Position numbers and translations under genes: made by a program. 64,000 bases of DNA from assembly GCF_013248995.1 (NCBI RefSeq), contig NZ_JABRPK010000001.1:248001-312000 (forward strand). Direction: 5' to 3'. Of this stretch, positions 1 through 64,000 are shown piece by piece; the first letter of the stretch is position 1, and every line of letters starts with the position of its first letter. The notes under the pieces are model-generated. The model was not told where the DNA came from. It did not search any database and saw only the letters and a program-made list of their open reading frames with translations. This DNA is from Frigoribacterium sp. VKM Ac-2836. GTDB taxonomy: Bacteria > Actinomycetota > Actinomycetes > Actinomycetales > Microbacteriaceae.

Positions 1-1
1 C

Positions 2-163
2 GTCGCGTCGCGCCGGGTCGACTCGGTGGGCCTCGTCGACGCGTTCTCGGCCGGGTTCATCGCGGCGTGGCCGACGTCCCGCAGCCTGACGGTCGCCGGA
101 CGCAGCGGTGCTCGTGCCGCTGCGCGGGCCGCGGGCGTGGTCGGAGGACGGCCCCCCGTCTGA
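2..163 (+). CDS. C-terminal end of a probable PfkB-family carbohydrate kinase (partial)
   Basis: The reading frame is open from the window edge to the TGA at 161-163 and encodes 53 residues. The segment DSVGLVDAFSAGF resembles the second PfkB signature (normally D-T-x-G-A-G-D-A-F), which carries the catalytic Asp of ribokinase-type sugar kinases. The Ala/Arg-rich helix after it also fits the family C-terminus. The usual G-A-G-D anion-hole motif reads G-L-V-D here, so the enzyme may be divergent. Most of the gene lies outside the window, so the substrate cannot be inferred. It converges on the hydrolase gene that ends at 187. Confidence 0.45.
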   Translation, partial: VASRRVDSVGLVDAFSAGFIAAWPTSRSLTVAGRSGARAAARAAGVVGGRPPV

Positions 164-186
164 CGCGGCCGGACCGGGTCGACGGG

Positions 187-1611
187 CTAGCGAGGAGTCT
201 CGGCGGTCACGTTCACGGTCTGCACCCGGGGCGGTCGCTCGGGGGTGAGCCTGATCTCGAACCGGACGACACCCCGTGCACCGCGTCGCCGCCACACCAG
301 GTGTGACGGGGCCGACGACTCGTCGGCCGGTGTCGCGTCGCCGGTGTCGTCCCAGCCGCCCACCGAGTCCACGACGGCAGCCCAGGAGGCGCGCCGCCGG
401 TCGAGCGGGAGGTCGAGCTCGACGTTCTCGCTGAACAACCCGTCGGGCACGGCCCCTCCGCGCACGACGGCCTCGACCGCCTCGCGGGCCACCGAGGTCG
501 CGGGCCACGGACGCACCGTGACCCGGGCCCCGGGACGGTCGGCCAGCATGCCGTCGAGTGCGAGCCCGATCGGTTCGGAGACCTTCGAGTAGGTCGCGTT
601 CTCGAACCCGATCGCGCCGAGGCCGGTCGCGGTCTGCCAGCGCATGTGGGCCGAGAACCCGGGGTAGCCGCCGCTGTGCGACACGACGGTGCCGTGGTCG
701 GGGTAGTGCTCGACGAACAGGCCGAACCCGTAGCCGCCGGGGTGTCCGGCCCGGGCGGAGACGAACCGCTGCACCTGCTGCATCTCGCGCCGGGAGGCAC
801 GCGAGAGGATGCCGTCGAGGTCGCCCCGGCCCTCGGGGTCGAACGCCGAGCCGAGCCAGCGGGCCCATCTCGTCAGGTCGGTCGCGGTGCTGAACAATCC
901 GCCGATGGGCGAGAACGCGCCCGGGCCCGAGAACGGCAGGGCATCACCCCCGTCGGAGGCACGGCGGTGGCCGATCGCGACGCCGCCGACGGCCGGCACG
1001 GTCGCCTCGAACCCCGTGGCCTCGAGACCGAGCGGCCCGAGGATCGTCGACTCGACGACCTCTCGGTACGGCCGCCCGGCGACGGCGGCGATCGCGCGGC
1101 CCACGAGGGCGAAGCCGAGGTTGGAGTAGGCGAACGTCGTGCCCGGCACGCTGTCGAAGCTCAACCCGGCCCGCAGCAGGGCGTCGAGTCCGTCGTCGGT
1201 CAGGGATTCTTGCCGGTCGCCCCACGGATCGTCGGTGGGGAAGCCGGCCGACATGGTCAGGAGCATGCGCAGGGTCGGCACGGGAGAATCGGTGGTGGGC
1301 AGGGTGACGTCGGCGAACGCCGGCACGAAGTCGGTGATCGGTGCGTCGAGCGACACGAGCCCGGCGTCGCGCTGGGCGAGCAGGGCCGTGGCGGTGAAGC
1401 TCTTCGTGCACGAGGCGATGCGATAGGCCGTGTCGACGCCGGGCGCGGTGCCCGGGGCGATCTCGCCGTACGAGCCGTCGTGGGTCATGCCCTCGTGGTC
1501 GAAGGTCGCCCAGACGGCGCTCGGCCCCCGCCGCTCGGGGCGTCGGGCGGCGAACACGGCGTCGATGCCCGTTGGTGCGTCGTGGTAGGAGGGGCGGATG
1601 GCCGTCGTCAC
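187..1611 (-). CDS. serine hydrolase, beta-lactamase / penicillin-binding protein fold
   Basis: A 474-residue protein of the class C beta-lactamase-like serine hydrolase superfamily (esterases, D-aminopeptidases, PBP-related enzymes). The nucleophile motif SxxK is SCTK (Ser67, Lys70). The YxN motif is YSN at 162-164, and a later HSGG segment matches the third active-site box. No signal peptide or membrane segment is evident, so a cytoplasmic role is more likely than resistance or wall synthesis. I chose the GTG at 1611 because GAGAGGAAC lies just upstream; the frame stays open further but with non-coding-looking sequence. It begins 25 bases after the photolyase stop and is probably its operon partner. 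The substrate cannot be predicted. Confidence 0.85.
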   Translation of the reverse strand: MTTAIRPSYHDAPTGIDAVFAARRPERRGPSAVWATFDHEGMTHDGSYGEIAPGTAPGVDTAYRIASCTKSFTATALLAQRDAGLVSLDAPITDFVPAFADVTLPTTDSPVPTLRMLLTMSAGFPTDDPWGDRQESLTDDGLDALLRAGLSFDSVPGTTFAYSNLGFALVGRAIAAVAGRPYREVVESTILGPLGLEATGFEATVPAVGGVAIGHRRASDGGDALPFSGPGAFSPIGGLFSTATDLTRWARWLGSAFDPEGRGDLDGILSRASRREMQQVQRFVSARAGHPGGYGFGLFVEHYPDHGTVVSHSGGYPGFSAHMRWQTATGLGAIGFENATYSKVSEPIGLALDGMLADRPGARVTVRPWPATSVAREAVEAVVRGGAVPDGLFSENVELDLPLDRRRASWAAVVDSVGGWDDTGDATPADESSAPSHLVWRRRGARGVVRFEIRLTPERPPRVQTVNVTAETPR

Positions 1612-1636
1612 GGGCTGTTCCTCTCGTGGTGCGGGG

Positions 1637-3010
1637 TCATTCGGTGCGCGTGCTGCGACGCATCGCCTCGTAGGCGTCGAGCGCGGCACGACGCGAGACC
1701 TTGAGATCGACCATGGGCTCGGGGTACGAGTCGTCGTCGACCTCGGGCACCCAGCGGCGCACGTAGTCGCGGTGCTTGTCGAACTTGTCGGCCTGCAACA
1801 CGGGGTTGAAGACCCGGAAGTACGGTGCCGCGTCAGCGCCCGAGCCGGCCGTCCACTGCCAGTTGGCGGGGTTGTTGGCCTCGTCGGCGTCGACGAGGGT
1901 GTCCCAGAACCACTGCTCGCCTACCCGCCAGTCGGCCAGCAGGTTCTTCACCAGGAAGCTGGCGGTGACCATGCGCACCCGGTTGTGCATGTACCCGGTC
2001 GTCCAGAGCTCGCGCATGCCGGCGTCGACCAACGGGATGCCGGTGGTGCCCTGCTGCCACGCCTCGAGTTCTCGCGGCTCGAGCTCGTGCCACGGGAACT
2101 CGTCGAACTCGGGTCGGTAGTTCTTCGTGGCGAGGTGCGGGTTCGCGAAGAGGACCGTGTGGTTGAACTCACGCCAGACGAGTTCGCGCAAGAAGCCCGA
2201 GGCCTGCTCGCGGGCGTCGGGCGCGAGGTCGCCACGCATGCGGTGCCACACCTGGAACGGGCTCACCTCTCCGAAGCGGAGGTGGGGGGAGAGGTGGCTG
2301 GTCGCTTCTTGGGCGGGCTCGTCGCGCAGGCCGTAGTCCGCCAGGTGGCCGGTGGCGAAGCGTTCGAGCGTGTCGAGGGCCGAGGCCTCGCCGGGAGTCC
2401 AGGAGTCACGGAGCCCGGCCGACCAGTCGGGCGCCGTGGGCAGCAGGGCCCATGAGTCGAGGTCGTCGCTGGCCGGTGCGGCAGCGGGCGCGTGCAGCTC
2501 GTCGGGGGCCGCCTCGGGGTGCCGGGGTTCGGGGCGGTCGAGGCACGCGCGCCAGAACGGCGTGAAGACCTTGAACGGTTGGCCCTGGCCCGTCTGGATC
2601 GTCCACGGCTCGAACATCAGGTTCGCCTGGAAGCTGCGCACGTCGAGCCCGCGTTCGCGGAGCGACGACTTGAGGTCGGCGTCCGCCTCGCGGGCGGCCA
2701 GGCCGTACCGGCGGTTCCAGAAGACCGCACCTGCACCGACCTCGTCGACGAGGCGGGGCAGTTCGCGGGCCTGGGGGCCTCGTCGCAACGTCAGCCGAGC
2801 ACCCACGGCTCGCAACGACTCGCCCAGGGCGGCGAGGCTGTGGTGCAGCCACCACCTGGAGGCCCCGCCGAGGGGGCGGATGCCGTCGGTCTCGTCGTCG
2901 AGCAGGAACACGACGACCACCGGCTCACCCCGGTCGACGGCGGCCACGAGAGCGGGGTTGTCGGCCAGACGCAGGTCGTCACGCAACCAGACGATCGACG
3001 GTGACGTCAT
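1637..3010 (-). CDS. phr: deoxyribodipyrimidine photolyase (class I CPD type)
   Basis: A 457-residue flavoprotein that uses blue light to split cyclobutane pyrimidine dimers. The N-terminal antenna domain begins with IVWLRDDLRLADNPAL. The C-terminal FAD-binding domain carries the family signature TGYMHNRVRMVTASFLVKNL, followed by NNPANWQWTAGSGADAAPYF with the conserved Trp and Asn residues near the flavin. Length and motifs fit bacterial class I CPD photolyases rather than cryptochromes, though (6-4) activity cannot be excluded by eye. Its ATG overlaps the stop of the upstream MarR gene (ATGA at 3007-3010), indicating translational coupling. MarR-photolyase-hydrolase therefore looks like a single transcription unit. 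Confidence 0.94.
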   Translation of the reverse strand: MTSPSIVWLRDDLRLADNPALVAAVDRGEPVVVVFLLDDETDGIRPLGGASRWWLHHSLAALGESLRAVGARLTLRRGPQARELPRLVDEVGAGAVFWNRRYGLAAREADADLKSSLRERGLDVRSFQANLMFEPWTIQTGQGQPFKVFTPFWRACLDRPEPRHPEAAPDELHAPAAAPASDDLDSWALLPTAPDWSAGLRDSWTPGEASALDTLERFATGHLADYGLRDEPAQEATSHLSPHLRFGEVSPFQVWHRMRGDLAPDAREQASGFLRELVWREFNHTVLFANPHLATKNYRPEFDEFPWHELEPRELEAWQQGTTGIPLVDAGMRELWTTGYMHNRVRMVTASFLVKNLLADWRVGEQWFWDTLVDADEANNPANWQWTAGSGADAAPYFRVFNPVLQADKFDKHRDYVRRWVPEVDDDSYPEPMVDLKVSRRAALDAYEAMRRSTRTE

Positions 3011-3459
3011 GCGTTCGCCCCGATCGGCGTGCCCAGGCGCAGCTTCGTGCAGAGCTCGGCCAGCGAGGCCAGCTCGTCGTCGTCGAGCGCACCGCCCACG
3101 CGACGACGGATCGCCTCGGCGTGGCTGACCGCCGTGCGCCGGTAGAGGTCGTAGCCCTCGGCGGTCATGGCCACGATGATGCCTCGCCCGTCGCCCGGGT
3201 CGGAGGCCTTCTCGACGATGCCCTTCGAGGCGAGTCGGTCGACGAGACGGCTGATGCTCGGCTGGGTGAGCAACAGGTGACGGGTCAGGTCACGGATGCG
3301 GGCCCGCCGCTCGGGCTGGTTCGAGAGGTTGAACAGCACGTCGTACTCGTTGAACGAGATCTCGTTGGTCGGGAAGCACTCGGTCAGTTCGCGCATGACG
3401 CTGACCTGGGCCCGGAACAGGGCTTCCCAGGCCCCCACGGCCATCGATGTCTCGCTCAT
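3007..3459 (-). CDS. MarR-family transcriptional regulator
   Basis: A 150-residue winged-helix repressor of the MarR family. The helix-turn-helix lies around residues 45-85 (RIRDLTRHLLLTQPSISRLV). The wing is marked by DPGDGRGIIVAMTAEG, the typical D-x-R-G box. I chose ATG 3459 because the GTGAGG about six bases upstream is a good ribosome site; the open frame further upstream is Arg/Pro-rich and unlikely to be coding. A TAGACT -10-like element sits 26 bases upstream at 3491-3486. It is the first gene of the coupled MarR-photolyase-hydrolase operon, so autoregulation and control of the photolyase are plausible but not shown. The ligand is unknown. Confidence 0.88.
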   Translation of the reverse strand: MSETSMAVGAWEALFRAQVSVMRELTECFPTNEISFNEYDVLFNLSNQPERRARIRDLTRHLLLTQPSISRLVDRLASKGIVEKASDPGDGRGIIVAMTAEGYDLYRRTAVSHAEAIRRRVGGALDDDELASLAELCTKLRLGTPIGANA

Positions 3460-3771
3460 GTCGCACCTCACGTTCGTCGAGGACGAGTCTACGAAAGGCC
3501 ACCGACCTCGGGCCGACACGGGGGCCGCCGACCGGCATGGGGCGCATCGACCGGGTACACGACGGAGGGCCGGTCGCCCGATGGCGACCGGCCCTCTTCC
3601 CTTGCACCAGGAGTGTCCTGCAATCACATTCCGCCTCGGCCGCCACAGCAAACGACGTCGGCGAGACACAATCTATAACGGATCGGTAACGGTGGTCCAG
3701 GTGTGCGCCTCATGAGTTCCTGGGAACTCGCACAGAGCGAGCCGAGACCGGTCCGACGTCCGACCCACCGG
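3460..3771. other. 312-base intergenic region between MarR operon and wHTH gene
   Basis: No coding region is convincing here. It holds a strong hairpin (listed separately), the MarR promoter element, an AT-richer stretch around 3668-3690, and a short dyad GAGTTCC-TG-GGAACTC at 3714-3729 lying 43 bases after the wHTH stop. The dyad could be part of that gene's 3' end or a protein-binding site. Confidence 0.6.
3565..3596. terminator. rho-independent-type terminator hairpin
   Basis: Perfect 14-base-pair stem (GAGGGCCGGTCGCC / GGCGACCGGCCCTC) with a 4-base CGAT loop. On the plus strand it is followed by TTCCCTT. The nearest upstream gene on either strand is the minus-strand wHTH gene, about 175 bases away, so it most likely ends that transcript before the MarR operon promoter. 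Confidence 0.75.
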
Positions 3772-4527
3772 TCAGAAGACGTCGGGGGAGGGCGTGGAGG
3801 CGTGGCGGATCGAGACGTCCGCGTGGCGGTCGAAGCGGTATCCGACGCCGCGCACCGTCCGCACGATGTCCTCGAAGGCGCCGAGCTTCGACCGCAGTCG
3901 GCGGACGTGCACGTCGATGGTGCGTTCGTTCGGCACCTCGTCCTCGCCGTCGGCCCAGAGGCTCGAGATCAACTCGGCTCGTTCGATGGTGCGGCCCTCG
4001 CGCAGGACGAGGTACTGCAGCAACTCGAACTCCTTGTAGGTCAGGGGGGCCACGTCGCCGTCCAGCAGCAGCCGCTTCCGCGAGATGTCGACCACGACGC
4101 CGCCGCGGGCCCCGGGTTCGTCCTCCTCGGTGACCTGGCGTCGCTTCGCGAGGGCCGCGGGGTCCTGCAGGGCCAGGCGGACCACCTCGACGTCGCGGCC
4201 ACCGGCCCCTTCGGGGGCGAGCGCCACGGCGGCGTGCGTCTCGGCGGACGGGGCGATGCGCCCGACCAGTTCCTTGATCTGGGACACCACGTCGCCCAAC
4301 GAGGTGCCGTCGGCGGCGGCCTTGAGCTCGTCCAGCCCGACGTAGAGGACGAACCCGCGGGTCTCGGTGCCTTCGGGCACGGCGCGGGGGCGAGGTGCCG
4401 AGGGGGAGGAGGGGGCCGGGGTGGCCGTGCGGGCGGGAGCGTTCTCACGAAGGGGCACCGGGGCCGCGGAACGGGCGGGTGAGACGGTGCGGGTGGCGGT
4501 GACGGGGCGGTCGAGGATGAGGGACAT
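3772..4527 (-). CDS. winged helix-turn-helix transcriptional regulator (OmpR/PhoB-type DNA-binding domain, no receiver)
   Basis: A 251-residue regulator. Residues from about 150 to 245 form an OmpR/PhoB-type winged helix: LTYKEFELLQYLVLREG starts the domain, ERTIDVHVRRLRSKLG is the recognition helix, and VRGVGYRF the final wing. The N-terminal half is not a response-regulator receiver: there is a Pro/Ala-rich stretch up to about residue 50, then a small alpha/beta segment starting RGFVLYVGLDELKAA with no phospho-acceptor pocket I can see. ATG 4527 is supported by AAGGAC upstream. A strong promoter and a Met/Cys-rich small ORF lie some 270-400 bases upstream, so its mRNA probably has a long leader. 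The target genes are unknown. Confidence 0.86.
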   Translation of the reverse strand: MSLILDRPVTATRTVSPARSAAPVPLRENAPARTATPAPSSPSAPRPRAVPEGTETRGFVLYVGLDELKAAADGTSLGDVVSQIKELVGRIAPSAETHAAVALAPEGAGGRDVEVVRLALQDPAALAKRRQVTEEDEPGARGGVVVDISRKRLLLDGDVAPLTYKEFELLQYLVLREGRTIERAELISSLWADGEDEVPNERTIDVHVRRLRSKLGAFEDIVRTVRGVGYRFDRHADVSIRHASTPSPDVF

Positions 4528-4793
4528 GACAGGCGGAGTCCTTGCGTGACGGCGGCGGCTCTCCGGGCCGGCGGGTCGCCGGGGTGCGGAAGGGCTGCTC
4601 GATGTGTGTCGGTGCTCGATCCCGCCGGCGATGGTGCCGTACGTCACGAGCAGTCGGTGCGATGCACCGTTCGGGATGCGCGTCGAGGGTCGCGACGAAG
4701 GGCATCCTGGAGTCGGTGGCTCAGCGACCGGGTGGGGCCGCGAGCTCAGCTGGCGGTGTCAGCAGCTTCGACTCGGCGAGGTGTGTGGCCGGA
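4528..4793 (-). other. long leader region of the wHTH gene
   Basis: There are 266 bases between the end of the upstream small ORF and the wHTH start codon. No convincing gene on either strand. On the minus strand it includes AGCTG...CAGCT near 4740-4770 as a weak stem and the ribosome site AAGGAC just before 4527. It would be transcribed from the promoter at 4900-4929, and so is a candidate for attenuation control. Confidence 0.45.
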
Positions 4794-4892
4794 TCAGGCA
4801 CACATTCGACACATGGCAACGTGCATCGGCATCATCATGCCGGTGCTCCCGAGGGCCTCACGAGAGGTCGGGGCGAGCACGCTGTTAGTCAT
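4794..4892 (-). CDS. leaderless small ORF with Met/Cys-rich tail, possible leader peptide
   Basis: A 32-codon frame, ATG at 4892 to TGA at 4796-4794, encoding a peptide starting MTNSVLAPTSREALG. Its last 14 residues are MMMPMHVAMCRMCA: six Met, two Cys in a CxxC arrangement, and one His. The ATG falls exactly seven bases after a CAAAAT -10 element that is preceded by a perfect TTGACA, so the message would be leaderless, like many genes in this window. The next gene downstream on the same strand is the wHTH regulator. A sulfur-amino-acid-rich tail is typical of leader peptides that sense charged tRNA or metal supply, but nothing here proves translation. A chance ORF remains possible. Confidence 0.5.
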   Translation of the reverse strand: MTNSVLAPTSREALGSTGMMMPMHVAMCRMCA

Positions 4893-4899
4893 GGGGTCG

Positions 4900-4929
4900 A
4901 TTTTGTGGCACCCCGCGACCCGATGTCAA
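4900..4929 (-). promoter_or_regulatory. sigma70-type promoter upstream of the small ORF
   Basis: Minus strand: TTGACA at 4929-4924, an 18-base spacer, then CAAAAT at 4905-4900. The -35 is a perfect consensus match, rare in this GC-rich window. The predicted start point falls at or next to the small-ORF ATG at 4892. Confidence 0.65.
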
Positions 4930-4973
4930 GTGGCGTTCGCGATCCGACGGCGTGAGTGGCCCGGAAACGCCGA

Positions 4974-5004
4974 ACCGCGCCTCCTGCGGTCGAGGAGGCG
5001 CGGT
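4974..5004. terminator. terminator hairpin built from an inverted pair of the dispersed repeat
   Basis: A perfect 12-base-pair stem, ACCGCGCCTCCT (4974-4985) against AGGAGGCGCGGT (4993-5004), with a 7-base loop. It lies 24 bases past the upp stop on the minus strand, so it is placed as the upp terminator. Both arms are copies of the AGGAGGCGCG element found throughout the window. Confidence 0.75.
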
Positions 5005-5028
5005 CCGGGTCGTCGGTGGGGGCTCGCG

Positions 5029-5661
5029 TCAGGCGAGTCCGTAGAGGCGGTCGCCGGCGTCGCCGAGCCCGGGGACGATGTAGCCCTGCTCGTTCAGCCT
5101 CTCGTCGACGGCGCCGAGGACGACGTGGACGTCGCGTCCCTCCATCGCCTTCTCGACCGCGGCGAGGCCTTCGGGTGCGGCGAGGATGCAGACGGCCGTG
5201 ACGTCGACGGCGCCGCGGTCGAGCAGGTAGTCGATGGCCGCGATGAGCGATCCGCCCGTGGCGAGCATCGGATCGAGCACGAAGCACTGCCGGTTCGAGA
5301 GGTCGTCGGGCAGGCGCTCGGCGTAGGTCGTCGGCTGCAGGGTCTCTTCGTCTCGCACCATGCCGAGGAAGCCCACCTCGGCGGTCGGGACGAGCTTCGT
5401 CATGCCTTCGAGCATGCCGAGGCCGGCACGAAGGATCGGGACGACGAGGGGCCGCGGCTGGCTGATCTCGAGGCCCGTGGTCGGACCGACCGGGGTCTCG
5501 ATGTCGACGGGGCTGGTGCGGACGTCGCGCGTGGCCTCGTAGGCCAGCAGCGTGACGAGCTCTTCGGTCAGTGCCCGGAAGGTGGGGGAGGGGGTGCTCT
5601 TGTCGCGGAGCACGGTCAACTTGTGGGTGATCAGGGGGTGGTCCGCTACGTGCACTCGCAT
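5029..5661 (-). CDS. upp: uracil phosphoribosyltransferase
   Basis: A 210-residue cytoplasmic enzyme that joins uracil and PRPP to make UMP in pyrimidine salvage. The PRPP-binding loop is [11 protein letters not shown] and the uracil-binding C-terminus is [15 protein letters not shown], both diagnostic of Upp. Length matches the family (about 208). The ATG at 5661 is set seven bases behind a TACCGT -10 element (5674-5669), indicating a leaderless transcript. It is divergent from tadA with only 60 bases between the starts, and is followed by the inverted-repeat terminator at 4974-5004. Confidence 0.97.
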
Positions 5662-5721
5662 AGGCTCAACGGTAGCGGAGTCGACCGGTTCCGCGAGCCG
5701 TCCCGACCCCGCCGAGGCCCT

Positions 5722-6186
5722 GTGATCGCCGTCCCGCCCGAGTTCGACGACTGGATGTCGCTCGCCCTCGCCGAGGCCGACGCCTGTCGGGTCTCGGCCG
5801 ACGTCCCGGTCGGAGCCGTGGTGGTCGACGCCGACGGCGTGGTGATCGCGACGGGCCGCAACGAACGCGAGCTGCGACAGGACCCGACCGCCCACGCCGA
5901 GGTGATCGCCCTTCGGGCCGCCGCCGAGCGCACCGGCGACTGGCACCTCACCGGGACGACCCTCGTGGTGACCCTCGAACCCTGCCCCATGTGCGCCGGA
6001 GCCCTGCTCGCCGCGCGGGTCCCGCGGCTCGTCTACGGCGCCTGGGACGACAAGGCAGGAGGCGCGGGCAGCGTCTACGACATCGTCCGCGACCGCAGGC
6101 TCCCGCACCGCGCCGAGGTCTACGCCGGCGTGCGCGAGGCCGAGTGCCGCGACCAGCTCGACGCCTTCTTCGCCGAGCGGCGCTGA
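5722..6186 (+). CDS. tadA: tRNA adenosine(34) deaminase
   Basis: A 154-residue zinc-dependent deaminase that converts adenosine to inosine at the wobble position of tRNA-Arg(ACG). The zinc and catalytic motifs are HAEVIAL (His ligand plus catalytic Glu) and PCPMCAGAL (two Cys ligands). The GTG at 5722 gives a normal family N-terminus ([15 protein letters not shown]); an in-frame ATG at 5755 would shorten the first helix. It is divergent from upp, a common neighbour in Actinobacteria. A copy of the dispersed repeat lies after the stop. Confidence 0.93.
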
Positions 6187-6210
6187 GGCGGGCGACGCGA
6201 GGTGGCCGGC

Positions 6211-6223
6211 CCGCGCCTCCTCG
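6211..6223. repeat. dispersed GAGGAGGCGCG element, single intergenic copy
   Basis: CCGCGCCTCCTCG lies in the 40-base gap between the convergent tadA and cation-transporter genes. It has no partner arm here. It is one of 19 exact copies of the 10-mer core AGGAGGCGCG counted by eye on both strands. Confidence 0.6.
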
Positions 6224-6226
6224 GGG

Positions 6227-7189
6227 TCAGTCGGCGGCGCGGATGACGATCGCGTCGGTCGGCGGATCGACCTGACCGGGCTTCACCCACACGTCGGGCT
6301 CGACGTAGATGACGCGCGCGATCGGCACGGCCTCGCGGATGCGTGACTCGACCGCGTTGATGGCGCTCGCGACGTCGGCCAGCACCGTGCGGCCGGGCAT
6401 CGCGACCTTGACTCCGACGAGCAGCTCGTCGGGGCCGAGGTACAGGGTCTTCATGTGGATGATCGACTCGACCTCGGGACCACCCGTGATCGCCTCGCGG
6501 ATCGTCTTGACGTCCTCGGCCGAGGCTCCCTCGCCGACGAGCAGGCTCTTGGTCTCGATGCCGAGGATCACGGCCACCGCGACGAGCAACAGGCCGATGG
6601 CGATGGTGCCGATCGCGTCGTAGACGCCGTCGCCGGTGATCCAGGTGAGGACGACGCCGATCATGGCGAACGACAGACCGAGCAGCGCCGCGGCGTCCTC
6701 GAGCAGCACCACCGGCAGCTCGGGGGCCTTCGCCCGCCGGATGAACGACGCCCAGCTCTGCTGCCCCTTGCTCGGACGGGACTCGCGGATCGCCGTCCGC
6801 AGCGAGAAGCCCTCGAGTGCGAGCGAGATCGCCAGCACGAGCACCGGCAGCCAGGGCACCTCGAGCGGGTGCGGCTCGCGCAGCTTCTCGACGCCCTCGT
6901 AGAGCGAGAAGACACCGCCGACGCTGAACAGGATGATCGAGACGACGAAGGCGTAGACGTAGCGCTCGCGCCCGTGACCGAAGGGGTGCTCGGCGTCGGC
7001 CGCCTTCTTCGCCTTGCGGCCGCCGAGCAGCAGCAGCAGCTGATTGCCCGAGTCGGCCAGCGAGTGGACGCCCTCGGCGAGCATCGACGACGAGCCCGAG
7101 AAGGCCCAAGCGATGAACTTCGTCACCGCGATGCCCAGATTCGCGCTGAGTGCGGCGATGATCGCCTTGTTGCCGCCGTGACTGCTCAT
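6227..7189 (-). CDS. cation diffusion facilitator (CDF) family transporter
   Basis: A 320-residue inner-membrane protein predicted to export divalent metal ions in exchange for protons. The N-terminal half has the CDF transmembrane domain with the metal-site motif HSLAD in helix 2 ([12 protein letters not shown]) and a second site near EDAAALLGL. The C-terminal part (from about residue 220) is the cytoplasmic alpha/beta dimerisation domain, which looks complete. Loops between helices contain a basic [13 protein letters not shown] region and the usual FGHGRERY motif. The metal (Zn, Co, Mn or Fe) cannot be told from sequence. A GAGGGG ribosome site precedes the ATG. Confidence 0.9.
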
Positions 7190-7235
7190 CGGTTCGATCC
7201 CCTCGTGTGGTCCTTGTCGATCCTAGGATGGCGGG

Positions 7236-8087
7236 ATGGCCACCACCCTCCCCACCACAGCGATTCTCGGAGCCGGCTCGATGGGCGGTGCGATCCTGCA
7301 GGGCCTGCTGCGCCCCGAGGTCTCCGTCGAGGGCGGCGTGCGGGTGACGAACCGCACCGAGGTCAAGGCCCGGGCGTTACGGCACGGCGCCGTGACCTCG
7401 CTCGCGACCGAGACCGACCCGAGCGCCAACTCGTCGGCCGTCGTCGGGGCGCGGTTGGTGCTGATCGGCGTCAAGCCGCACCTGGTCGTCGACCTGCTGC
7501 GCGAGATCGGTCCGGCGCTCGACGCGGGCGCCGTCGTGGTCAGCCTCGCCGCGGGAGTGACGACCGCCACGATGGAGGCGGCCCTGCCCGGGTCGGTGTC
7601 GGTGCTGCGTTCGATGCCGAACACGCCGTCTCACGTCGGTCTCGGCGTCACCGGGCTGAGCGCCGGGTCGCGGTCGACCGACGCCGACCTCGACCTCGCC
7701 CGATCGCTCTTCGCGGTGGTCGGTGACGTCGTGGTCGTCCCCGAGTCGCAGATCGACGCGCTCAGCACGATCTCTGGCTCGGGTCCCGCCTACGTCTTCT
7801 ACCTGATCGAACGACTGCAGGAGGCGGCGGTCGCCTTGGGCTTCACCCCCGCGCAGGCCGCCACGATGGTCCAGGGCACGTTCCGCGGGGCGAGCGAGCT
7901 GCTCGCCACGAGTGACGTCCTGCCGGCGCACACCGCGCCCGCCGAACTCCGTCGCCGTGTCACGAGTCCCGGCGGCACGACCGAGCGCGCCGTCGCCGAG
8001 CTCGCCGACGGCGGCCTGCTCGAGCTGTTCGAGCGGGCCACCGGGGCCGCTCTCGCGCGCAACCGCGAGATCGCCGAAGGTCGCTGA
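7236..8087 (+). CDS. proC: pyrroline-5-carboxylate reductase
   Basis: A 283-residue enzyme for the last step of proline synthesis, reducing pyrroline-5-carboxylate with NAD(P)H. The N-terminal Rossmann motif is AILGAGSMGGAIL. The C-terminal P5CR signature around ALSTISGSGPAYVFY and the later TSPGGTTERAV complete the family pattern. TAGGAT at 7224-7229 lies six bases before the ATG, so the transcript is probably leaderless. The neighbourhood of proC, small HTH gene and bS22 is the same as in mycobacteria (Rv0500, Rv0500A, Rv0500B), but here a potassium system is inserted between them. Confidence 0.97.
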   Translation: MATTLPTTAILGAGSMGGAILQGLLRPEVSVEGGVRVTNRTEVKARALRHGAVTSLATETDPSANSSAVVGARLVLIGVKPHLVVDLLREIGPALDAGAVVVSLAAGVTTATMEAALPGSVSVLRSMPNTPSHVGLGVTGLSAGSRSTDADLDLARSLFAVVGDVVVVPESQIDALSTISGSGPAYVFYLIERLQEAAVALGFTPAQAATMVQGTFRGASELLATSDVLPAHTAPAELRRRVTSPGGTTERAVAELADGGLLELFERATGAALARNREIAEGR

Positions 8088-8093
8088 CCGGGG

Positions 8094-8765
8094 TCAGCCC
8101 TCGAGGGCGGCGAAACGCTCGATGGCGCGGCTGTCGCCCGACACGATGATCAGGTCGTGGTTGCTGATGACCGTCTCGGGGGTGGCCTCGAGGAACGCGC
8201 CGCCGGGGCTCTTCACACCGACGATCGTGATGCCGTACTTCGTGCGGATGTTCGACGCGGCCAGCGAGGCGCCGCGGACGGGCTTGGGCGGGTACATCTT
8301 GACGATGGCGAACGCGTCGTCGAACTCGATGTAGTCGAGCATCCGGCCCGAGACGAGGTGCGCGACGCGCTCGCCGGCCTCACGCTCGGGGTAGATCACG
8401 TGGTTCGCGCCGATGCGGGCGAGGATCTTGCCGTGCGACTGGCTGATCGCCTTCGCCCAGATCTGCGGCACCTTCAGGTCGACCAGGTTGGCCGTGATCA
8501 GCACGCTGGCCTCGATGGACGAGCCGACGGCGACGACCGCGATCGAGAAGTCCTGCGCTCCGATCTGCTTGAGCGCGTCGATGCTGCGGGCGTCCGCCTG
8601 CACCGCGTGCGTCACGCGGTCGGCCCATTTCTGCACGAGGCCGGCGTCGGTGTCGACGGCGAGGACGTCGCGGTCCTGCCGTTCGAGTTGCCCGGCGGTG
8701 GCGGCGCCGAAGCGGCCGAGGCCGATGACGAGCACCGGGGCGTCGTGTTTGATCTTGTCAACCAA
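8094..8765 (-). CDS. ktrA: Ktr/Trk-type potassium uptake regulatory subunit (RCK domains)
   Basis: A 223-residue cytoplasmic gating subunit. The N-terminal RCK_N Rossmann domain carries VIGLGRFGAATAGQL for nucleotide binding, and the C-terminal RCK_C part (from about residue 145) completes the protein. Such subunits form a ring on the membrane channel and respond to ATP/ADP and often c-di-AMP. It starts with TTG at 8765 and overlaps the end of the channel gene by eight bases, so the pair is co-translated. One RCK_N plus one RCK_C fits KtrA/C rather than the double-length TrkA. Confidence 0.9.
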   Translation of the reverse strand: MVDKIKHDAPVLVIGLGRFGAATAGQLERQDRDVLAVDTDAGLVQKWADRVTHAVQADARSIDALKQIGAQDFSIAVVAVGSSIEASVLITANLVDLKVPQIWAKAISQSHGKILARIGANHVIYPEREAGERVAHLVSGRMLDYIEFDDAFAIVKMYPPKPVRGASLAASNIRTKYGITIVGVKSPGGAFLEATPETVISNHDLIIVSGDSRAIERFAALEG

Positions 8766-10215
8766 CGATCGGTCGCTCCTCGGCTCTCGTGAACAGCTGG
8801 CGTCGTTGGCTGGCGGCCAGGGCGACGGAGAGTGTCACTGTACCAACGCGGCCCATCCACATCGTGACCGCGAGGATGTACTTCGCCGAGTCGGGGAGGC
8901 GTTCGGTGAGCCCCGTGCTGAGGCCCGACGTGGCGAACGCCGAGATGGACTCGAACAGCACGTGGTCGAGGGGCTCTTTCGTGATGTGCATGATCAGGAT
9001 GCTCGACACCGCGACGATCGTGGCACCCCAGAGGACGACGCTGACGGCCAGGCGCAGGACGTCGCTGGGGATGCGGCGGCCGAAGGCCTCCATCGACCGC
9101 TGACCGCGCGCCTCGGCGAAGGCCGCCAGGAACAGCACCGCGAGCGTCGTCACCTTGATGCCTCCGGCGGTCGACGCCGAGCCGCCACCGATGAACATGA
9201 GCATGTCGGTGACGAGCAGCGACGACCCGTTCAGGTCGGAGATCTGGATGGTCGAGAAACCGCCCGACCTGGTCATCATGCTCAGGAAGAGCGACTGGAA
9301 CACCGTGGGGCCGGCCTCGATGCCGCCGAACGTCTTCGGGTTGTCGAACTCGAGGACGATGTAGAGCACCATGCCGAACACGATGAGGATCGCCGTCGTC
9401 AGCAGGGTCAGCTTGACGTGCACCGACCAGCGTCGGGGGTTGCGGGGGTTCCGGGCCAGGGCGTAGATCACCGGGAACCCGATGCTGCCGAGGAACACCC
9501 CGATCATGATCAGGCTGAGGAACCAGTAGTCGTTCTCGAACGCGGCGAGCCCCTCGGCGTTGGGCGTGAACCCGGTGTTCGTGAACGCCATGGCCGAGTA
9601 GTAGAAGCTGTCGAGCATTGCGTCGCCGACGGGGATGCCGTCGATCAGCATGCGGGGGATCATCAGCAGGGCGATGGCCAGCTGGATGACGAACGAGCTG
9701 AGAGCCACCGTCGTCAACAGCCCGCCGATCTCGCCCAGTCGCACGGCCTGACCCTCGGGTACGGGGCCCGCGTGCACCCGCAGGGGGTTCTGGTCGCCGG
9801 CCGCCATCAGCCGGGCGCGCAGGCCGAGCTTGCGCGAGACGACGAGGCCCATGATCGAGGCCAGCGTGAGCACGCCGATCGCGCCGATCTGCACGCCGAC
9901 GAAGATGACGACATGGCCGAACAGGGACCAATGGGTGGCCATGTCGACGGTGGCGAGGCCGGTGACGCAGATGACCGAGACGGCCGTGAAGACGGAGTCG
10001 GCGAGCGGGGTGATCGTCCGGTCCGCCGACGAGATCGGCAGCGAGAACAACAGGGTGAAGACCACGATCAGACCCGTGAAGATCAAGATCGCGAGGCGCG
10101 CGGGCGACTTGCGACCGATGTCGTCGAGCGCGTCGCTGAGTCTGCGCCAGGGCGAGCGGCCGGGGCCCGAGGGGCGGCGTCGACCGGCGACGGGGGCGCG
10201 AGTCACGTCGGCCAT
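8758..10215 (-). CDS. ktrB: TrkH/KtrB-family potassium channel subunit
   Basis: A 485-residue polytopic membrane protein forming the potassium-conducting pore. It has four pore-loop repeats with selectivity-filter-like glycines, for example AVSVICVTGLATVD, AMAFTNTGFTPN, MTRSGGFST and AFATSGLSTGL. The N-terminal 35 residues are basic and Pro/Arg-rich, probably cytoplasmic. The ATG at 10215 is the first Met giving a standard N-terminus; the longer open frame lies over the divergent ArsR gene and is not real. It is followed by ktrA with an 8-base overlap. Only 27 bases separate it from the divergent regulator, which may share its promoter region. Confidence 0.92.
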   Translation of the reverse strand: MADVTRAPVAGRRRPSGPGRSPWRRLSDALDDIGRKSPARLAILIFTGLIVVFTLLFSLPISSADRTITPLADSVFTAVSVICVTGLATVDMATHWSLFGHVVIFVGVQIGAIGVLTLASIMGLVVSRKLGLRARLMAAGDQNPLRVHAGPVPEGQAVRLGEIGGLLTTVALSSFVIQLAIALLMIPRMLIDGIPVGDAMLDSFYYSAMAFTNTGFTPNAEGLAAFENDYWFLSLIMIGVFLGSIGFPVIYALARNPRNPRRWSVHVKLTLLTTAILIVFGMVLYIVLEFDNPKTFGGIEAGPTVFQSLFLSMMTRSGGFSTIQISDLNGSSLLVTDMLMFIGGGSASTAGGIKVTTLAVLFLAAFAEARGQRSMEAFGRRIPSDVLRLAVSVVLWGATIVAVSSILIMHITKEPLDHVLFESISAFATSGLSTGLTERLPDSAKYILAVTMWMGRVGTVTLSVALAASQRRQLFTRAEERPIVG

Positions 10216-10242
10216 GCTATCCCGGGTCACTACGCTGGTCGC

Positions 10243-10779
10243 ATGCCGGACATCTTCGCCGTGATCGCCGACGCCACCCGCCGAGACCTCTTGAAGGTGC
10301 TGCTCGATGCCTCGCTGTCGACCGACTCCGTGAACGCCGACATCAGCGTGGGCGAGATGGTCACGTCGCTCGGCGTCAGTCAACCGACGGTCTCGAAGCA
10401 CCTGCGCGTCCTGCGCGAGGCCGGTCTCGTGCGCGTCCGCGAAGAGGGGCAGCACCGCTACTACTCGCTCGAGGCGGGGCCGCTCGAGGTCGTCGAGGAC
10501 TGGTTGATTCCTTTCGTCAGCGCCGACTCGTTGACCTCCGAGGTCTTGGCCAGCACGCCGTTCGCCGCCTGGGCCGGGGCCAGCGTTCCCGCCCCGTTCC
10601 GACGTGCGGCCGAGAACCTGCCCGACGCCGAGGACGTCGGCAGCACGCTGGGTCGCTACGCGGCCGGGGCCCAGTACCGCGCCTCCTCGGCCCTGCACGA
10701 CGCGCAGAGCGCTCTGGGAGCCCTGGACGAACGGGTCATCGATCCCGTGCGCAAGCGCCTGGGGCGCACCGGGCAGTAG
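10243..10779 (+). CDS. ArsR-type winged-helix regulator
   Basis: A 178-residue protein with an N-terminal ArsR/SmtB-like helix-turn-helix (residues 1-80). Recognition-helix sequence LGVSQPTVSKHLRVLREAGL and wing REEGQHRYYSLE are both diagnostic. The metal-binding ELCVC-type motif is absent and there is no Cys, so it is not a classical metal sensor. The C-terminal 90 residues are Ala-rich, helical and unassigned. TACGCT at 10231-10236 lies six bases before the ATG, fitting a leaderless message. It is divergent from ktrB by 27 bases, so control of potassium uptake is conceivable but unproven. A copy of the dispersed repeat is inside the gene (10678-10687). Confidence 0.85.
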   Translation: MPDIFAVIADATRRDLLKVLLDASLSTDSVNADISVGEMVTSLGVSQPTVSKHLRVLREAGLVRVREEGQHRYYSLEAGPLEVVEDWLIPFVSADSLTSEVLASTPFAAWAGASVPAPFRRAAENLPDAEDVGSTLGRYAAGAQYRASSALHDAQSALGALDERVIDPVRKRLGRTGQ

Positions 10780-10893
10780 CCTCCGACACGCCTTTACACC
10801 GAGTCACACGCGCCCCTAGAGTTGCCTTCACGCACACGGGAAACACTCGTCTGCCCCACAGCCCCGGCACGGGGCCCGATTCGAGGCAGGGTC

Positions 10894-11088
10894 ATGTCGC
10901 AGGATCTCTCCGATGTGCGGTTCCTCACGGTCGCCGAGGTGGCCGACATGATGCGCGTCTCGAAGATGACGGTCTACCGCATGGTCCACTCGGGCGAGCT
11001 GCCGGCGATCCGCTTCGGACGGTCGTTCCGGGTGCCCGAATCGGCCGTGGCCGCCGTGCTGCGCACGGGCATCGCCGACGTCGGCTAG
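10894..11088 (+). CDS. BldC/excisionase-like helix-turn-helix DNA-binding protein
   Basis: A 64-residue MerR-like single-domain protein. The helix-turn-helix is FLTVAEVADMMRVSKMTVYR, followed by the winged segment LPAIRFGRSFRVPESAV. Length and layout match the small actinobacterial HTH proteins related to BldC and to M. tuberculosis Rv0500A. A GAGGCAGGG ribosome site precedes the ATG at 10894. The position just before the bS22 gene is a conserved arrangement in Actinobacteria (recalled knowledge). The regulated genes are not evident from this sequence. Confidence 0.88.
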   Translation: MSQDLSDVRFLTVAEVADMMRVSKMTVYRMVHSGELPAIRFGRSFRVPESAVAAVLRTGIADVG

Positions 11089-11194
11089 GCCACTTCGACT
11101 TTCTCGGGCCGTCCTAGTAGACTGACCCGAGGTATTTTTCCGCGGTTCTGTTTCGGACCCGGTCGGTCCAATCCAGAAATCAGTGAGGTCCTCT

Positions 11195-11293
11195 ATGGGT
11201 TCTGTCATCAAGAAGCGTCGCAAGCGCATGGCGAAGAAGAAGCACCGCAAGCTGCTTCGCAAGACTCGTCACCAGCGTCGCAACAAGAAGTAG
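11195..11293 (+). CDS. small basic 30S ribosomal protein bS22 (AURKAIP1/COX24 domain)
   Basis: A 32-residue, extremely basic peptide: it begins MGSVIKKRRKRMAKKKHR and ends in RRNKK, with 20 Lys/Arg residues. This nearly matches the mycobacterial ribosomal protein bS22 (Rv0500B type), which sits near the decoding centre. It is too short for normal ORF cut-offs and easily missed. GTGAGGTCC just upstream supplies the ribosome site. A GTAGACTGACC segment around 11117-11127 may be the promoter. A strong terminator follows at 11304-11342, so it can be expressed as a single-gene unit. Confidence 0.93.
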   Translation: MGSVIKKRRKRMAKKKHRKLLRKTRHQRRNKK

Positions 11294-11303
11294 TCGCTCC
11301 ACA

Positions 11304-11342
11304 CGAAGGCCCCCGTCGACCACCGGTCGCCGGGGGCCTTCG
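11304..11342 (+). terminator. rho-independent-type terminator after bS22
   Basis: Perfect 12-base-pair stem CGAAGGCCCCCG / CGGGGGCCTTCG around a 15-base loop, starting 11 bases past the bS22 stop. There is no long T-run after it. Confidence 0.8.
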
Positions 11343-11383
11343 TCATGCCCGGCCGTCGCCCCGCCCTCGCTACCCTTGATGGC

Positions 11384-11650
11384 ATGGCCGAACCACGAAT
11401 CACCCTCCTGACCAAGCCGGGTTGCCACCTGTGCGACGACGCCCGTTCCGCACTGCACGAGGTGCTGGCCGAGGCCGAGTTCGCCGGTGCCGGCGTGGCC
11501 GTCGACGAGAAGAACATCCTCGACGACGCCGAGCTCACCGCCGAGTACGCCGAGGAGATCCCCGTCGTGCTGATCGACGGTCGCGTGCACACCGTCTGGC
11601 GCGTCGAGCCCGACCGGCTGCGGACGGCGCTCCGCGCAGCCGTCCGCTAG
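11384..11650 (+). CDS. glutaredoxin-like thioredoxin-fold protein
   Basis: An 88-residue small thioredoxin-fold protein with the redox motif CHLC (in TKPGCHLCDDA) near the N-terminus. The later EIPVVLIDGR segment contains the cis-proline of the fold. It belongs to the glutaredoxin-like/DUF836 group found beside proC and bS22 in Actinobacteria (compare Rv0508; recalled). Probable role: cytoplasmic thiol-disulfide exchange; the partner is unknown. TACCCT at 11371-11376, seven bases before the ATG, indicates a leaderless transcript. Confidence 0.85.
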   Translation: MAEPRITLLTKPGCHLCDDARSALHEVLAEAEFAGAGVAVDEKNILDDAELTAEYAEEIPVVLIDGRVHTVWRVEPDRLRTALRAAVR

Positions 11651-11673
11651 CTCGGCGAGCACGCACGGCGACG

Positions 11674-11709
11674 AGAAGCCCCGACGAGATCGCTCTCGTC
11701 GGGGCTTCT
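11674..11709. terminator. bidirectional terminator between glutaredoxin-like gene and aspS
   Basis: A perfect 15-base-pair stem, AGAAGCCCCGACGAG / CTCGTCGGGGCTTCT, with a 6-base loop. It lies 23 bases after the plus-strand gene and 18 bases after the minus-strand aspS stop, so it can serve both. Confidence 0.85.
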
Positions 11710-11727
11710 GTGGTCGGTGTGCAGAAC

Positions 11728-13062
11728 CTACGGCTGGAGGCGCGTGGGGCCGCGGAAGAGGAACGTCACCTCGCGCAGGTTGGCCTGGTGCAGCATGAGC
11801 ATCAGCACGCGGGCGAGGCCCATGCCGAAGCCGCCGTGCGACGGGGCGCCGTAGCGGAAGAAATCGAGGTAGCCGCCGAGTTCCTCGGGCTTGAGTCCCT
11901 TCTCGCGGATCTGCTGCTCGAGCACGTCGATGCGGTGCTCGCGCTGAGCTCCGGTCGAGATCTCGGTGCCGTTGAAGATCAGGTCGTAGCTCTTCGTCAC
12001 CTGCGGGTCGTCGGCATGACGCATGTGATAGAAGGGGCGGATCGAGATGTCGTAGTCCGTGAGGAAGACGAACTCGTGGCCGAACTCTTCGCGCACGTAC
12101 TCCGAGATGCGACGCTCGCCCTCGGGGTCCATGTCGGCGTCGGTCCGGGGCACCTCGTAGCCGCGCTCGGCCACGATGCGCTTGGCCTCGGCCAGTGGGA
12201 TGCGGGGGAACGGCGTCGTCGGGACGGTCACCTCGACGTCGAAGAGGGCCTGGATCTCGTCGCCGTGTTTCTCCTTCACGGCCGAGAAGGCGGCCACGAG
12301 GAGTTCTTCGTGCATGCGCATGACGTCCTCGTGGCTGTCGACGTAGCTGATCTCGGCGTCGACGCTCGTGAACTCGGTCGCGTGACGCGAGGTGAACGAG
12401 GGGTCGGCGCGGAACACCGGTGCGATCTCGAAGATCTTGCCGAAGCCCGCCGTCTGCGCCATCTGCTTGAAGAACTGGGGGCTCTGTGCCAGGTAGGCGG
12501 CGCCCTCGAAGTAGTCGACCTTGAACAGCTCGGCGTTCGACTCGCTCGCCGTGGCCATGAGCTTCGGCGTGTGGATCTCGACGAAGTCGCGCTCGATCCA
12601 CCAGGTGCGGAGGGCGTGTTCGAACGTCGTCTGCACGCGGAAGATCAGGGAGTTCCGGGGGACCCGCAGGTCGAGGAAGCGGTAGTCCAGGCGCTTGTCG
12701 ATGCCGCTGTCGGCGGCGATGGGGGTCTCGGGGTCGGCCAGCGAGTCGATGACGAGCGTGTCGACCTTGACCTCGATGCCCCCGAGCTTGACGCGCTCGT
12801 CGTGCTTGAGCTCACCCGTGACGGTGACGAAGCTGCCCTGCGAGAGCGACGAGATGGCGTCGGCCACGTCGTCCGTCTCGCCTGCCGCGGCGAGCACGTC
12901 GGCCGCGGTGCGGGGACGAACCAGTTGCAGGGCGCCGGTCTCGTCACGGAGGACGACGAACTGCACCTTCTTCTGATCACGAACCGTCTCGACCCAGCCG
13001 GTCACGGTCACGGGTCCGTCGGGCAGCGCGGACAGGTCTTTGATGAGGGTGCGTTCGATCAC
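11728..13062 (-). CDS. aspS: aspartyl-tRNA synthetase, archaeal/eukaryotic type (probably non-discriminating)
   Basis: A 444-residue class II synthetase. The N-terminal OB-fold anticodon domain (PVTVTGWVETVRDQKKVQFV) is followed directly by the catalytic core with motif 2 around FEIAPVFRADPSFTSRH and motif 3 GFGMGLARVLMLML. The GAD insertion of about 120 residues found in bacterial AspRS (about 590 residues) is absent, so this is the archaeal type. The Trp that gives tRNA-Asp specificity in Thermococcus AspRS (GWVW) is Glu here (GWVE), which suggests charging of tRNA-Asn too, needing GatCAB (inference). TAAACT at 13076-13071 lies eight bases before the chosen GTG at 13062, the leaderless pattern; a GTG at 13083 is an alternative. 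Confidence 0.93.
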   Translation of the reverse strand: MIERTLIKDLSALPDGPVTVTGWVETVRDQKKVQFVVLRDETGALQLVRPRTAADVLAAAGETDDVADAISSLSQGSFVTVTGELKHDERVKLGGIEVKVDTLVIDSLADPETPIAADSGIDKRLDYRFLDLRVPRNSLIFRVQTTFEHALRTWWIERDFVEIHTPKLMATASESNAELFKVDYFEGAAYLAQSPQFFKQMAQTAGFGKIFEIAPVFRADPSFTSRHATEFTSVDAEISYVDSHEDVMRMHEELLVAAFSAVKEKHGDEIQALFDVEVTVPTTPFPRIPLAEAKRIVAERGYEVPRTDADMDPEGERRISEYVREEFGHEFVFLTDYDISIRPFYHMRHADDPQVTKSYDLIFNGTEISTGAQREHRIDVLEQQIREKGLKPEELGGYLDFFRYGAPSHGGFGMGLARVLMLMLHQANLREVTFLFRGPTRLQP

Positions 13063-13182
13063 GAGGCCCGAGTTTACAGTCACCGCCTCCTCGCACCTGT
13101 CGGGGCACCCGTCCGGTCGCCGGCGAGCTTGGGGCTTTCCGTGTGGGAGGTGTGCAGGTGGGCCCGACCTAGACTCGTAGGC

Positions 13183-13830
13183 ATGCCCGCCCAGCAGATC
13201 CACCTCGTCCGGCACGGTGAGGTGCACAACCCCGAGCACGTGCTCTACGGCCGCCTCGACGGGTTCGGCCTCAGCGACCTCGGCCACCGGATGGCGGCCG
13301 CGTCGGCCGAGGCCTTCCGTGAGCAGGGCGTGCCCGTGCGTGCCCTGTTCGCCTCGCCCCTCCAGCGCACGCGCGAGAGCGCGGCCCCGTGGTCGTCGGC
13401 CTTCGGGCTCGAGACGCAGGTCGACGAACGTCTCGTCGAGCCGACCAACAAGTACCAGGGCCGCCGCAGCGATTTCAGCATCACCAAGCAGCTGAAGGTG
13501 CCGGCCGAATGGCCGTGGATCGTCAACCCGCTCAAGCCCAGCTGGGGCGAGGCCTACGTCAGCATCGCCGCCCGGATGCTGTCCGCCATCGACGAGGCCT
13601 GGTCGAGCGTCGACGACGGCGACGTCGTGCTCGTCAGCCATCAGTTGCCCATCTGGATGGTCCACCGCAGCGTCACGGGCGCACGCCTCTTCCACGATCC
13701 CCGCCGCCGCCGCTGCACTCTCTCGAGCATCACCACGCTCGAACGCCGCGAAGGGGGCTTCGTCGAGGTGGGCTACCAGGAACCCGCTGCACACTTGAAC
13801 GCGTCCGCCGTCGACTTGGGAGCAGTGTGA
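13183..13830 (+). CDS. histidine phosphatase (phosphoglycerate mutase-like) family protein
   Basis: A 215-residue protein with the RHG nucleophile motif at the N-terminus (IHLVRHGEVHNPEH) and the second conserved His in VVLVSHQLPIWMVH, giving the catalytic pair of the histidine phosphatase superfamily. The substrate is unknown; members range from phosphoglycerate mutases to broad phosphatases. It is the first gene of a tightly packed operon with tlpA (GTGA overlap), ccdA, resB and ccsB, a linkage common in Actinobacteria. TAGACT at 13170-13175 lies seven bases before the ATG, so the operon message is probably leaderless. Confidence 0.9.
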   Translation: MPAQQIHLVRHGEVHNPEHVLYGRLDGFGLSDLGHRMAAASAEAFREQGVPVRALFASPLQRTRESAAPWSSAFGLETQVDERLVEPTNKYQGRRSDFSITKQLKVPAEWPWIVNPLKPSWGEAYVSIAARMLSAIDEAWSSVDDGDVVLVSHQLPIWMVHRSVTGARLFHDPRRRRCTLSSITTLERREGGFVEVGYQEPAAHLNASAVDLGAV

Positions 13831-14453
13831 GACCGACCACCCGCCCGACCCGCGCCCGGCTCGTCGCGCGCGGACTGGCCCTCACCGCCGTCGTGGCGCT
13901 CCTCGCCACGGGGTGCTCGTCGACCGCCGACGACCTGGCGACGCAGTACGGCAACGGCACCACCGAGAACTACATCTCGGGCAACGGCACCGTCACCGAG
14001 ATCGCCCCGGACGACCGCACCGACCCGGTCGAGTTCACGGCCGAGACCGACGCCGGCGAAACCGTCGCGCGGTCCGACAACGACGGCGAGGTCGTCGTCC
14101 TGAACTTCTGGTACGCCGCGTGCCCGCCCTGCCGCCTCGAGGCGCCCGAGCTCGAGAAGCTCAACAAGTCGTACGCCGACAAGGGTGTCGAGTTCCTCGG
14201 CGTCAACGTCAGGGACCAGGCCGACACGTCCTTGGCCTTCGCCCGCACCTTCGACGTCACCTACCCGTCCGTCATCGACGCCAACGACGGGGCCGTCCAG
14301 CTCGCGCTCGCGGGCACGATCGCGCCGAACGCGGTGCCGACCACCATCGTCCTCGACAAGCAGGGGCGCATCGCGGCCCGCATCCTCGGCGGTCTCGACG
14401 GGCCGAGCATCCTCGACACCCTGATCTCCGACACCCTCGCCGAGACGTCCTAG
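13827..14453 (+). CDS. tlpA: TlpA/ResA-family thiol-disulfide oxidoreductase lipoprotein
   Basis: A 208-residue exported thioredoxin-like protein. The N-terminus is a lipoprotein signal with lipobox LATGC (Cys30 lipidated). The active site is CPPC (Cys99-Cys102) in NFWYAACPPCRLE, and the cis-Pro region is NAVPTTIVLDKQGR. Predicted role: reduce the disulfide in apocytochrome c outside the membrane so that heme can be attached. It starts with GTG at 13827, overlapping the phosphatase stop by four bases, and ends directly before ccdA, which would supply its electrons. Confidence 0.93.
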   Translation: MRPTTRPTRARLVARGLALTAVVALLATGCSSTADDLATQYGNGTTENYISGNGTVTEIAPDDRTDPVEFTAETDAGETVARSDNDGEVVVLNFWYAACPPCRLEAPELEKLNKSYADKGVEFLGVNVRDQADTSLAFARTFDVTYPSVIDANDGAVQLALAGTIAPNAVPTTIVLDKQGRIAARILGGLDGPSILDTLISDTLAETS

Positions 14454-15218
14454 GTGTACCAGGGCAATCCCTTCTTCGACGCGGTCGTGGGCGGTCAGCT
14501 CGCGGTGGGCCTGCCGGTCGCGCTGCTCGCCGGACTCATCTCGTTCCTGTCACCCTGCGTGCTCCCGCTCGTCCCCGGCTACCTGGGTTACGTCGGCGGC
14601 CTGACCACCGGGGCGACCGAGGCGGGGGCCAAGCGCCGTGACCGCCGTCGGCTGGTCCTCGGCGTGGTCCTGTTCATCCTCGGCTTCTCCGTGGTCTTCG
14701 TCGGCACGTCGCTGGCCTTCGCCTCGGCGGGCTTCTGGTTGATCCAGTGGCGCGAGGTGATCACGCGGGTCATGGGCGCCGTCGTGATCCTGCTCGGCCT
14801 CGTCTTCATCGGCCAGTTCACGTTCCTGCAGCGCACCCTCAAGCCGGGGTTCCTGCCGAAGACGGGTCTGGCCGGCGCCCCACTGCTCGGCATCGTCTTC
14901 GGCATCGGCTGGACCCCGTGCATCGGGCCGACCCTGGCGGCCGTCCAGGTGCTGGCCCTCGGCTCGGGCTCGGCCTGGCAAGGAGTCCTGCTCGGCACCT
15001 TCTACTGCATCGGTCTCGGCGTGCCGTTCCTGCTCGTCGCGCTCGGCTTCGGCTGGGCGTCGCGGTCCATCTCGTTCGTCAAGCGGCACATGCGCGTCGT
15101 CAACATCGTCGGAGGGTCACTGCTCGTGCTCATCGGTCTGCTCATGGTCACGGGCCTCTGGTCCAGCCTCATGTCGCACGTCGGGGCGGTGATCGCGACC
15201 TATGGCACGATCGTCTGA
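14454..15218 (+). CDS. ccdA: cytochrome c biogenesis protein CcdA (DsbD-like transmembrane thiol reductase)
   Basis: A 254-residue polytopic membrane protein with six or more hydrophobic helices. The two redox-active cysteines are in FLSPCVLPLVPGY (first half) and GWTPCIGPTLAAVQ (second half), the standard CcdA pair that moves electrons from cytoplasmic thioredoxin to external TlpA. The GTG at 14454 follows the tlpA TAG without any gap. The 3' end overlaps resB by 17 bases, so the whole system II set is translationally linked. Confidence 0.95.
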   Translation: MYQGNPFFDAVVGGQLAVGLPVALLAGLISFLSPCVLPLVPGYLGYVGGLTTGATEAGAKRRDRRRLVLGVVLFILGFSVVFVGTSLAFASAGFWLIQWREVITRVMGAVVILLGLVFIGQFTFLQRTLKPGFLPKTGLAGAPLLGIVFGIGWTPCIGPTLAAVQVLALGSGSAWQGVLLGTFYCIGLGVPFLLVALGFGWASRSISFVKRHMRVVNIVGGSLLVLIGLLMVTGLWSSLMSHVGAVIATYGTIV

Positions 15219-17040
15219 CCGCGACGGGAGCGACGCGACCCGTGCCTCCTCGTCCACCGCCGGAACCGACACCGGGCTGACCGACACCGGCCTGACCGAC
15301 GCCGACGCGACCGACATCGGCGGGGACCCGCTGCGTCCGAGCGACCACGTCGACTCGGTCCGCCCTGCGGTCGCCGACGGTCCGGGCATCACGCAGCCCA
15401 GACTCGGCCCCCTCGGCTACCTGCGTTTCTTCTGGCGTCAGCTGACGAGCATGAAGACGGCGCTGTTCCTGCTCATGCTGCTGGCCGTCGCGGCGATCCC
15501 CGGCTCGCTCGTACCGCAGCGGACCTCCGACCCGAACGGCGTGGTGCAGTACCGCACCGACCACCCCGACCTGTTCCCCGTGCTCGACAAGCTCGGCGTC
15601 TTCGACACCTATTCGTCGCCCTGGTTCTCGGCCGTCTACCTGCTGCTGTTCATCTCGCTCATCGGCTGCATCATCCCGCGGACGCGGCACCACCTGGAGG
15701 CCCTGCGCGCCCGCCCTCCGAAGACCCCGGCACGCCTCTCGCGTCTGGCCGGTTACCGGTCGATCACCCTCGAGAGCGCAGGAGGCTCGGGTGACGCCTC
15801 GATCACGACCGCCCGTGCCGTCGAGGCGGCCCGCGCGCAGCTGAAGCGCGCCGGCTATCGCACGCAGGTCTTCGGCGACTCGGTCAGCGCGGAGCGCGGC
15901 TACTTGCGCGAGACCGGCAACCTGGTGTTCCACTCGGCACTCGTCGGCGTGCTGCTGACCGTCGGGGTCGGCGGCGGCTTCGGGTACTCGGGCCAGCGCG
16001 TCGTCGTCGAAGGGCAGACCTTCTCGAACGTGCTCGGCTCGTACGACTCCTTCAACCCGGGCCGCTGGTTCGACGAGTCGCAGCTGTCGCCGTTCTCGGT
16101 CGCGCTCGACCGGTTCTCGACCGAGTACGCTCCCGACTCCGCGGGTGCCGCCGGCATGGCCACCGACTTCACGGCCGACGTGACCGCGCAGGCGCGCGGA
16201 GGTGACGCCGAGAAGACGCAGATCAAGGTCAACGCGCCCCTGTCGATCGGTGGATCGAACGTGTACCTGCTGGGCAACGGCTACGCCGTCGACGTCACGG
16301 TGCGCGACGGCGAGGGCAACGTCGCCTTCCGTGACACCGTGCCGTTCCTGCCGCAAGACACCAACCTGACCTCGCTCGGCGTGATCAAGGTGCCCGACGC
16401 CCTTCCCCGGCAGCTCGGCATGATCGGGTTCTTCTACCCGACGGCGGCGGACAACGGCACGGGGGCCCTCACGTCCACCGACCCCGACACCACGAACCCC
16501 GTGCTCAGCCTGAACGTCTACTCGGGCGATCTCGGGCTGGACGCGGGCGTGCCGACCTCGGTCTACACGCTCGACACCGACGGGTTGACCCCGCTGGCCG
16601 GCACCGACGACGACGCACGAGAGAAGGCCGTCCAGCTGACGCCGGGCGAGACCGCGACGATCCCGGACGGGCTCGGCACCATCACCTTCGACGGCGTCAA
16701 GCGTTTCGCGTCGTTCGACATCCACCACGACCCCTCGCAGGTCTGGGTGCTGCTGTTCGCCGGGCTGTCGTTCGCCGGCCTGCTGACGGCGTTGTTCGTG
16801 CCGCGTCGTCGGGTCTGGGTCAAGGCCACCGAGACCGACGAGGGCGTGCGGCTCGAGTACGCCGGGCTCGCCCGTGGTGAGGATCCCACGCTCGGACGCG
16901 CCGTCGGCGACATCGCCAAGGCGCACCTCGGCGGGCTCGGCGTCCCGTCCGACGTCGCCCGCGAGGTCGCCGACGACCCGGCCCGTCACGACGTCGAGAA
17001 ACCCGGCCCCGGTACCGGCGGGCGCGGACGTAAGATCTGA
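15202..17040 (+). CDS. resB: cytochrome c biogenesis protein ResB (Ccs1)
   Basis: A 612-residue membrane protein of the system II heme-attachment complex. A hydrophilic N-terminal stretch of about 65 residues precedes the first helix (TALFLLMLLAVAAIPGSLVPQ). Three helices lie in the first 260 residues, a large extracytoplasmic domain occupies about 270-510, and the last helix (VWVLLFAGLSFAGLLTALFVP) is followed by a cytoplasmic tail. This topology is diagnostic of ResB/Ccs1. ResB works with CcsB (next gene) as the heme exporter and ligase. The ATG lies within the ccdA 3' end. Confidence 0.94.
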   Translation: MARSSDRDGSDATRASSSTAGTDTGLTDTGLTDADATDIGGDPLRPSDHVDSVRPAVADGPGITQPRLGPLGYLRFFWRQLTSMKTALFLLMLLAVAAIPGSLVPQRTSDPNGVVQYRTDHPDLFPVLDKLGVFDTYSSPWFSAVYLLLFISLIGCIIPRTRHHLEALRARPPKTPARLSRLAGYRSITLESAGGSGDASITTARAVEAARAQLKRAGYRTQVFGDSVSAERGYLRETGNLVFHSALVGVLLTVGVGGGFGYSGQRVVVEGQTFSNVLGSYDSFNPGRWFDESQLSPFSVALDRFSTEYAPDSAGAAGMATDFTADVTAQARGGDAEKTQIKVNAPLSIGGSNVYLLGNGYAVDVTVRDGEGNVAFRDTVPFLPQDTNLTSLGVIKVPDALPRQLGMIGFFYPTAADNGTGALTSTDPDTTNPVLSLNVYSGDLGLDAGVPTSVYTLDTDGLTPLAGTDDDAREKAVQLTPGETATIPDGLGTITFDGVKRFASFDIHHDPSQVWVLLFAGLSFAGLLTALFVPRRRVWVKATETDEGVRLEYAGLARGEDPTLGRAVGDIAKAHLGGLGVPSDVAREVADDPARHDVEKPGPGTGGRGRKI

Positions 17041-18053
17041 TGGTGACCGCCGACCTCGCCTACTACTCGCTCGTCGCCGTGTACTCGGCGATGGCCATCT
17101 ACACGATCTCGTTCGTGGCCTTCGCCCTCGACCTGGCGAAGCGGTCCGGTGACGCCCAGCAGGCGGCGGCGCGCGCCGCCAAGGCCGAGGCCGTCTCGAC
17201 GGCGTCCGTCTCGCGCTCGGCGTCGGGTGGCAGCACCGTGGTGCTCGACCGCCCGTCGGGAGGGTCCGGTGCCCCGGTGGCGTCCGGCGCGGGCTCCCCG
17301 GCCAAGGCGTCGAGTTTCGAGCGCGTCGCCATCGCGATGATGCTCCTCGGTTTCGTCGTGCACGTCGCCTCGGTCGTCCTGCGCGGCCTCGCCGCGGGTC
17401 GCGTGCCGTGGGCCAACATGTTCGAGTTCTCTCTCACCGGCACCGCGATCATCGTCGGGGTCTACCTGGCCGTGCAACTGGTCGTCAACCTGCGGTTCCT
17501 CGGCGCCTACGTCATGGGTCTCAACCTGGTGCTGCTCGCCATCGGCACCGTCAACTACTACGTGGCGGTCTCGCCGCTGCCCCCGGCACTCCAGTCGGCG
17601 TGGCTCGTCATCCACGTCTTCGTCGCCATCCTCGGCACGGCCTTCTTCGCGATCGCGGCGGGGCTCTCGGCCGCCCAGCTGGTCCAGACGAAGCGTGAAC
17701 AGTCCAAGCTCGCGGGGCTGCGCTTCATGGACACCCTGCCCGGCGCCGAGCGCCTCGAAGACCTGGCGTACCGCATCGCCCTCGTCGGCTTCGTCCTCTG
17801 GACCTTCACCCTCATCGCCGGCGCCATCTGGGCCGAGCGCGCCTGGGGTCGCTACTGGGGCTGGGACACCAAAGAGGTCTGGACCTTCATCATCTGGGTG
17901 CTCTACGCCGGGTACATCCACGCCCGGGCGACCCGGGGCTGGCGCGGTGCCCGGTCGTCGTGGTTGTCGATCATCGGGTTCGCGGCCGTCATGTTCAACT
18001 TCTCGGTCGTCAACGTGTTCTTCAAGGGTCTGCACGCCTACTCGGGTCTCTGA
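17040..18053 (+). CDS. ccsB: c-type cytochrome biogenesis protein CcsB (CcsA family)
   Basis: A 337-residue protein with about eight membrane helices. The heme-handling WWD motif is WGRYWGWDTKEVWTF. Conserved external His residues flank it, for example in FVVHVASVVLRG and the last FFKGLHAYSGL. With ResB it forms the system II cytochrome c synthetase. Residues 40-90 are an Ala/Ser-rich hydrophilic insert between helix 1 and helix 2. Its ATG shares a base with the resB TGA (TGATG). It is the last gene of the operon and converges on menC. Confidence 0.95.
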   Translation: MVTADLAYYSLVAVYSAMAIYTISFVAFALDLAKRSGDAQQAAARAAKAEAVSTASVSRSASGGSTVVLDRPSGGSGAPVASGAGSPAKASSFERVAIAMMLLGFVVHVASVVLRGLAAGRVPWANMFEFSLTGTAIIVGVYLAVQLVVNLRFLGAYVMGLNLVLLAIGTVNYYVAVSPLPPALQSAWLVIHVFVAILGTAFFAIAAGLSAAQLVQTKREQSKLAGLRFMDTLPGAERLEDLAYRIALVGFVLWTFTLIAGAIWAERAWGRYWGWDTKEVWTFIIWVLYAGYIHARATRGWRGARSSWLSIIGFAAVMFNFSVVNVFFKGLHAYSGL

Positions 18054-18073
18054 GCCCCCGAGCCTCTGAATCC

Positions 18074-18093
18074 CCGAGGGCCGGGTCCCTCGG
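18074..18093. terminator. weak hairpin between convergent ccsB and menC
   Basis: CCGAGGG / CCCTCGG with a 6-base loop in the 49-base gap between the two stops. Only seven pairs and no T-run; a plausible but weak bidirectional terminator. Confidence 0.45.
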
Positions 18094-18102
18094 CCCCGGG
18101 CG

Positions 18103-19119
18103 TCACCCCGAGAGGACGGCGTAGGAGGCGCGAAGCCGTTCCAGCCAGGCCTCGCGTCGCTCGTCGTCCACTGCGTGACGTCGGAGCAGGTCGACGTCGA
18201 CGGCGACCCGGCGGACGTCGATCATGCCGTCGACGGGCAGCAGTGGCTCGTGCGTGACGTCGGCCCCGAGCAGGGCCGCCGTGCCGAGACCGCAGTCGTG
18301 CCGCAGGTCGGGCACCGCGGCGGCCAGGTGCGCGCCCATGCTGAGCCCGACCGACGTGTCGATGGCGCTCGAGACGACCACCGGCAGACCCGCCGCGGCC
18401 ACGATGCGCAGCGCCGCCGTGACACCGCCCAGCGGCTGGGCCTTGACGACGAGCAGGTCGGCGGCGCCGGCCCGCGCGACGGCGAGCGGGTCGGCGGCCT
18501 TGCGGACGCTCTCGTCGGCGGCGACGGGGACGCCGAGACCCGAGACCCGGCGGCGCAGTTCGGCGAGCTCGGGCACGGTCGCGCAGGGCTGTTCGGCGTA
18601 CTCGAGGCCGTACGGTGCCAGGCCGACCAGCGCCTCCTCGGCCTCCTGGACCGACCAGCCGCCGTTGGCGTCGACGCGGACCCGGCCCTCGGGGCCCACC
18701 CAGTCCCGGGCCGCGGCGACGCGGGCGAGGTCGTCGGCGAGGGTCTGCCCCCTCTCGGCCACCTTGACCTTGACCGTCCGGCAGCCACGGTAGCGGGAGA
18801 GCACGTCGGGTACCCGGTGGGCGGCCACGGCCGGCAGGGTGGCGTTGACCGCCACCCTGCCGGTGCGCATGTCGGGCAGGCGACCCCAACCGAAATCGAT
18901 CGTCGCGGCGAGCCAGGCGGCTGCCTCGGTCTCGTCGTACTCGACGAAGGGGCTGAACTCGGTCCAGCCCGACGGACCCTCGACCACGAGGGCCTCGCGC
19001 GCGTCGAGCCCGCGGAACCGGGTGCGCAGGGGCAGGCGGACGACGTGGGCACCCTCGACCAGTTCGGCGAGGGGAGGGAGCGCGGACGGGGTGGGCGTCG
19101 GGCGGTCGGCGGTCGGCAT
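18103..19119 (-). CDS. menC: o-succinylbenzoate synthase
   Basis: A 338-residue enolase-superfamily enzyme that dehydrates SHCHC to o-succinylbenzoate in menaquinone synthesis. The catalytic KxK-type Lys pair lies in RTVKVKVAERG. Metal ligands are spaced as in the family: Asp in RVDANGGW, Glu in LEYAEQPC, Asp in VPVAADESVR; the second Lys is in LLVVKAQPLGG. Length is normal. It is on the minus strand while most men genes here are on the plus strand, and is divergent from the small membrane protein gene at 19162. A dispersed-repeat copy falls in its last codons (18123-18132). Confidence 0.93.
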   Translation of the reverse strand: MPTADRPTPTPSALPPLAELVEGAHVVRLPLRTRFRGLDAREALVVEGPSGWTEFSPFVEYDETEAAAWLAATIDFGWGRLPDMRTGRVAVNATLPAVAAHRVPDVLSRYRGCRTVKVKVAERGQTLADDLARVAAARDWVGPEGRVRVDANGGWSVQEAEEALVGLAPYGLEYAEQPCATVPELAELRRRVSGLGVPVAADESVRKAADPLAVARAGAADLLVVKAQPLGGVTAALRIVAAAGLPVVVSSAIDTSVGLSMGAHLAAAVPDLRHDCGLGTAALLGADVTHEPLLPVDGMIDVRRVAVDVDLLRRHAVDDERREAWLERLRASYAVLSG

Positions 19120-19161
19120 CCGCTCAGTGTCGCACCGGCGACCCCGGTAAGGTCGTGCGTC

Positions 19162-19596
19162 ATGGTCGACCGCGAACCCGTGCCCGCCCGAGAACCCGAG
19201 CGCTCGCCCGACGAGTTCCCCTCCGAGAGGGCTGACGCCGACGGCCGCGAGACCTCCGAGTCCGAGGGCCTGGGGGTGTTCGACGGTCCCGGTCAGGACG
19301 TGGCCGTCCGGCCGCCGCGCAGTCGCCGCCTCGGGGTCGTCACCTTCGTCCTGGCGATCGTGCTGCTCGCCCTCGACGGTCTGGCGCTGGGACTGCTCGC
19401 GGGGGACGCCGTCGGCCCGGCCGCCGTCCTCGCGCTCGTCACCCTGCTGGCCTCGATCGTCGTGGGGGTCGTCGGGCTCATGGCGGTCGTCATGCGGCGT
19501 GGTCGATGGTGGGGGGTGGCCGCGGTGGTCCTCAGCTCGCTGTCGAACCCGTTCGTGCTCGTCTGGCTGATCGGACGGTTCGTCTCGGCCGTCTGA
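19162..19596 (+). CDS. small membrane protein of unknown function
   Basis: A 144-residue protein. The first 58 residues are hydrophilic and acidic/Pro-rich. Two long hydrophobic segments follow (residues about 58-110, starting VVTFVLAIVLLALDGLAL) and a third near the C-terminus (VVLSSLSNPFVLVWLIGRF). It resembles DUF4190-like actinobacterial membrane proteins in layout only; I do not recognise a function. TAAGGT at 19148-19153 lies eight bases before the ATG, a leaderless arrangement. It sits between menC and menB, so a link to menaquinone or the membrane is possible by context. Confidence 0.75.
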   Translation: MVDREPVPAREPERSPDEFPSERADADGRETSESEGLGVFDGPGQDVAVRPPRSRRLGVVTFVLAIVLLALDGLALGLLAGDAVGPAAVLALVTLLASIVVGVVGLMAVVMRRGRWWGVAAVVLSSLSNPFVLVWLIGRFVSAV

Positions 19597-19640
19597 CGCC
19601 GCTCGGCGTCGTCGTCGGACCCCGTCGGTAGGCTGGCGAC

Positions 19641-20549
19641 ATGGCTTCCGAGGTGTCCGACCTGTTCGATCCGACCGAGTGGCGGGGGGTCGAGGGCTTC
19701 GAAGCCCTGACCGACGTCACCTACCACCACAGCGTCGACGGCCGCGTCGCGCGCGTCGCCTTCGACCGCCCCGAGGTGCGCAACGCGTTCCGGCCGCACA
19801 CGGTCGACGAGCTGTACCGCGTGCTCGACGACGCCCGCATGAACAGTCGCATCGGGGTCGTCCTGCTGACCGGCAACGGTCCCAGCCCGAAAGACGGCGG
19901 CTGGGCGTTCTGCAGCGGCGGCGACCAGCGCATCCGGGGCCGCGACGGCTACAAGGCCGAGGGCGACCGGGCGAACGTGCCCGATCCTGCCTCGGCGGGT
20001 CGCCTGCACATCCTCGAGGTGCAACGTCTGATCCGGTTCATGCCCAAGGTCGTCATCGCCGTGGTGCCCGGGTGGGCGGCCGGCGGCGGGCATTCGCTGC
20101 ACGTCGTCTGCGACCTGACGATCGCCAGTCGCGAGCACGGTCGGTTCAAGCAGACGGACGCCGACGTCGGCTCCTTCGACGCGGGCTACGGCAGCGCCTA
20201 CTTCGCCAAGCAGATCGGGCAGAAGTTCGCCCGCGAGGTCTTCTTCCTCGCCGAGGAGTACAGCGCCGACCGCGCCCGCGAGATGGGCGCCGTCAACCGG
20301 GTCGTTCCCCACGCCGACCTCGAGCGCGAAGCGCTCGGCATGGCCCGCACCATCCTGACGAAGTCGCCGACCGCCATCCGCATGCTCAAGTTCGCGTTCA
20401 ATGCGACCGACGACGGCATCGTCGGGCAGCAGGTCTTCGCCGGCGAGGCGACCCGTCTGGCCTACGGCACCGACGAGGCCGTCGAAGGGCGCGACTCGTT
20501 CCTCGAGAAGCGTGCGCCCGACTGGTCGCCGTTCCCCTGGCAGTACTGA
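19641..20549 (+). CDS. menB: 1,4-dihydroxy-2-naphthoyl-CoA synthase (naphthoate synthase)
   Basis: A 302-residue crotonase-family enzyme that closes the second ring of menaquinone from o-succinylbenzoyl-CoA. Crotonase oxyanion motifs are WAFCSGGDQRIRG and VPGWAAGGGHSLH. The MenB-specific C-terminus FLEKRAPDWSPFPWQY is present, separating it from enoyl-CoA hydratases. Length fits the family. TAGGCT at 19629-19634 six bases before the ATG suggests a leaderless start. The stop overlaps the menE ATG by one base (TGATG). Confidence 0.97.
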   Translation: MASEVSDLFDPTEWRGVEGFEALTDVTYHHSVDGRVARVAFDRPEVRNAFRPHTVDELYRVLDDARMNSRIGVVLLTGNGPSPKDGGWAFCSGGDQRIRGRDGYKAEGDRANVPDPASAGRLHILEVQRLIRFMPKVVIAVVPGWAAGGGHSLHVVCDLTIASREHGRFKQTDADVGSFDAGYGSAYFAKQIGQKFAREVFFLAEEYSADRAREMGAVNRVVPHADLEREALGMARTILTKSPTAIRMLKFAFNATDDGIVGQQVFAGEATRLAYGTDEAVEGRDSFLEKRAPDWSPFPWQY

Positions 20550-21709
20550 TGACCCGCACCCTGCGGGTCGTCGACGCGCGGCACCCCGGTGCCGTCCTCG
20601 ACGGGCTCCGCGACGCGCTCGAAGGCGGTCCCGCCATCGCACCCCGGGCCGACGACCGTGCGCCCGCCGACCTGCCGGGAACCGTGCCCCAGGCCGTCTC
20701 GCTGGTCGTCGAGACGAGCGGGTCGAGCGGGCGACCGAAGCGCGTGGCCTTGTCCTCGGACGCCGTGCTCGCGGGCGCCGCGGCGGCCGACGGTGCCCTG
20801 ATGGGGCCGGGGCAATGGGTGTTGGCCCTGCCCGCGCACTACGTGGCGGGCCTGAACGTGCTGGTCCGGTCGCTCGCCGCGGGCACCGAGCCGGCCCTGC
20901 TCGCCCCCGGCCACTTCGACCCCCGCGCCTTCGTCGACGCAGCGGCCGGACTCGACCATCCCACGCGGTATTCGTCGCTCGTCCCGGCCCAGCTCGCGAC
21001 GGCGCTCGACGCCGCCGAAGCCGACCCCGTCGTCGCCGAGGCCCTGCGCCGGTTCGACGCCGTCCTGATCGGCGGCCAGGCGACGCCGGCCACCCTCGTC
21101 GGGCGGGCTCGGCGACTCGGCGTCACCGTCGTCCGCACCTACGGGTCGAGCGAGACGAGCGGCGGGTGCGTGTACGACGGGGTGCCCGTGGGTCGCACCC
21201 GCGTCGAGGTCGTCGACGGACAGGTCGAGCTGGGTGGGCCGTCGCTGGCCGAGGGGTACCTCGACGACCCCGAGCGCACGGCCGCGGCCTTCGTCATGCG
21301 CGACGGTCTGCGCTGGTACCGCACGGGGGATGCCGGCACGGTGTCGTCCGACGGGGTGCTGACCGTCAGCGGCCGGATCGACGACGTGATCGTCTCGGGT
21401 GGCGAGAAGGTGTCGCTCGGCGTCGTCGAGCGGGCCGTCCGCGAGCAGCCGGGGCTGGCCGACGCCGTCGTCGTGCGCGCAGCACATGCCCGGTGGGGCG
21501 AGGTGCCCGTCGTGGTCACGGCCGCCGCGCCTCCTCCGTCGGGTGCCGCCGACGACCTCGCGGCGCTGAGACGCGCGGTGGCGGTCGTCGCCGGTCGGGC
21601 CGCGGCCCCCGACCGCATCGTCCGGGTCGACGTCGTGCCCCTGCTGCCGAGCGGCAAGCCCGACCGGGTCGCTCTCACCCGCCTGGTCCGAGACCTCGCG
21701 GCAAGCTGA
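20549..21709 (+). CDS. menE: o-succinylbenzoate-CoA ligase
   Basis: A 386-residue acyl-adenylating enzyme that activates o-succinylbenzoate with ATP and CoA for MenB. The AMP-binding signature is TSGSSGRPKRVALSS, the later adenylation motifs are TYGSSETSGGCVY and YRTGDAG, and the C-terminal catalytic Lys is in LPSGKPDR. It is shorter than general acyl-CoA synthetases, as is usual for actinobacterial MenE. The start overlaps the menB stop, so the two are translated together. A dispersed-repeat copy lies inside (21526-21535). Confidence 0.94.
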   Translation: MTRTLRVVDARHPGAVLDGLRDALEGGPAIAPRADDRAPADLPGTVPQAVSLVVETSGSSGRPKRVALSSDAVLAGAAAADGALMGPGQWVLALPAHYVAGLNVLVRSLAAGTEPALLAPGHFDPRAFVDAAAGLDHPTRYSSLVPAQLATALDAAEADPVVAEALRRFDAVLIGGQATPATLVGRARRLGVTVVRTYGSSETSGGCVYDGVPVGRTRVEVVDGQVELGGPSLAEGYLDDPERTAAAFVMRDGLRWYRTGDAGTVSSDGVLTVSGRIDDVIVSGGEKVSLGVVERAVREQPGLADAVVVRAAHARWGEVPVVVTAAAPPPSGAADDLAALRRAVAVVAGRAAAPDRIVRVDVVPLLPSGKPDRVALTRLVRDLAAS

Positions 21710-21737
21710 TAGCCGCCTGCGAACTAGACTCGTCGAC

Positions 21738-22682
21738 GTGGCGAAGACGAAGACCTCGACCCCCAAGCGCAGTGGCCGACCCGGCGGGCGGCCCGGAAAG
21801 CAGCCCGTCCGTCCCGTGACGACCGGCGACTGGATCGGCGGTGCCCGCCTGCGTACCCTGCCGCTCGGTATCGCCCCGGTCGCCCTCGGCACCGGCGTGG
21901 CCCGGGCGAACGGTGGTTGGGACCTCACCCTGGCGCTTCTCTGCCTCGCGGTCGCGGTGTTCCTGCAGATCGGCGTGAACTACTCGAACGACTACTCCGA
22001 CGGCATCCGAGGCACCGACGACTTCCGGGTCGGGCCCTCGCGCCTGACCGGTTCGGGCAGCGTCCGGCCCAGGACCGTCCTACGGGTGGCCCTGGCGTTC
22101 TTCGCCCTCGCGGCCGTCGCCGGTGTCGTCATCGTCATCATCACCCAGATCTGGTGGCTGCTCGCGGTGGGTGCCGCCGCCGTCGTGGCCGCCTGGTTCT
22201 ACACGGGGGGCAAGCGACCGTACGGCTACAACGCCCTGGGCGAGCTCTTCGTCTTCGTGTTCTTCGGGCTGGTCGCCACCGTGGGCACGACGTTCGTGCA
22301 GCTGCGTGAGTTCCCGTTCGACGCGTGGGTTGCGGGCGTCGCCGCCGGCCTCTTCGCCTGCGCGGTCCTGATGATCAACAACGTGCGCGACATCCCCCAA
22401 GACACCGCCGCCGGCAAGCGCACCCTCGCGGTGGTCGTCGGCGACCCGGTGGCCAGGGCCCTCTACGCGCTCTTCCTGCTCTTGCCGTTCTTCATCCTCG
22501 TGTACTTCGCGTTCCTGTACCTGCACGCACCGTACGTCTACTTCGCGTTGATCGTGGCGGTGCCCGCCGCCGTCATCGGCGTGACGGGCAAGACCCCGCG
22601 CGAGCTGATCCTCGCCCTGCAACTGGCGTCATTGTCGGCCCTGGTGTGGGCCCTGGCGCTGTCGGCGGCGCTCTTCTTCTAA
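21738..22682 (+). CDS. menA: 1,4-dihydroxy-2-naphthoate polyprenyltransferase
   Basis: A 314-residue UbiA-superfamily membrane enzyme that attaches the polyprenyl side chain to dihydroxynaphthoate. The first Asp-rich motif is NYSNDYSDGIRGTD (N-D-x-x-D), and the second is in NNVRDIPQDTAAGKRT. About nine hydrophobic helices are present. A basic tail of some 30 residues precedes the first helix. TAGACT at 21725-21730, seven bases before the GTG, suggests a leaderless transcript. The TAA overlaps the convergent DUF4229 stop by four bases. Confidence 0.95.
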   Translation: MAKTKTSTPKRSGRPGGRPGKQPVRPVTTGDWIGGARLRTLPLGIAPVALGTGVARANGGWDLTLALLCLAVAVFLQIGVNYSNDYSDGIRGTDDFRVGPSRLTGSGSVRPRTVLRVALAFFALAAVAGVVIVIITQIWWLLAVGAAAVVAAWFYTGGKRPYGYNALGELFVFVFFGLVATVGTTFVQLREFPFDAWVAGVAAGLFACAVLMINNVRDIPQDTAAGKRTLAVVVGDPVARALYALFLLLPFFILVYFAFLYLHAPYVYFALIVAVPAAVIGVTGKTPRELILALQLASLSALVWALALSAALFF

Positions 22683-22957
22683 GAACGCGCTCGGTCGGTG
22701 TCGGTCTCGTCGTCGGCGATCGCCTCGTCTTCTGCGAGCGAGTCGTCGTCGGGCGTCGCCGGCCGCGACCGTCGGTCGGCGAGGTCGAGAGCCACCCGGT
22801 GCCGCAGCGGGGCGAAGAAGAGGTACGAGACACAGAATCCCACCACCGCGGCGATCACCGTGGCCCAGAGCGGGTCCAGGCGCAGCACGAGCAGGACGCC
22901 CAGCACGACGGCGAACAGGCCGAGGCGGACGATCGAGTACTTGAGCCAGGGTTTCAC
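22679..22957 (-). CDS. DUF4229-type small membrane protein
   Basis: A 92-residue protein with two membrane helices (residues about 8-28 and 31-52) and an acidic C-terminal tail rich in Asp/Glu. The LFFAPLRHRVALDLADRR junction is typical of DUF4229 proteins, which in Actinobacteria sit beside menA and menD. No function is known. GTG 22957 is seven bases behind TAGACT (22970-22965), indicating a leaderless transcript. Convergent with menA, with a 4-base stop overlap. Confidence 0.8.
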   Translation of the reverse strand: MKPWLKYSIVRLGLFAVVLGVLLVLRLDPLWATVIAAVVGFCVSYLFFAPLRHRVALDLADRRSRPATPDDDSLAEDEAIADDETDTDRARS

Positions 22958-23032
22958 GACGTGGAGTCTACGGTCCGCGAGGTGTGCGGCCGCCGAGGGG
23001 AGGGCGGTCGCACGGCCGGGTCCTCACCGTGC

Positions 23033-23045
23033 CGAGGAGGCGCGG
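23033..23045. repeat. dispersed GAGGAGGCGCG element, single intergenic copy
   Basis: CGAGGAGGCGCGG in the 176-base gap between the divergent DUF4229 and PLDc_N genes, 88 bases before the latter's start. No inverted partner. The gap otherwise holds the -10 elements of both genes. Confidence 0.6.
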
Positions 23046-23133
23046 TGCGTGCCACCGGGCGCCGTAGATCACGGCTCCGCAACGGCCGCCCGACCATCAG
23101 GCGTTGCACCGGATCGAGAACTAGGCTCACCGC

Positions 23134-23493
23134 ATGGTCAGGCTCTTCATCGTGGGCATCGTCGCCGCGGCGGCGTTCGTCATCTTCGCGCTCATCGACT
23201 GCCTGTTCGCCGACACCTCGCGGTTCCGCGCCTTGAACAAGCCGCTCTGGGCCGTCATCATCGTCCTGCTCCCCGTGATCGGGGCCGTGCTGTGGTTCAT
23301 GCTCGGACGGGCCCGAAAGAACGGTCGTCCGGTGGCGACGCGCACCGTCGCACCCGACGACGACCCCGAGTTCTCGGGGTCGTCCTGGCGAACGACGAGT
23401 GACCTCGACCAAGAGACCACCGACGAGCGCATCCGACGACTCGAGCAAGAACTGCTCGACCTCGACAACGACGACAAGACCGGCAAGCAGTAA
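23134..23493 (+). CDS. PLDc_N-domain small membrane protein
   Basis: A 119-residue protein with two hydrophobic helices (residues about 2-24 and 40-58) in the pattern of the phospholipase D N-terminal (PLDc_N) module: ALIDCLFADTSRFRALNKPL, then WAVIIVLLPVIGAVLWFMLG. No catalytic HKD motif follows, so it is not an enzyme. The tail is charged and ends in a probable coiled coil (RIRRLEQELLDLD). Such proteins commonly precede menD in Actinobacteria, suggesting a conserved but unknown membrane role. TAGGCT at 23122-23127 is six bases before the ATG. Its TAA abuts the menD GTG with no gap. Confidence 0.82.
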   Translation: MVRLFIVGIVAAAAFVIFALIDCLFADTSRFRALNKPLWAVIIVLLPVIGAVLWFMLGRARKNGRPVATRTVAPDDDPEFSGSSWRTTSDLDQETTDERIRRLEQELLDLDNDDKTGKQ

Positions 23494-25233
23494 GTGACCA
23501 GTCCTGCGACCGAGTACGCGGTGTCGCTGCTCGCGTCCCTCGCCGACGCCGGTGTCCGTGACCTCGTCCTCAGCCCTGGCTCCCGCAGCCAGGCGCTGGC
23601 CCTCGCCGCCGCCGAGTTCGAGGCAGCCGGTCGTCTGTCGGTCCACGTCCGCATCGACGAGCGCTCGGGCGGCTTCCTCGCTCTGGGTCTGGCCGCCGAG
23701 TCCGGTGTCCCGAGCGTCGTCATCACCACGTCGGGCACCGCCGTCGCGAACCTCCACCCGGCCGTGCTCGAGGCGCACCACTCCGGGGTTCCGCTGATCG
23801 TGCTCAGTGCCGACCGTCCCCTCGAGATGCGCGGCATCGGGTCGAACCAGACCACCGTGCAACCCGGGATCTTCGCTCGTGCCGTCGGGTGGGTACGCGA
23901 CGTCGAGGCTCCTCGTTCGGGCCCCGTCGACCACGAGGCCGTCCGCGCCCTCGCCCGTGACGCCGTCGGCGAGGCCCTCGGCGGAGACTCCCACGGCCCC
24001 CTCAGGCGCTCGCGAGGGCCCGTCCAGCTCAACGTCGCCTTCCGTGAGCCCCTGTCGTCCGGCGACCAGATACTGCCCGCCGCTCGTCCCGAGCCGGTCG
24101 AGATCCCCCTCGGCGGGGTGCCGACCATCCTCGAGGTCGACCTCGAACCCGCCACCCTGGTCGTCGCCGGACACGCGTCCGGTCCACACGCCGAGGCCGT
24201 GGCCCGTGCCCTCGGAGCCCCCCTCGTGGCCGAGGTGTCGAGTGGTGCCCGTTTCGGACCCCACCTCGTGTCCTCGTATCGTGCCCTGCTCGACGACGCC
24301 GACTTCGGTGGTCGAGTCCGTCGGGTGGTGGTCTTCGGCCACCCGACGCTCAGTCGTCAGATCCCGTCGCTGCTCACTCGCGAGGGAGTCGAGGTCGTCG
24401 TCGTCCGGGCCGCGGGGGCCGAGGCGTACGACCCGGGCCGCTCGGCCCGCGTGGTCGAGGCCGTCGAGGTGACCCGCGCCTCCACGGGGTCCGGTCCGTC
24501 CGAGGACGCCGCTCATCGTGCCTGGGTGGGGCGCTGGGTCCACACCAGCCGCCGATTGCTCGAGGCCGGAACGGACGCCGTGCAGCCGGGCCCCGAGGAC
24601 GAGACGGACGCAGGTGCGACCGACCGTTCCGAGGTGGCCGCACAGGCCGAGTTCCTGCGCCGAGAGGTGCAGCTGTTGCGGCGGCCGGTCACGCGCCGGG
24701 CCCTCGCCGAAGCCCTCTGGCGCGTGAGCTGGCCGCACGACCGTCTCGTCCTCGGCGCGTCGAGACTCATCCGCGAAGTCGACGAGATCGTGCCGGGCAA
24801 GAAGATCCTCGTGCACGCCAACCGCGGGCTCGCCGGCATCGACGGAACGATCGCGACAGCCACCGGCATCGCGATCGCCAGCCAGCGTGACGATCCCGCT
24901 GCCGGCACCACCCGGGTGCTCGTCGGCGACCTGACGATGCTGCACGACGTCGGCTCGATGCTCCTGGGCCTCGGCGAGACGCGGCCGCGGCTGCAGCTGG
25001 TCGTCGGCAACGACGGCGGCGGGACCATCTTCGACGGACTCGAGGTCGCGGCCACGGCGTCCCCCGAGGCGATGACGCGCGTCCAGTTCACCCCGCACGA
25101 GGTCGACCTCTCGGCCCTCGCCCGGGCCTATGGCTGGCAGCACGTCGAGGCGGCCACGCGCTCGGAACTCGACCAGGCTCTCGTGGCCCGGTACGACGGC
25201 CCGGTGCTGATCGAGGTGCCTCTCACTCGCTGA
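23494..25233 (+). CDS. menD: 2-succinyl-5-enolpyruvyl-6-hydroxy-3-cyclohexene-1-carboxylate synthase
   Basis: A 579-residue ThDP-dependent enzyme that adds the 2-ketoglutarate-derived succinyl unit to isochorismate, the first committed menaquinone step. The N-terminal PYR domain has LSPGSRSQALALAA and ERSGGFLALGLA with the catalytic Glu. The C-terminal PP domain has the cofactor motif GDLTMLHDVGSMLLG...NDGGG. A central Rossmann-like domain lies between. It starts with GTG directly after the PLDc_N stop, so the two are translated in tandem. Confidence 0.96.
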   Translation: MTSPATEYAVSLLASLADAGVRDLVLSPGSRSQALALAAAEFEAAGRLSVHVRIDERSGGFLALGLAAESGVPSVVITTSGTAVANLHPAVLEAHHSGVPLIVLSADRPLEMRGIGSNQTTVQPGIFARAVGWVRDVEAPRSGPVDHEAVRALARDAVGEALGGDSHGPLRRSRGPVQLNVAFREPLSSGDQILPAARPEPVEIPLGGVPTILEVDLEPATLVVAGHASGPHAEAVARALGAPLVAEVSSGARFGPHLVSSYRALLDDADFGGRVRRVVVFGHPTLSRQIPSLLTREGVEVVVVRAAGAEAYDPGRSARVVEAVEVTRASTGSGPSEDAAHRAWVGRWVHTSRRLLEAGTDAVQPGPEDETDAGATDRSEVAAQAEFLRREVQLLRRPVTRRALAEALWRVSWPHDRLVLGASRLIREVDEIVPGKKILVHANRGLAGIDGTIATATGIAIASQRDDPAAGTTRVLVGDLTMLHDVGSMLLGLGETRPRLQLVVGNDGGGTIFDGLEVAATASPEAMTRVQFTPHEVDLSALARAYGWQHVEAATRSELDQALVARYDGPVLIEVPLTR

Positions 25234-25285
25234 CCGTCCGCCCCACGGGGGTACGGACCACAGCGCTCGGCCGTAGGGTCGGGGC

Positions 25286-26137
25286 ATGGCCAAGACGTGG
25301 ACGACCCCGCCCTCCCAGACCCTCCGCGCCGGTGAGGGCTTCGTGCTCGCCGACGTCGACACCTCCTCCACCCCGGGGTTCCCGGGCGACAAGGCCTACG
25401 CGCAGCAGGCGCTCGAGTCGGGTCGCGAGACCTTGGGTGAACTGCAAGAGAAGCTGTTCGCGCAGAGTCGCAGCGGGGGCAGCACGGGCAACGTCCTGCT
25501 CGTCCTGCAAGCGATGGACACCGCCGGCAAGGGCGGCATCGTCCGGCACGTCGTGGGCGCCGTCGACCCTCAGGGCGTGGCACACCACGCGTTCAAGGCG
25601 CCGACCCCCGACGAGCTGGCGCACGACTTCCTCTGGCGGGTGCGGCGCGAGCTGCCCGGCCCCGGCATGATCGGGGTCTTCGACCGGTCGCACTACGAGG
25701 ACGTGCTGATCGGCAAGGTGCGTCGCCTCGCGCCGCCCGAGGAGATCGAGCAGCGGTACGCCGACATCGTCACCTTCGAGGAGGAGCTCGTCGAGAACGG
25801 CACCACGGTGGTCAAGGTGATGCTGCACATCTCGTCCGACGAGCAGAAGGAGCGTCTCGCCGACCGACTCGACCGCCCCGACAAGCACTGGAAGTACAAC
25901 CCCGGCGATCTCGAGGAACGCCTCGTCTGGAACGACTACCAGGACGCCTACCAGACCGCGATCCGCCGCACCTCGACCGAAGCCGCCCCGTGGTTCGTCG
26001 TCCCGGCCGACCGCAAGTGGTACGCCCGGGTGGCCGTCCAGAAGCTGCTGATCGACGCCCTCTCGTCGCGTGGGCTCGACTGGCCCGCCGCGCAGTACGA
26101 CGTCGAGCTCGAGAAGACCAAGCTCGCCACCTCGTAG
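25286..26137 (+). CDS. polyphosphate kinase 2 (PPK2) family phosphotransferase
   Basis: A 283-residue single-domain PPK2 enzyme that uses polyphosphate to phosphorylate nucleotides (or the reverse). Walker A is MDTAGKGG, Walker B is GVFDRSHYED, and the lid region ends in NPGDLEERLVWNDYQDAY. The small size fits class I/III PPK2; NDP versus NMP preference cannot be read from it. TAGGGT at 25274-25279, six bases before the ATG, suggests a leaderless single-gene transcript. It is probably unrelated to the menaquinone genes around it. Confidence 0.92.
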   Translation: MAKTWTTPPSQTLRAGEGFVLADVDTSSTPGFPGDKAYAQQALESGRETLGELQEKLFAQSRSGGSTGNVLLVLQAMDTAGKGGIVRHVVGAVDPQGVAHHAFKAPTPDELAHDFLWRVRRELPGPGMIGVFDRSHYEDVLIGKVRRLAPPEEIEQRYADIVTFEEELVENGTTVVKVMLHISSDEQKERLADRLDRPDKHWKYNPGDLEERLVWNDYQDAYQTAIRRTSTEAAPWFVVPADRKWYARVAVQKLLIDALSSRGLDWPAAQYDVELEKTKLATS

Positions 26138-26262
26138 CCGGGGGACAGTTCGCTCGGGTCGTCGGCGTCGTCCTGGGTGCCTTCGGTGGACGCCGGCGAT
26201 CGAACCGGATGGTCCGGGGTACGCGTGTCGCTCCCTCGGTCGCCCGACCCTGACAATGTCTC

Positions 26263-27960
26263 ATGCCCGTCATCTCCCTTCGCCGCGGTCGTCCCACGGC
26301 GCTGGTCTTCTCCCTGGCCCTCGCCCTCGCCCTCGTCGCGTCGTGGCTCGTCGCCGCCCCGGCCGGCGCCGCGCCGCTCGACGCCGCGCCGACCGCGAGC
26401 ATCACCGGCCGGGTCACGGCCCAGACGGCCGACGGTTCGATGGTGCCGTCCTCCGCCGGCCGCTTGACCGCGGTGTCGCCCCGGACCACCTCGGAAGCGG
26501 TCCCGGTCCCCTCGCTCGAGCGTCGTCCCGACGGGACCTTCAGCTTCACGGGAGTCACGCCGGGTCGCTGGCTCGTCACGCTCACACCGCCGTATCCCGG
26601 CCCGTACCGGTATTCGTCGGTCTTCTCCTGGGTGGACGTCCCGGCCGCCGGGTCGTCGATCGCGGTCGGTGATCTCGAGCTCGTCCTGTCCCAGCTCGTG
26701 GCGGGCCAGGTGTCGGCGGTCGTCGACGGCGAGACGGTGCCGCTGCCGTACGCCACCGTGACGGTCTGGTGGAAGAACCCGGCCACGGGTGCGTACGCGG
26801 GCAAGGGCAGCGCGTCCACGACGTCCGAAGACGGTCGCTTCGAGTTCACCCTCCTGCGCCCGGGCAGCTATCGGATGAGTTTCGGGGACAGCGCGTCGCA
26901 GTCACCGAGGGTCCACGACGACCTCTATTGGCCGGCGGGTCGGCGGCTCTCCGACGCCGCTGACATCGTCATCACTCCCGGACGTCAGATCACCGGTCTC
27001 GACGTCGTGCTCTCCGAACGGACCTTCACGACGACGCGGGTGGCCGGGGACGACCGGTTCGAGACCGGGGCAGCGGCCCTGTCGTCGGCCTGGGGATTTC
27101 CCGCGACGGACGGTTCCACGCCTCGGGTCCCGGTTCTCTACGTCGCCAACGGACGTGACTTCCCGGACGCGCTCAGCGCCGGTCCCGCGGCGGCCCATGA
27201 GGGCGGAGCCCTCGCGATGACCGACAGGGACGCCCTCCCGGCAGCCACCCTGGCGGTCGTCGAGCGCCTCGCCCCCGAGCGCATCGTGGTCGTGGGCGGG
27301 CCGGCCGCGGTCTCCGCCGAGGTCTACGACCAGCTGGCGTCCTTCCAACCGGCGATCACGAGGCTCGGGGGAGCGGACCGCTACGAGACCTCGCGCCTGG
27401 TGGCGCGTCATTCCTTCCTCGGCTCGTCGACCGGCGAGAGGATCTACCTGGCCACGGGTGAGGCGTTCCCGGACGCCCTCGCCGCGGGGCCGGCTGCTCA
27501 CCGGGACGACGCCCCGGTCCTCCTCGTCCGAGGCGGCCAGGCGGCCGCCGACGCTCCGACGAGGGCCTTGATGGTCGAGCTGGGCAAGGCCCGGGCCATC
27601 ATCGTCGGCGGGACGGCGAGCGTCACCCGGGCGTTCGAGGCCAGTCTCGCCGAGCAGGAGCCCTCTCTCGTCACGGAGCGTCGGGCCGGCGCCGATCGCT
27701 ACGAGACCGCCGCGTCACTCGTCGGTGACGATTCCGAGACCGTCTTCGTCGCGAGCGGACGGGGATTCGCCGATGCGCTGGTCGCAGGTGCGGTCGCAGC
27801 CCACGCAGGTGCCTCGCTCCTCCTGAGCGAGCCAGGCTGCGTCCCGGCGGCGACGGAGCGAGCCGTCCTCGACGCCCACGTCTTCGAGGTCGTCCTCGTC
27901 GGCGGACCAGCGGTGCTGGGTGCCGGCAACGAGGTGCCGCTGGCCGTCTGCAGTCGCTGA
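26263..27960 (+). CDS. secreted cell wall-binding repeat 2 (CWB2) protein with N-terminal beta-sandwich domains
   Basis: A 565-residue exported protein. Residues 1-37 are a signal peptide (hydrophobic core VFSLALALALVASWLVA, probable cleavage after AGA). Two beta-sandwich domains of the carboxypeptidase-regulatory/Cna-B type follow (about 45-150 and 150-250; RRPDGTFSFTGVTPGRWLV and SEDGRFEFTLLRPGSYRMSF are the repeating cores). Three CWB2 repeats make the C-terminal half, starting near residues 257, 365 and 473, each with an R-x-(A/G)-G-x-D-R-(F/Y)-E-T motif. CWB2 modules anchor proteins to wall polymers in Firmicutes. No catalytic domain is present, so it may be an adhesin or surface-layer component. 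A GACAAT -10-like element sits five bases before the ATG. Confidence 0.88.
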   Translation: MPVISLRRGRPTALVFSLALALALVASWLVAAPAGAAPLDAAPTASITGRVTAQTADGSMVPSSAGRLTAVSPRTTSEAVPVPSLERRPDGTFSFTGVTPGRWLVTLTPPYPGPYRYSSVFSWVDVPAAGSSIAVGDLELVLSQLVAGQVSAVVDGETVPLPYATVTVWWKNPATGAYAGKGSASTTSEDGRFEFTLLRPGSYRMSFGDSASQSPRVHDDLYWPAGRRLSDAADIVITPGRQITGLDVVLSERTFTTTRVAGDDRFETGAAALSSAWGFPATDGSTPRVPVLYVANGRDFPDALSAGPAAAHEGGALAMTDRDALPAATLAVVERLAPERIVVVGGPAAVSAEVYDQLASFQPAITRLGGADRYETSRLVARHSFLGSSTGERIYLATGEAFPDALAAGPAAHRDDAPVLLVRGGQAAADAPTRALMVELGKARAIIVGGTASVTRAFEASLAEQEPSLVTERRAGADRYETAASLVGDDSETVFVASGRGFADALVAGAVAAHAGASLLLSEPGCVPAATERAVLDAHVFEVVLVGGPAVLGAGNEVPLAVCSR

Positions 27961-27967
27961 CCGGAGG

Positions 27968-29371
27968 TCAGGAGGCGCGGGCCCGCAACGCGTCTCCCGT
28001 CCCCTTGGGCAGCCGCAGCCCCTCGACCACGCTCAGCAGGGCCAGCACGGCCAGCACGATCAACGCGGCCTGGTACCCGAACGCCGCGGGTGCCGGGCCC
28101 TCGCTCGAGGCCACGAGGTCGGCCACACGGACGGCCAGCGCCGTCGCGGCGACGCCGAGACCGACGGCGAGCTGGCTCGTGATGGACGCGATGGCGTTGG
28201 CGGGGCCGATCATCTCGGCCGGCACGTCGGCGAACTGCAGCGTGTTGTAGGCCGTGAAGCCGACGGAACGGAAGACACCGCTGAGCAGCAGCACACCCGC
28301 CACGACGACCGGAGAAGTGTCGGGGCCGACCAGCGCGGCCGCGACGAAGGTCGCCGCGAGAGCCACCGTCGCGACGACGACGATCGGGACGACGCGGAAG
28401 CGTCTCAGCAGGGGGGTCGTGAACGGTTTGACGGCCAGGTTGCCGACGAACACCCACATGAGCATCAGACCCGCTTCGACCGGCGACCAGCCGAAGCCGT
28501 CCTGCAGCAGCAGCGGGACGACGAAGGGGATGCCGTTCACGACGGCGCGGTAGAGCGAGCCGCTGAGGTTCGTCACGCGGAACGACCCGATGCGGAACGC
28601 CGCCAGGTCGAGCAGGGGGTGCGCCGCCCGGCGGAACCACCGCACGGCGACGAGGCCGAGCACGATCGCGGCGACGACCAGCAGGACGCCGGCCACGAGC
28701 GTCGTGGGTTCACCGAGCAGCTCGAAGGCCAGGACCAGTGCCACGATCGAGCCGGCGACGAGCCCCAGGCCCACCAGATCGAGCGGGTGACGGTCTCCGA
28801 CCTCGGGGGAGGGGACGACCCGCCAGGCGACGACGAGCAGCGCGAGGCCGACCGGGACGTTGACCAGGAACACCCACTGCCAGCCGAGGTGCTCGGTGAG
28901 CAGTCCGCCGAGCAACGGCGCGACGACGGGGGCCACGAGCGCGGGCCAGGTGAGGTAGGCGATGGCCCGGATCAGCTCGGACTTCTCGGTGCTGCGCAGG
29001 ACGATCAGTCGGCCGATGGGCACCATCATGCTGCCCGCGAAGCCCTGCACGACCCGGGAGGTCGTCAGGGCGACCAGGTCGGTGCTCGCGGCACAGGCCA
29101 CCGAGGCGAGCACGAACAGCACCACCGCCGCGAGGAACACCCGACGCGCCCCCCACCGTTCGGCGAGCCAGGCCCCCAACGGGATGAACGCCGCGACGGC
29201 CACCAGGTAGCCGGTCACGGCCAGCCCGAGCTGGGCGGGCTGGACCCCGAAGTCGCCGGCGATCGTGGCGGTGGCCGTCGACAGGATGGTCGCGTCGAGG
29301 TTCTCCATGAAGAACGCGGCCGCCACGACGAGGGCCACCGGACGCGACCACGTCGTCGCGGGGGCGGTCAT
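27968..29371 (-). CDS. MFS transporter, DHA2-like (14-helix drug:H+ antiporter group)
   Basis: A 467-residue major facilitator protein. Motif A is in GYLVAVAAFIPLGAWLAERWG, and motif C-like VNVPVGLALLVVAWRVV follows a conserved FLVN. It begins with the typical ENLDATILSTATATI of DHA2/EmrB proteins. Hydrophobic segments run almost to the C-terminus. The substrate is unknown. Its ATG overlaps the menF stop by four bases (TCAT on the plus strand), so it is co-translated with isochorismate synthase; export of an isochorismate-derived product is possible but speculative. A dispersed-repeat copy overlaps its stop codon. Confidence 0.9.
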   Translation of the reverse strand: MTAPATTWSRPVALVVAAAFFMENLDATILSTATATIAGDFGVQPAQLGLAVTGYLVAVAAFIPLGAWLAERWGARRVFLAAVVLFVLASVACAASTDLVALTTSRVVQGFAGSMMVPIGRLIVLRSTEKSELIRAIAYLTWPALVAPVVAPLLGGLLTEHLGWQWVFLVNVPVGLALLVVAWRVVPSPEVGDRHPLDLVGLGLVAGSIVALVLAFELLGEPTTLVAGVLLVVAAIVLGLVAVRWFRRAAHPLLDLAAFRIGSFRVTNLSGSLYRAVVNGIPFVVPLLLQDGFGWSPVEAGLMLMWVFVGNLAVKPFTTPLLRRFRVVPIVVVATVALAATFVAAALVGPDTSPVVVAGVLLLSGVFRSVGFTAYNTLQFADVPAEMIGPANAIASITSQLAVGLGVAATALAVRVADLVASSEGPAPAAFGYQAALIVLAVLALLSVVEGLRLPKGTGDALRARAS

Positions 29372-30600
29372 CGGCTGAAGGCGTCGACCACGGGGCGGAA
29401 CTTCATCGCCGTCTCGGCCACCTCACGCTCGGGCACGGACTCGGCGACGACGCCGGCCCCCGCGAACGCCCGCACCGAGCCGTCCCGATCGACCTGGGCG
29501 CAGCGCAGGGCGATCGCCCACTCGCCGTCGCCGTCGGCACCGACCCAGCCGACCGGGCCGGCGTAGCGACCACGGTCGAACGGTTCGAGTTCTCGGATCA
29601 GGGACAGCGCCTCCTGCGTCGGGGTCCCGGCCACGGCCGCGGTCGGGTGCAACGAGGCGATCAGGTCGAGCGAGCTCGAGCCGTCGGTGAGGCGACCTCG
29701 CACGTCGCTCGCCAGGTGCCAGAGGTTCGGGAGGCGCAGGGTGAACGGCTGCTCGCCGGTCACGACGTCGCGGGCATGCGGCCCGAGCGAGAGCAACAGG
29801 CTGCGGAGGGCGAAGGCGTGCTCATCGAGGTCCTTCGGAGAGGTCGCCAGGGCGAGCGCGGCCTGCTCGTCGGTCGTCGCGTCCACGCCACGGGCCGCGC
29901 TGCCGGCCAGCACCCGGGCCGACACCTCGCCCCGTTCGGACTTGACGAGCGTCTCGGGGCTGGCCCCGATCAGTCCATCGACGGCGAAGGCGTAGCAGTC
30001 GGGGTACGCGGTCAACAGGGTGGCGGCGACGAGCCGCAGGTCGGCCTCGGCCGGCAACCGGCCCACGAGGTCGCGCGCCAGGACGACCTTGCTCACGCGT
30101 CCGTCCTCGATGGCCTGCACGGCCCCGGCCACGGCCTGCGCGTAGCCGTCGGCGCCGAGGGCGCCGTCGACCAGCGAGAGGCGGACGGAGGCGCCGACGG
30201 GCTTCCCCGCGGGCAGTTCGGCCCCGTCGACCCGCGTGATCCAGGCCACACCGTCGCGCCGTCCGATGACGATGCTCGGGACGATCAGCACGCTCTTCTC
30301 GTCGGACTCGTCGTCGAACGCGAACGAGCCGAACGCGATCAGCCCGGTGCCGGGCACGCCGACCTCGTCGTGCACCGAGGCGGCTGCCGCGACGGCCCGC
30401 CAGACGTCGGCAGCCTCCGTCATGCGGTCGGGACCGGAGAACTCGAGACGGAGGGCCTCGCCGACACCCGCCATGCCCGCCCCGCCGCGGACGAAGACCA
30501 AGGGACGGGCCCGGTCGACGACGTCGAGCAGGGGGCTGACGTGGTCGATGCGAGTGGTGCGGACGGCGAGGGACGGAGCGCTGAACGCGGGGGAGTTCAC
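29368..30600 (-). CDS. menF: isochorismate synthase
   Basis: A 410-residue chorismate-using enzyme (MenF/EntC type) that isomerises chorismate to isochorismate for MenD. The conserved catalytic regions are KVVLARDLVG (catalytic Lys), PETLVKSERGEVSARVLAGS and LHPTAAVAGTPTQEAL. C-terminal YAGPVGWVGADGDGEWAIALR is the family end box. GTG 30600 lies six bases behind TAGGGT (30612-30607), a leaderless start. It is divergent from menG with 52 bases between the start codons, and the second gene of its unit is an MFS transporter. Confidence 0.93.
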   Translation of the reverse strand: MNSPAFSAPSLAVRTTRIDHVSPLLDVVDRARPLVFVRGGAGMAGVGEALRLEFSGPDRMTEAADVWRAVAAAASVHDEVGVPGTGLIAFGSFAFDDESDEKSVLIVPSIVIGRRDGVAWITRVDGAELPAGKPVGASVRLSLVDGALGADGYAQAVAGAVQAIEDGRVSKVVLARDLVGRLPAEADLRLVAATLLTAYPDCYAFAVDGLIGASPETLVKSERGEVSARVLAGSAARGVDATTDEQAALALATSPKDLDEHAFALRSLLLSLGPHARDVVTGEQPFTLRLPNLWHLASDVRGRLTDGSSSLDLIASLHPTAAVAGTPTQEALSLIRELEPFDRGRYAGPVGWVGADGDGEWAIALRCAQVDRDGSVRAFAGAGVVAESVPEREVAETAMKFRPVVDAFSR

Positions 30601-30606
30601 CAGTCG

Positions 30607-30644
30607 ACCCTACTCGGGACACCCCCAGTGCTTGACGGTAGGAT
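30607..30644. promoter_or_regulatory. divergent -10 elements for menF and menG
   Basis: Minus-strand TAGGGT (30612-30607) lies six bases before the menF GTG; plus-strand TAGGAT (30639-30644) lies eight bases before the menG GTG. Both transcripts would start at or next to the start codon, so any operator must sit in this 52-base gap. Confidence 0.65.
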
Positions 30645-30652
30645 CCACCATC

Positions 30653-31393
30653 GTGACCAAGGCCGACATGAACAAGCAACCCGACGAGGTCGCCTCGATG
30701 TTCGACGGCGTCGCGCGCCACTACGACCGCACGAACGACGTGCTCTCGGCGGGCAACGCCGTCCTGTGGCGCATCGCCACCGTCAAGGCGATCGGTGCCG
30801 GTCCGGCGGACAAGGTCCTCGACATCGCGGCCGGCACGGGCACGAGCTCGGCGGCCATCGCCCAGCGGGGTGCCGAGGTCGTGGCGCTCGACTTCTCGAA
30901 GGGCATGGTCGAGGTCGGGCGCGAACGTCACCCCGAGCTCGAGTTCGTCGAGGGCAACGCCGAGTCGCTGCCCTTCGCCGACGACACCTTCGACGCCGTC
31001 ACCATCTCGTTCGGGCTGCGCAACGTCAACCGTCCGAAGGTCGCGCTCGCCGAGATGAACCGCGTGCTCAAGCCCGGCGGCCGGCTCGTCGTCTGCGAGT
31101 TCTCGACGCCGCCGTTCGGCCTGCTCCGGGCGGCCTACCGTGCTTACCTGAAGTACGGCATGCCCCTCATCGCCAAGCTCACCAGCAGCAACGGCCCGGC
31201 TTACTCCTACCTCGCCGAGTCGATCGAGCAGTGGCCAGAGCAGCAGGTCCTCAGCCAGTGGATTCGCGGTGCCGGGTTCACCCGCGTCGCCCACCGCAAC
31301 CTCAGCCTGGGCATCGTCGCCCTGCACCGCGGTCGCAAGCCGGCCCAGGCAGCCGCGCGCGCCTCCTCGCGGTCGAAGCGGACGGCCTCGTGA
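30653..31393 (+). CDS. menG: demethylmenaquinone methyltransferase
   Basis: A 246-residue SAM-dependent methyltransferase of the UbiE/MenG family, which adds the methyl group to demethylmenaquinone as the last step. Characteristic features: MFDGVARHYDRTNDVLSAG at the N-terminus, SAM-binding VLDIAAGTGTSSAAIA, and MNRVLKPGGRLVVCEFSTP. The Lys/Arg/Ser-rich C-terminal tail carries a dispersed-repeat copy (31358-31367). GTG 30653 fits a leaderless start. Its stop overlaps the next start (GTGA), coupling it to the polyprenyl synthase. Confidence 0.95.
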   Translation: MTKADMNKQPDEVASMFDGVARHYDRTNDVLSAGNAVLWRIATVKAIGAGPADKVLDIAAGTGTSSAAIAQRGAEVVALDFSKGMVEVGRERHPELEFVEGNAESLPFADDTFDAVTISFGLRNVNRPKVALAEMNRVLKPGGRLVVCEFSTPPFGLLRAAYRAYLKYGMPLIAKLTSSNGPAYSYLAESIEQWPEQQVLSQWIRGAGFTRVAHRNLSLGIVALHRGRKPAQAAARASSRSKRTAS

Positions 31394-32529
31394 ACGCCGG
31401 GGCACCTCCCGCCCAGCGCAACTCGCTGGGCCGGTCCCTCGGTCTGGGCGAGAAGCTGTTCGCCACGCCGACCGAGCGCCGATTCGTCGCCGCCGTCGAC
31501 GACGGGCTCGAGCTCGTCGAAGAAGGGCTGCTGCGTGAGATCGCCTTCGCCGACGACATCGCGGACGCCACGACGCGGTACCTGCTCGCGGCCGGTGGCA
31601 AGCGCGTCCGACCGACCTTGACGCTGCTCATCGCCCAGTTGGGCGAGGGGGCGACGCCCGGCATCGTGGCCTCGGCGCAGGCGACCGAGATCACGCACCT
31701 CGCGTCGCTCTACCACGACGACGTCATGGACGAGGCCCAGATGCGCCGCGGCGTCCCGAGCGCCCAGACCGTGTGGGGCAACAACGTCGCGATCCTCGCC
31801 GGCGACCTGCTGTTCGCCCGCGCCAGCACCATCGTCTCGGGGCTCGGCCAAGAGGCCATCCTGTTGCAGGCCGAGACCTTCGAACGCCTCTGCCTCGGGC
31901 AGCTGCACGAGACCGTGGGCCCGCGCGAGGGCGACGACCCGATAGCCCACTACCTCGACGTCCTCGCCGACAAGACGGGTTCGCTCATCTCGACGGCCGC
32001 CCGGGCCGGCGTCATGTTCAGTGGTGCCCCGCGCGAGTACCTCGCGCCCGTCGCCGAGTTCGGCGAGAAGATCGGCATCGCCTTCCAGCTGATCGACGAC
32101 GTCATCGACCTCTCCGACCAGCCCGCCGAGACCGGCAAGAAGGCCGGCACCGACCTGCGGGCAGGCGTCGTCACCCTGCCGGTCCTGTACCTGCGCCAGC
32201 TGGCGCAGACCGACCTCGAGGCCTCGTCCCTCTTGTCCGAGATCGACCGCCTCGTGGACGCCACGCGTGCCGCTGCGCAGCGGCACCACGACGCGCCGAC
32301 CGCCGAGGGCTCCTCGCCGGCACCGCTCGCCGACGCGACGGCCCACCTCGACGACGAGTTCACCGACCTGGTCCGGCGGGTCCGTGAGCACGAGGTCACC
32401 GAACGCACCCGGGTCGAGGCCCATCGTTGGGCTCGAGAGGCCCTCGACGCCCTGTCGCCGCTACCCGACGGGCCGGTCAAGAAAGCGCTCACGCGCTTCG
32501 CCGACCGTGTGGTCGAGCGGTCCGCCTGA
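31390..32529 (+). CDS. polyprenyl (heptaprenyl/octaprenyl/nonaprenyl-type) diphosphate synthase
   Basis: A 379-residue trans-prenyltransferase. The two Asp-rich metal-binding motifs are DDVMD (YHDDVMDEAQMRRG) and DDVID (QLIDDVIDLSD). The residues before the first motif are small, as expected for long-chain synthases. It makes the isoprenoid diphosphate that MenA attaches. Compared with family members it has an insertion of roughly 40 residues (from about 290, RHHDAPTAEGSSPAPLADAT) near the C-terminus. Coupling with menG by a GTGA overlap supports a role in menaquinone side-chain synthesis; the chain length cannot be read by eye. Confidence 0.92.
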   Translation: MNAGAPPAQRNSLGRSLGLGEKLFATPTERRFVAAVDDGLELVEEGLLREIAFADDIADATTRYLLAAGGKRVRPTLTLLIAQLGEGATPGIVASAQATEITHLASLYHDDVMDEAQMRRGVPSAQTVWGNNVAILAGDLLFARASTIVSGLGQEAILLQAETFERLCLGQLHETVGPREGDDPIAHYLDVLADKTGSLISTAARAGVMFSGAPREYLAPVAEFGEKIGIAFQLIDDVIDLSDQPAETGKKAGTDLRAGVVTLPVLYLRQLAQTDLEASSLLSEIDRLVDATRAAAQRHHDAPTAEGSSPAPLADATAHLDDEFTDLVRRVREHEVTERTRVEAHRWAREALDALSPLPDGPVKKALTRFADRVVERSA

Positions 32530-32620
32530 CCGGCGCCGCACCTCCTCGTCCCTCTCGACCTCGAGCACCAACGTCCAACCGGCCGGCCCCGCCGAGCCAC
32601 CCCAGATCTAGGGAGAACCC

Positions 32621-34003
32621 GTGACCACCTTGCGACTGGCCATCGTCGGCGCCGGACCGGCCGGCATCTACGCCGCCGACATCCTCGCGAAGGCCGAGAA
32701 GGCCTTCGACGTCTCGATCGACCTCTTCGAGCAGCTGCCGGCACCCTACGGTCTCGTGCGATACGGCGTGGCCCCCGACCACCCCCGCATCAAGGGCATC
32801 GTCAACGCCCTGCGCGACGTGCTCGACAGCGGCGACATCCGGGTCTTCGGCAACGTCCGCTACGGCGTCGACATCGGCCTCGACGACCTGCGCAAGCACT
32901 ACAACGCGGTGATCTTCTCGACCGGCGCCATCAAGGACGCCGACCTCGACATCCCCGGCATCGATCTCGAGGGCAGCTACGGTGCCGCCGACTTCGTCAG
33001 CTGGTTCGACGGCCACCCCGACTTCCCGCGCACCTGGCCGCTCGACGCGTCCTCGGTCGCCGTGGTCGGTGTCGGCAACGTCGCTCTCGACGTCTCGCGC
33101 ATCCTCGCGAAGCACGCCGACGATCTGTTGCCCACCGAGATCCCCGACAACGTCTACGAGGGGCTCAAGCAGTCCTCGATCACCGACGTGCACGTCTTCG
33201 GGCGCCGCGGTCCGGCACAGGTCAAGTTCACGCCGCTCGAACTGCGAGAACTCGGCGAGGTACGCGACGTCGACATGATCGTCTACGACGAGGACTTCGA
33301 CCACGACGAGGCCTCCAAGACGGCCATCGCGACCAACAAACAGGTCTTCGTCATCGACAAGGTGCTGAACCAGTGGCGTCAGCGCGAGGTCGGCACGGCC
33401 TCACGCCGTCTCCACCTCCACTTCTACGCCAAGCCCGTCGAGGTCGTCGGGGACGCCGAGGGTCGGGTCGCAGCCTTCCGGTACGAGCGGACCCGGCCTG
33501 ACGGGCTCGGTGGCGTCGAGGGGACGGGCGAACTGCGTGACGTCCCGATCCAGGCGATCTACCGGGCGGTCGGCTACTTCGGCTCGCCGCTGGACGGCAT
33601 CCCCTTCGACGAGCGTCGCGGCGTCATCCCGAACCACGAGGGCCAGGTGATGGACGACGACAACCAGATCGTCCCCGGCGTCTACGCCACCGGATGGATC
33701 AAGCGCGGACCGGTCGGCCTCATCGGGCACACCAAGAGCGACGCGATGGAGACCGTCAAGCACCTCATCAACGACCAGGCCAGCTGGTGGCAGCCCGAGG
33801 ACCCCTCCGACGAGGCCGTCCCCGCCCTGCTCGAACAGCGCGGCGTCGAATACACCGACCTCGAGGGGTGGCACCGGCTCGACGAGCACGAGATCGCCCT
33901 CGGTGGCTCGCACGTGCACGAGCGGACGCGGGTCAAGGTCGTCGAGCGCGACGAGATGGTCCGCGTCTCGCGCGCAGTCGAAGCCGAGTCGACGCCGGCC
34001 TGA
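32621..34003 (+). CDS. FprA-type ferredoxin/adrenodoxin NADP reductase-like flavoprotein
   Basis: A 460-residue flavoprotein of the adrenodoxin-reductase family (compare mycobacterial FprA). The FAD site is [38 protein letters not shown] is the family signature; the NADP Rossmann motif is [17 protein letters not shown]. The C-terminal [22 protein letters not shown] is diagnostic. It moves electrons between NADPH and ferredoxins or P450 partners; no ferredoxin gene lies nearby. GTG 32621 is preceded by AGGGAGAA, a good ribosome site, and lies about 90 bases after the polyprenyl synthase, in which gap no gene is seen. Confidence 0.93.
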
Positions 34004-34021
34004 CCTCCCCGGTCACCGGCT

Positions 34022-34066
34022 GCGCGCCTCCTCGGTCGCTCCCACGGCGGAGCCGAGGAGGCGCGC
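34022..34066. terminator. hairpin made of an inverted pair of the dispersed repeat
   Basis: A perfect 14-base-pair stem, GCGCGCCTCCTCGG (34022-34035) against CCGAGGAGGCGCGC (34053-34066), with a 17-base loop, 18 bases after the FprA-like gene. It can act as its terminator. It is the second inverted pair of this element in the window. Confidence 0.7.
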
Positions 34067-34107
34067 GACCGTCACCGACCTCGGTGGTCGTCGCTAAGGT
34101 GGTCGTC

Positions 34108-34596
34108 ATGGCAGACAGTTCCTTCGACGTGGTCAGCAAGGTCGACAAGATGGAGGCGGACAACGCCCTCCACCAGGCGCAGAAAGAGATCGAGCAGCGC
34201 TACGACTTCAAGGGCGTCGGCGCCTCGGTGGACTGGAGCGGCGAGAAGCTCCTGCTGAAGGCCGGCACCGAAGAACGCGTCAAGGCCGTGCTCGATGTGC
34301 TCGAGTCGAAGTTCATCAAGCGCAGCATCAGCCTCAAGCACCTCGACGTGGGCGAGCCCTTCGCGAGCGGCAAGGAGTACCGCATCGAGGCGTCCCTCAA
34401 GCAGGGCATCGAGCAGGACGCAGCGAAGAAGATCGGCAAGATCATCCGCGACGAGGCTCCCAAGAGCGTGAAGAGCCAGATCCAGGGCGACGAGTTGCGC
34501 GTGCAGTCCAAGAGCCGCGACGACCTCCAGGCGACCATGGCCTTGTTGAAGAAGGCCGACCTCGACGTCGACCTGCAGTTCGTCAACTTCCGCTAG
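34108..34596 (+). CDS. YajQ-family nucleotide-binding protein
   Basis: A 162-residue cytoplasmic protein of the YajQ family: two RNA-binding-like ferredoxin folds, with N-terminal [18 protein letters not shown] and [10 protein letters not shown], and C-terminal [11 protein letters not shown]. Family members bind cyclic di-GMP, tRNA or GTP in different bacteria, so the function here is open. TAAGGT at 34095-34100, seven bases before the ATG, marks a leaderless start. Cardiolipin synthase follows 26 bases later and may be co-transcribed. Confidence 0.92.
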
Positions 34597-34622
34597 CCGG
34601 CCGCGGCACCGAGATCACCTCC

Positions 34623-36089
34623 ATGGTCGAACCCACCTGGGTGGCGGCGACGATCGCCGTGCTCGGCATCGTGCTCGACATCGCGATCCGGGTGTTCGCG
34701 ATCGTGTACGTCCCGATCAATCGACGCCCGCAGACGGCCACCGCTTGGCTCCTGGCGATCTTCTTGATCCCTTACGTCGGTTTCGTGCTCTTCCTGTTGA
34801 TCGGCAGCTCGAAGCTGCCCGCCCGGCGTCGCGAGAAGCAGAGCGAGATCAACAAGTACATCATCGAGACGACCGAGGGCATCGAGCGGGTCAAGCGCGA
34901 GCACCCGTGGCCGGCCTGGCTCGAATCGGTCGTCGAACTCAACCGCACTCTCGGCGCCATGCCCCTCGTCGGCGGCAACACCGGCGAGATGCACACCGAC
35001 TACGACGAGTCCATGGCGGCCATGGTCGAGGCCGTCGACGGGGCCCACCGCTACGTCCACGCCGAGTTCTACATCACGAGCCTCGACCGCACGACCGAGC
35101 CGTTCTTCCTGGCGCTCGAGAACGCCCGTCGCCGGGGTGTCACGGTCCGTGTGTTGATGGACCACATCGCCAGTCGGGGGTACCCGGGCTACCGCAAGGC
35201 GCGACGTCGCCTGGACGCGATGGGTGTGCAGTGGCAGCTGATGCTGCCCGTGTTGCCGTTGCGGGGCAAATACCAGCGGCCCGACCTGCGCAACCACCGC
35301 AAACTGCTCGTGGTCGACGGCCGTGTGGCCTTCACGGGCTCGCAGAACATGGTCGACAAGAGCTACCAGAAGCGCAAGAACCGGCGACGCGGGCTCGAGT
35401 GGAAGGACTTCATGGTCCGCTTCGAGGGGCCCATCGTCGCCGGCATCAACGCCTTGTTCGTCACCGACTGGTACAGCGAGACCGACGAGTTGCTGCTGCG
35501 TGAGGCCGACCCGGTGCAGACCGCCGATCGACTCGAGACGATCGACTGCCAGGTGGTGCCGAGCGGGCCCGGGTTCGACGGCGAGAACAACCTGCGCTTG
35601 TTCAACTCGCTCCTCTACAGCGCGCAGAAGCGCATCATCATCACGAGCCCCTACTTCGTGCCTGACGAGTCGATGCTCTATGCCGTCACGACCGCGGCGC
35701 AGCGGGGCCTCGAGGTGCAGCTCTTCGTCAGCGAGATCGGCGATCAGCCGGTGGTCTACCACGCGCAGCGCTCCTACTACGAAGCCCTGTTGCGATCGGG
35801 GGTCCGTATCTTCCTCTATCGCTCGCCGACCGTCCTCCATGCCAAGCACTTCTCGATCGACGACGAGGTCGCCGTCATCGGCTCGAGCAACATGGACATG
35901 CGGTCCTTCAGCCTGAATCTCGAGATCTCGATCATGGTGCGCGGTCGTGAGTTCGTCGACCGGCTCCGCGAGGTCGAGCAGACCTACCGCGAGTCGAGCC
36001 GCGAGCTGTTCCTGGACGACTGGCTCGCCCGCCCCTTCCGGTCGAAGGTGCTCGACAACGTCGCCCGCCTCACCTCCGCCGTCCAGTAG
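34623..36089 (+). CDS. cls: cardiolipin synthase (phospholipase D type)
   Basis: A 488-residue membrane-attached enzyme that joins phosphatidylglycerol units to form cardiolipin. Two N-terminal helices (residues about 5-28 and 40-60) make the PLDc_N anchor. The two catalytic HKD motifs are NHRKLLVVDGRVAFTGSQN and LHAKHFSIDDEVAVIGSSN, correctly spaced in the two halves. The C-terminus ends near the family norm. The gene probably shares a transcript with the YajQ gene just upstream. Confidence 0.94.
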   Translation: MVEPTWVAATIAVLGIVLDIAIRVFAIVYVPINRRPQTATAWLLAIFLIPYVGFVLFLLIGSSKLPARRREKQSEINKYIIETTEGIERVKREHPWPAWLESVVELNRTLGAMPLVGGNTGEMHTDYDESMAAMVEAVDGAHRYVHAEFYITSLDRTTEPFFLALENARRRGVTVRVLMDHIASRGYPGYRKARRRLDAMGVQWQLMLPVLPLRGKYQRPDLRNHRKLLVVDGRVAFTGSQNMVDKSYQKRKNRRRGLEWKDFMVRFEGPIVAGINALFVTDWYSETDELLLREADPVQTADRLETIDCQVVPSGPGFDGENNLRLFNSLLYSAQKRIIITSPYFVPDESMLYAVTTAAQRGLEVQLFVSEIGDQPVVYHAQRSYYEALLRSGVRIFLYRSPTVLHAKHFSIDDEVAVIGSSNMDMRSFSLNLEISIMVRGREFVDRLREVEQTYRESSRELFLDDWLARPFRSKVLDNVARLTSAVQ

Positions 36090-36323
36090 CCCCCGCCCCG
36101 GCCGCCTCCCTCTCTCTCGCCCCCGCCCGGGTGGGTAAATCGCGACAGCCGCGCCGCGACGCGCCGACAGATGGTGGTTCGACCTGGCACGAAAGTCGGT
36201 TTTGTCGGGTTCGGCCCGCCTCTCGTGGTGACAGTTGTCGGGTTTGGCCCTGCCTGGCCGAGCGACAGACTGGTGCCAGGCGACCGCGGGCCGACCGCCT
36301 AGGCGGAAGGGGAAGAGGCCCGC
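36090..36323. other. 234-base intergenic region with two near-identical direct repeats
   Basis: Begins with a C-rich tract after the cardiolipin synthase stop and contains two copies of TTGTCGGGTTYGGCCC-GCCT at 36202-36221 and 36235-36255. Base composition differs from the coding neighbours, and no gene is convincing on either strand. It separates two convergent genes. Confidence 0.5.
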
Positions 36324-37193
36324 CTACCGACCCAGGGTCGTTCGGACGGCCGTGAGTACCGAGGGCCAGTCGAAGAGGACCTGCGCGTACGTCACCTCGA
36401 GCACCACGAAGCCGAGACCCGTGATGTGGGTAATCCGTTCGCGGTCCCGGGCGTAGGCGGCGGTCGAGGAGTGGTGCTCCTTGCTCACGCATTCGAGCAC
36501 GAACCAGCCATCGACGAGCAGGTCGACTCGTGTGTGATCGTCGACCCACACCTGGGGTTCGGCTCTGATGCCGTCGCGAGCGAGAAGGAGGCGCGCGATC
36601 GACTCGGTCCCGGATTCCGCTCTCGCGTCGATCGAGGTCACGAGCTCACGGGCCGTGCTCCGGGTCGCCAGCAGGTCGGAGACCCGCTCGAGATCGGGTC
36701 GCTGCATCGGCGACAGCCGGAGGGCCGAGTCGACGATGGCCGCCGCATGCTCGGGCGTTTCGTGGAGCAAGACCTGGGCCGCTGCTCTGCTGGGGGACGC
36801 CATCAAGCGTTCGGTCCGCCGGTCGAACCGTGACAGGTCCCGGAGGACGAGCACGTCGTCCCGGGCACGATCGAGTCGGGTGCCGGCATCGTCCGGGTCC
36901 CGGAGGTCGCGAGCGTTGTGGCCGACGGAGACGACCAATCGCGGTCTCGGAGGGACCCACGCGCCTCGATGCGCGAGCGACGAGGCTCCCGCCAACGCGC
37001 CTCCTACCCGCGCCGCCCGGACGACGTCGACCGGCAGGTCGACGAGGCCGTACAGCCCGTGCCGGATGCGGACGATCTCGCCTGCGCGCCACGAGGACTC
37101 GACCTGGCGTCGTGTCAGGCCGGTCGCGAGCAACTCACGCCGATGGGCGACGGAGCCGAGGCGCCGGACGGTGGCCGGGACGAGGAGACTCAT
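36324..37193 (-). CDS. AbiEi-antitoxin-like domain protein with C-terminal DUF559-type domain
   Basis: A 289-residue protein. The N-terminal 50 residues form the winged-helix of type IV AbiEi-family antitoxin domains (LGSVAHRRELLATGLTRRQV, then IRHGLYGLVDLP). The C-terminal part (about 190-285) matches the DUF559/Vsr-like nuclease fold: ARAESGTESIARLLL, RVDLLVDGWFVLEC, EHHSS and a final LGFVVLEVTYAQVL. In relatives I recall, the box after the core Glu is usually E-C-D-S-K-E-H-H; here it is E-C-V-S-K-E-H-H, so the conserved Asp is lost and nuclease activity may be impaired. No AbiEii toxin gene is adjacent. It lies between a cardiolipin synthase and tRNA-Tyr. Confidence 0.82.
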   Translation of the reverse strand: MSLLVPATVRRLGSVAHRRELLATGLTRRQVESSWRAGEIVRIRHGLYGLVDLPVDVVRAARVGGALAGASSLAHRGAWVPPRPRLVVSVGHNARDLRDPDDAGTRLDRARDDVLVLRDLSRFDRRTERLMASPSRAAAQVLLHETPEHAAAIVDSALRLSPMQRPDLERVSDLLATRSTARELVTSIDARAESGTESIARLLLARDGIRAEPQVWVDDHTRVDLLVDGWFVLECVSKEHHSSTAAYARDRERITHITGLGFVVLEVTYAQVLFDWPSVLTAVRTTLGR

Positions 37194-37519
37194 CTGCGTA
37201 GCGTGGTCGCGACCGTGCCGCCGGGGTGCCGACCGGCGACTGGGTGTGGAAGCCATCGACGTCGGGCTCGCTGTGGAGGAGGCTACCGGCGGCGTCGGCC
37301 GGATCGTTCTGGGCCGAATCCGACCTCGCGAGCCGCTCACAGGGTGCCGAACCCGACCATCCGGTCGGGCGACCGCTCGTCGAACCACCGAACGTCGGCG
37401 TGTCGGGCGTTGGCTGTCGCGATTTGCACGGCGGGGCGGGGTGTGGTCGTGAGGGGGCTCGTGAGGCTGTATATTTGTCTGGCGCCTCCGGTCGGTGATC
37501 ACACGGGCTGGGCGTGCAT
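37194..37519. other. 326-base intergenic region upstream of tRNA-Tyr
   Basis: No gene is convincing. It carries TATATT at 37469-37474, a plausible -10 for tRNA-Tyr about 50 bases downstream. The rest is high GC with no clear repeat. An opposite-strand frame across the tRNA (37135-37602) is an artefact. Confidence 0.5.
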
Positions 37520-37601
37520 GGCAAGTTACCCAAGCGGCCAAAGGGATCTGACTGTAAATCAGCCGGCGTAGCCTTCGGGGGTTCGAATCCCTCACTTGCC
37601 A
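37520..37601 (+). tRNA. tRNA-Tyr (anticodon GTA)
   Basis: An 82-base class II tRNA. Acceptor arms GGCAAGT / ACTTGCC, discriminator A, anticodon GTA at 37554-37556 inside GACTGTAAATC, a long variable arm, and T-arm GGGGGTTCGAATCCC. The 3' CCA is not encoded. The long variable arm plus GTA identifies bacterial tRNA-Tyr. Confidence 0.97.
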
Positions 37602-37612
37602 CGGTTGCCCCT

Positions 37613-37645
37613 CAAGAACGGACTCGCTCGTCGAGTCCGTTCTTG
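37613..37645 (+). terminator. terminator after tRNA-Tyr
   Basis: A perfect 14-base-pair stem, CAAGAACGGACTCG / CGAGTCCGTTCTTG, with a 5-base loop, 11 bases after the tRNA. A strong hairpin, separating the tRNA from the phosphatase gene. Confidence 0.85.
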
Positions 37646-37676
37646 CGTTACCGGGCACCTCACCCCAGGAGGACCC

Positions 37677-38495
<819 letters not shown>

Positions 38496-38714
38496 CGGGT
38501 GTGTCCGGTGTGACACCCGAACGCGGGTAGCCATTCGTTCATCGACCGGCTACCCTTGTGAGGTCGTTACTGATCCGTGATCACCGAGCGATGCGCTCTC
38601 CGCCGGCTCCTCCCGAAGGCCCGTGCCGAGACTGCGTCACGATCACCAGTGACGGCCGTGAAGACGACGGTGCACCCACCGTCCGATCCCGATCACCCCG
38701 AGGACCCATCACAC
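38496..38714 (+). promoter_or_regulatory. promoter and long 5' leader of the M23 peptidase gene
   Basis: TACCCT at 38551-38556 is a probable -10 element, which would give a leader of about 150 bases. In contrast, most genes here are leaderless. Actinobacterial wall hydrolases often have c-di-AMP (ydaO) riboswitches, but I could not find the ydaO consensus here. The in-frame GTG at 38577 is an alternative start that would make most of the leader coding. Confidence 0.4.
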
Positions 38715-39839
38715 GTGACGAAGTACCAGCAGATCGCCGAGCCTGACGGCGACGGAACCCCGTCGCGTCGCGCCACCGACGAACTCACGGGCACCGGATC
38801 GCCGAGCGTCGCTCCGATCGCCTCTGCCGTGGCCGACGTTCCCGTCTACCTCACCCGCCGTGAAGCCCGCGAGGCCGAGCGTCGCGCGGCCGCCGAATCC
38901 GCCGTTTCGACGGCTCCCGCCGCGTCGGCTGCCCGGGCTTCGACGGTCGCCGATCCCCTGACCGAGGCTCCGTCGTCCGCGTCCGCGTCCGAGCCCGCCT
39001 CGCCGAGGCGCGCCGCACGGCTCACGACGGAGTCCGCCGCTCGTCCGTCTGCGGCGCGCCGCCCCAAGACGGTCCGGGCGCAGCGTTCCGTGCCTCGCCG
39101 CGAGGCTCCGGTCCGTACCCCCCGCACCGCCGGCGCGACGTTCCGTCGAGCCACCAAGCGCGTCACGGTCGTCGGAGCCATGCTCTTCGCCGCCTCGATG
39201 CTGGTGGCCACCTCGGTCCCCGCCAACGCCTTCTTCGTCGACACCCCGACGCAGACGGCCGCGAAGAAGGCCGCCGATTCCCAGAGCTACACCGCTGCCG
39301 CGCCCTCGGCCGACGGCGCGGCCGGCATCTCACGCGACGGCTACTCGGTCACCGAGATGAAGGCCGTGTCCGAATACGCGTCGATGAGTGCGAGCACGTT
39401 CTCGAACGACGTCGACGGCACCGTCCAGTGGCCGTTCCAGACCGGCGTGCCGATCAGCAGCGGCTTCGGTGCTCGCCAGGTCGCGAACTGCGGCTTCTGC
39501 TCGACGTTCCACCAAGGGCTCGACTTCGTCCCCGGCGCCGGCTCACCGATCCAGTCGATCGCCGACGGCGTCGTCAGCAAGGTCGACGGTCCGTCCGGTG
39601 CGTTGGGCAACAACGTGTGGATCGACCACGTCGTCAACGGCCAGAAGGTCACCAGCGTCTACGCGCACATGCAGACCGGCTCGGTCGAGGTCCGCGAGGG
39701 CGAGACCGTCACGGTCGGCACGATCATCGGCAAGGTCGGCAGCACGGGCAACAGCACCGGCGCTCACCTGCACTTCGAGATCGTCATCGGCGGCGTGCCC
39801 GTCGACCCCTACCCCTGGCTCCAGGCGAACACGAACTGA
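38715..39839 (+). CDS. M23-family metallopeptidase, type II membrane protein
   Basis: A 374-residue zinc endopeptidase of the LytM/M23 type, predicted to cut peptide bridges in peptidoglycan outside the cell. Metal ligands are in STFHQGLDFVPGAG (His, Asp) and GAHLHFEIVIGG (His of HxH). Residues 1-148 are hydrophilic, Ala/Ser/Arg-rich and include YLTRREAREAERRAA, a segment common in related actinobacterial proteins. A single hydrophobic segment (150-172, TVVGAMLFAASMLVATSVPA) follows and acts as signal or anchor. GTG 38715 is chosen for its GAGGAC upstream; starts at 38577 or 38651 are possible. A terminator follows at 39870. Confidence 0.9.
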   Translation: MTKYQQIAEPDGDGTPSRRATDELTGTGSPSVAPIASAVADVPVYLTRREAREAERRAAAESAVSTAPAASAARASTVADPLTEAPSSASASEPASPRRAARLTTESAARPSAARRPKTVRAQRSVPRREAPVRTPRTAGATFRRATKRVTVVGAMLFAASMLVATSVPANAFFVDTPTQTAAKKAADSQSYTAAAPSADGAAGISRDGYSVTEMKAVSEYASMSASTFSNDVDGTVQWPFQTGVPISSGFGARQVANCGFCSTFHQGLDFVPGAGSPIQSIADGVVSKVDGPSGALGNNVWIDHVVNGQKVTSVYAHMQTGSVEVREGETVTVGTIIGKVGSTGNSTGAHLHFEIVIGGVPVDPYPWLQANTN

Positions 39840-39869
39840 GCCGTCGAGCCGCGTGTGCGGTCGGCATGA

Positions 39870-39903
39870 GAAGAGCCCCACCTGATGACAGGTGGGGCTC
39901 TTC
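39870..39903. terminator. bidirectional terminator between M23 gene and GH13 gene
   Basis: A 15-base-pair perfect stem (GAAGAGCCCCACCTG / CAGGTGGGGCTCTTC) with loop ATGA, lying between the two convergent stops at 39839 and 39919. Confidence 0.88.
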
Positions 39904-39918
39904 CGCTGTCGCGTCCGC

Positions 39919-41643
39919 CTACGACGTGGCCGCGAGCCAGACCGTCGCGTTGGGCGGCAGGGCCGGCCCGTCGACGACCATCGTGGCCAGCAGCACCTCG
40001 GCCACGGGGAGTTCGACGGGGACCTCGCCCATGTTGGTCACGACCGTGACGCCCTGGCTGCGGAAAGCAACCACGTCGGGTCCGAAGCCGTCGAGCCACG
40101 TCAGCGTGCCCGCGCCGAGCTCGTGGTCTGCGCGGAGGCGCAGGGCTCTCGTGTAGAGCTCGAGCGTCGACCCCGCCACGCCGCGCTGCTCGTCGCGGGC
40201 GTACGTCGACCAGTCGGCGGGTTGCGGCAACCAGGAGGCGCCGGTCGCGTTGAACCCGAAGGCCGGCTCGGACGCGGACCAGGGCAGCGGCACGCGGCAG
40301 CCGTCGCGTCCGTAGCGTTCTCCACCGGTGCGGAACCACGTGGGGTCCTGGCGGGACTCGTCGGGCAGGTCGATCGCCTCGGGCAGGCCCAGTTCTTCGC
40401 CCTGGTAGAGGTAGGCGCTACCGGGCAGGGCGAGCATGAGCGCGGACGCGGCGCGGGCCCGGGCCAACCCGAGCTCGGGGACGGGAAGCCCCTCGCTCGC
40501 CGGGCCGATGCCGTACCCCTGCGGGTTCTCGGCCGTGAGGGCGAGGCGGCTGGCATGCCGGACGACGTCGTGGTTGCTCAACACCCAGGTGCTCGGAGCT
40601 CCGACGCTCGAGAAGGCCTCGATCGACGAGTCCACGACCTGCCGGACGGCCGCCGCCGACCACCCCGTCTCGAGGTAGGCGAAGTTGAACGCCTGGTGCA
40701 TCTCGTCCGGGCGCACCCAGTCGGCGAGACGCGAGAGCGGCTCGACCCAGGCCTCGGCGACGAGCACCCGGTCGCCCGGGTATTCGGCGAGCACGGCGTT
40801 CCATTCGCGGTAGATCTCGTGCACGCCTTCTTGGCCCCAGTACGGCGGGGGAGCGGACTCGCCCTGCCCGCCACCCATGCTGCCGGAATCGGCGGGGGGC
40901 GTGTAGTCGGGCAGGCCCTCGGCCTTGATCATGCCGTGGGCGACGTCGACCCGGAATCCGTCGACACCACGGTCGAGCCAGAAGCGCAGCACGTCGACGA
41001 ACTCGTCGCGTACGCGACGGTTCGTCCAGTCGAGGTCGGGTTGGGACGAGTCGAACAGGTGCAGATACCACTGCCCCGGTCGGCCGTCCGCCTCGGTCAC
41101 ACGGGACCAGGCCGGGCCGCCGAAGATCGACTGCCAGTTGTTCGGCGGGAGGTCGCCGTCCGGGCCGCGGCCGTCACGGAAGAGGTACCTACCCCGAGCG
41201 GGGGAGCCAGGGGCGGAGGTGAGAGCCTCGCGGAACCACGCGTGGTCGCTCGAGGTGTGGTTCGGCACGACGTCGACGATGACGCGCAGGCCCAGCTCTG
41301 TCGCCCGGGCGCGCAGCGCGTCGAAGTCGGCCAGGGTGCCGAACAGAGGGTCGACGTCGCGGTAGTCGGCGACGTCGTAGCCTGCGTCGCGCTGCGGTGA
41401 GGCGTAGAAGGGCGACAGCCAGACGGCGTCGACGCCGAGCTCGCCGAGCACGTCGAGACGCGACGTGATGCCGGGCAGGTCGCCGACTCCGTCACCGTCG
41501 TGATCGGCGAACGACCGGGGGTAGACCTGGTAGATGACGGCGGTGCGCCACCAGTCGCCGCCTCGTCCGGCGGTCGTCTCGGTGCCCGCGAGGGGGGCGG
41601 TCGGGGTCAGCGTGTCGGTCTCGGCCGGATCTCGTGTGGACAT
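39919..41643 (-). CDS. GH13 alpha-glucosidase / oligo-1,6-glucosidase-like hydrolase
   Basis: A 574-residue cytoplasmic glycoside hydrolase family 13 enzyme acting on alpha-glucosides. Conserved regions: I DVVPNHTSSDH; II GFRVDVAHG (nucleophile Asp); III VLVAEAWVEP (acid/base Glu); IV WVLSNHDVVRH. N-terminal WWRTAVIYQVYPRSFADHDGD is typical of oligo-1,6-glucosidase/trehalose-hydrolase relatives. No signal peptide. ATG 41643 is six bases behind TATCGT (41655-41650), a leaderless start. No sugar transporter is adjacent, so the physiological sugar is not evident. It ends at the shared terminator. Confidence 0.93.
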   Translation of the reverse strand: MSTRDPAETDTLTPTAPLAGTETTAGRGGDWWRTAVIYQVYPRSFADHDGDGVGDLPGITSRLDVLGELGVDAVWLSPFYASPQRDAGYDVADYRDVDPLFGTLADFDALRARATELGLRVIVDVVPNHTSSDHAWFREALTSAPGSPARGRYLFRDGRGPDGDLPPNNWQSIFGGPAWSRVTEADGRPGQWYLHLFDSSQPDLDWTNRRVRDEFVDVLRFWLDRGVDGFRVDVAHGMIKAEGLPDYTPPADSGSMGGGQGESAPPPYWGQEGVHEIYREWNAVLAEYPGDRVLVAEAWVEPLSRLADWVRPDEMHQAFNFAYLETGWSAAAVRQVVDSSIEAFSSVGAPSTWVLSNHDVVRHASRLALTAENPQGYGIGPASEGLPVPELGLARARAASALMLALPGSAYLYQGEELGLPEAIDLPDESRQDPTWFRTGGERYGRDGCRVPLPWSASEPAFGFNATGASWLPQPADWSTYARDEQRGVAGSTLELYTRALRLRADHELGAGTLTWLDGFGPDVVAFRSQGVTVVTNMGEVPVELPVAEVLLATMVVDGPALPPNATVWLAATS

Positions 41644-41776
41644 GCAGCAACGATACGGCAGGCCCCCGACGCGGCATCGGCTACGGTTCTGGTCAGGGCA
41701 CCCGGGGCGCGAGCTTCTCGGGGGCCGAAGCACCCGCGACACGATTGGCACGACCCTGAACCCTGCGACCGACCTC

Positions 41777-42721
41777 GTGACGGCCGACCTGCCCGCCGGC
41801 ACCCGGCCGTTCCCGCTCGCGCTCGGGACCAACGTCTTCGGCTGGACCGTCGGCGCGCCCACCGCCCTCGAGGTGCTCGACCTCTTCGCCGACGACGGCG
41901 GCCGCATCGTCGACACGGCCGACGTCTACTCGGCGTGGCTGCCGGGCAACTCCGGTGGCGAGTCCGAGGCGATCATCGGGCGCTGGCTCGCCCGGCCGGG
42001 CAACCGCGACCGGGTCGTCCTGAGCACCAAGTGCGGTCAGCATCCCGATGCGCCGGGCCTGTCCCGCACCAGCATCCGCACCGCGGTCGAGGGGTCGCTG
42101 CGGCGTCTGCGCACCGATCACGTGGACTTCTACTTCACGCACTTCGACGACGACGAGACGCCCCTCGACGAGACCGTGGGTGCGCTCAGCGAGCTCGTCG
42201 ACGAGGGCAAGATCCTCTGCGCCGGGGCGTCCAACTACACGGGTGCGCGCCTCCGCCAGGCCCTCGCGATCGCCGACCGGGACGGCCTGCACCCGTTCCG
42301 GGTCGTCCAGGTCGCGTACAACCTGGTGCGCCGGGGCGAGTACGAGGGCGACGTCGCGGCGATCGTCGACCACTACGACCTCGCGGTGCTTCCGCACTCG
42401 TCCCTGGCGAGCGGTTTCTTGACGGGCAAGTACCGTCACGACGTGGGACGAGGGGACTCTCCGCGCGGAAGCCGGGCCCTCAGCTACGTCACGCCGCAGA
42501 ACCAGGGCACGCTCGAGGTCGTCGTCGAGATCGCCGAGCGGCTCGACGTCGAGCCGGGCGCCGTGGCCGTGGCCTGGCTGGCCTCCCGCGACAACGTCAT
42601 CGGTGCACTCGGCAGCGCCCGCACCTCACGACAGCTCGAGGGCCTGCTCGACGCCGCGCGGGTCGAGTTGACCGAGGGTGACCTGGCGTCGCTCGAAGCC
42701 GCCTCGCGCCCGCTCGACTGA
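41777..42721 (+). CDS. aldo/keto reductase
   Basis: A 314-residue (alpha/beta)8-barrel oxidoreductase. The catalytic tetrad is visible: Asp and Tyr in DTADVYSAW, Lys in VLSTKCGQ, His in FYFTHFDDDETP. The C-terminal NADPH region includes VIGALGSARTSRQLEGLL, typical of AKR family members that bind NADPH. The substrate is unknown. The start is uncertain: GTG 41777 gives the standard N-terminus but the frame stays open upstream over the promoter region of the GH13 gene. It is divergent from that gene. Confidence 0.88.
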   Translation: MTADLPAGTRPFPLALGTNVFGWTVGAPTALEVLDLFADDGGRIVDTADVYSAWLPGNSGGESEAIIGRWLARPGNRDRVVLSTKCGQHPDAPGLSRTSIRTAVEGSLRRLRTDHVDFYFTHFDDDETPLDETVGALSELVDEGKILCAGASNYTGARLRQALAIADRDGLHPFRVVQVAYNLVRRGEYEGDVAAIVDHYDLAVLPHSSLASGFLTGKYRHDVGRGDSPRGSRALSYVTPQNQGTLEVVVEIAERLDVEPGAVAVAWLASRDNVIGALGSARTSRQLEGLLDAARVELTEGDLASLEAASRPLD

Positions 42722-42733
42722 GGGGCGACGGGC

Positions 42734-43300
42734 TCAGTGATCGGCGCCGTCCGCATCCTGGGGGCGCCCGGGTGCGGGGCCCAGCGGCACGATCGTCGCG
42801 GTGCTCGGGTCCCAGCGCCGCAGCTGCGACAGCACCACCGGACGGCTCGCCGGGGCGTCGGCCTCCGCGAGGGCGACGAGGGCCCGCGCCACCTGGTCGG
42901 GCGTGAGGCGCGACGCGAGCGTGACGTGGGGTGTCCAACGACCGGGGGTGGTGTGCGGGACGTCCCCCGCGCCTCCGAGGCTCTCGTGCACGCGAGCGTG
43001 CAGGCGGAGCAGCTCACGGGTCACGACCACCGGCCGCACCAGCACGAGCCCGCGCGGCGGGGCACCGAAGAGCGAGAGCCCGCCGAGTTCGGCAGCCAAC
43101 GGCAGCGCCGCCGACAGGGGCAGGAGGCGCGGGTCGGCGGCCGGGTCGAGGCCCGGTCGGGCCACCAGGGTGACGTGCGGTGCGTTCGAGGTTCCGGCGT
43201 GGTCGCCCTGCGACGGAAGACCCGCCGCGGACAGCACGCGCCACTCGTCGCGGACGGCCTCGTCCGAGGCCGGGTCGAGCAGGAGTTCGAGGCTGTGCAT
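42734..43300 (-). CDS. 2'-5' RNA ligase family (2H phosphoesterase) protein
   Basis: A 188-residue protein with two HxT motifs at the ends of two symmetric lobes: NAPHVTLVAR and RWTPHVTLASRL. These define the 2H phosphoesterase superfamily, which acts on 2',3'-cyclic phosphates of RNA or ADP-ribose derivatives. The loop connecting the lobes is Leu/Pro-rich. Function here is not known. A CAGGAT element six bases before the ATG at 43300 resembles the leaderless -10 pattern. It carries one dispersed-repeat copy (43122-43131) and converges on the aldo/keto reductase with a 12-base gap. Confidence 0.85.
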   Translation of the reverse strand: MHSLELLLDPASDEAVRDEWRVLSAAGLPSQGDHAGTSNAPHVTLVARPGLDPAADPRLLPLSAALPLAAELGGLSLFGAPPRGLVLVRPVVVTRELLRLHARVHESLGGAGDVPHTTPGRWTPHVTLASRLTPDQVARALVALAEADAPASRPVVLSQLRRWDPSTATIVPLGPAPGRPQDADGADH

Positions 43301-43426
43301 CCGTCGATCCTGCCCCGGGCGCGGCTCGGCGGCCCGGGTCGTCGCGTGGCGTCGGCACCCCGTTCGCTCTGCTACCCTTGTCTGGTGCCAATCGGCAGCG
43401 GCCTCGGTCGCTCGTCTGGTGGTCAC

Positions 43427-43498
<72 letters not shown>

Positions 43499-43550
43499 CT
43501 GGCTGTCTCGGTCCCGTCCCGGTGTGATGCCGGCAGGGCCCGCAGCCTGC

Positions 43551-43624
43551 GGCGGGGTAGCTCAGTTGGTTAGAGCACACGGCTCATAATCGTGGTGTCG
43601 CGGGTTCAAGTCCCGCCCTCGCTA
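43551..43624 (+). tRNA. tRNA-Met (anticodon CAT), elongator type
   Basis: A 74-base tRNA: acceptor GGCGGGG / CCTCGCT, anticodon CAT in GCTCATAATC, T-arm GCGGGTTCAAGTCCCGC, discriminator A. The acceptor stem contains two G-U pairs, including G1-U72, which is unusual. Position 72 is not the C1-A72 mismatch of an initiator, so it is read as the elongator. Confidence 0.94.
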
Positions 43625-43628
43625 CCGC

Positions 43629-43657
43629 AGGCCCGGATCTCTCACGAGTTCGGGCCT
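43629..43657 (+). terminator. hairpin after the tRNA-Met gene
   Basis: AGGCCCG / CGGGCCT with a 15-base loop, starting five bases after the tRNA, probably ending the two-tRNA transcript. Confidence 0.65.
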
Positions 43658-43744
43658 TCGTCGTCGGTCGGCGACGATCGTCCGTTCTCGTCGGTCGATC
43701 GGTGCGCTGTCGGGCGTTGGTGTGCCGTCTCCGAGCGCCGGGCC

Positions 43745-43750
43745 TACGAT
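43745..43750 (+). promoter_or_regulatory. -10 element of the type III PKS operon
   Basis: TACGAT five bases before the PKS ATG at 43756, in line with the leaderless arrangement seen across the window. No clear -35 hexamer. Confidence 0.55.
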
Positions 43751-43755
43751 GAGGC

Positions 43756-44874
43756 ATGGCCGTGAGTATCCGAAGCATCGGCACCGCAGTGCCCCCGACC
43801 ATCATCCGACAAGACGACGTCCGCGAGATCTTCGCGACGCAGCCCGGCCTCGGCAGGCTCGGGCAGCGCATCGTCGGGGCCGCGTTCGGGGCATCGGCCA
43901 TCGAGACCCGGCACACCGTCGTCGACGAGCTCGACCGCCGTCCGCGTGAGGGCGAGCCGACGTTCTACGACGCCGGGTCGAACGAGATCCTGCGACCCGG
44001 CACGGGCGCTCGCAACCAGGTGTACGTCGACCGCTCGCCCGAGCTCTTCCTCTCCGCCGCCCGTGCCGCGCTCGAGGGTGCGCCCGACCTCGGTCCCGAC
44101 GACGTGACGCACGTGATCAGCGTGTCGTGCACCGGGTTCTTCGCGCCCGGGCCCGACTACCTGCTCGTGAGGGGTCTCGGGCTGTCACCGTCGACCCGTC
44201 GTCACCACCTCGGATTCATGGGTTGTTACGGGGCATTTCCCGCCCTCGCCGCGGCTCGCGACTTCTGCCTCGCCGATCCGGGTGCGGTCGTGCTCGTCGT
44301 CTGCGCCGAACTCTGCACCCTCCATCTGCGCAGTTCCGACGACCCCGACTCGATCGTCGCCTCGTCCGTCTTCGCCGACGGCGCCGCCGCCGCGGTGGTG
44401 ACCGCCCGCCCGGCACCCTCGGGTTCGGTCGTGCTCGACCTCGACGTTCTCGAGACGGTGCTGACCCCGGTCGGCGAGACGGACATGGCGTGGACCATCG
44501 GCGACCTGGGGTTCGACATGGTGCTCAGCAGCTACGTGCCGCAGATCATCGAGCTCCACATCGACTCGGCCTTGGCGCCCCTCTTCGAGGCGGGCGGCGT
44601 CGGCGTCGGCGACGTCGACCTCTGGGCCGTCCACCCGGGCGGTCGCAGCATCCTCGACCGCGTGCAGCAACAGCTGGGGCTCACCGACGCCCATCTCGCA
44701 CCCTCGCGCGGTGTGCTGCGCGACTACGGCAACATGTCGAGCGCGACCGTCCTCTTCATCCTCGGCGAGCTGCTCGCCGGGCCCGCCGCCCCTGCCCAGC
44801 GCGTGGGCGCCATGGCGTTCGGCCCCGGGCTGACCGTCGAGACCGCATTGATGACGCGGCGCGCGGTCTCGTGA
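43756..44874 (+). CDS. type III polyketide synthase (chalcone/stilbene synthase superfamily, alkylresorcinol-type candidate)
   Basis: A 372-residue homodimeric ketosynthase that builds aromatic polyketides from an acyl starter and malonyl-CoA. The complete catalytic triad is visible: Cys157 in GFMGCYGAFPAL, His293 in WAVHPGGRSIL, Asn326 in DYGNMSSATVLF. The C-terminal AFGPGLTVE box is intact. A further conserved Cys lies in SVSCTGFFAPGPDY. The gene starts a coupled operon with a methyltransferase and an FAD hydroxylase, the gene order of the Streptomyces griseus srsABC phenolic-lipid cluster (recalled). A fatty-acyl starter and resorcinol or pyrone product are inferred, not shown. It is preceded by two tRNA genes. 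Confidence 0.93.
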   Translation: MAVSIRSIGTAVPPTIIRQDDVREIFATQPGLGRLGQRIVGAAFGASAIETRHTVVDELDRRPREGEPTFYDAGSNEILRPGTGARNQVYVDRSPELFLSAARAALEGAPDLGPDDVTHVISVSCTGFFAPGPDYLLVRGLGLSPSTRRHHLGFMGCYGAFPALAAARDFCLADPGAVVLVVCAELCTLHLRSSDDPDSIVASSVFADGAAAAVVTARPAPSGSVVLDLDVLETVLTPVGETDMAWTIGDLGFDMVLSSYVPQIIELHIDSALAPLFEAGGVGVGDVDLWAVHPGGRSILDRVQQQLGLTDAHLAPSRGVLRDYGNMSSATVLFILGELLAGPAAPAQRVGAMAFGPGLTVETALMTRRAVS

Positions 44875-45653
44875 GCACGACCCGCACCTCCTCGATCGCC
44901 GTGCCGCCGCCCTGGTGGCCCGACCTGTCGCGGCGGGGTGCGGGCCTCGTCGAGCTGATGGACGACCCGGGGTGCGACCTCGAGCTCTTGAACGCCACCT
45001 ACCGCGCCTTCCCCGTGGTCAACGGTCTCGTCGCGGGGTGGCGTCGGGTCTACCTCCGCCATCTGCGCCCACTGCTGTCGGCGGAGCGGGTGACGCGCCT
45101 GCTCGACCTCGGGTCGGGCGGCGGTGACCTCGCACGGGCACTGGCGGGCTGGGCCCGGGGGGACGGCTTGCTGATCGAGATCGTGGGCGTCGACCCCGAC
45201 CACCGGGCCCACGACTTCGCGTCGTCGCGTCCGGTACCGGCGGGCGTGGAGTTCCGGCGGGCGTCGAGCGCCGAACTCGTCGCGGCCGGTGAGACCTTCG
45301 ACGTGGTCGTGTCGAACCACGTGCTGCACCACCTCGACGACGAGGCCCGGGAGGCCGTGCTCGACGACAGCGCCCGCCTGGCCACCCGTCTCGTGCTGCA
45401 CGCCGACATCGAACGGGCCCGCGGGGCGTATCTCGCCTACCGCGCGTCGACCTGGCCCTGGCGGACCCGGTCGTTCGTCCACGTGGACGGACTCCTGTCG
45501 ATCCGCCGCAGCTTCACGGCCGAGGAGCTGCTGGACGTGGCTCCCCGCGGCTGGCGTGTCGTGCGGCAGTGGCCGTTCCGTCTGCTGCTCGTCCGCGAGA
45601 TCCGCGCCGGCACGCTCGACGTCCCGAGAGGCGGTGGCCGTGCGGACGCATGA
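44871..45653 (+). CDS. SAM-dependent methyltransferase of the polyketide operon
   Basis: A 260-residue class I methyltransferase. The SAM-binding motif I is LLDLGSGGGDLARAL, motif II-like VGVDPDHRAHDFA, and the VVSNHVLHHLDDEARE segment is typical of small-molecule methyltransferases. The start GTG overlaps the PKS stop by four bases (GTGA), so the two are made together. By analogy with SrsB it would methylate a phenolic hydroxyl or ring carbon of the polyketide; C- versus O-methylation cannot be told. It overlaps the next gene by 14 bases. Confidence 0.88.
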   Translation: MSTTRTSSIAVPPPWWPDLSRRGAGLVELMDDPGCDLELLNATYRAFPVVNGLVAGWRRVYLRHLRPLLSAERVTRLLDLGSGGGDLARALAGWARGDGLLIEIVGVDPDHRAHDFASSRPVPAGVEFRRASSAELVAAGETFDVVVSNHVLHHLDDEAREAVLDDSARLATRLVLHADIERARGAYLAYRASTWPWRTRSFVHVDGLLSIRRSFTAEELLDVAPRGWRVVRQWPFRLLLVREIRAGTLDVPRGGGRADA

Positions 45654-46803
45654 CGTCCTGATCGTGGGCGGCGGCCCGGTCGGCGTGATGCTCGCCGCGG
45701 CGCTGGCCGATCGGGGCCTCGACGCCGTCGTCTGGGAGGCACGGGTCGACGACCCCGCGCACTCGCGCGCCCTCGGCGTGCACCCGCCCTCGATCGACCT
45801 GTTCGACCGGCTCGGGCTCGCGGACCACCTGCTGGCCGATGCCGTCCGCATCCGGCGCGGGATCGCCCGGAGTGGCTCGCGGACGGTGGGCGTCGTGCCG
45901 TTCGACCGCGCGTCGTCCCGGTGGCCGTTCGTCGCAGCCGTGCCGCAGGACCGTACCGAGGCCGTCTTGCGGGCCGGGCTCGCGGCTCGGCGGGACGACG
46001 CGTTGCGCCGGGGCGTCCGGTTCGTCGGGCTGGAGCAACGCGACGAGGACGTCGTCGTCCAGGGCGTGGACGGTGAGGGCCCCGTGGTGGTCGCCGCCCG
46101 GTTCGTCGTGGGGGCCGACGGCACGCGAAGTGCCGTCCGCGCCGCGTCGGGGCTCGACACCACGGTACGAGACCTGCCCGACCGGTACGTGATGGGTGAC
46201 TTCGCGGACGCCACGGGTCACGGGACCGACGCCGTCATCCACCTGGAGCGCACCGGGGTGGTCGAGTCGTTCCCCTTGCCCGCCGGGCGACGACGGTTCG
46301 TCGTGCACGCCGGTGCCGAGCGTCGGCCGGCCTCCACCGTCACCGCGGAGGAGGTGGCCCGGCTCGTGACGGACCGTACGGGCGTACCCGTCGACCCGAC
46401 GAGCTCGACCATGGCGAGCGCGTTCGGGGTCCGGCGACGACTGGCCACGCGGACGGTCGTCGGCCGCGTCGTGCTCATCGGTGACGCCGCCCACGAGATC
46501 AGCCCCATCGGCGGACAGGGCATGAACCTCGGCTGGCTCGACGGACACGCGCTCGAGAACGTGATCGCGGCGGCGGTGAAGCTGAGGGGTGGCCGGATGC
46601 TCGACCCGACGGCCTTCGACCGGTTCGAGGCCGACCGTGCTCGCGCGGCGGTCCGCGCCGCCCGTCAGGCCGAGTGGAACACCGCGCTCGGTCGGCCCGT
46701 CGGCAGCGGCACCGCTCGGGCCCGCGATCTGGCGCTCGCGGCGGTGCTCCGTTCGCCGAGCCGACACCTGCTCGCCTCGGTCTACGCGATGCGCTGGGCC
46801 TGA
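45640..46803 (+). CDS. FAD-dependent monooxygenase (aromatic hydroxylase type) of the polyketide operon
   Basis: A 387-residue group A flavoprotein hydroxylase. The FAD motif is VLIVGGGPVGVMLAAALADRG, the DG motif VVGADGTRSAVRAA, and the GD motif VVLIGDAAHEISPIGGQGMN, in the order found in phenol and salicylate hydroxylases. It probably oxygenates the polyketide ring, perhaps to a quinone, as SrsC does in S. griseus. GTG 45640 is preferred since GAGAGG lies eight bases upstream; GTG 45634 is possible. The C-terminal third is Arg/Ala-rich. It is the last gene of the operon and is followed by an 8-base tandem repeat. Confidence 0.9.
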   Translation: MRTHDVLIVGGGPVGVMLAAALADRGLDAVVWEARVDDPAHSRALGVHPPSIDLFDRLGLADHLLADAVRIRRGIARSGSRTVGVVPFDRASSRWPFVAAVPQDRTEAVLRAGLAARRDDALRRGVRFVGLEQRDEDVVVQGVDGEGPVVVAARFVVGADGTRSAVRAASGLDTTVRDLPDRYVMGDFADATGHGTDAVIHLERTGVVESFPLPAGRRRFVVHAGAERRPASTVTAEEVARLVTDRTGVPVDPTSSTMASAFGVRRRLATRTVVGRVVLIGDAAHEISPIGGQGMNLGWLDGHALENVIAAAVKLRGGRMLDPTAFDRFEADRARAAVRAARQAEWNTALGRPVGSGTARARDLALAAVLRSPSRHLLASVYAMRWA

Positions 46804-46862
46804 GAGGCCCGCGGCCCGGCCCTCCTGGTGCGACGTCGCCCGGTGCGACGTGACGTCGTGCC

Positions 46863-46918
46863 AGGCCGTTAGGCCGTCAGGGCGTCAGGCCGTCAGGCCG
46901 TCAGGCCGTCAGGCCGTC
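46863..46918. repeat. tandem array of an 8-base unit (AGGCCGTC), seven copies
   Basis: Seven consecutive units from 46863: the first ends in T instead of C, the third has one change (AGGGCGTC), and the other five are identical; a partial eighth follows. The array lies in the gap between the convergent hydroxylase and UbiA genes and runs into the UbiA stop codon (TGA at 46919-46917). Likely prone to slippage (variable-number repeat). Confidence 0.9.
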
Positions 46919-47819
46919 AGGCGACGATCGTGCCGCCGCTGAGAGCCAGCTGCACCACGAGCAGCAGGGCCGCGACCATGATCAACCGGAAGAGGGTCCG
47001 GTCGATGCGCCCTGCGATGACGAGACGCATGCCGACGAGGGCGATGACGAGCGTCACGACGGAGCCGACCACCGCCGCCACGAGGCCAGGGGTCGACGCG
47101 CCGCCGCCCAGCTGACCCGACAGCAACAGGACCGTCGCGACCCCCAGCGCCACGAACGCCGTGATGCCCGAGAGGGTGCGCCCCAGGCGATGCGGCAGTC
47201 CCGCGATGCCCGTCCGGGCGTCGTCCTCGAGGTCGGGCAGCACGTTCGTGAAGTGGATCGCGACACCGAAGACCCCGCCGACCGCCACGGCCCAGGCGGC
47301 GGGCGGTGCCGGTGGCGACGCGGCGAGCGTGGCGACGGCGGGCAGCAGGCCGAAGCTCACGACGAACGGCACCACGGAGGCCGGCGTGCGCTTGAGGCCC
47401 AGGTCGTAGGCCCACCCCGAGGCCACGAGCACGAGGTGCGCCGTGCCGGCCGCCGGTCCCAGCGCGTACGAGGGCACGAGCATCAGGACTCCGCAGGCCA
47501 CCGCCGCCGTGCGGACGGCCGACACGCTGACACGGCCCTGAGCGACCGGCTTGTCGGTCCGGCCCACGGCCCGGTCACGTCCGGCGTCGAGCCAGTCGTT
47601 GGCGAAGCCGATCGAGGCCTGCCCGAGCAGCACGGCGAGGGCGAGCAGCGCGAGCCGGTCGACGGGCAGACCCGAGGAGGCGCCGAGCACGACCGCGAGG
47701 ACGGTCACCACGACCGTCGGGCCCGGGTGGGTCGAGCCGACGAGAGCGATGGCCCGGGAGGCCGCGGCGCCGGGCCATCGGGTGTCGCGAGGCGTGCCGT
47801 GAGGCCCGGGGGAGGTCAT
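46917..47819 (-). CDS. UbiA-family prenyltransferase
   Basis: A 300-residue polytopic enzyme of the UbiA superfamily with about nine helices. Motif 1 is NDWLDAGRD (Asn74, Asp75, Asp78, Asp82) followed by RAVGRTDKPVAQG; motif 2 is DLEDD (196-200) before ARTGIAGLPHRLG; YDLGLK (138-143) also fits. It differs clearly from menA in this window, so it is not the menaquinone enzyme. Facing the type III PKS operon tail to tail, it may prenylate the polyketide or another aromatic (inference). ATG 47819 sits six bases behind TAGGGT (47831-47826). The stop lies in the tandem repeat. Confidence 0.9.
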   Translation of the reverse strand: MTSPGPHGTPRDTRWPGAAASRAIALVGSTHPGPTVVVTVLAVVLGASSGLPVDRLALLALAVLLGQASIGFANDWLDAGRDRAVGRTDKPVAQGRVSVSAVRTAAVACGVLMLVPSYALGPAAGTAHLVLVASGWAYDLGLKRTPASVVPFVVSFGLLPAVATLAASPPAPPAAWAVAVGGVFGVAIHFTNVLPDLEDDARTGIAGLPHRLGRTLSGITAFVALGVATVLLLSGQLGGGASTPGLVAAVVGSVVTLVIALVGMRLVIAGRIDRTLFRLIMVAALLLVVQLALSGGTIVA

Positions 47820-47825
47820 CCGCTC

Positions 47826-47831
47826 ACCCTA
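47826..47831 (-). promoter_or_regulatory. -10 element of the UbiA gene
   Basis: TAGGGT on the minus strand, six bases before the UbiA ATG; leaderless arrangement. Confidence 0.55.
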
Positions 47832-48104
47832 GACGGGGCGTCGGGCGGAGCGGGCGGACGGTGCCGTCACCCGGAGCGGACGTGAAGAGGTGCACCCGAG
47901 TCCGGGGGAGGACTCGGATGCACCTCGTCGCACCCTCGGCGCTCGAGGTGCAGGTGGATCAGTACCGGCACGCGCCGGATGAGGGTGCCCACGTCGAGTT
48001 ACCATCCCAGACGTGCCTGGAGTGTACGACGAAGGCGGGCGGATCGGAAGGGTCCCGACGGCGGGATTCGCGGATCGACCCGGGCGGGGTCGGACGGTGG
48101 GGCC
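47832..48104. other. 273-base intergenic stretch between UbiA and DUF3072 genes
   Basis: No convincing gene. It contains one strong hairpin (47887-47926). A minus-strand frame beginning near 48004 has atypical codon use and no ribosome site. The rest shows no repeat that I can name. Confidence 0.5.
47887..47926. terminator. long hairpin, probable terminator
   Basis: GAGGTGCACCCGAGTCC against GGACTCGGATGCACCTC: 16 of 17 positions pair, with one C-A mismatch and loop GGGGGA. It lies about 180 bases downstream of the minus-strand DUF3072 gene and upstream of the UbiA promoter, so it would insulate the two. No T-run follows on either strand. Confidence 0.6.
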
Positions 48105-48479
48105 TCAGGCCCCCCGGCCGGTCTTCTGCTGGAGGCGGTCGATGTGCTCGCTGGCCTCGGCCTTTGTCATGTCGGCGGGCAACTCTTCGCCCGCCTCACG
48201 AGCGAGGGTGTCGAGGTAGCTCTTCTGCGGGCCGGTGATGGGCTCGTCGCCGGTGACCCAGTCGTCGGGGTCTTTCGAGGCCGTGCTGCCGGCGTCGGGG
48301 CGGGCGCCGCCGAGGGTCTCGCCGTGTGCGGGGCTCGAGTTCTCGTCGCGGGCCGTGGCGGCCTGGTCGGTCTGCTCGGTCTGCTCGGTGGTCGTCGTGT
48401 CGGTGGTCGTCGTCTCGTCGGACTCGGCCGCTGCCGGGTCGACGGGGGTGATGTCGGGGTCGATGTTCGCGTCGCTCAT
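48105..48479 (-). CDS. DUF3072-domain protein
   Basis: A 124-residue soluble protein. The N-terminal half is low-complexity, rich in Thr, Asp, Glu and Gln. The C-terminal 55 residues match DUF3072: DDWVTGDEPITGPQKSYLDT, then LPADMTKAEASEHIDRLQ. Proteins with this domain are common in Actinobacteria and of unknown function; the helical C-terminal KAEAS-IDxLQ segment resembles SAP/Lsr2-tail-like DNA-binding motifs only loosely. ATG 48479 lies six bases behind TACGGT (48491-48486), a leaderless start. Confidence 0.85.
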   Translation of the reverse strand: MSDANIDPDITPVDPAAAESDETTTTDTTTTEQTEQTDQAATARDENSSPAHGETLGGARPDAGSTASKDPDDWVTGDEPITGPQKSYLDTLAREAGEELPADMTKAEASEHIDRLQQKTGRGA

Positions 48480-48547
48480 GACGTGACCGTACGCCGTGCC
48501 CCCGACACCGGGCCGGGTGTCGTACCCCGCTGGTTAGACTCGATCTC

Positions 48548-49006
48548 GTGTCCGTGAACCCTGATCTGCAAGGGCGGGTCTTCCCGCCGGCCCCGCCCTA
48601 CCTGGTGGGTCGAGAGAAGGTGCGCGAGTTCGCCCGTGCCACCGGCTCGACGAGCCCCCTGTCGCTCGACGTCGAGGCGGCCCGAGCGGCCGGCCACGCC
48701 GACGTCGTCGCACCGCCGACCTTCGCCGTCGTCGTGCAAGAGGCGACCCTCGCCCAGTTGCTCGCCGAGCCCGACGCGGGCATCGACTTCTCCCGCGTCG
48801 TCCACGGCGAGCAGCGCTTCTCGCTCTCGCGCCCGATCGTCGCGGGTGACGAGCTCACGGCGACCCTGACGGTCACGAGCGTCAAGACGCTGGGCGGCAA
48901 CGCGATGGTCACCGCGTCGTCCGACATGCGCGACGTCGAGGGGCGGCACGTGGTCACGGCCGTGTCGACGCTGGTCGTCCGCGCCGACGACGAGGTCGCC
49001 GCATGA
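48548..49006 (+). CDS. HadA-like (3R)-hydroxyacyl-ACP dehydratase subunit, MaoC N-terminal type
   Basis: A 152-residue hot-dog-fold protein (VSVNPDLQGRVFPPAPPYLV start). It resembles the FAS1-like/MaoC N-terminal subunit that pairs with a catalytic MaoC subunit, as in mycobacterial HadA/HadC with HadB. It lacks the catalytic Asp-His hydratase motif and so likely binds the acyl chain. GTG 48548 is seven bases behind TAGACT (48535-48540). The stop overlaps the next ATG by four bases, matching an obligate heterodimer. Likely role: FAS II dehydration. In mycobacteria these genes lie near secE-nusG, as here. Confidence 0.85.
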   Translation: MSVNPDLQGRVFPPAPPYLVGREKVREFARATGSTSPLSLDVEAARAAGHADVVAPPTFAVVVQEATLAQLLAEPDAGIDFSRVVHGEQRFSLSRPIVAGDELTATLTVTSVKTLGGNAMVTASSDMRDVEGRHVVTAVSTLVVRADDEVAA

Positions 49007-49434
49007 GCGCGCTCGAGGTCGGTCAGGTCGTGGCCGAGAAGGCCTACTCCCTGACCCGCGACTCTCTCGTGCGGTACGCCGGCGCCTCGGGTGACTTCAA
49101 CCCCATCCACTACCGCGACGACGTGGCGACCGACGTCGGCCTTCCCGGCGTCCTGGCCCATGGGATGCTGACGATGGGTACCGCCGTCCAGCCGGTCGTC
49201 GAATGGCTCGAGGGTGCGGGTGACGACGCCGGCGTGCTCGGCCGGGTGACCGACTACCAGGTGCGCTTCACGCGCCCCGTCGTGGTCGACCCGACCCACG
49301 GCGCCGAGATCGCCGTCGTCGCGAAGGTGGGCAAGCTCGACGGCGAGGCCGGCACGGCTCGCATCGACCTGACCGTGACCTCGGGCGGCCAGACCGTGCT
49401 GGGCAAGGCCCAGGTCGTGGTGACGCTGGCGTGA
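49003..49434 (+). CDS. HadB-like MaoC-family dehydratase, catalytic subunit
   Basis: A 143-residue MaoC hot-dog protein with the hydratase 2 catalytic motif in YAGASGDFNPIHYRDD (Asp and His) and LPGVLAHGMLTMG after it. It pairs with the HadA-like protein encoded just upstream to dehydrate (3R)-hydroxyacyl-ACP. The ATGA overlap on the 5' side and GTGA overlap with murB on the 3' side put three genes on one transcript, linking fatty-acid and peptidoglycan precursor synthesis, an arrangement also seen in other Actinobacteria (recalled). Confidence 0.9.
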   Translation: MSALEVGQVVAEKAYSLTRDSLVRYAGASGDFNPIHYRDDVATDVGLPGVLAHGMLTMGTAVQPVVEWLEGAGDDAGVLGRVTDYQVRFTRPVVVDPTHGAEIAVVAKVGKLDGEAGTARIDLTVTSGGQTVLGKAQVVVTLA

Positions 49435-50522
49435 CGACCTTCGCCGAGCTCACGACGATGCAGGTGGGCGCCGAGCCCGCCCGCCTCGTCGAGGCGACGA
49501 CGACGGACGACCTCTTGGCGGCCGTCCGCGAGGCCTCACTCGGCGGCGATCCCTGGTACGTCCTGGGCGGCGGGTCCAACACGGTCGCCTCGGACGAGCC
49601 GTTCGACGGCACCGTCGTCCACGTGGCCACCCGCGGCGTCGAGCGCGTCCGCTCCGACGACGGCCGCGTCCACCTGCGCGTCGCCGCCGGCGAACCCTGG
49701 GACGACCTCGTCGCCTCCACGGTCGAGCAGGGCTGGTCGGGGCTCGAGGCGCTCAGCGGCATCCCCGGCTCCACGGGAGCCTCACCGATCCAGAACATCG
49801 GGGCCTACGGTCAAGAGGTCGCGTCGACCCTCGTGGCCGTCGACTTCCTCGATGACGACTCGGGCGAGTTCGTCCGCATCCCTGCGGCCAACCTCGACCT
49901 CGGCTATCGCACGAGCGTGTTCAAGAAGGGGCGGCGTGGGGTCGTCACGGCGGTCGAGTTCGCGTTGGCCGACGACGGAGGCGCGAGCGAACAGGTCGCG
50001 TACCCGCAGCTCGCGAAGGCCCTGGGCGTCGAGCTCGGGGCCCGGGTCTCGGTGGCCGACGTGCGGTCGAGTGTGCTCGCCCTTCGAGCCGCGAAAGGCA
50101 TGGTGCTCGATCCTGACGACCGCGACACCGCGTCGAGCGGCTCGTTCTTCACGAACCCCGTCGTCTCGCGTGCCGACGCCTCGAGCCTGCCGGCCGACGC
50201 TCCGCGGTGGCCGACCGGCCCCGAGCCCGAGCGTCGGGTCGTGCCACTCGGCGACGAACCGGCCGCTCCGGCTCCACGGGCACCCGCCCAGGTCAAGCTC
50301 AGCGCGGCCTGGCTGATCGAGCACGCGGGCATCGCCAAGGGCTTCCGGCTGCCCGGCTCGCGAGCCGCCATCTCGTCGAAGCACACCCTGGCCCTGACCA
50401 ACCGTGGTGGTGCCACGGGCGACGAGGTCGCCGAGCTCGCCCGGTACGTACAGCAGCGCGTGCAGTCCGAGTTCGGTGTGCTGCTGCACCCCGAGCCCGT
50501 CCTCCTCGGCCTCACGCTCTGA
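49431..50522 (+). CDS. murB: UDP-N-acetylmuramate dehydrogenase
   Basis: A 363-residue FAD enzyme that reduces UDP-GlcNAc-enolpyruvate to UDP-MurNAc. FAD-binding part: YVLGGGSNTVASDEPFDG, then SGIPGSTGASPIQNIGAYGQE. The catalytic region includes DTASSGSFFTNPVVSR (Ser proton donor) and AAWLIEHAGIAKGFR. A segment of about 25 residues, PEPERRVVPLGDEPAAPAPR, is inserted before the last domain; actinobacterial type I MurB proteins often have such inserts. GTG 49431 overlaps the dehydratase stop. It converges on the response-regulator gene (52-base gap with a palindrome ACGCGATCGCGT at 50555-50566). Confidence 0.95.
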   Translation: MTTFAELTTMQVGAEPARLVEATTTDDLLAAVREASLGGDPWYVLGGGSNTVASDEPFDGTVVHVATRGVERVRSDDGRVHLRVAAGEPWDDLVASTVEQGWSGLEALSGIPGSTGASPIQNIGAYGQEVASTLVAVDFLDDDSGEFVRIPAANLDLGYRTSVFKKGRRGVVTAVEFALADDGGASEQVAYPQLAKALGVELGARVSVADVRSSVLALRAAKGMVLDPDDRDTASSGSFFTNPVVSRADASSLPADAPRWPTGPEPERRVVPLGDEPAAPAPRAPAQVKLSAAWLIEHAGIAKGFRLPGSRAAISSKHTLALTNRGGATGDEVAELARYVQQRVQSEFGVLLHPEPVLLGLTL

Positions 50523-50574
50523 GGACGAGGCCTGCCGCGACGCGCCCGCCCGCGACGCGATCGCGTGCGGCTCG

Positions 50575-51285
50575 TCAGCCGCGCGGCAGGTGGCCCAGCT
50601 CGAGGGCCAGCGTGACGGCGCGCGTCCGGTCGTTGACGCCGAGCTTCTCGAAGACGTGCAGCAGATGTGTCTTGACCGTCGCCTCGCCCACGAAGAGCCG
50701 ACGTCCGATCTCGCGGTTCGAGCATCCCTCGGCGACGAGGCCGAGCACCTCGGTCTCGCGAGGACTCAACGGACTCGTGCGGGGCACGGGCTCTCCGCCG
50801 GTCCGCGCCCGGCCGACGAGCCGGCTCGCCATCGCGGGGGCCAAGGCCACCTGCCCCGCGACCACCGCTCGGAGGCCGGCCAGGAGTTCGTCCTCGGGCG
50901 ACGCCTTGAGCAGGTAGCCGCTCGCGCCCACCTCGATGGCGCGCAGGATGCTGTCGTCGGACTCGTAGGTGGTGAGGACGACGACCTTGGTCGACGGGTG
51001 TCGCGAGAGGACGGCCTCGGTCGCGTCGACCCCGTCGAGGCCGGGCATCCGGAGGTCCATGACGATCAGATCGGGACACAGCGCGTCCGCCAGGGCGACG
51101 GCCTCCTCGCCGTCGCTAGCCTGCCCGACGACGACGAAGTCGCCGGTCGTGGCGAGCAGCGCGGCGATGCCCTGCCGCACGATCGGGTGGTCGTCGGCCA
51201 CGAGGGTGCGGTGAACGGCTGACCCCGTCCGCGAGGCTCCACCGCCGGCCGGCGTCGCGTCCTCGTGCGAGGGGCCGACGGTCAC
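50575..51285 (-). CDS. NarL/LuxR-family response regulator
   Basis: A 236-residue response regulator. The receiver (about 27-145) has the acidic pocket DD at the start, phospho-acceptor Asp77 in VMDLRMPG and Lys in YLLKAS. The C-terminal LuxR-type helix-turn-helix runs from LSPRETEVLGLVAEGCSNREI to NDRTRAV. The GTG at 51285 overlaps the kinase stop (GTGA), so sensor and regulator are co-translated. A start nearer VHRTLVADDHP is also possible. Targets are probably its own ABC exporter operon (inference). Confidence 0.92.
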   Translation of the reverse strand: MTVGPSHEDATPAGGGASRTGSAVHRTLVADDHPIVRQGIAALLATTGDFVVVGQASDGEEAVALADALCPDLIVMDLRMPGLDGVDATEAVLSRHPSTKVVVLTTYESDDSILRAIEVGASGYLLKASPEDELLAGLRAVVAGQVALAPAMASRLVGRARTGGEPVPRTSPLSPRETEVLGLVAEGCSNREIGRRLFVGEATVKTHLLHVFEKLGVNDRTRAVTLALELGHLPRG

Positions 51286-52499
51286 GAGGTCACCGCCGCC
51301 GTCAGCGGGACGCGTGCGGTGACGACCGTGCCACGGCTGTCCGACGCGACGTCGAGACGGCCGCCCGAGAGGCCGAGCCTCTCGCGGAGTCCGTCGAGCC
51401 CGAAGCCGGTCGACGCGACGGTCGGGTCGAACCCGGTGCCGTCGTCGGTCACGACGAGCACGGCCGTGCCACCCGAGGCCGTGAGCACCACGCGCGCCGT
51501 GGTCGACGCGCTGTGCTTGCGGACGTTGGCCAGCGCCTCCTGGGTGCACCGCACCAGCACGACCTGCAGGTCGCGGGGCAGCTCGGCCTCGTCGGCGTGG
51601 ACCGTCACGTCGATGCCGCTCTCGCGCTCGAAGCGCTCGCCGAGGCGCCGGAGGGCCGCCGCGACGCTGGCGCCGGCCGGGCCGGACGACGCGGTGGCCG
51701 CGACGAGGGTGCGGGCCTCGGTCAGGGCCTCTCGCGCGGCCGTCTCGATCACGTCCAGCCGCTCGAGGGTCGTCGCCACGTCGCCGGAGGCGAGGGCGCC
51801 GCGAGTCTGCTGGGTGAGCATCACGACCCCGGTCAGGCTCTGGGCGATCGTGTCGTGGATCTCACGGGCCAACCGCTCGCGTTCGGCACTCGTGCCGGCG
51901 TCGCGGTGGCGGGCGGCGAGCTCGGCCTGGGCCTCGCGTAGCTCGTCGAGCAGGCGGCCGCGCTCGGCACCGACGCGGGCGATGGTGGTGATCCAGAGCC
52001 CGAGTGCGATGCTGAACACGAGTGAGAGGCCCTCGCTCGTGGCGGCGGTCGCGACGGCCTCTGCCGTCCAGCCGAGGCTGACGACGAACCCGATCGAGAC
52101 GGCGAGGCAGAGTGCGACGTTGGCCACGATCGCGGAGCGGGGCGTCGGCATCAGGGTCCAGAGCAGCGGCATGACGAAGGCCTGGACGACGGCGAGCTCG
52201 GGGGTCGCCCCGACGGCCGCGCCGCCGACGACCACGAGGGCGGCCACGGCAGCGAGGGCCGAGAGCGACAGGAGATCGTCGTCACGACGGACGACGGGTC
52301 GAGCGAGAGAGAACCAGACGAGCAGCAGGGCGCCGACGGCGACGAACGAGGCCGTGACGCGACCGCTCGAGGACGTCGTGGCCAGCACGACCATCACGAC
52401 CACCGTGCCGGCGAGACCGGCGTCCCACCAGCGCATCGAGATCGCCGTGCCCGCCCGGGCGGACGCCTCGACCGGCGACCTGCCTCCGCGTTCGTCCAT
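51282..52499 (-). CDS. sensor histidine kinase (HisKA_3 type)
   Basis: A 405-residue membrane sensor. About five hydrophobic helices occupy residues 25-175 with almost no external domain, as in sensors of cell-envelope stress. A coiled linker follows (RLLDELREAQAELAARH). The phospho-acceptor is His215 in AREIHDTIAQSLTG, and the ATPase domain has TQEALANVRKHS (N-box), VTDDGTGFD and GLDGLRERL. Partner of the response regulator just downstream. ATG 52499 is seven bases behind TAGCGT (52512-52507); a GTG at 52508 overlaps that element and is less likely. Confidence 0.92.
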   Translation of the reverse strand: MDERGGRSPVEASARAGTAISMRWWDAGLAGTVVVMVVLATTSSSGRVTASFVAVGALLLVWFSLARPVVRRDDDLLSLSALAAVAALVVVGGAAVGATPELAVVQAFVMPLLWTLMPTPRSAIVANVALCLAVSIGFVVSLGWTAEAVATAATSEGLSLVFSIALGLWITTIARVGAERGRLLDELREAQAELAARHRDAGTSAERERLAREIHDTIAQSLTGVVMLTQQTRGALASGDVATTLERLDVIETAAREALTEARTLVAATASSGPAGASVAAALRRLGERFERESGIDVTVHADEAELPRDLQVVLVRCTQEALANVRKHSASTTARVVLTASGGTAVLVVTDDGTGFDPTVASTGFGLDGLRERLGLSGGRLDVASDSRGTVVTARVPLTAAVTS

Positions 52500-52555
52500 G
52501 TCGATCACGCTAGCGGCCGCCGTCTGCCGGTGGGGGACCGGTGCCCGTCCACGGG

Positions 52556-53365
52556 TCAGGTGTCCTTCCTGATCCAGCGGAAGGTCATCACCGACGCGAC
52601 GGCCCCGGCGACCAGCCAGACCGTCAACCAGAGGGCCACGCCGGGCAGGTCCCACGAGGCGCCGGCCTCGGCGGCCGAGAACGTGTCGGGCAGGAACACG
52701 CTGCGCATGCCCTGGGCCAGCCACTTCAGGGGGAAGACCGAGGCCACGGACTGCAGCCAGTCGGGCAGCTGGGTGAAGGGCAGGTAGACCCCCGAGATGA
52801 ACTGCAGGACCAGCGTGATCGGGACGATCACGGCCGTGGCGCTCTTGCCGCTGCGGGGCACGCGCGACAGGGCGATTCCGACCACCGACGAGGTGGCGAT
52901 GCCGAGCAGGTAGACCCAGGCGAGCGTCAGCCACGACCCGACGTCCGTCGGCAGGGGCACACCGAAGACGACGCGCGCGACCAGCACCAACAACGCCACC
53001 TGCAGCAGGCTCGTGACCAGCACCTGCCCGAACTTGCCCACGAAGTACGAGCCGACGGGCAGCGGAGTGCCCGAGAGCCTCTTGAGGGTGCCGTCGCCGC
53101 GTTCGAGGGCGATGTCGACGGCGAGGTTCTGCACGCCCGAGAGCAGGATGCCGGCCGCGATCATCCCCGGGAGGTAGAACGCGGCGGCCCCCACCTCGGA
53201 GCCGTCCGGCCGGGTGCCGAACGAGCCCGAGGCGCTGAACGCCGTCGAGAAGATCGCCAGCATCACGACCGGGAACAAGAACGTGAAGAACACCGTGTCC
53301 CCGGCGCGGAAGTACCCCCGGACCTCGTAGCGGGTGCGGCTCAGTCCGAGCGTCAGCGTCCTCAC
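52556..53365 (-). CDS. ABC-2 type transporter permease
   Basis: A 269-residue integral membrane protein with six helices and the ABC-2 pattern (TVFFTFLFPVVMLAIFSTAF first helix, LKRLSGTPLPVGSYF loop, LPDWLQSVASVFPLKWLAQG before the last helix). The upstream ATPase gene ends four bases into it (stop-start overlap TCAC/GTGA region 53362-53365), so it forms a heterotetrameric exporter with that ATPase. Likely substrate: a lipid, peptide or drug; not determinable here. Confidence 0.9.
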   Translation of the reverse strand: MRTLTLGLSRTRYEVRGYFRAGDTVFFTFLFPVVMLAIFSTAFSASGSFGTRPDGSEVGAAAFYLPGMIAAGILLSGVQNLAVDIALERGDGTLKRLSGTPLPVGSYFVGKFGQVLVTSLLQVALLVLVARVVFGVPLPTDVGSWLTLAWVYLLGIATSSVVGIALSRVPRSGKSATAVIVPITLVLQFISGVYLPFTQLPDWLQSVASVFPLKWLAQGMRSVFLPDTFSAAEAGASWDLPGVALWLTVWLVAGAVASVMTFRWIRKDT

Positions 53366-54282
53366 GAGGCCACCCCGGACGAGGAGGCGCGGTGCCCGTC
53401 CCCGGCGCTCGTCGCGTCGGGCGTCCCGTCCGCTGCCCGCTCGACGGCCGCGACCAGCCCGAGGTACACGTCCTCCAGCGACGGCCGGATGACCTCGAGC
53501 GAGCGGGGCTCGCCCCCGCGGGCGTGCAGGTCGGCGACCAGGGCGCCCGGACCGGACGTGCGGACCTCGTGCCGTCCGTGCTCGTCGACCCAGGTGACGC
53601 GGGGGGTGCGCGCCTCCTCGTCCCCGAGCTCGTCGGGTCGACCCTGGGCGACGAGCCGGCCCTGGGCGATCACCGCGACGCGGTCGCTGAGCTGCGCCGC
53701 CTCGTCGAGGTAATGCGTGGTGAGGACGATGCTCGTGCCGTCGTCCGACAACGACCGGATCAAGTGCCAGAACTGTCGTCGGGCCTCGGGGTCGAACCCC
53801 GTGGTCGGTTCGTCGAGGAAGAGCAGCTCGGGGCCACCCACGACTCCCAGCGCGACGTCGACGCGACGCCGCTGCCCACCGGACAGCGAGCGGATGCGTG
53901 CCCCCGCCTTCGCCTCGAGCCCGACCGCCGCGATCACCTCGTCGACGTCGCGAGGGTTCGGGTAGAAGCCGGCGAAGTGGGCGATCTGTTCACGGACCGT
54001 GGCCGACCCCTGTTCGCCGGACGTCTGCAACACGATGCCGAGGCGTGCCTTCCAGTCGAGGCCTCCGTGCTGCGGGTCGGTGCCGAGCACCGAGACCTCG
54101 CCACCGGACCGGTCGCGGTAGCCCTCGAGGATCTCGATGGTGGTCGACTTGCCGGCACCGTTCGGGCCGAGCAGGCCGAGGGTCTCGCCCGCGGCGACCT
54201 CGAACGAGAGGCCGTGGAGGGCCGTGGCGGTGCCGTAGGTCTTGGTGAGGTCGTGCACTCGCACGACGGGATCGGGCGTCAT
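53362..54282 (-). CDS. ABC transporter ATP-binding protein (DrrA-like)
   Basis: A 306-residue ATPase. Walker A LLGPNGAGKST, signature SLSGGQRRRVDVALG, Walker B ELLFLDEPTTGFD, and H-loop VLTTHYLDEA. The C-terminal 90 residues form the extended domain of DrrA-type drug and lipid exporters, ending in a Ser/Ala-rich tail that holds a dispersed-repeat copy (53382-53391); a second copy is at 53609-53618. It is the first gene of a four-gene operon: ATPase, permease, kinase, regulator, a layout resembling antimicrobial-responsive or self-regulated exporters. Confidence 0.92.
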   Translation of the reverse strand: MTPDPVVRVHDLTKTYGTATALHGLSFEVAAGETLGLLGPNGAGKSTTIEILEGYRDRSGGEVSVLGTDPQHGGLDWKARLGIVLQTSGEQGSATVREQIAHFAGFYPNPRDVDEVIAAVGLEAKAGARIRSLSGGQRRRVDVALGVVGGPELLFLDEPTTGFDPEARRQFWHLIRSLSDDGTSIVLTTHYLDEAAQLSDRVAVIAQGRLVAQGRPDELGDEEARTPRVTWVDEHGRHEVRTSGPGALVADLHARGGEPRSLEVIRPSLEDVYLGLVAAVERAADGTPDATSAGDGHRASSSGVAS

Positions 54283-54329
54283 GGCTCCAGCGTGCGCTCC
54301 CGCGGCCCCGCGCACCAGGCCCGACCGGT

Positions 54330-54365
54330 CGAGGCCGGGTCCACCGATCGGTGGACCCGGCCTCG
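54330..54365. terminator. perfect 36-base palindrome, probable aspC terminator
   Basis: An 18-base arm, CGAGGCCGGGTCCACCGA, repeated as its exact reverse complement with no spacer. It begins 18 bases past the aminotransferase stop on the minus strand and lies before the ABC ATPase gene. It can fold as a terminator; an operator role is an alternative because it is 47 bases before the ATPase start. Confidence 0.7.
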
Positions 54366-54383
54366 GGACGGTTCGACGAGAGG

Positions 54384-55586
54384 TCAGGCGAACAAGCGTT
54401 GGAGGCGGCGGACGCCCTCGAGCAACTCGTCGTCGCCCAGCGCGTACGACAGGCGCAGGTACCCGCTGGGACCGAAGGCCTCACCGGGCACGGTGGCGAC
54501 GTCGGCCTGCTCGAGGATCAGGTCGGCCAGCTCGAGCGACGTGGTGGGCGTCACGCCGCCCCACTCACGACCGAGCAGGCCCTGGACGTCGGGATAGACG
54601 TAGAAGGCGCCCTCGGGGGTAGGGGACACGACGCCGTCGATCCGGTTGAGCTCGCGCACGATCGTCGCGCGGCGGGCGTCGAAGGCGACGCGCATGGCCT
54701 CGACCTCGTCCTGGGGGCCGGTCAGCGCGGCCAGGGCCGCGCGCTGCGACACGTTCGAGACGTTCGAGGTGAGGTGCGACTGGAGGTTCGCGGCGCCCTT
54801 GATGACGTCGGTCGGGCCGATCATCCAGCCCACGCGCCACCCGGTCATGGCATAGGTCTTGGCGACGCCGTTGACGAGGATCGCCTGGTCGGCCAGTTCG
54901 GGGACGGCCTCGGTGATCGAGGTGGCCGTCACGCCGTCGTAGGTGAGGTTCTGGTAGATCTCGTCCGTGATCACCCAGACGCCGGCCTCGAGGGCCCACC
55001 GACCGATGGCCTCGACCTCGTCGGGCGAGTAGACCGCCCCGGTCGGATTCGACGGGGAGCAGAACAGCAATACCTTGGTGCGCTCGGTGCGAGCGGCCTC
55101 GAGCTGATCGACGGTGACCTTGTAGCCCTGGTCGGCACCCGCGAAGACCTCGACGGTGACGCCGCCGGCGAGGGCGATCGCCTCGGGGTAGGTCGTCCAG
55201 TAGGGCGCGGGCAGGAGGGCCTCGTCGCCGTCGTCGAGCAGCGCCTGGAAGGCCTGGTACACGGCCTGCTTGCCGCCGTTCGTGACGATCACCTGGGACG
55301 TCGACACCGTGGTGCCGCTGTCGCGCAGGGTCTTCTCGACGATCGCCTCGCGCAGCTCGAGCAGACCGGCAGCCGCCGAGTAGCGGTGGTTGCGCGGGTC
55401 GCGGGCGGCGACGACGGCCGCCTCGACGATGTGGTCGGGCGTCGGGAAGTTTGGCTCGCCCGGGCCGTAGCTGATGATCGGCCGGCCCTCGGCGAGCAGG
55501 GCCTTGGCCTTCGCATCGACGGCCAACGTGGCCGATTCGGCGATCGACGAGATACGGGACGAGAGACGGCGCACGGTCGGAGTCAC
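54384..55586 (-). CDS. class I pyridoxal-phosphate aminotransferase (aspartate-aminotransferase type)
   Basis: A 400-residue fold type I aminotransferase. The PLP Lys lies in [34 protein letters not shown] and [16 protein letters not shown] are conserved neighbours, and the final [18 protein letters not shown] carries the Arg for the substrate carboxylate. It belongs to the Ib aspartate/prephenate aminotransferase group common in Actinobacteria. GTG 55586 is seven bases behind TAGGCT (55599-55594), a leaderless start. Just upstream of the tRNA-Trp-secE-nusG block, as often seen in Microbacteriaceae-like genomes (recalled). Confidence 0.92.
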
Positions 55587-55664
55587 GCGGGTCAGCCTAG
55601 CGGGGGTGCCACCGGGCCGGACAGGCCCGGTCCGGGGGCGTGCGGGGGCGTCGTACGACCGGCT

Positions 55665-55693
55665 TTGCACGCACCCGCCGCTTCGCCTACACT
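55665..55693 (+). promoter_or_regulatory. promoter upstream of tRNA-Trp
   Basis: TTGCAC at 55665-55670, a 17-base spacer, and TACACT at 55688-55693. Good sigma70-type match. The transcript would start near 55700, about 118 bases before tRNA-Trp. The remaining gap (55587-55817) holds the aspC promoter and no gene. Confidence 0.65.
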
Positions 55694-55817
55694 TGACGAG
55701 GCGATCGAATGCGCCAAGCTTCAGCGCGCCTCTGCAGTCCGGTTCACCAACAGCCGGTCTCGAGAGGCAGGGCCTCCCGGCTCGACCGAGAGGTCATCTG
55801 AAGGGCGTCGATCCCAT

Positions 55818-55890
55818 AGGGCGGTGGCTCAATTGGTAGAGCAGCGGTCTCCAAAACCGCAGGTTGCAGGTTCGAGTCCTGTCCGCCCTG
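55818..55890 (+). tRNA. tRNA-Trp (anticodon CCA)
   Basis: A 73-base tRNA: acceptor AGGGCGG / CCGCCCT, anticodon CCA in GTCTCCAAAACC, T-arm CAGGTTCGAGTCCTG, discriminator G as required for Trp. It precedes secE, the common actinobacterial order. Confidence 0.97.
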
Positions 55891-55974
55891 CAGCCCGGCT
55901 GTGTTCCTCATGACACGGTGATCACACACAGATACGGACACAGGCCCACGGGTCGAGCTCGGAAGGTCGGAACA

Positions 55975-56256
55975 GTGGCGAGAAAAGACGTTGACGTCCC
56001 CAGTGAAGACGTCGTCGAGAAGGCGAAGAGCGACGGTGCGACGCGCCGTAGCCCCTTCGCCCGCATCGCGTTGTTCATCCGCCAGGTGATCGCCGAGCTC
56101 AAGAAGGTCGTCACCCCGACCCGCAAAGAGCTGTTGAGCTACACCGGCGTCGTGCTGGTCTTCGTGGTCATCATGATGGCTCTCGTCTCGTTGCTCGACC
56201 TGGTGTTCGGCACCGGTGTGGGCTACGTCTTCGGCAACGGCCCGACCGGCAGCTGA
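55975..56256 (+). CDS. secE: preprotein translocase subunit SecE
   Basis: A 93-residue SecE with one C-terminal membrane helix (YTGVVLVFVVIMMALVSLLD) preceded by the amphipathic segment FIRQVIAELKKVVTPTRKEL, both conserved. It clamps SecY in the protein-export channel. The hydrophilic N-terminal extension of about 30 residues is usual in Actinobacteria. GTG 55975 has GGAAGG upstream as the ribosome site. It lies before nusG, as in most bacteria. Confidence 0.95.
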   Translation: MARKDVDVPSEDVVEKAKSDGATRRSPFARIALFIRQVIAELKKVVTPTRKELLSYTGVVLVFVVIMMALVSLLDLVFGTGVGYVFGNGPTGS

Positions 56257-56350
56257 CACGGCACGTCCCGGCCCATCCCCGAGCACCACGTGAGCGGGTG
56301 CCGCGCCATCGAGCACGAGCATCCGACAACCCCGATCGAAAGAAGAACCC

Positions 56351-57445
56351 TTGCCTGACAACGAGCGCGACGACATCGACCTCGCCACCGCTGCCGAGCA
56401 GTCCTCCGAGGTCGAAGAGGCCCAAGAGGGCGGCACGCTGGCCGCCGACGAGAACGCCGTCGAGCCCGCCGAGTCCGAGGCCCTCTCGGTCGTCGACGAG
56501 GGCGACGCCGGCTCGACCGACACGAGCGACCTCGACGGCCTGCTCGACACGCTGGCCGAGGCTCGCGACCCCGAGGCGGACGCGATCGTCGACGACGCCC
56601 TCGACGTCGACGACGCGTTCGAGGCCGAGGCCGCCGTCGAGGCGACCGACGACGAGGCCGACTCCGAGGCCGAGCAGGCCGCCGACGAAGGCGACGCCCC
56701 GGCCGCGAACGCCGTCATCGCCGAGGCCGAGCAGTCCGTCCAGGACGCCGACGCCGAGATCGCCCACGACGACGTCGACGTCGACGTGTCCGCCGCCGAG
56801 GTCGAGGACGACGAGCCCGCCGAGGTCGACCCCTACGAGGCGTTCCGCTACGAGCTGCGGGGCAAGCCCGGCAAGTGGTACGTCATCCACTCGTACGCCG
56901 GCTTCGAGCGTCGCGTGAAGCAGAACATCGAGAACCGCATGGTCTCGATGACCATGGAGGACTACATCTACCAGGTAGAGGTCCCGATGGAAGACGTCGT
57001 CGAGATCAAGAACGGGCAGCGCAAGCTCGTCACCCGCGTCCGTATCCCCGGTTACGTGCTCGTGCGCCTCGACCTCAACGAGGACAGCTGGTCGGTGGTG
57101 CGCCACACCCCGGGTGTCACCGGATTCGTGGGCAACGCCCACAACCCGACGCCTCTGCGTTTCGAAGAGGCCTTCAACATGCTGAAGAGCCTCGTGCAGG
57201 TCGACACCACCCCGGCCCCCGCCAAGGGCGGTGCCAAGGGTGGCAAGCAGGCCCAGCGGGTCATCCCCGCCGAGGTCGACTTCGAGATCGGCGAGACCAT
57301 CACGATCAAAGAGGGGTCGTTCGCCGGACTTCCCGGTACGATCAACGAGATCAAGCCCGAGAGCGGCAAGCTCACCGTGCTGGTCTCGCTGTTCGAGCGC
57401 GAGACGCCGGTCGAGCTCAGCTTCGACCAGGTCACGAAGCTCTAA
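56351..57445 (+). CDS. nusG: transcription termination/antitermination protein NusG with long acidic N-terminal extension
   Basis: A 364-residue NusG, twice the length of the E. coli protein (181). The first 165 residues or so are highly acidic and Ala-rich (many Asp/Glu runs). The NGN domain starts near residue 173 (GKWYVIHSYAGFERRVKQNI), and the KOW domain (about 305-360) has GETITIKEGSFAGLPGTI. It links RNA polymerase to Rho and the ribosome. Long acidic tails occur in other actinobacterial NusG proteins, but the length varies. It starts with TTG at 56351 with AAAGAAGAA upstream. rplK follows 105 bases later. Confidence 0.95.
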   Translation: MPDNERDDIDLATAAEQSSEVEEAQEGGTLAADENAVEPAESEALSVVDEGDAGSTDTSDLDGLLDTLAEARDPEADAIVDDALDVDDAFEAEAAVEATDDEADSEAEQAADEGDAPAANAVIAEAEQSVQDADAEIAHDDVDVDVSAAEVEDDEPAEVDPYEAFRYELRGKPGKWYVIHSYAGFERRVKQNIENRMVSMTMEDYIYQVEVPMEDVVEIKNGQRKLVTRVRIPGYVLVRLDLNEDSWSVVRHTPGVTGFVGNAHNPTPLRFEEAFNMLKSLVQVDTTPAPAKGGAKGGKQAQRVIPAEVDFEIGETITIKEGSFAGLPGTINEIKPESGKLTVLVSLFERETPVELSFDQVTKL

Positions 57446-57550
57446 CACGCATCCCCCGAGTTCTCAGATCACCGGAGTCCGCGCCGCGGGCCACCGGGAG
57501 AGCAGGTCGCGACCGCGATCCGCTCGAACCCCACAAGAAGGAAAAGAACA

Positions 57551-57982
57551 ATGGCACCGAAAAAGAAGGTCACGGGTCTGATCAAGCTTCAGATCAACGC
57601 CGGCGCCGCGAACCCCGCCCCGCCCATCGGCCCGGCCCTGGGTCAGCACGGCGTGAACATCATGGAGTTCTGCAAGGCGTACAACGCGGCGACCGAGTCG
57701 CAGCGCGGCAACGTCGTCCCCGTCGAGATCACGGTCTACGAGGACCGCTCGTTCACGTTCATCCTGAAGACCCCGCCCGCCGCCGAGCTCATCAAGAAGG
57801 CTGCCGGCGTCGCCAAGGGTTCGGGTACCCCGCACACCACCAAGGTCGGCAAGCTGACCATGGACCAGGTGCGCGAGATCGCGACGACCAAGCAGGCCGA
57901 CCTGAACGCCAACGACATCGACGCCGCGGCGAAGATCATCGCCGGCACCGCCCGCTCCATGGGCATCACGGTCGACGCCTAA
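57551..57982 (+). CDS. rplK: 50S ribosomal protein L11
   Basis: A 143-residue L11 with standard features: [20 protein letters not shown] (N-terminal domain) and [20 protein letters not shown] with the C-terminal rRNA-binding domain. It forms the GTPase-associated centre with 23S rRNA and is the stringent-factor trigger site. AAGAAGGAAAAG before the ATG is a purine-rich ribosome site. It is followed by a hairpin and rplA. Confidence 0.98.
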
Positions 57983-57994
57983 GCAGCACCCCTC

Positions 57995-58017
57995 CGTGCA
58001 GGCGACCCGCCTGCACG
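57995..58017 (+). promoter_or_regulatory. hairpin between rplK and rplA
   Basis: CGTGCAGGCG / CGCCTGCACG, 10 base pairs with a 3-base loop, 13 bases after the rplK stop. It is too short-looped and too close to rplA's leader to be assumed a terminator; it may adjust readthrough or stabilise the mRNA end. Confidence 0.5.
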
Positions 58018-58029
58018 ACCCTGACATCA

Positions 58030-58058
58030 GTGGGAGAGCCGGCCAGGCTCGCAACCAC
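58030..58058 (+). promoter_or_regulatory. candidate ribosomal protein L1-binding mRNA element
   Basis: The 29 bases read GUGG-GAG-AGCC-GGCCA-GGCU-CGCAA-CCAC: two 4-pair stems (GUGG/CCAC and AGCC/GGCU) flanking an asymmetric internal loop GAG/CGCAA. This is the general form of L1 operators, which mimic the L1 site of 23S rRNA. It ends 24 bases before the rplA start, where L1 binding could repress translation. The match to the known L1 loop bases was made from memory and is tentative. Confidence 0.45.
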
Positions 58059-58082
58059 GTCCCCAGTACGAAGAGGTTCAAC

Positions 58083-58772
58083 ATGGCTCAGAAGTCCAAG
58101 GCGTACCGCGCCGCTGCCGAGAAGATCGAGGCAGGCAAGTTCTACAGCACCAGCGAGGCCGTCGCCGTCGCTCGCGAGACCGGTTCGAAGAAGTTCGACT
58201 CGACCGTCGAGGTCGCGTTGAAGCTCGGTGTCGACCCGCGCAAGGCCGACCAGATGGTGCGTGGCACCGTCATCCTGCCGCACGGCACGGGTAAGACCGC
58301 CCGCGTCATCGTCTTCGCGACGGGTGCCGCCGCCGAGGCCGCCATCGCGGCCGGAGCCGACGAGGTCGGTGGCGACGAGCTCATCGAGAAGGTCGCCGGC
58401 GGCTACACGTCGTTCGACTCGGCCGTCTCGACCCCCGAGCTCATGGGCAAGGTCGGTCGTCTCGGTAAGGTCCTCGGTCCCCGTGGCCTCATGCCCAACC
58501 CGAAGACCGGCACCGTGACCCCCAACGTCGCGCAGGCCGTCAACGACATCAAGGGTGGAAAGATCGAGTTCCGTGTCGACAAGCACAGCAACGTGCACTT
58601 CGTCATCGGCAAGGCCGGCTTCTCGGAAGAGCAGCTGAACACCAACCTCGACGCCGCCCTCGAAGAGGTCGTCCGTCTCAAGCCGTCCTCGTCCAAGGGC
58701 CGCTACATCACCAAGGGCACGCTGTCGACGACCTTCGGTCCCGGCATCCCCCTCGACATCAACGTCTTCTAG
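58083..58772 (+). CDS. rplA: 50S ribosomal protein L1
   Basis: A 229-residue L1 protein of the ribosomal L1 stalk. Conserved segments: [40 protein letters not shown] and [21 protein letters not shown]-terminal [16 protein letters not shown] 58083 has AAGAGG upstream. It is the last gene before a strong terminator, so secE-nusG-rplK-rplA form a unit with possible L1 autoregulation. Confidence 0.98.
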
Positions 58773-58803
58773 GTCCATTTGACCCCGAAGACCTGGCGTC
58801 GCC

Positions 58804-58839
58804 CGAAGGCCGTCCCACTCTCGAGTGGGACGGCCTTCG
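58804..58839 (+). terminator. strong terminator after rplA
   Basis: A 17-base-pair stem (CGAAGGCCGTCCCACTC / GAGTGGGACGGCCTTCG) separated by two bases, 31 bases after the rplA stop. It can also act on the other strand. Confidence 0.85.
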
Positions 58840-58862
58840 TCGTCGCCCGGCCCGTGGTCGGG

Positions 58863-58875
58863 CGAGGAGGCGCGG
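58863..58875. repeat. dispersed GAGGAGGCGCG element, single intergenic copy
   Basis: CGAGGAGGCGCGG lies between the rplA terminator and the GNAT gene, 18 bases before that gene's start codon. No inverted partner. Confidence 0.6.
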
Positions 58876-58893
58876 GTGGGGCACCATGGGCAC

Positions 58894-59430
58894 ATGACCG
58901 TGATCGTGCGCCCCGCCCTCCCCGCCGACGCCCCTCTGCTCGCCGAGGTCGCCGCGGTGACCTTCCCGCTCGCCTGCCCGCCGGGGTCCGACCTCGCGGA
59001 CATCGCCCGCGTGGTCACGACGGTGCTCTCCGAGGAGGCCTTCACTCGCTATCTCGCCGACGACGCCCGCATCGTCCTGTTGGCCGTGGACCCCACGGCG
59101 CCGGGGGCTCTCGGGTACAGCATGATGGTCGCGGGCGATCCGGACGACGCCGACGTCGCCGCTGCGGTGTCGTCGCGGCCGACCGTCGAGCTGAGCAAGT
59201 TCTACGTCATGCCTCAGGGGCACGGCACCGGTGCGGCCTCGACCCTGATGGCCTCGACCCTCGAGGCAGCCCGCGCGACCGGCGCCTCCTCGGTCTGGCT
59301 CGGCGTCAACCAGCAGAACGAGCGTGCCCTGCGTTTCTACGCCAAGCACGGCCTCGTCGAGGTCGGCACGAAGACGTTCGCCCTCGGCGACGACCTGCAG
59401 CAGGACTTCGTGCTCGAGCGTCGGATCTAG
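58894..59430 (+). CDS. GNAT-family N-acetyltransferase
   Basis: A 178-residue acetyltransferase of the GNAT fold. The acetyl-CoA-binding motif A is seen as LSKFYVMPQGHGTGAASTLM, followed by SSVWLGVNQQNERALRFYAK, a typical motif B. The substrate is unknown. A CACCAT element sits six bases before the ATG, similar to the -10 pattern but with C at the first position. The stop overlaps the convergent oxidoreductase stop by four bases. Confidence 0.88.
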   Translation: MTVIVRPALPADAPLLAEVAAVTFPLACPPGSDLADIARVVTTVLSEEAFTRYLADDARIVLLAVDPTAPGALGYSMMVAGDPDDADVAAAVSSRPTVELSKFYVMPQGHGTGAASTLMASTLEAARATGASSVWLGVNQQNERALRFYAKHGLVEVGTKTFALGDDLQQDFVLERRI

Positions 59431-60455
59431 GCGTACCGGCTCCATGCCACGGAGCCCGGTGGGGACCGGGTCAGGCGGCCTCGGTCATCGGCGACGCGCA
59501 GCACGAGCTTGCCGCGGGTGTGCGACCGCTCGAGGCGCGTGTGGGCGTCGCGGGCGTCGGCCAGGTCGTAGACCTCGTCGACGTAGACGTGGACGTCGCC
59601 CGAGTCGAGCAGTCGCGAGATGACCGCGAGCGTGGCGCCGTCGGGGGAGACGGCGAAGCCGGTCGACCGGACGCCGGCCTGGGCGGCCTTACGGGCGAAG
59701 GCGGGGCCCGAGGCGAGCGGGGCGTGGACGGCGAGCCCGCCGGCCCGCAGCAGTCGCAGGGAGCGATCGGCCTCGACGTCGTCGTCGACCAGGTTGATCA
59801 CCACGTCGACCTGGCGGACGCTGCGGTCGACGTCGGCCGCGCCGTAGTCGACGACTTCGGCGGCGCCGAGTTCGCGCAGCCAGGCGGAGTTGTCGCGTGA
59901 GCCGGTCGCGACGACGTGCGCTCCGAAGTACGAGGCGAACTGCACCGCGAAGTGCCCGACGCCGCCCGCCCCGGCGTTGATCAGCAGGCGTTGGCCCTCG
60001 TGGGCCTTGGCGACGTCGACGACCATGCCCCAGGCCGTGAGGGCGGCGAGGGGTACCGCGGCGGCCTCCAGGTGGGACAGCGTCGCCGGCTTCCGGGCCA
60101 CCGACAGCGAGGGGACGCTGATGTACTCGGCATAGCTGCCACCCGAGCGCGGGCAGGGGGCCATGCCGTAGACGGCGTCGCCCGGACTCAGCGGATGGGC
60201 GGCGTACGGGGTCTCGACGACGACTCCGCTGAAGTCGTGTCCGAGCACGGCCGGGAACGAGGGGATCGCATCGCTGTCGCCCCGACCCGCTCGGGTCTCG
60301 AGGTCGAAGCGGTTGACACCGGCGGCGACCACGCGCACCAGCACCTCGGCGTTGACCCGCTGCGGGTAGGGCACGTCCGCGACGACGAGTTGCTCCGGCC
60401 CACCGGTCCTCTCGATCACCATGGCACGCATCGTCGTGTGCGTCGTCCTGTCCAT
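59427..60455 (-). CDS. zinc-independent MDR-family quinone oxidoreductase-like protein
   Basis: A 342-residue medium-chain dehydrogenase/reductase. The N-terminal catalytic domain has VAAGVNRFDLETRAG and VLGHDFSGVV; the NADPH-binding motif is INAGAGGVGHFAVQFA. The Cys/His zinc ligands of alcohol dehydrogenases are absent, so it belongs to the quinone-reductase/enoyl-reductase branch. The substrate is unknown. ATG 60455 has AGGGG upstream; the ATG 24 bases further in is less supported. Confidence 0.88.
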   Translation of the reverse strand: MDRTTHTTMRAMVIERTGGPEQLVVADVPYPQRVNAEVLVRVVAAGVNRFDLETRAGRGDSDAIPSFPAVLGHDFSGVVVETPYAAHPLSPGDAVYGMAPCPRSGGSYAEYISVPSLSVARKPATLSHLEAAAVPLAALTAWGMVVDVAKAHEGQRLLINAGAGGVGHFAVQFASYFGAHVVATGSRDNSAWLRELGAAEVVDYGAADVDRSVRQVDVVINLVDDDVEADRSLRLLRAGGLAVHAPLASGPAFARKAAQAGVRSTGFAVSPDGATLAVISRLLDSGDVHVYVDEVYDLADARDAHTRLERSHTRGKLVLRVADDRGRLTRSPPGSVAWSRYA

Positions 60456-60581
60456 CGTCGGCCCCTGTCGGCTCGTGCGCGCCGTGGCTCCGGCGCGGTG
60501 GTGACGCCAGTCAACGGGACGCATGAGTCGCCCGTGTTTCGCGGGTGTCACCGACCGGGAAACGATGGGTACGGTGTGCAC

Positions 60582-61223
60582 ATGAGAGCATCGGTCGCCG
60601 TCCTGCGCATCGCCGCGGCCGTCGCGGTCCTGGTCGCCGTCGTGACCCAGTGGGAGAACAGCGTGCGCGACCCGGCCTACCGGTTCGTCGACTTCTTCGG
60701 CTACTTCACGATCCAGAGCAACCTGATCGCGTTGCTCGCCCTGCTGGTCGGGGCCTTCACGGTGCTGCGCAGGACGTCGCCACCCCGTTGGACGGTCGCG
60801 TTGCGCGCCGGTGCCACCACCTACATCGCGTTGACGGGCCTCGTCTTCAACCTGGTGTTGGCGGGTCTGCCCTCGACCGACCCGTACACGGTCGGCTGGG
60901 CCAGCGACGTGTTCCACCGGGTTATCCCGCTCTACGTCGTGCTCGACTGGGTCGTGTTCGCCGACCGGGACCGGCAGCCGTGGCGGCGCTCCTGGCAGTT
61001 CCTGGCGTTCCCGCTGGTCTGGCTGATCGTCGTGCTCGCCCGTGGCACCGATTTCGTGCCGTACCCGTTCCTCGACGTGGCAGCCCTCGGCGGCGGTGTC
61101 GTCGCCCTCTGGTGCGTCGGCATCGCCCTGGCGGTGGGGGTGATCGGTGCGCTCGTCGTGCTGGCGTCCCGAGTGCGGTTGCTGGACCCCGACCGGCCTT
61201 CGCCTCAACGCAACGGGTCGTAG
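60582..61223 (+). CDS. Pr6Pr family membrane protein
   Basis: A 213-residue protein with six hydrophobic helices and the FGYFTIQSNLIAL segment (with conserved QSN) typical of Pr6Pr proteins, which are related to FAR-17a/AIG1-like families. No function is known. TACGGT at 60570-60575 lies six bases before the ATG (leaderless). A dyad GTTTC...GAAAC (60536-60563) overlaps the region of the missing -35 and may bind a regulator. The 3' end overlaps the convergent YqaJ gene by 19 bases. Confidence 0.85.
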   Translation: MRASVAVLRIAAAVAVLVAVVTQWENSVRDPAYRFVDFFGYFTIQSNLIALLALLVGAFTVLRRTSPPRWTVALRAGATTYIALTGLVFNLVLAGLPSTDPYTVGWASDVFHRVIPLYVVLDWVVFADRDRQPWRRSWQFLAFPLVWLIVVLARGTDFVPYPFLDVAALGGGVVALWCVGIALAVGVIGALVVLASRVRLLDPDRPSPQRNGS

Positions 61224-61939
61224 GGCGGGGGTTCGTAGGCTTCGTAGGCGTCCGGCGGCGGCGGGGCCGAGGACCGGCCGCCCGGTGCGAACGGGTCGAC
61301 GGGTGCCTGCCGTGCGAGGGTGTCGAGCACCTGGTCGGCGAGGGCCACGAGCCGGTGGATCTCGTCCTCGTCGCGCTCGACCCAGCGGCACTGCGGGTCG
61401 CCGTGCACGGGCACGAAATCGGTGTGTTGCTCCCACACCACGAGGGTGCGCTCGGCGCCCAGCACGTATTGCTGCCAGGCGACCTGACGCAGGTACGAGC
61501 GGGGGATCGACGACCAGGACTTCTTGGTCGTCTTGATCTCGCAGAGCTCCACGGTGCCGTCGGCGCGGACGGTCACTCCGTCGGGGGTGGCCAGGTGACG
61601 TCGCTGACCTGCTGCGTGGAAGAGTTTCTGGCTGGACTCGATGCCGTGCCGCTGCAGCACCCACCGGGCGATCTCGGGTTCACGTGCCCGCCCGTGATCG
61701 GTGTACGCGTTGCCGCCGAAACCGTTGCCGTAGAGCTTGTCGAGCACGACGGCCTGCACGGCCCGCGGACTCGAGAGCCGGGCGACGTCGGTGGCGGTGA
61801 TGCCCTGGCTTCGGGCCCGCAGCCAGGCGATCCGGTCCGACGAATCGGCCAGGACGCGCGTCAGGTGCGCAGGAGGCGCGGCGGGGGTGACCGCGTCGTC
61901 GTCGTCCCACAGGGAGAGCATGGGTTGGACGACGGTCAT
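61205..61939 (-). CDS. YqaJ-family nuclease-like protein
   Basis: A 244-residue protein of the YqaJ/lambda-exonuclease-like PD-(D/E)XK superfamily. Core elements: ARSQGITATDVARL at the N-terminus, TPDGVTVRADGTVELCEIK (the Asp...ExK catalytic box), RQVAWQQYVLGAERTLVVWE after it. YqaJ proteins are known from phage recombination, but a RecT-like partner and other phage genes are missing here, so it is a chromosomal copy. The C-terminal tail is Pro/Tyr-rich. The first ATG at 61939 has GGGAGA about 11 bases upstream. A dispersed-repeat copy is near the N-terminus (61871-61880). Confidence 0.85.
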   Translation of the reverse strand: MTVVQPMLSLWDDDDAVTPAAPPAHLTRVLADSSDRIAWLRARSQGITATDVARLSSPRAVQAVVLDKLYGNGFGGNAYTDHGRAREPEIARWVLQRHGIESSQKLFHAAGQRRHLATPDGVTVRADGTVELCEIKTTKKSWSSIPRSYLRQVAWQQYVLGAERTLVVWEQHTDFVPVHGDPQCRWVERDEDEIHRLVALADQVLDTLARQAPVDPFAPGGRSSAPPPPDAYEAYEPPPYDPLR

Positions 61940-61970
61940 GGTGACCATTGTCTCCCGTGACGGGCGAGAG

Positions 61971-61998
61971 CACGACACCTGCGCCTCCTCGTGTCGTG
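61971..61998. terminator. hairpin with the dispersed-repeat motif in its loop
   Basis: CACGACAC / GTGTCGTG stem of 8 base pairs with a 12-base loop (CTGCGCCTCCTC) that matches the dispersed element except for one base. It lies 27 bases after the ROK stop on the minus strand, before the YqaJ gene, and probably ends the ROK transcript. Confidence 0.6.
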
Positions 61999-62024
61999 GG
62001 AGAGGGGACGAGGCACCCGGGCGG

Positions 62025-63215
62025 TCAGACCGCGGCGGCGAGCTCGTCGATCGCGGCGGGGGAGAGGGCGTGGTGGATGGCGAGCATGCTCGCCCCCATC
62101 AGCCCTGCGCGGTCGCCCGCTCGCGACGGCACGATGCCGAGGTGCTCGGTCGCGAGGGGCATGGAGCGCTGGTAGACGACCTCGCGGACGCCCGCCAGCA
62201 GGTGCTCGCCCGCTTGCGCCATCGATCCTCCGATGGCGATCACCGAGGGGTTGATCATGTTGACGCAGGCGGTCAGCACTTCGCCGAGATCGCGACCGGC
62301 CTGCCGCACGGCCTGCACGGCGTCGACGTTGCCGGCGCGGACGAGCTCGACGACCTGACGGCCCCCCGGGCAGTCGTAGCCGAGCGCCCGGAGCGACCTC
62401 GCGAGGGCCGGGCCCGAGGCGACGGCCTCGAGGCACCCGATGTTGCCGCAGTGGCAGACGACGCCGGCGCCGCGGGGGATCTGCACGTGTCCGATGTCGC
62501 CCGCGATGCCCTGGGCCCCGCGCTGGAGGCGGCCTCCCGAGATGATTCCCGAACCGATGCCGGTGGCGACCTTCACGAACAGGAAGTGGTCGGTGCTCGG
62601 CCAGGCATGGCTGCGCTCGCCGAGGGCCATGATGTTGACGTCGTTGTCGACGAGGACGGGGACGTCGAGGTGACGCCTGACCCAACCCGGCACGTCGAAG
62701 CCGTCCCAGCCGGGCATGATCGGCGGGTTGACGGGTCGTCCCGTGCTGAACTGCACGGGGCCCGGCAGGCCGATGCCGACGCCGATGAGGTCGTCGCGGG
62801 TGCGCCCCAGCCGGTCGAGCAGGGCGTCCGCCCCGGTGACCATGCCTCCGAGGGTGGTCTCCGGCCCGTCGGCGATGTCGATCAGGCGACGATCGCTCGT
62901 CAACTCGACGCCCATCAGATCGGTGAGGGCGAGGTTGACGTGGCCCGCCCCGAAGTCGGCGGCCAGGACGACACGGGCCGAGGGGACGAGAGCGACGCGC
63001 GAGGGCGGGCGACCGCCCGTCGAGACGGCGTCGGCGTAGGGGCCGACGAGACCGAGCTCGGCCAGGACGTCGAGTCGCAGGCCGATGGTGGACCGGGCGA
63101 GGCCGGTCATCGCGGCGAGCTCGGCCCGCGTGCGCGGCGCGCCGTCGCGGAGCAGCTGGAAGATCTCGCTGGCTCCGGTGCTGCCGAGGGCAGACGACCG
63201 CGTGGTGTCGGACAT
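62025..63215 (-). CDS. ROK-family transcriptional regulator
   Basis: A 396-residue repressor with an N-terminal MarR-like helix-turn-helix (RAELAAMTGLARSTIGLRLD) and a C-terminal ROK sugar-kinase-like domain: ADFGAGHVNLALTDL, VGIGLPGPVQ, and the zinc box CHCGNIGCLEAV. Such proteins (NagC, XylR, Mlc) bind a sugar or its phosphate and release DNA. It is divergent from the sugar-phosphate isomerase gene, which is the likely target. A small AT-rich dyad between them (63264-63280) is a candidate operator. Confidence 0.92.
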   Translation of the reverse strand: MSDTTRSSALGSTGASEIFQLLRDGAPRTRAELAAMTGLARSTIGLRLDVLAELGLVGPYADAVSTGGRPPSRVALVPSARVVLAADFGAGHVNLALTDLMGVELTSDRRLIDIADGPETTLGGMVTGADALLDRLGRTRDDLIGVGIGLPGPVQFSTGRPVNPPIMPGWDGFDVPGWVRRHLDVPVLVDNDVNIMALGERSHAWPSTDHFLFVKVATGIGSGIISGGRLQRGAQGIAGDIGHVQIPRGAGVVCHCGNIGCLEAVASGPALARSLRALGYDCPGGRQVVELVRAGNVDAVQAVRQAGRDLGEVLTACVNMINPSVIAIGGSMAQAGEHLLAGVREVVYQRSMPLATEHLGIVPSRAGDRAGLMGASMLAIHHALSPAAIDELAAAV

Positions 63216-63263
63216 GGCAGCAGTAAACCACAGGCCGTGACGACGGCCGAGAGAAGCCTGGCG

Positions 63264-63311
63264 AAAAATCGACGACTTTTGCTTGCGGGTCGACAGAAGC
63301 GGTCCTATGGT
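63264..63311 (+). promoter_or_regulatory. promoter and candidate ROK operator for the isomerase gene
   Basis: TTGCGG at 63283-63288, a 17-base spacer, TATGGT at 63306-63311: a good promoter. Immediately upstream is an AT-rich dyad, AAAAATCG-A-CGACTTTT (63264-63280), with 7 of 8 positions symmetrical. AT-rich dyads of this form are typical of ROK-regulator operators. Confidence 0.55.
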
Positions 63312-63336
63312 GAGTCTCGGTCGACGCCGACCGCCA

Positions 63337-63423
63337 CTCTTCCGGGGGTGACCGGTCGACGGCTCGACCGCTGAGAGTCCCCGACGGTGCTCGTCACCGT
63401 CGCACATCCACTCGGAAGAGGAG
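63337..63423 (+). promoter_or_regulatory. 5' leader that could sequester the ribosome site of the isomerase gene
   Basis: CTCTTCCG at 63337-63344 is the exact complement of CGGAAGAG at 63413-63420, part of the Shine-Dalgarno region GGAAGAGGAG (63414-63423). Pairing would hide the ribosome site of the GTG at 63433. The transcript starting near 63318 would include both arms. Confidence 0.4.
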
Positions 63424-63432
63424 ACACCCCTG

Positions 63433-64000
63433 GTGACCATCGCAAGCCCGATCTCGGTCCAGCTGTACACGGTCCGAGACGCCATCGCAGCCGACCTGCC
63501 CGGCACCTTGAAGCGCATCGCCGACCTGGGGTACACCCAGGTCGAGCCCTACGCGTTCGTCGATCGCGTCGAGGAGTACGCCGAGGCCCTCCCGGCAGCC
63601 GGGCTCACGGCGCCCAGCGCTCACGTCGGGCTGATCGGCAAAGACCTCGAGCCGATCTTCGCCGCCGCCACCCGCCTCGGGATCGGCACGGTCATCGACC
63701 CGCACATCGACGAGACCCGCTGGGTCACCCGCGAGGACGTCGAGGCCATCGCACGCGAGCTGGGCGAGATCGCGGACGCGGCCGCCGCCCACGACCTGAC
63801 CATCGGCTACCACAACCACGCCTTCGAGCTCGAGAACCTGATCGACGGCACCCCCGCCCTCGAGGTGTTCGCCGCGGCCCTGCCCGCGAACGTCGTCCTC
63901 GAGATCGACACCTACTGGGTCGAGGTCGGCGGCGTCGACGCCGCCGAGCTGCTCGCCCGCCTCGGTGACAAGGTGCAGTTCCTGCACGTGAAGGACGGCC
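63433..64000 (+). CDS. sugar phosphate isomerase/epimerase (xylose isomerase-like TIM barrel), partial
   Basis: The first 189 codons of a TIM-barrel protein of the AP endonuclease 2/IolE/xylose-isomerase-like family; the gene continues past the window. SVQLYTVRDAIAADLPGTLK begins the barrel. Metal-binding residues are visible: Glu in TQVEPYAF, His in SAHVGLIG, His-Asn-His in YHNHAFELEN, Glu in NVVLEIDTYWVE. GTG 63433 has GAAGAGGAG upstream. It is divergent from the ROK regulator, suggesting sugar-inducible expression. Confidence 0.88.
   Translation, partial: MTIASPISVQLYTVRDAIAADLPGTLKRIADLGYTQVEPYAFVDRVEEYAEALPAAGLTAPSAHVGLIGKDLEPIFAAATRLGIGTVIDPHIDETRWVTREDVEAIARELGEIADAAAAHDLTIGYHNHAFELENLIDGTPALEVFAAALPANVVLEIDTYWVEVGGVDAAELLARLGDKVQFLHVKDG

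Follow-up and report, generated by a model that had tools for sequence, protein, structure and literature searches.

A leaderless Met/Cys-codon small ORF ahead of an orphan winged-helix regulator in Microbacteriaceae, a candidate attenuating leader peptide

On the minus strand of Frigoribacterium sp. VKM Ac-2836, a small open reading frame (sORF) of 32 codons with a Met/Cys-rich tail and a promoter of its own is found between upp and the gene of an orphan winged-helix regulator, which raises the question of whether it encodes a small protein in its own right or a leader peptide that controls the gene behind it. All coordinates refer to the window, the whole stretch of 64,000 nt that was analysed, and all features lie on its minus strand. 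The sORF (4794..4892) opens with an ATG at 4892, preceded by a -35 hexamer TTGACA (4924..4929) and, after an 18-nt spacer, a -10 hexamer CAAAAT (4900..4905) placed 7 nt 5' of the ATG, a geometry that points to a leaderless start. The aim of this promoter at the sORF ATG had been claimed in an earlier note and is confirmed by the sequence and by a promoter scan of window 1-20000, which returned three sites against 0.4 expected in shuffles, with the sORF promoter as the best (10/12). Translation of 4892-4794 gives MTNSVLAPTSREALGSTGMMMPMHVAMCRMCA, ending MMMPMHVAMCRMCA, and thus bears out the earlier count for the last 14 residues: six Met, two Cys (in CRMC) and a single His. Neither Pfam nor NCBIfam has a match for the peptide, and a search of window 3600-5100 against Rfam, with hits allowed up to E 1, was empty.

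The regulator (3772..4527; 251 aa) starts at 4527, 266 nt after the sORF stop, and was rightly described in the earlier note as an OmpR-type protein without a receiver: PF00486 (Trans_reg_C winged helix), at residues 160-232, is its only match above the Pfam cut-off, and no receiver domain is matched in Pfam. By fold, its winged helix is closest to the DNA-binding domain of GlnR (47-48% identity, best three chains), and its nearest named relatives are those of Frigoribacterium spp. (89-94%). The AlphaFold model is poor overall (mean pLDDT 64), with a poorly modelled N-terminus and a small middle domain; PADLOC has no match for the regulator, and among 31 aligned relatives conservation runs on through the last residues (HADV.IR...PSPD) almost to the C-terminus. 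A Shine-Dalgarno-like AAGGA lies at 4539..4543, a motif shared by 38 of 42 chosen leaders where 2.2 would be expected to have it. The upstream neighbour, upp (5661-5029), is a UPRTase gene by Pfam and NCBIfam. A GC-rich inverted repeat, GCGCCTCC...GGAGGCGC, was seen by eye after upp at about 4983-5003, and a like repeat, GGAGGCGCGG...CCGCGCCTCC, at about 250-288 of locus L293, between the upstream gene and metQ; the two are perhaps a recurrent terminator without a U-run.

With a threshold of E 1e-4, a profile built from 34 aligned sORF peptides has a single match in each listed genome and finds 173 of 249 genomes of the family, taken to be Microbacteriaceae from the regulator's nearest relatives; 65 of its 85 genera are represented. 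At every locus whose flanks were read, the sORF is followed by the same orphan winged-helix regulator. Approached from the regulator side by tblastn, 63 of 65 loci, which include second copies of some genomes and in which the script sought Met- or Cys-rich tails, have an sORF with such a tail upstream; the two exceptions (L043 and L056) offer just 43 and 31 nt of upstream sequence. The ORF and tail that the earlier note proposed to seek before the same regulator in relatives are therefore conserved. The 192 loci yielded 166 distinct copies, a count made after exclusion of L065, L088-L095, L102-L104, L108-L110 and L112, while the tail pattern was unmatched in 14 loci (L043, L056, L105, L111, L170, L172, L181, L190, L192, L196, L211, L213, L214 and L222). 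A -35 hexamer with at least 5/6 matches to TTGACA lies 35-38 nt 5' of the ATG in 159 of the 166 copies, at 36 or 37 nt in 147 of those, as counted by a script that favoured starts having such a hexamer. The sORF, its promoter and its Met/Cys tail are real, far beyond chance.

The limits of the family were traced in several ways. Six of the 76 family genomes that the profile missed at E 1e-4 were inspected: sORF-like ORFs are present in G020, G027, G028, G031 and G033, and none in G025. An order-wide profile search of 297 genomes gave a best match outside the family of E 0.008, and none was taken as real. Even so, two genomes from a different family within this order (L102 and L103) have sORFs ending in ..AADMRCCRMHA and ..AANMRCCRMHA upstream of the orthologous regulator, which is 46-48% identical. 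No such sORF was found in L104, a more distant regulator relative (40-46%). The combined pattern of TTGAC, leaderless start and tail occurs in 15 of 345 class genomes, all Microbacteriaceae, and skips the window copy, whose tail has one Cys codon fewer. The overlapping ORF MSNVCLIR... finds no support, as frame +2 carries stops in 66 of 110 copies and frame +1 in 110 of 110.

The tail proves to be fixed at the nucleotide level. Its core in the window is ATG-TGT-CGA-ATG-TGT (4800..4814). Arg is encoded by CGA in every one of the 166 distinct copies and in 10 of 10 pattern-dropped copies that were read, hence in 176 of 176, against a background of 26 CGA among 264 Arg codons in ten window genes. 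A Cys stands immediately 5' of CGA in 165 of the 166 copies, L106 being the one without; the Cys codons vary in the third base (TGT or TGC). Cys and Arg-CGA are the steadiest tail positions, and the two or three Cys codons of most copies are interspersed with Met and Arg codons and form no pure run. The residue following Met(-4) is Cys, His, Ser, Pro, Tyr or Arg across copies; in the ten pattern-dropped copies it is Ser in seven and Pro, Tyr and Cys in one each, and Met(-4) itself is Lys in one of them, L181. Outside the 176, CGA is kept in L105, L102 and L103, CGC stands in L110 and Lys in L111. Several diverged leaders retain their Met/Cys content, as in L105 (..VDMCACRMCCCC) and L109/L110 (..MMPCSMCMCMCMCR), such tails including ..MCACRMCCCC and ..MCMCMCMCR; Cys codons are lost in L106 and L111. 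In L109/L110, from a reduced genome, the leader tail reads as a repeat of ATGTGY (MCMCMCMCR), which resembles a microsatellite-like expansion of the Met/Cys codons.

A partner for this tail is found close to the regulator. In the window, an anti-tail element CCGACACACATCGAGCAG (4595..4612), recognised by complementarity and by the global fold of the leader, contains CGACACA (4611-4605), which a complement search identified as a perfect 7-nt complement of the TGTGTCG of the tail (4813-4807); in the predicted global fold these two segments pair, the expected number of base pairs that link tail and element being about 7.5. The complement, swap and fold tests across the family drew on the 154 copies, out of 166, that had an identifiable regulator start; thinning reduced these to 129 mutually dissimilar leaders. 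Of the 129, 56 carry a stretch of 7 nt or more, within the 95 nt that precede the regulator, that is perfectly complementary to the 18-nt core of the tail, against shuffled means of 9.2 (maximum 16, 200 shuffles) or 9.5 (maximum 19, 300 shuffles); since related genera are not independent, and since the 95-nt region and the 18-nt core were picked after part of the same data had been viewed, these counts are strong and are not to be read as probabilities. The remaining 73 leaders have no perfect 7-nt complement. The shuffles preserved dinucleotide blocks and not exact dinucleotide content, except in the whole-leader RNAduplex test.

Thinning, the sense, reversed and distal controls, and the metL-like loci described below serve as guards against a post hoc choice. 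Among the 129 leaders, sense queries gave 2 matches, reversed queries 0 and unreversed complements 8; the distal leader holds 6 complements against 5.7 expected, with no excess, and sORF codons 3-8 used as the query found 4 against 6.2. Thinning by peptide identity left 26 of 58 leaders with a complement (4.6 expected), 14 of 32 (2.7) and 8 of 17 (1.4), and exclusion of the last 18 nt left 44 complements against 9.2 expected (maximum 18). When tails were swapped, the own tail paired better with its proximal leader (mean dE -0.49, se 0.13), and the sign was opposite in the distal leader (+0.28, se 0.14). Over the whole leader, neither RNAduplex energy against shuffles (mean z -0.12, 66 loci) nor the best ungapped helix (mean z 0.27, 66 loci) showed an overall signal; the complementarity emerged once the leader region and the part of the sORF were resolved.

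The position of the anti-tail differs among loci. In 14 of the 56 complement-bearing loci it ends no more than 20 nt from the AUG, on the spacer between Shine-Dalgarno sequence and AUG. Reverse complements of the tail stand near the regulator start in L220 (TCGACAGCACA), L024 (TCGACAGCAC), and L067 and L069 (GCAACACAT), and ATTCGACA is placed directly between AAGG and CC-ATG in L046, L129, L134, L171, L174, L180 and L201. In L102/L103, of one genus, the tail TCGAATGCAC is matched by GCATTCGA in the leader, a pair for which the chance level was not computed. The window anti-tail lies about 60 nt 5' of the Shine-Dalgarno sequence and not on it. Complements to the Met run of the sORF, at the position 43 nt 5' of the stop, occur in 6 of 37 leaders, where 0.5 would be expected; CATCATC, complementary to the AUGAUG of this run, was also observed by eye between Shine-Dalgarno sequence and AUG in a few related lineages (L067, L068 and L070-L072).

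Partition-function folds agree with the sequence comparison: the tail is expected to form 7.2 pairs with the proximal leader, a value that drops to 4.3 once the latter is shuffled (paired difference, real minus shuffled, 2.88, se 0.35), and at least five such pairs are expected in 89 of 129 loci against 250 of 645 shuffles. Two control segments of the sORF in the same folds gave one slightly raised value (2.32 against 1.71) and one lowered (0.64 against 1.34). As a separate observation, a GCCG[AG]GT-like motif stands soon 3' of the sORF stop in many leaders (window 4528-4793 and homologues) and often opens a GC-rich hairpin by eye; GCCGAG, counted anywhere in the leader, is present in 18 of the 42 chosen leaders, with 4.0 expected. 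A conserved post-stop hairpin seemed likely by eye and was set aside, the alignment being too gappy (29% mean column identity).

Taken as a whole, the sORF is probably a cis-acting leader peptide of Met and Cys codons that attenuates the regulator through pairing of its tail with the anti-tail. The ribosome would start at the 5' end of the mRNA and reach the Met/Cys tail with its fixed CGA. A tail left free is expected to base-pair with the anti-tail in the last 95 nt before the regulator, which in some genera sits right between Shine-Dalgarno sequence and AUG, where pairing should block translation of the regulator. A shortage of Cys- or Met-tRNA would stall the ribosome on the tail and prevent pairing; the tail being kept unpaired, the regulator would most likely be translated, and would thus be made under sulfur amino-acid shortage. 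The direction is suggested by the position of the helix in those genera: since pairing between Shine-Dalgarno sequence and AUG should block translation, stalling for Cys or Met would turn the regulator on. The earlier note had offered two options, a leader peptide sensing Met/Cys supply or a metal-binding protein, and its first half is supported by the family-wide cis link to one regulator, the leaderless geometry, the Met/Cys codons and the tail complementarity.

The earlier note had further stated that a Met-rich form of such leaders was not known, which does not hold: according to the available text of PMC8079986, the methionine importer metNIQ of Streptomyces lividans is preceded by metL, a leaderless leader of Met and Cys codons. 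A metL peptide search of 345 class genomes matched 31; a single genus (g191), presumed to be Streptomyces, accounts for 29, and the two matches outside it (52% identity) were taken for chance. Among 30 metL-like loci (L223-L252), 24 were readable, with L225, L236 and L249-L252 missed by the tail filters. TGY-CGA-ATG is present in the tail of all 24, mostly as TGY-ATG-TGY-CGA-ATG; ATG-TGY-CGA-ATG occurs in nearly all, the first Met codon being CTG or ACG in three. In 24 of 24, G[CT]ACTCGACA lies 144-224 nt 3' of the tail, ahead of metN, and the metL-like tail TGTCGA-AT-GTGCGC is able to form a helix with GCGCAC-TCGACA. In the three loci where the downstream ORF was read, its best NCBIfam match is MetN at 379-381 bits, below the curated cut-off of 499.7, and its GTG lies 14-17 nt past the end of the complement. 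The tail string ATGTGYCGAATGYRY has matches in 24 of 296 class genomes, at 25 places: six (L269-L271, L273, L290 and L291) fall in different reading contexts and were put down to chance, one belongs to the window itself and 18 are in the metL genus. Rfam has no match at the gathering threshold in three metL-like loci, and no Met/Cys leader was found in the 440 nt examined ahead of the own genome's metQNI. A CTCGC/GCGAG hairpin was also observed after the stop of metL-like leaders. It is conceivable, as a tentative extension, that TGY-CGA-ATG, its Met/Cys neighbours and the anti-tail form a portable actinobacterial RNA module for Met/Cys sensing, which would serve metNIQ in Streptomyces and make the regulator a stalling-gated master switch of sulfur starvation across Microbacteriaceae.

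Among the other explanations, the one that survives best keeps the same leader and pairing and places the output in transcription, the helix gating Rho or polymerase pausing within a leader of about 100-300 nt; it is considered rather unlikely. A scan found no terminator-like site in the window leader (4793-4528), and Rho has been proposed for mycobacterial cys leaders in the text available from PMC1262725. Folding also shows no exposure of the Shine-Dalgarno sequence. With a ribosome placed on the tail, its accessibility is unchanged (mean 0.000, se 0.009, 129 loci), as is the stretch from Shine-Dalgarno sequence to AUG (-0.010, se 0.011); in that stretch changes above 0.1 are upward in 17 and downward in 21 of the 129 loci, a ribosome in mid-ORF gives +0.025 (se 0.009), and in the window accessibility falls from 0.44 to 0.35 with the ribosome on the tail. 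As no opening is seen, the folding predicts neither sequestration nor its direction, and together with the distance of the Frigoribacterium anti-tail, about 60 nt from the Shine-Dalgarno sequence, it makes a relay structure or a transcriptional (Rho) output possible. Translation is nevertheless indicated by the complements on the spacer within 20 nt of the AUG in 14 of 56 loci and by those near the metN GTG in three metL loci.

The peptide itself might instead be an arrest peptide (S..EA.G.AGMMMP....MCCRMC) whose nascent chain responds to a ligand, an antibiotic, a metal or the redox state. Residues outside the tail are indeed conserved among 110 copies of 33 aa (E12 in 104, G18 in 100, M20 in 109 and M21 in 107), and the conservation of E12 and G18 goes beyond the need of a pure codon counter and counts against the leader-attenuator reading. 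So do the frequent replacement of the last Cys, the Lys at Met(-4) in L181 and the Cys codons lost from L106 and L111. Arrest is nonetheless judged improbable: some reduced genomes and the sister family keep the Met/Cys codons and lose most else, the match of metL-like leaders to the Microbacteriaceae profile is confined to the tail (17 columns, hhalign 90%, E 1.5e-6 in a single comparison), and the invariance of CGA is unexplained by the peptide.

The second half of the earlier proposal, a copper- or zinc-binding small protein or a metal-sensing peptide, is very unlikely. A Met-rich stretch and CxxC or CCxxC are present in most of the 34 aligned copies, as metal binding would suggest, but the last Cys is replaced by His, Ser, Pro or Tyr in some lineages, which breaks the CxxC; with CGA fixed at the nucleotide level and the RNA complementarity, this half is left without support. 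The His of the tail occurs in Frigoribacterium copies and lies outside the conserved core. A chance ORF beside a promoter, for which its small size and nothing more speaks, is refuted by conservation over 65 genera and by mean entropies inside the ORF of 0.73 bits (first codon position), 0.69 bits (second) and 0.81 bits (third) against 1.73 and 1.79 bits in the 60-nt flanks on either side (the same 110 copies), and its probability is negligible.

The leader-attenuator reading thus offers a candidate Cys/Met sensor for a whole bacterial family that would act on a transcription regulator instead of a biosynthetic gene, so that one stalled ribosome could switch a regulon. It puts a role on offer for the orphan regulator and ties Streptomyces metL to pairing with metN, and the fixed CGA (176 of 176 copies) provides a nucleotide signature for seeking more such leaders. 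The available part of the open-licence PMC literature showed nothing on this leader or on tail/anti-tail pairing in metL.

Several known systems resemble parts of this arrangement. Canestrari, in 2020, reportedly described leaderless polycysteine sORFs of mycobacteria as attenuators. The mycobacterial polycysteine sORFs are leaderless, carry Cys codons towards the 3' end and act in cis on the next gene, and the Microbacteriaceae sORF, putatively leaderless and with Cys codons dispersed in its tail, resembles them in layout; they are poly-Cys, however, whereas the Microbacteriaceae tail reads Met-Cys-Cys-Arg-Met-Cys, and their targets are genes of Cys metabolism, whereas the presumed target here is the orphan regulator. 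Leaderless Cys-codon sORF attenuators of mycobacteria are reported in the accessible text of PMC9031893 and PMC13236596, and candidate leaders of this type in that of PMC4633059. The LEU element ahead of leuA in Actinobacteria, in which a codon run pairs with the Shine-Dalgarno box, is described in the accessible part of PMC1262725, whose authors detected no conserved RNA structure upstream of methionine operons. The LEU element has Leu codons and a conserved pseudoknot where the Microbacteriaceae leader has Met/Cys codons, and the Microbacteriaceae anti-tail, unlike the LEU element, is often tens of nt 5' of the Shine-Dalgarno sequence. A classical transcription attenuator has a Rho-independent terminator with a U-run, in contrast to the window leader. 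Leaderless Cys-codon leaders and pairing of a codon run with the Shine-Dalgarno sequence are thus already known. The available excerpts of PMC8079986 call metL termination unclear and mention no pairing with metN; they print two Arg in metL (CMCRRMC), whereas the genomic metL-like copies have one. The N-terminal halves of the metL-like and Microbacteriaceae peptides differ, the -35 region of the metL-like copies printed is unlike TTGACA, and metL precedes an importer, whereas the Microbacteriaceae sORF would act on a regulator. Both have a Met/Cys tail with tail codons in common, metL being leaderless according to the same excerpts, and the window sORF shares the metL-type traits as the set is defined here, namely TGY-CGA-ATG after Met/Cys codons together with an anti-tail.
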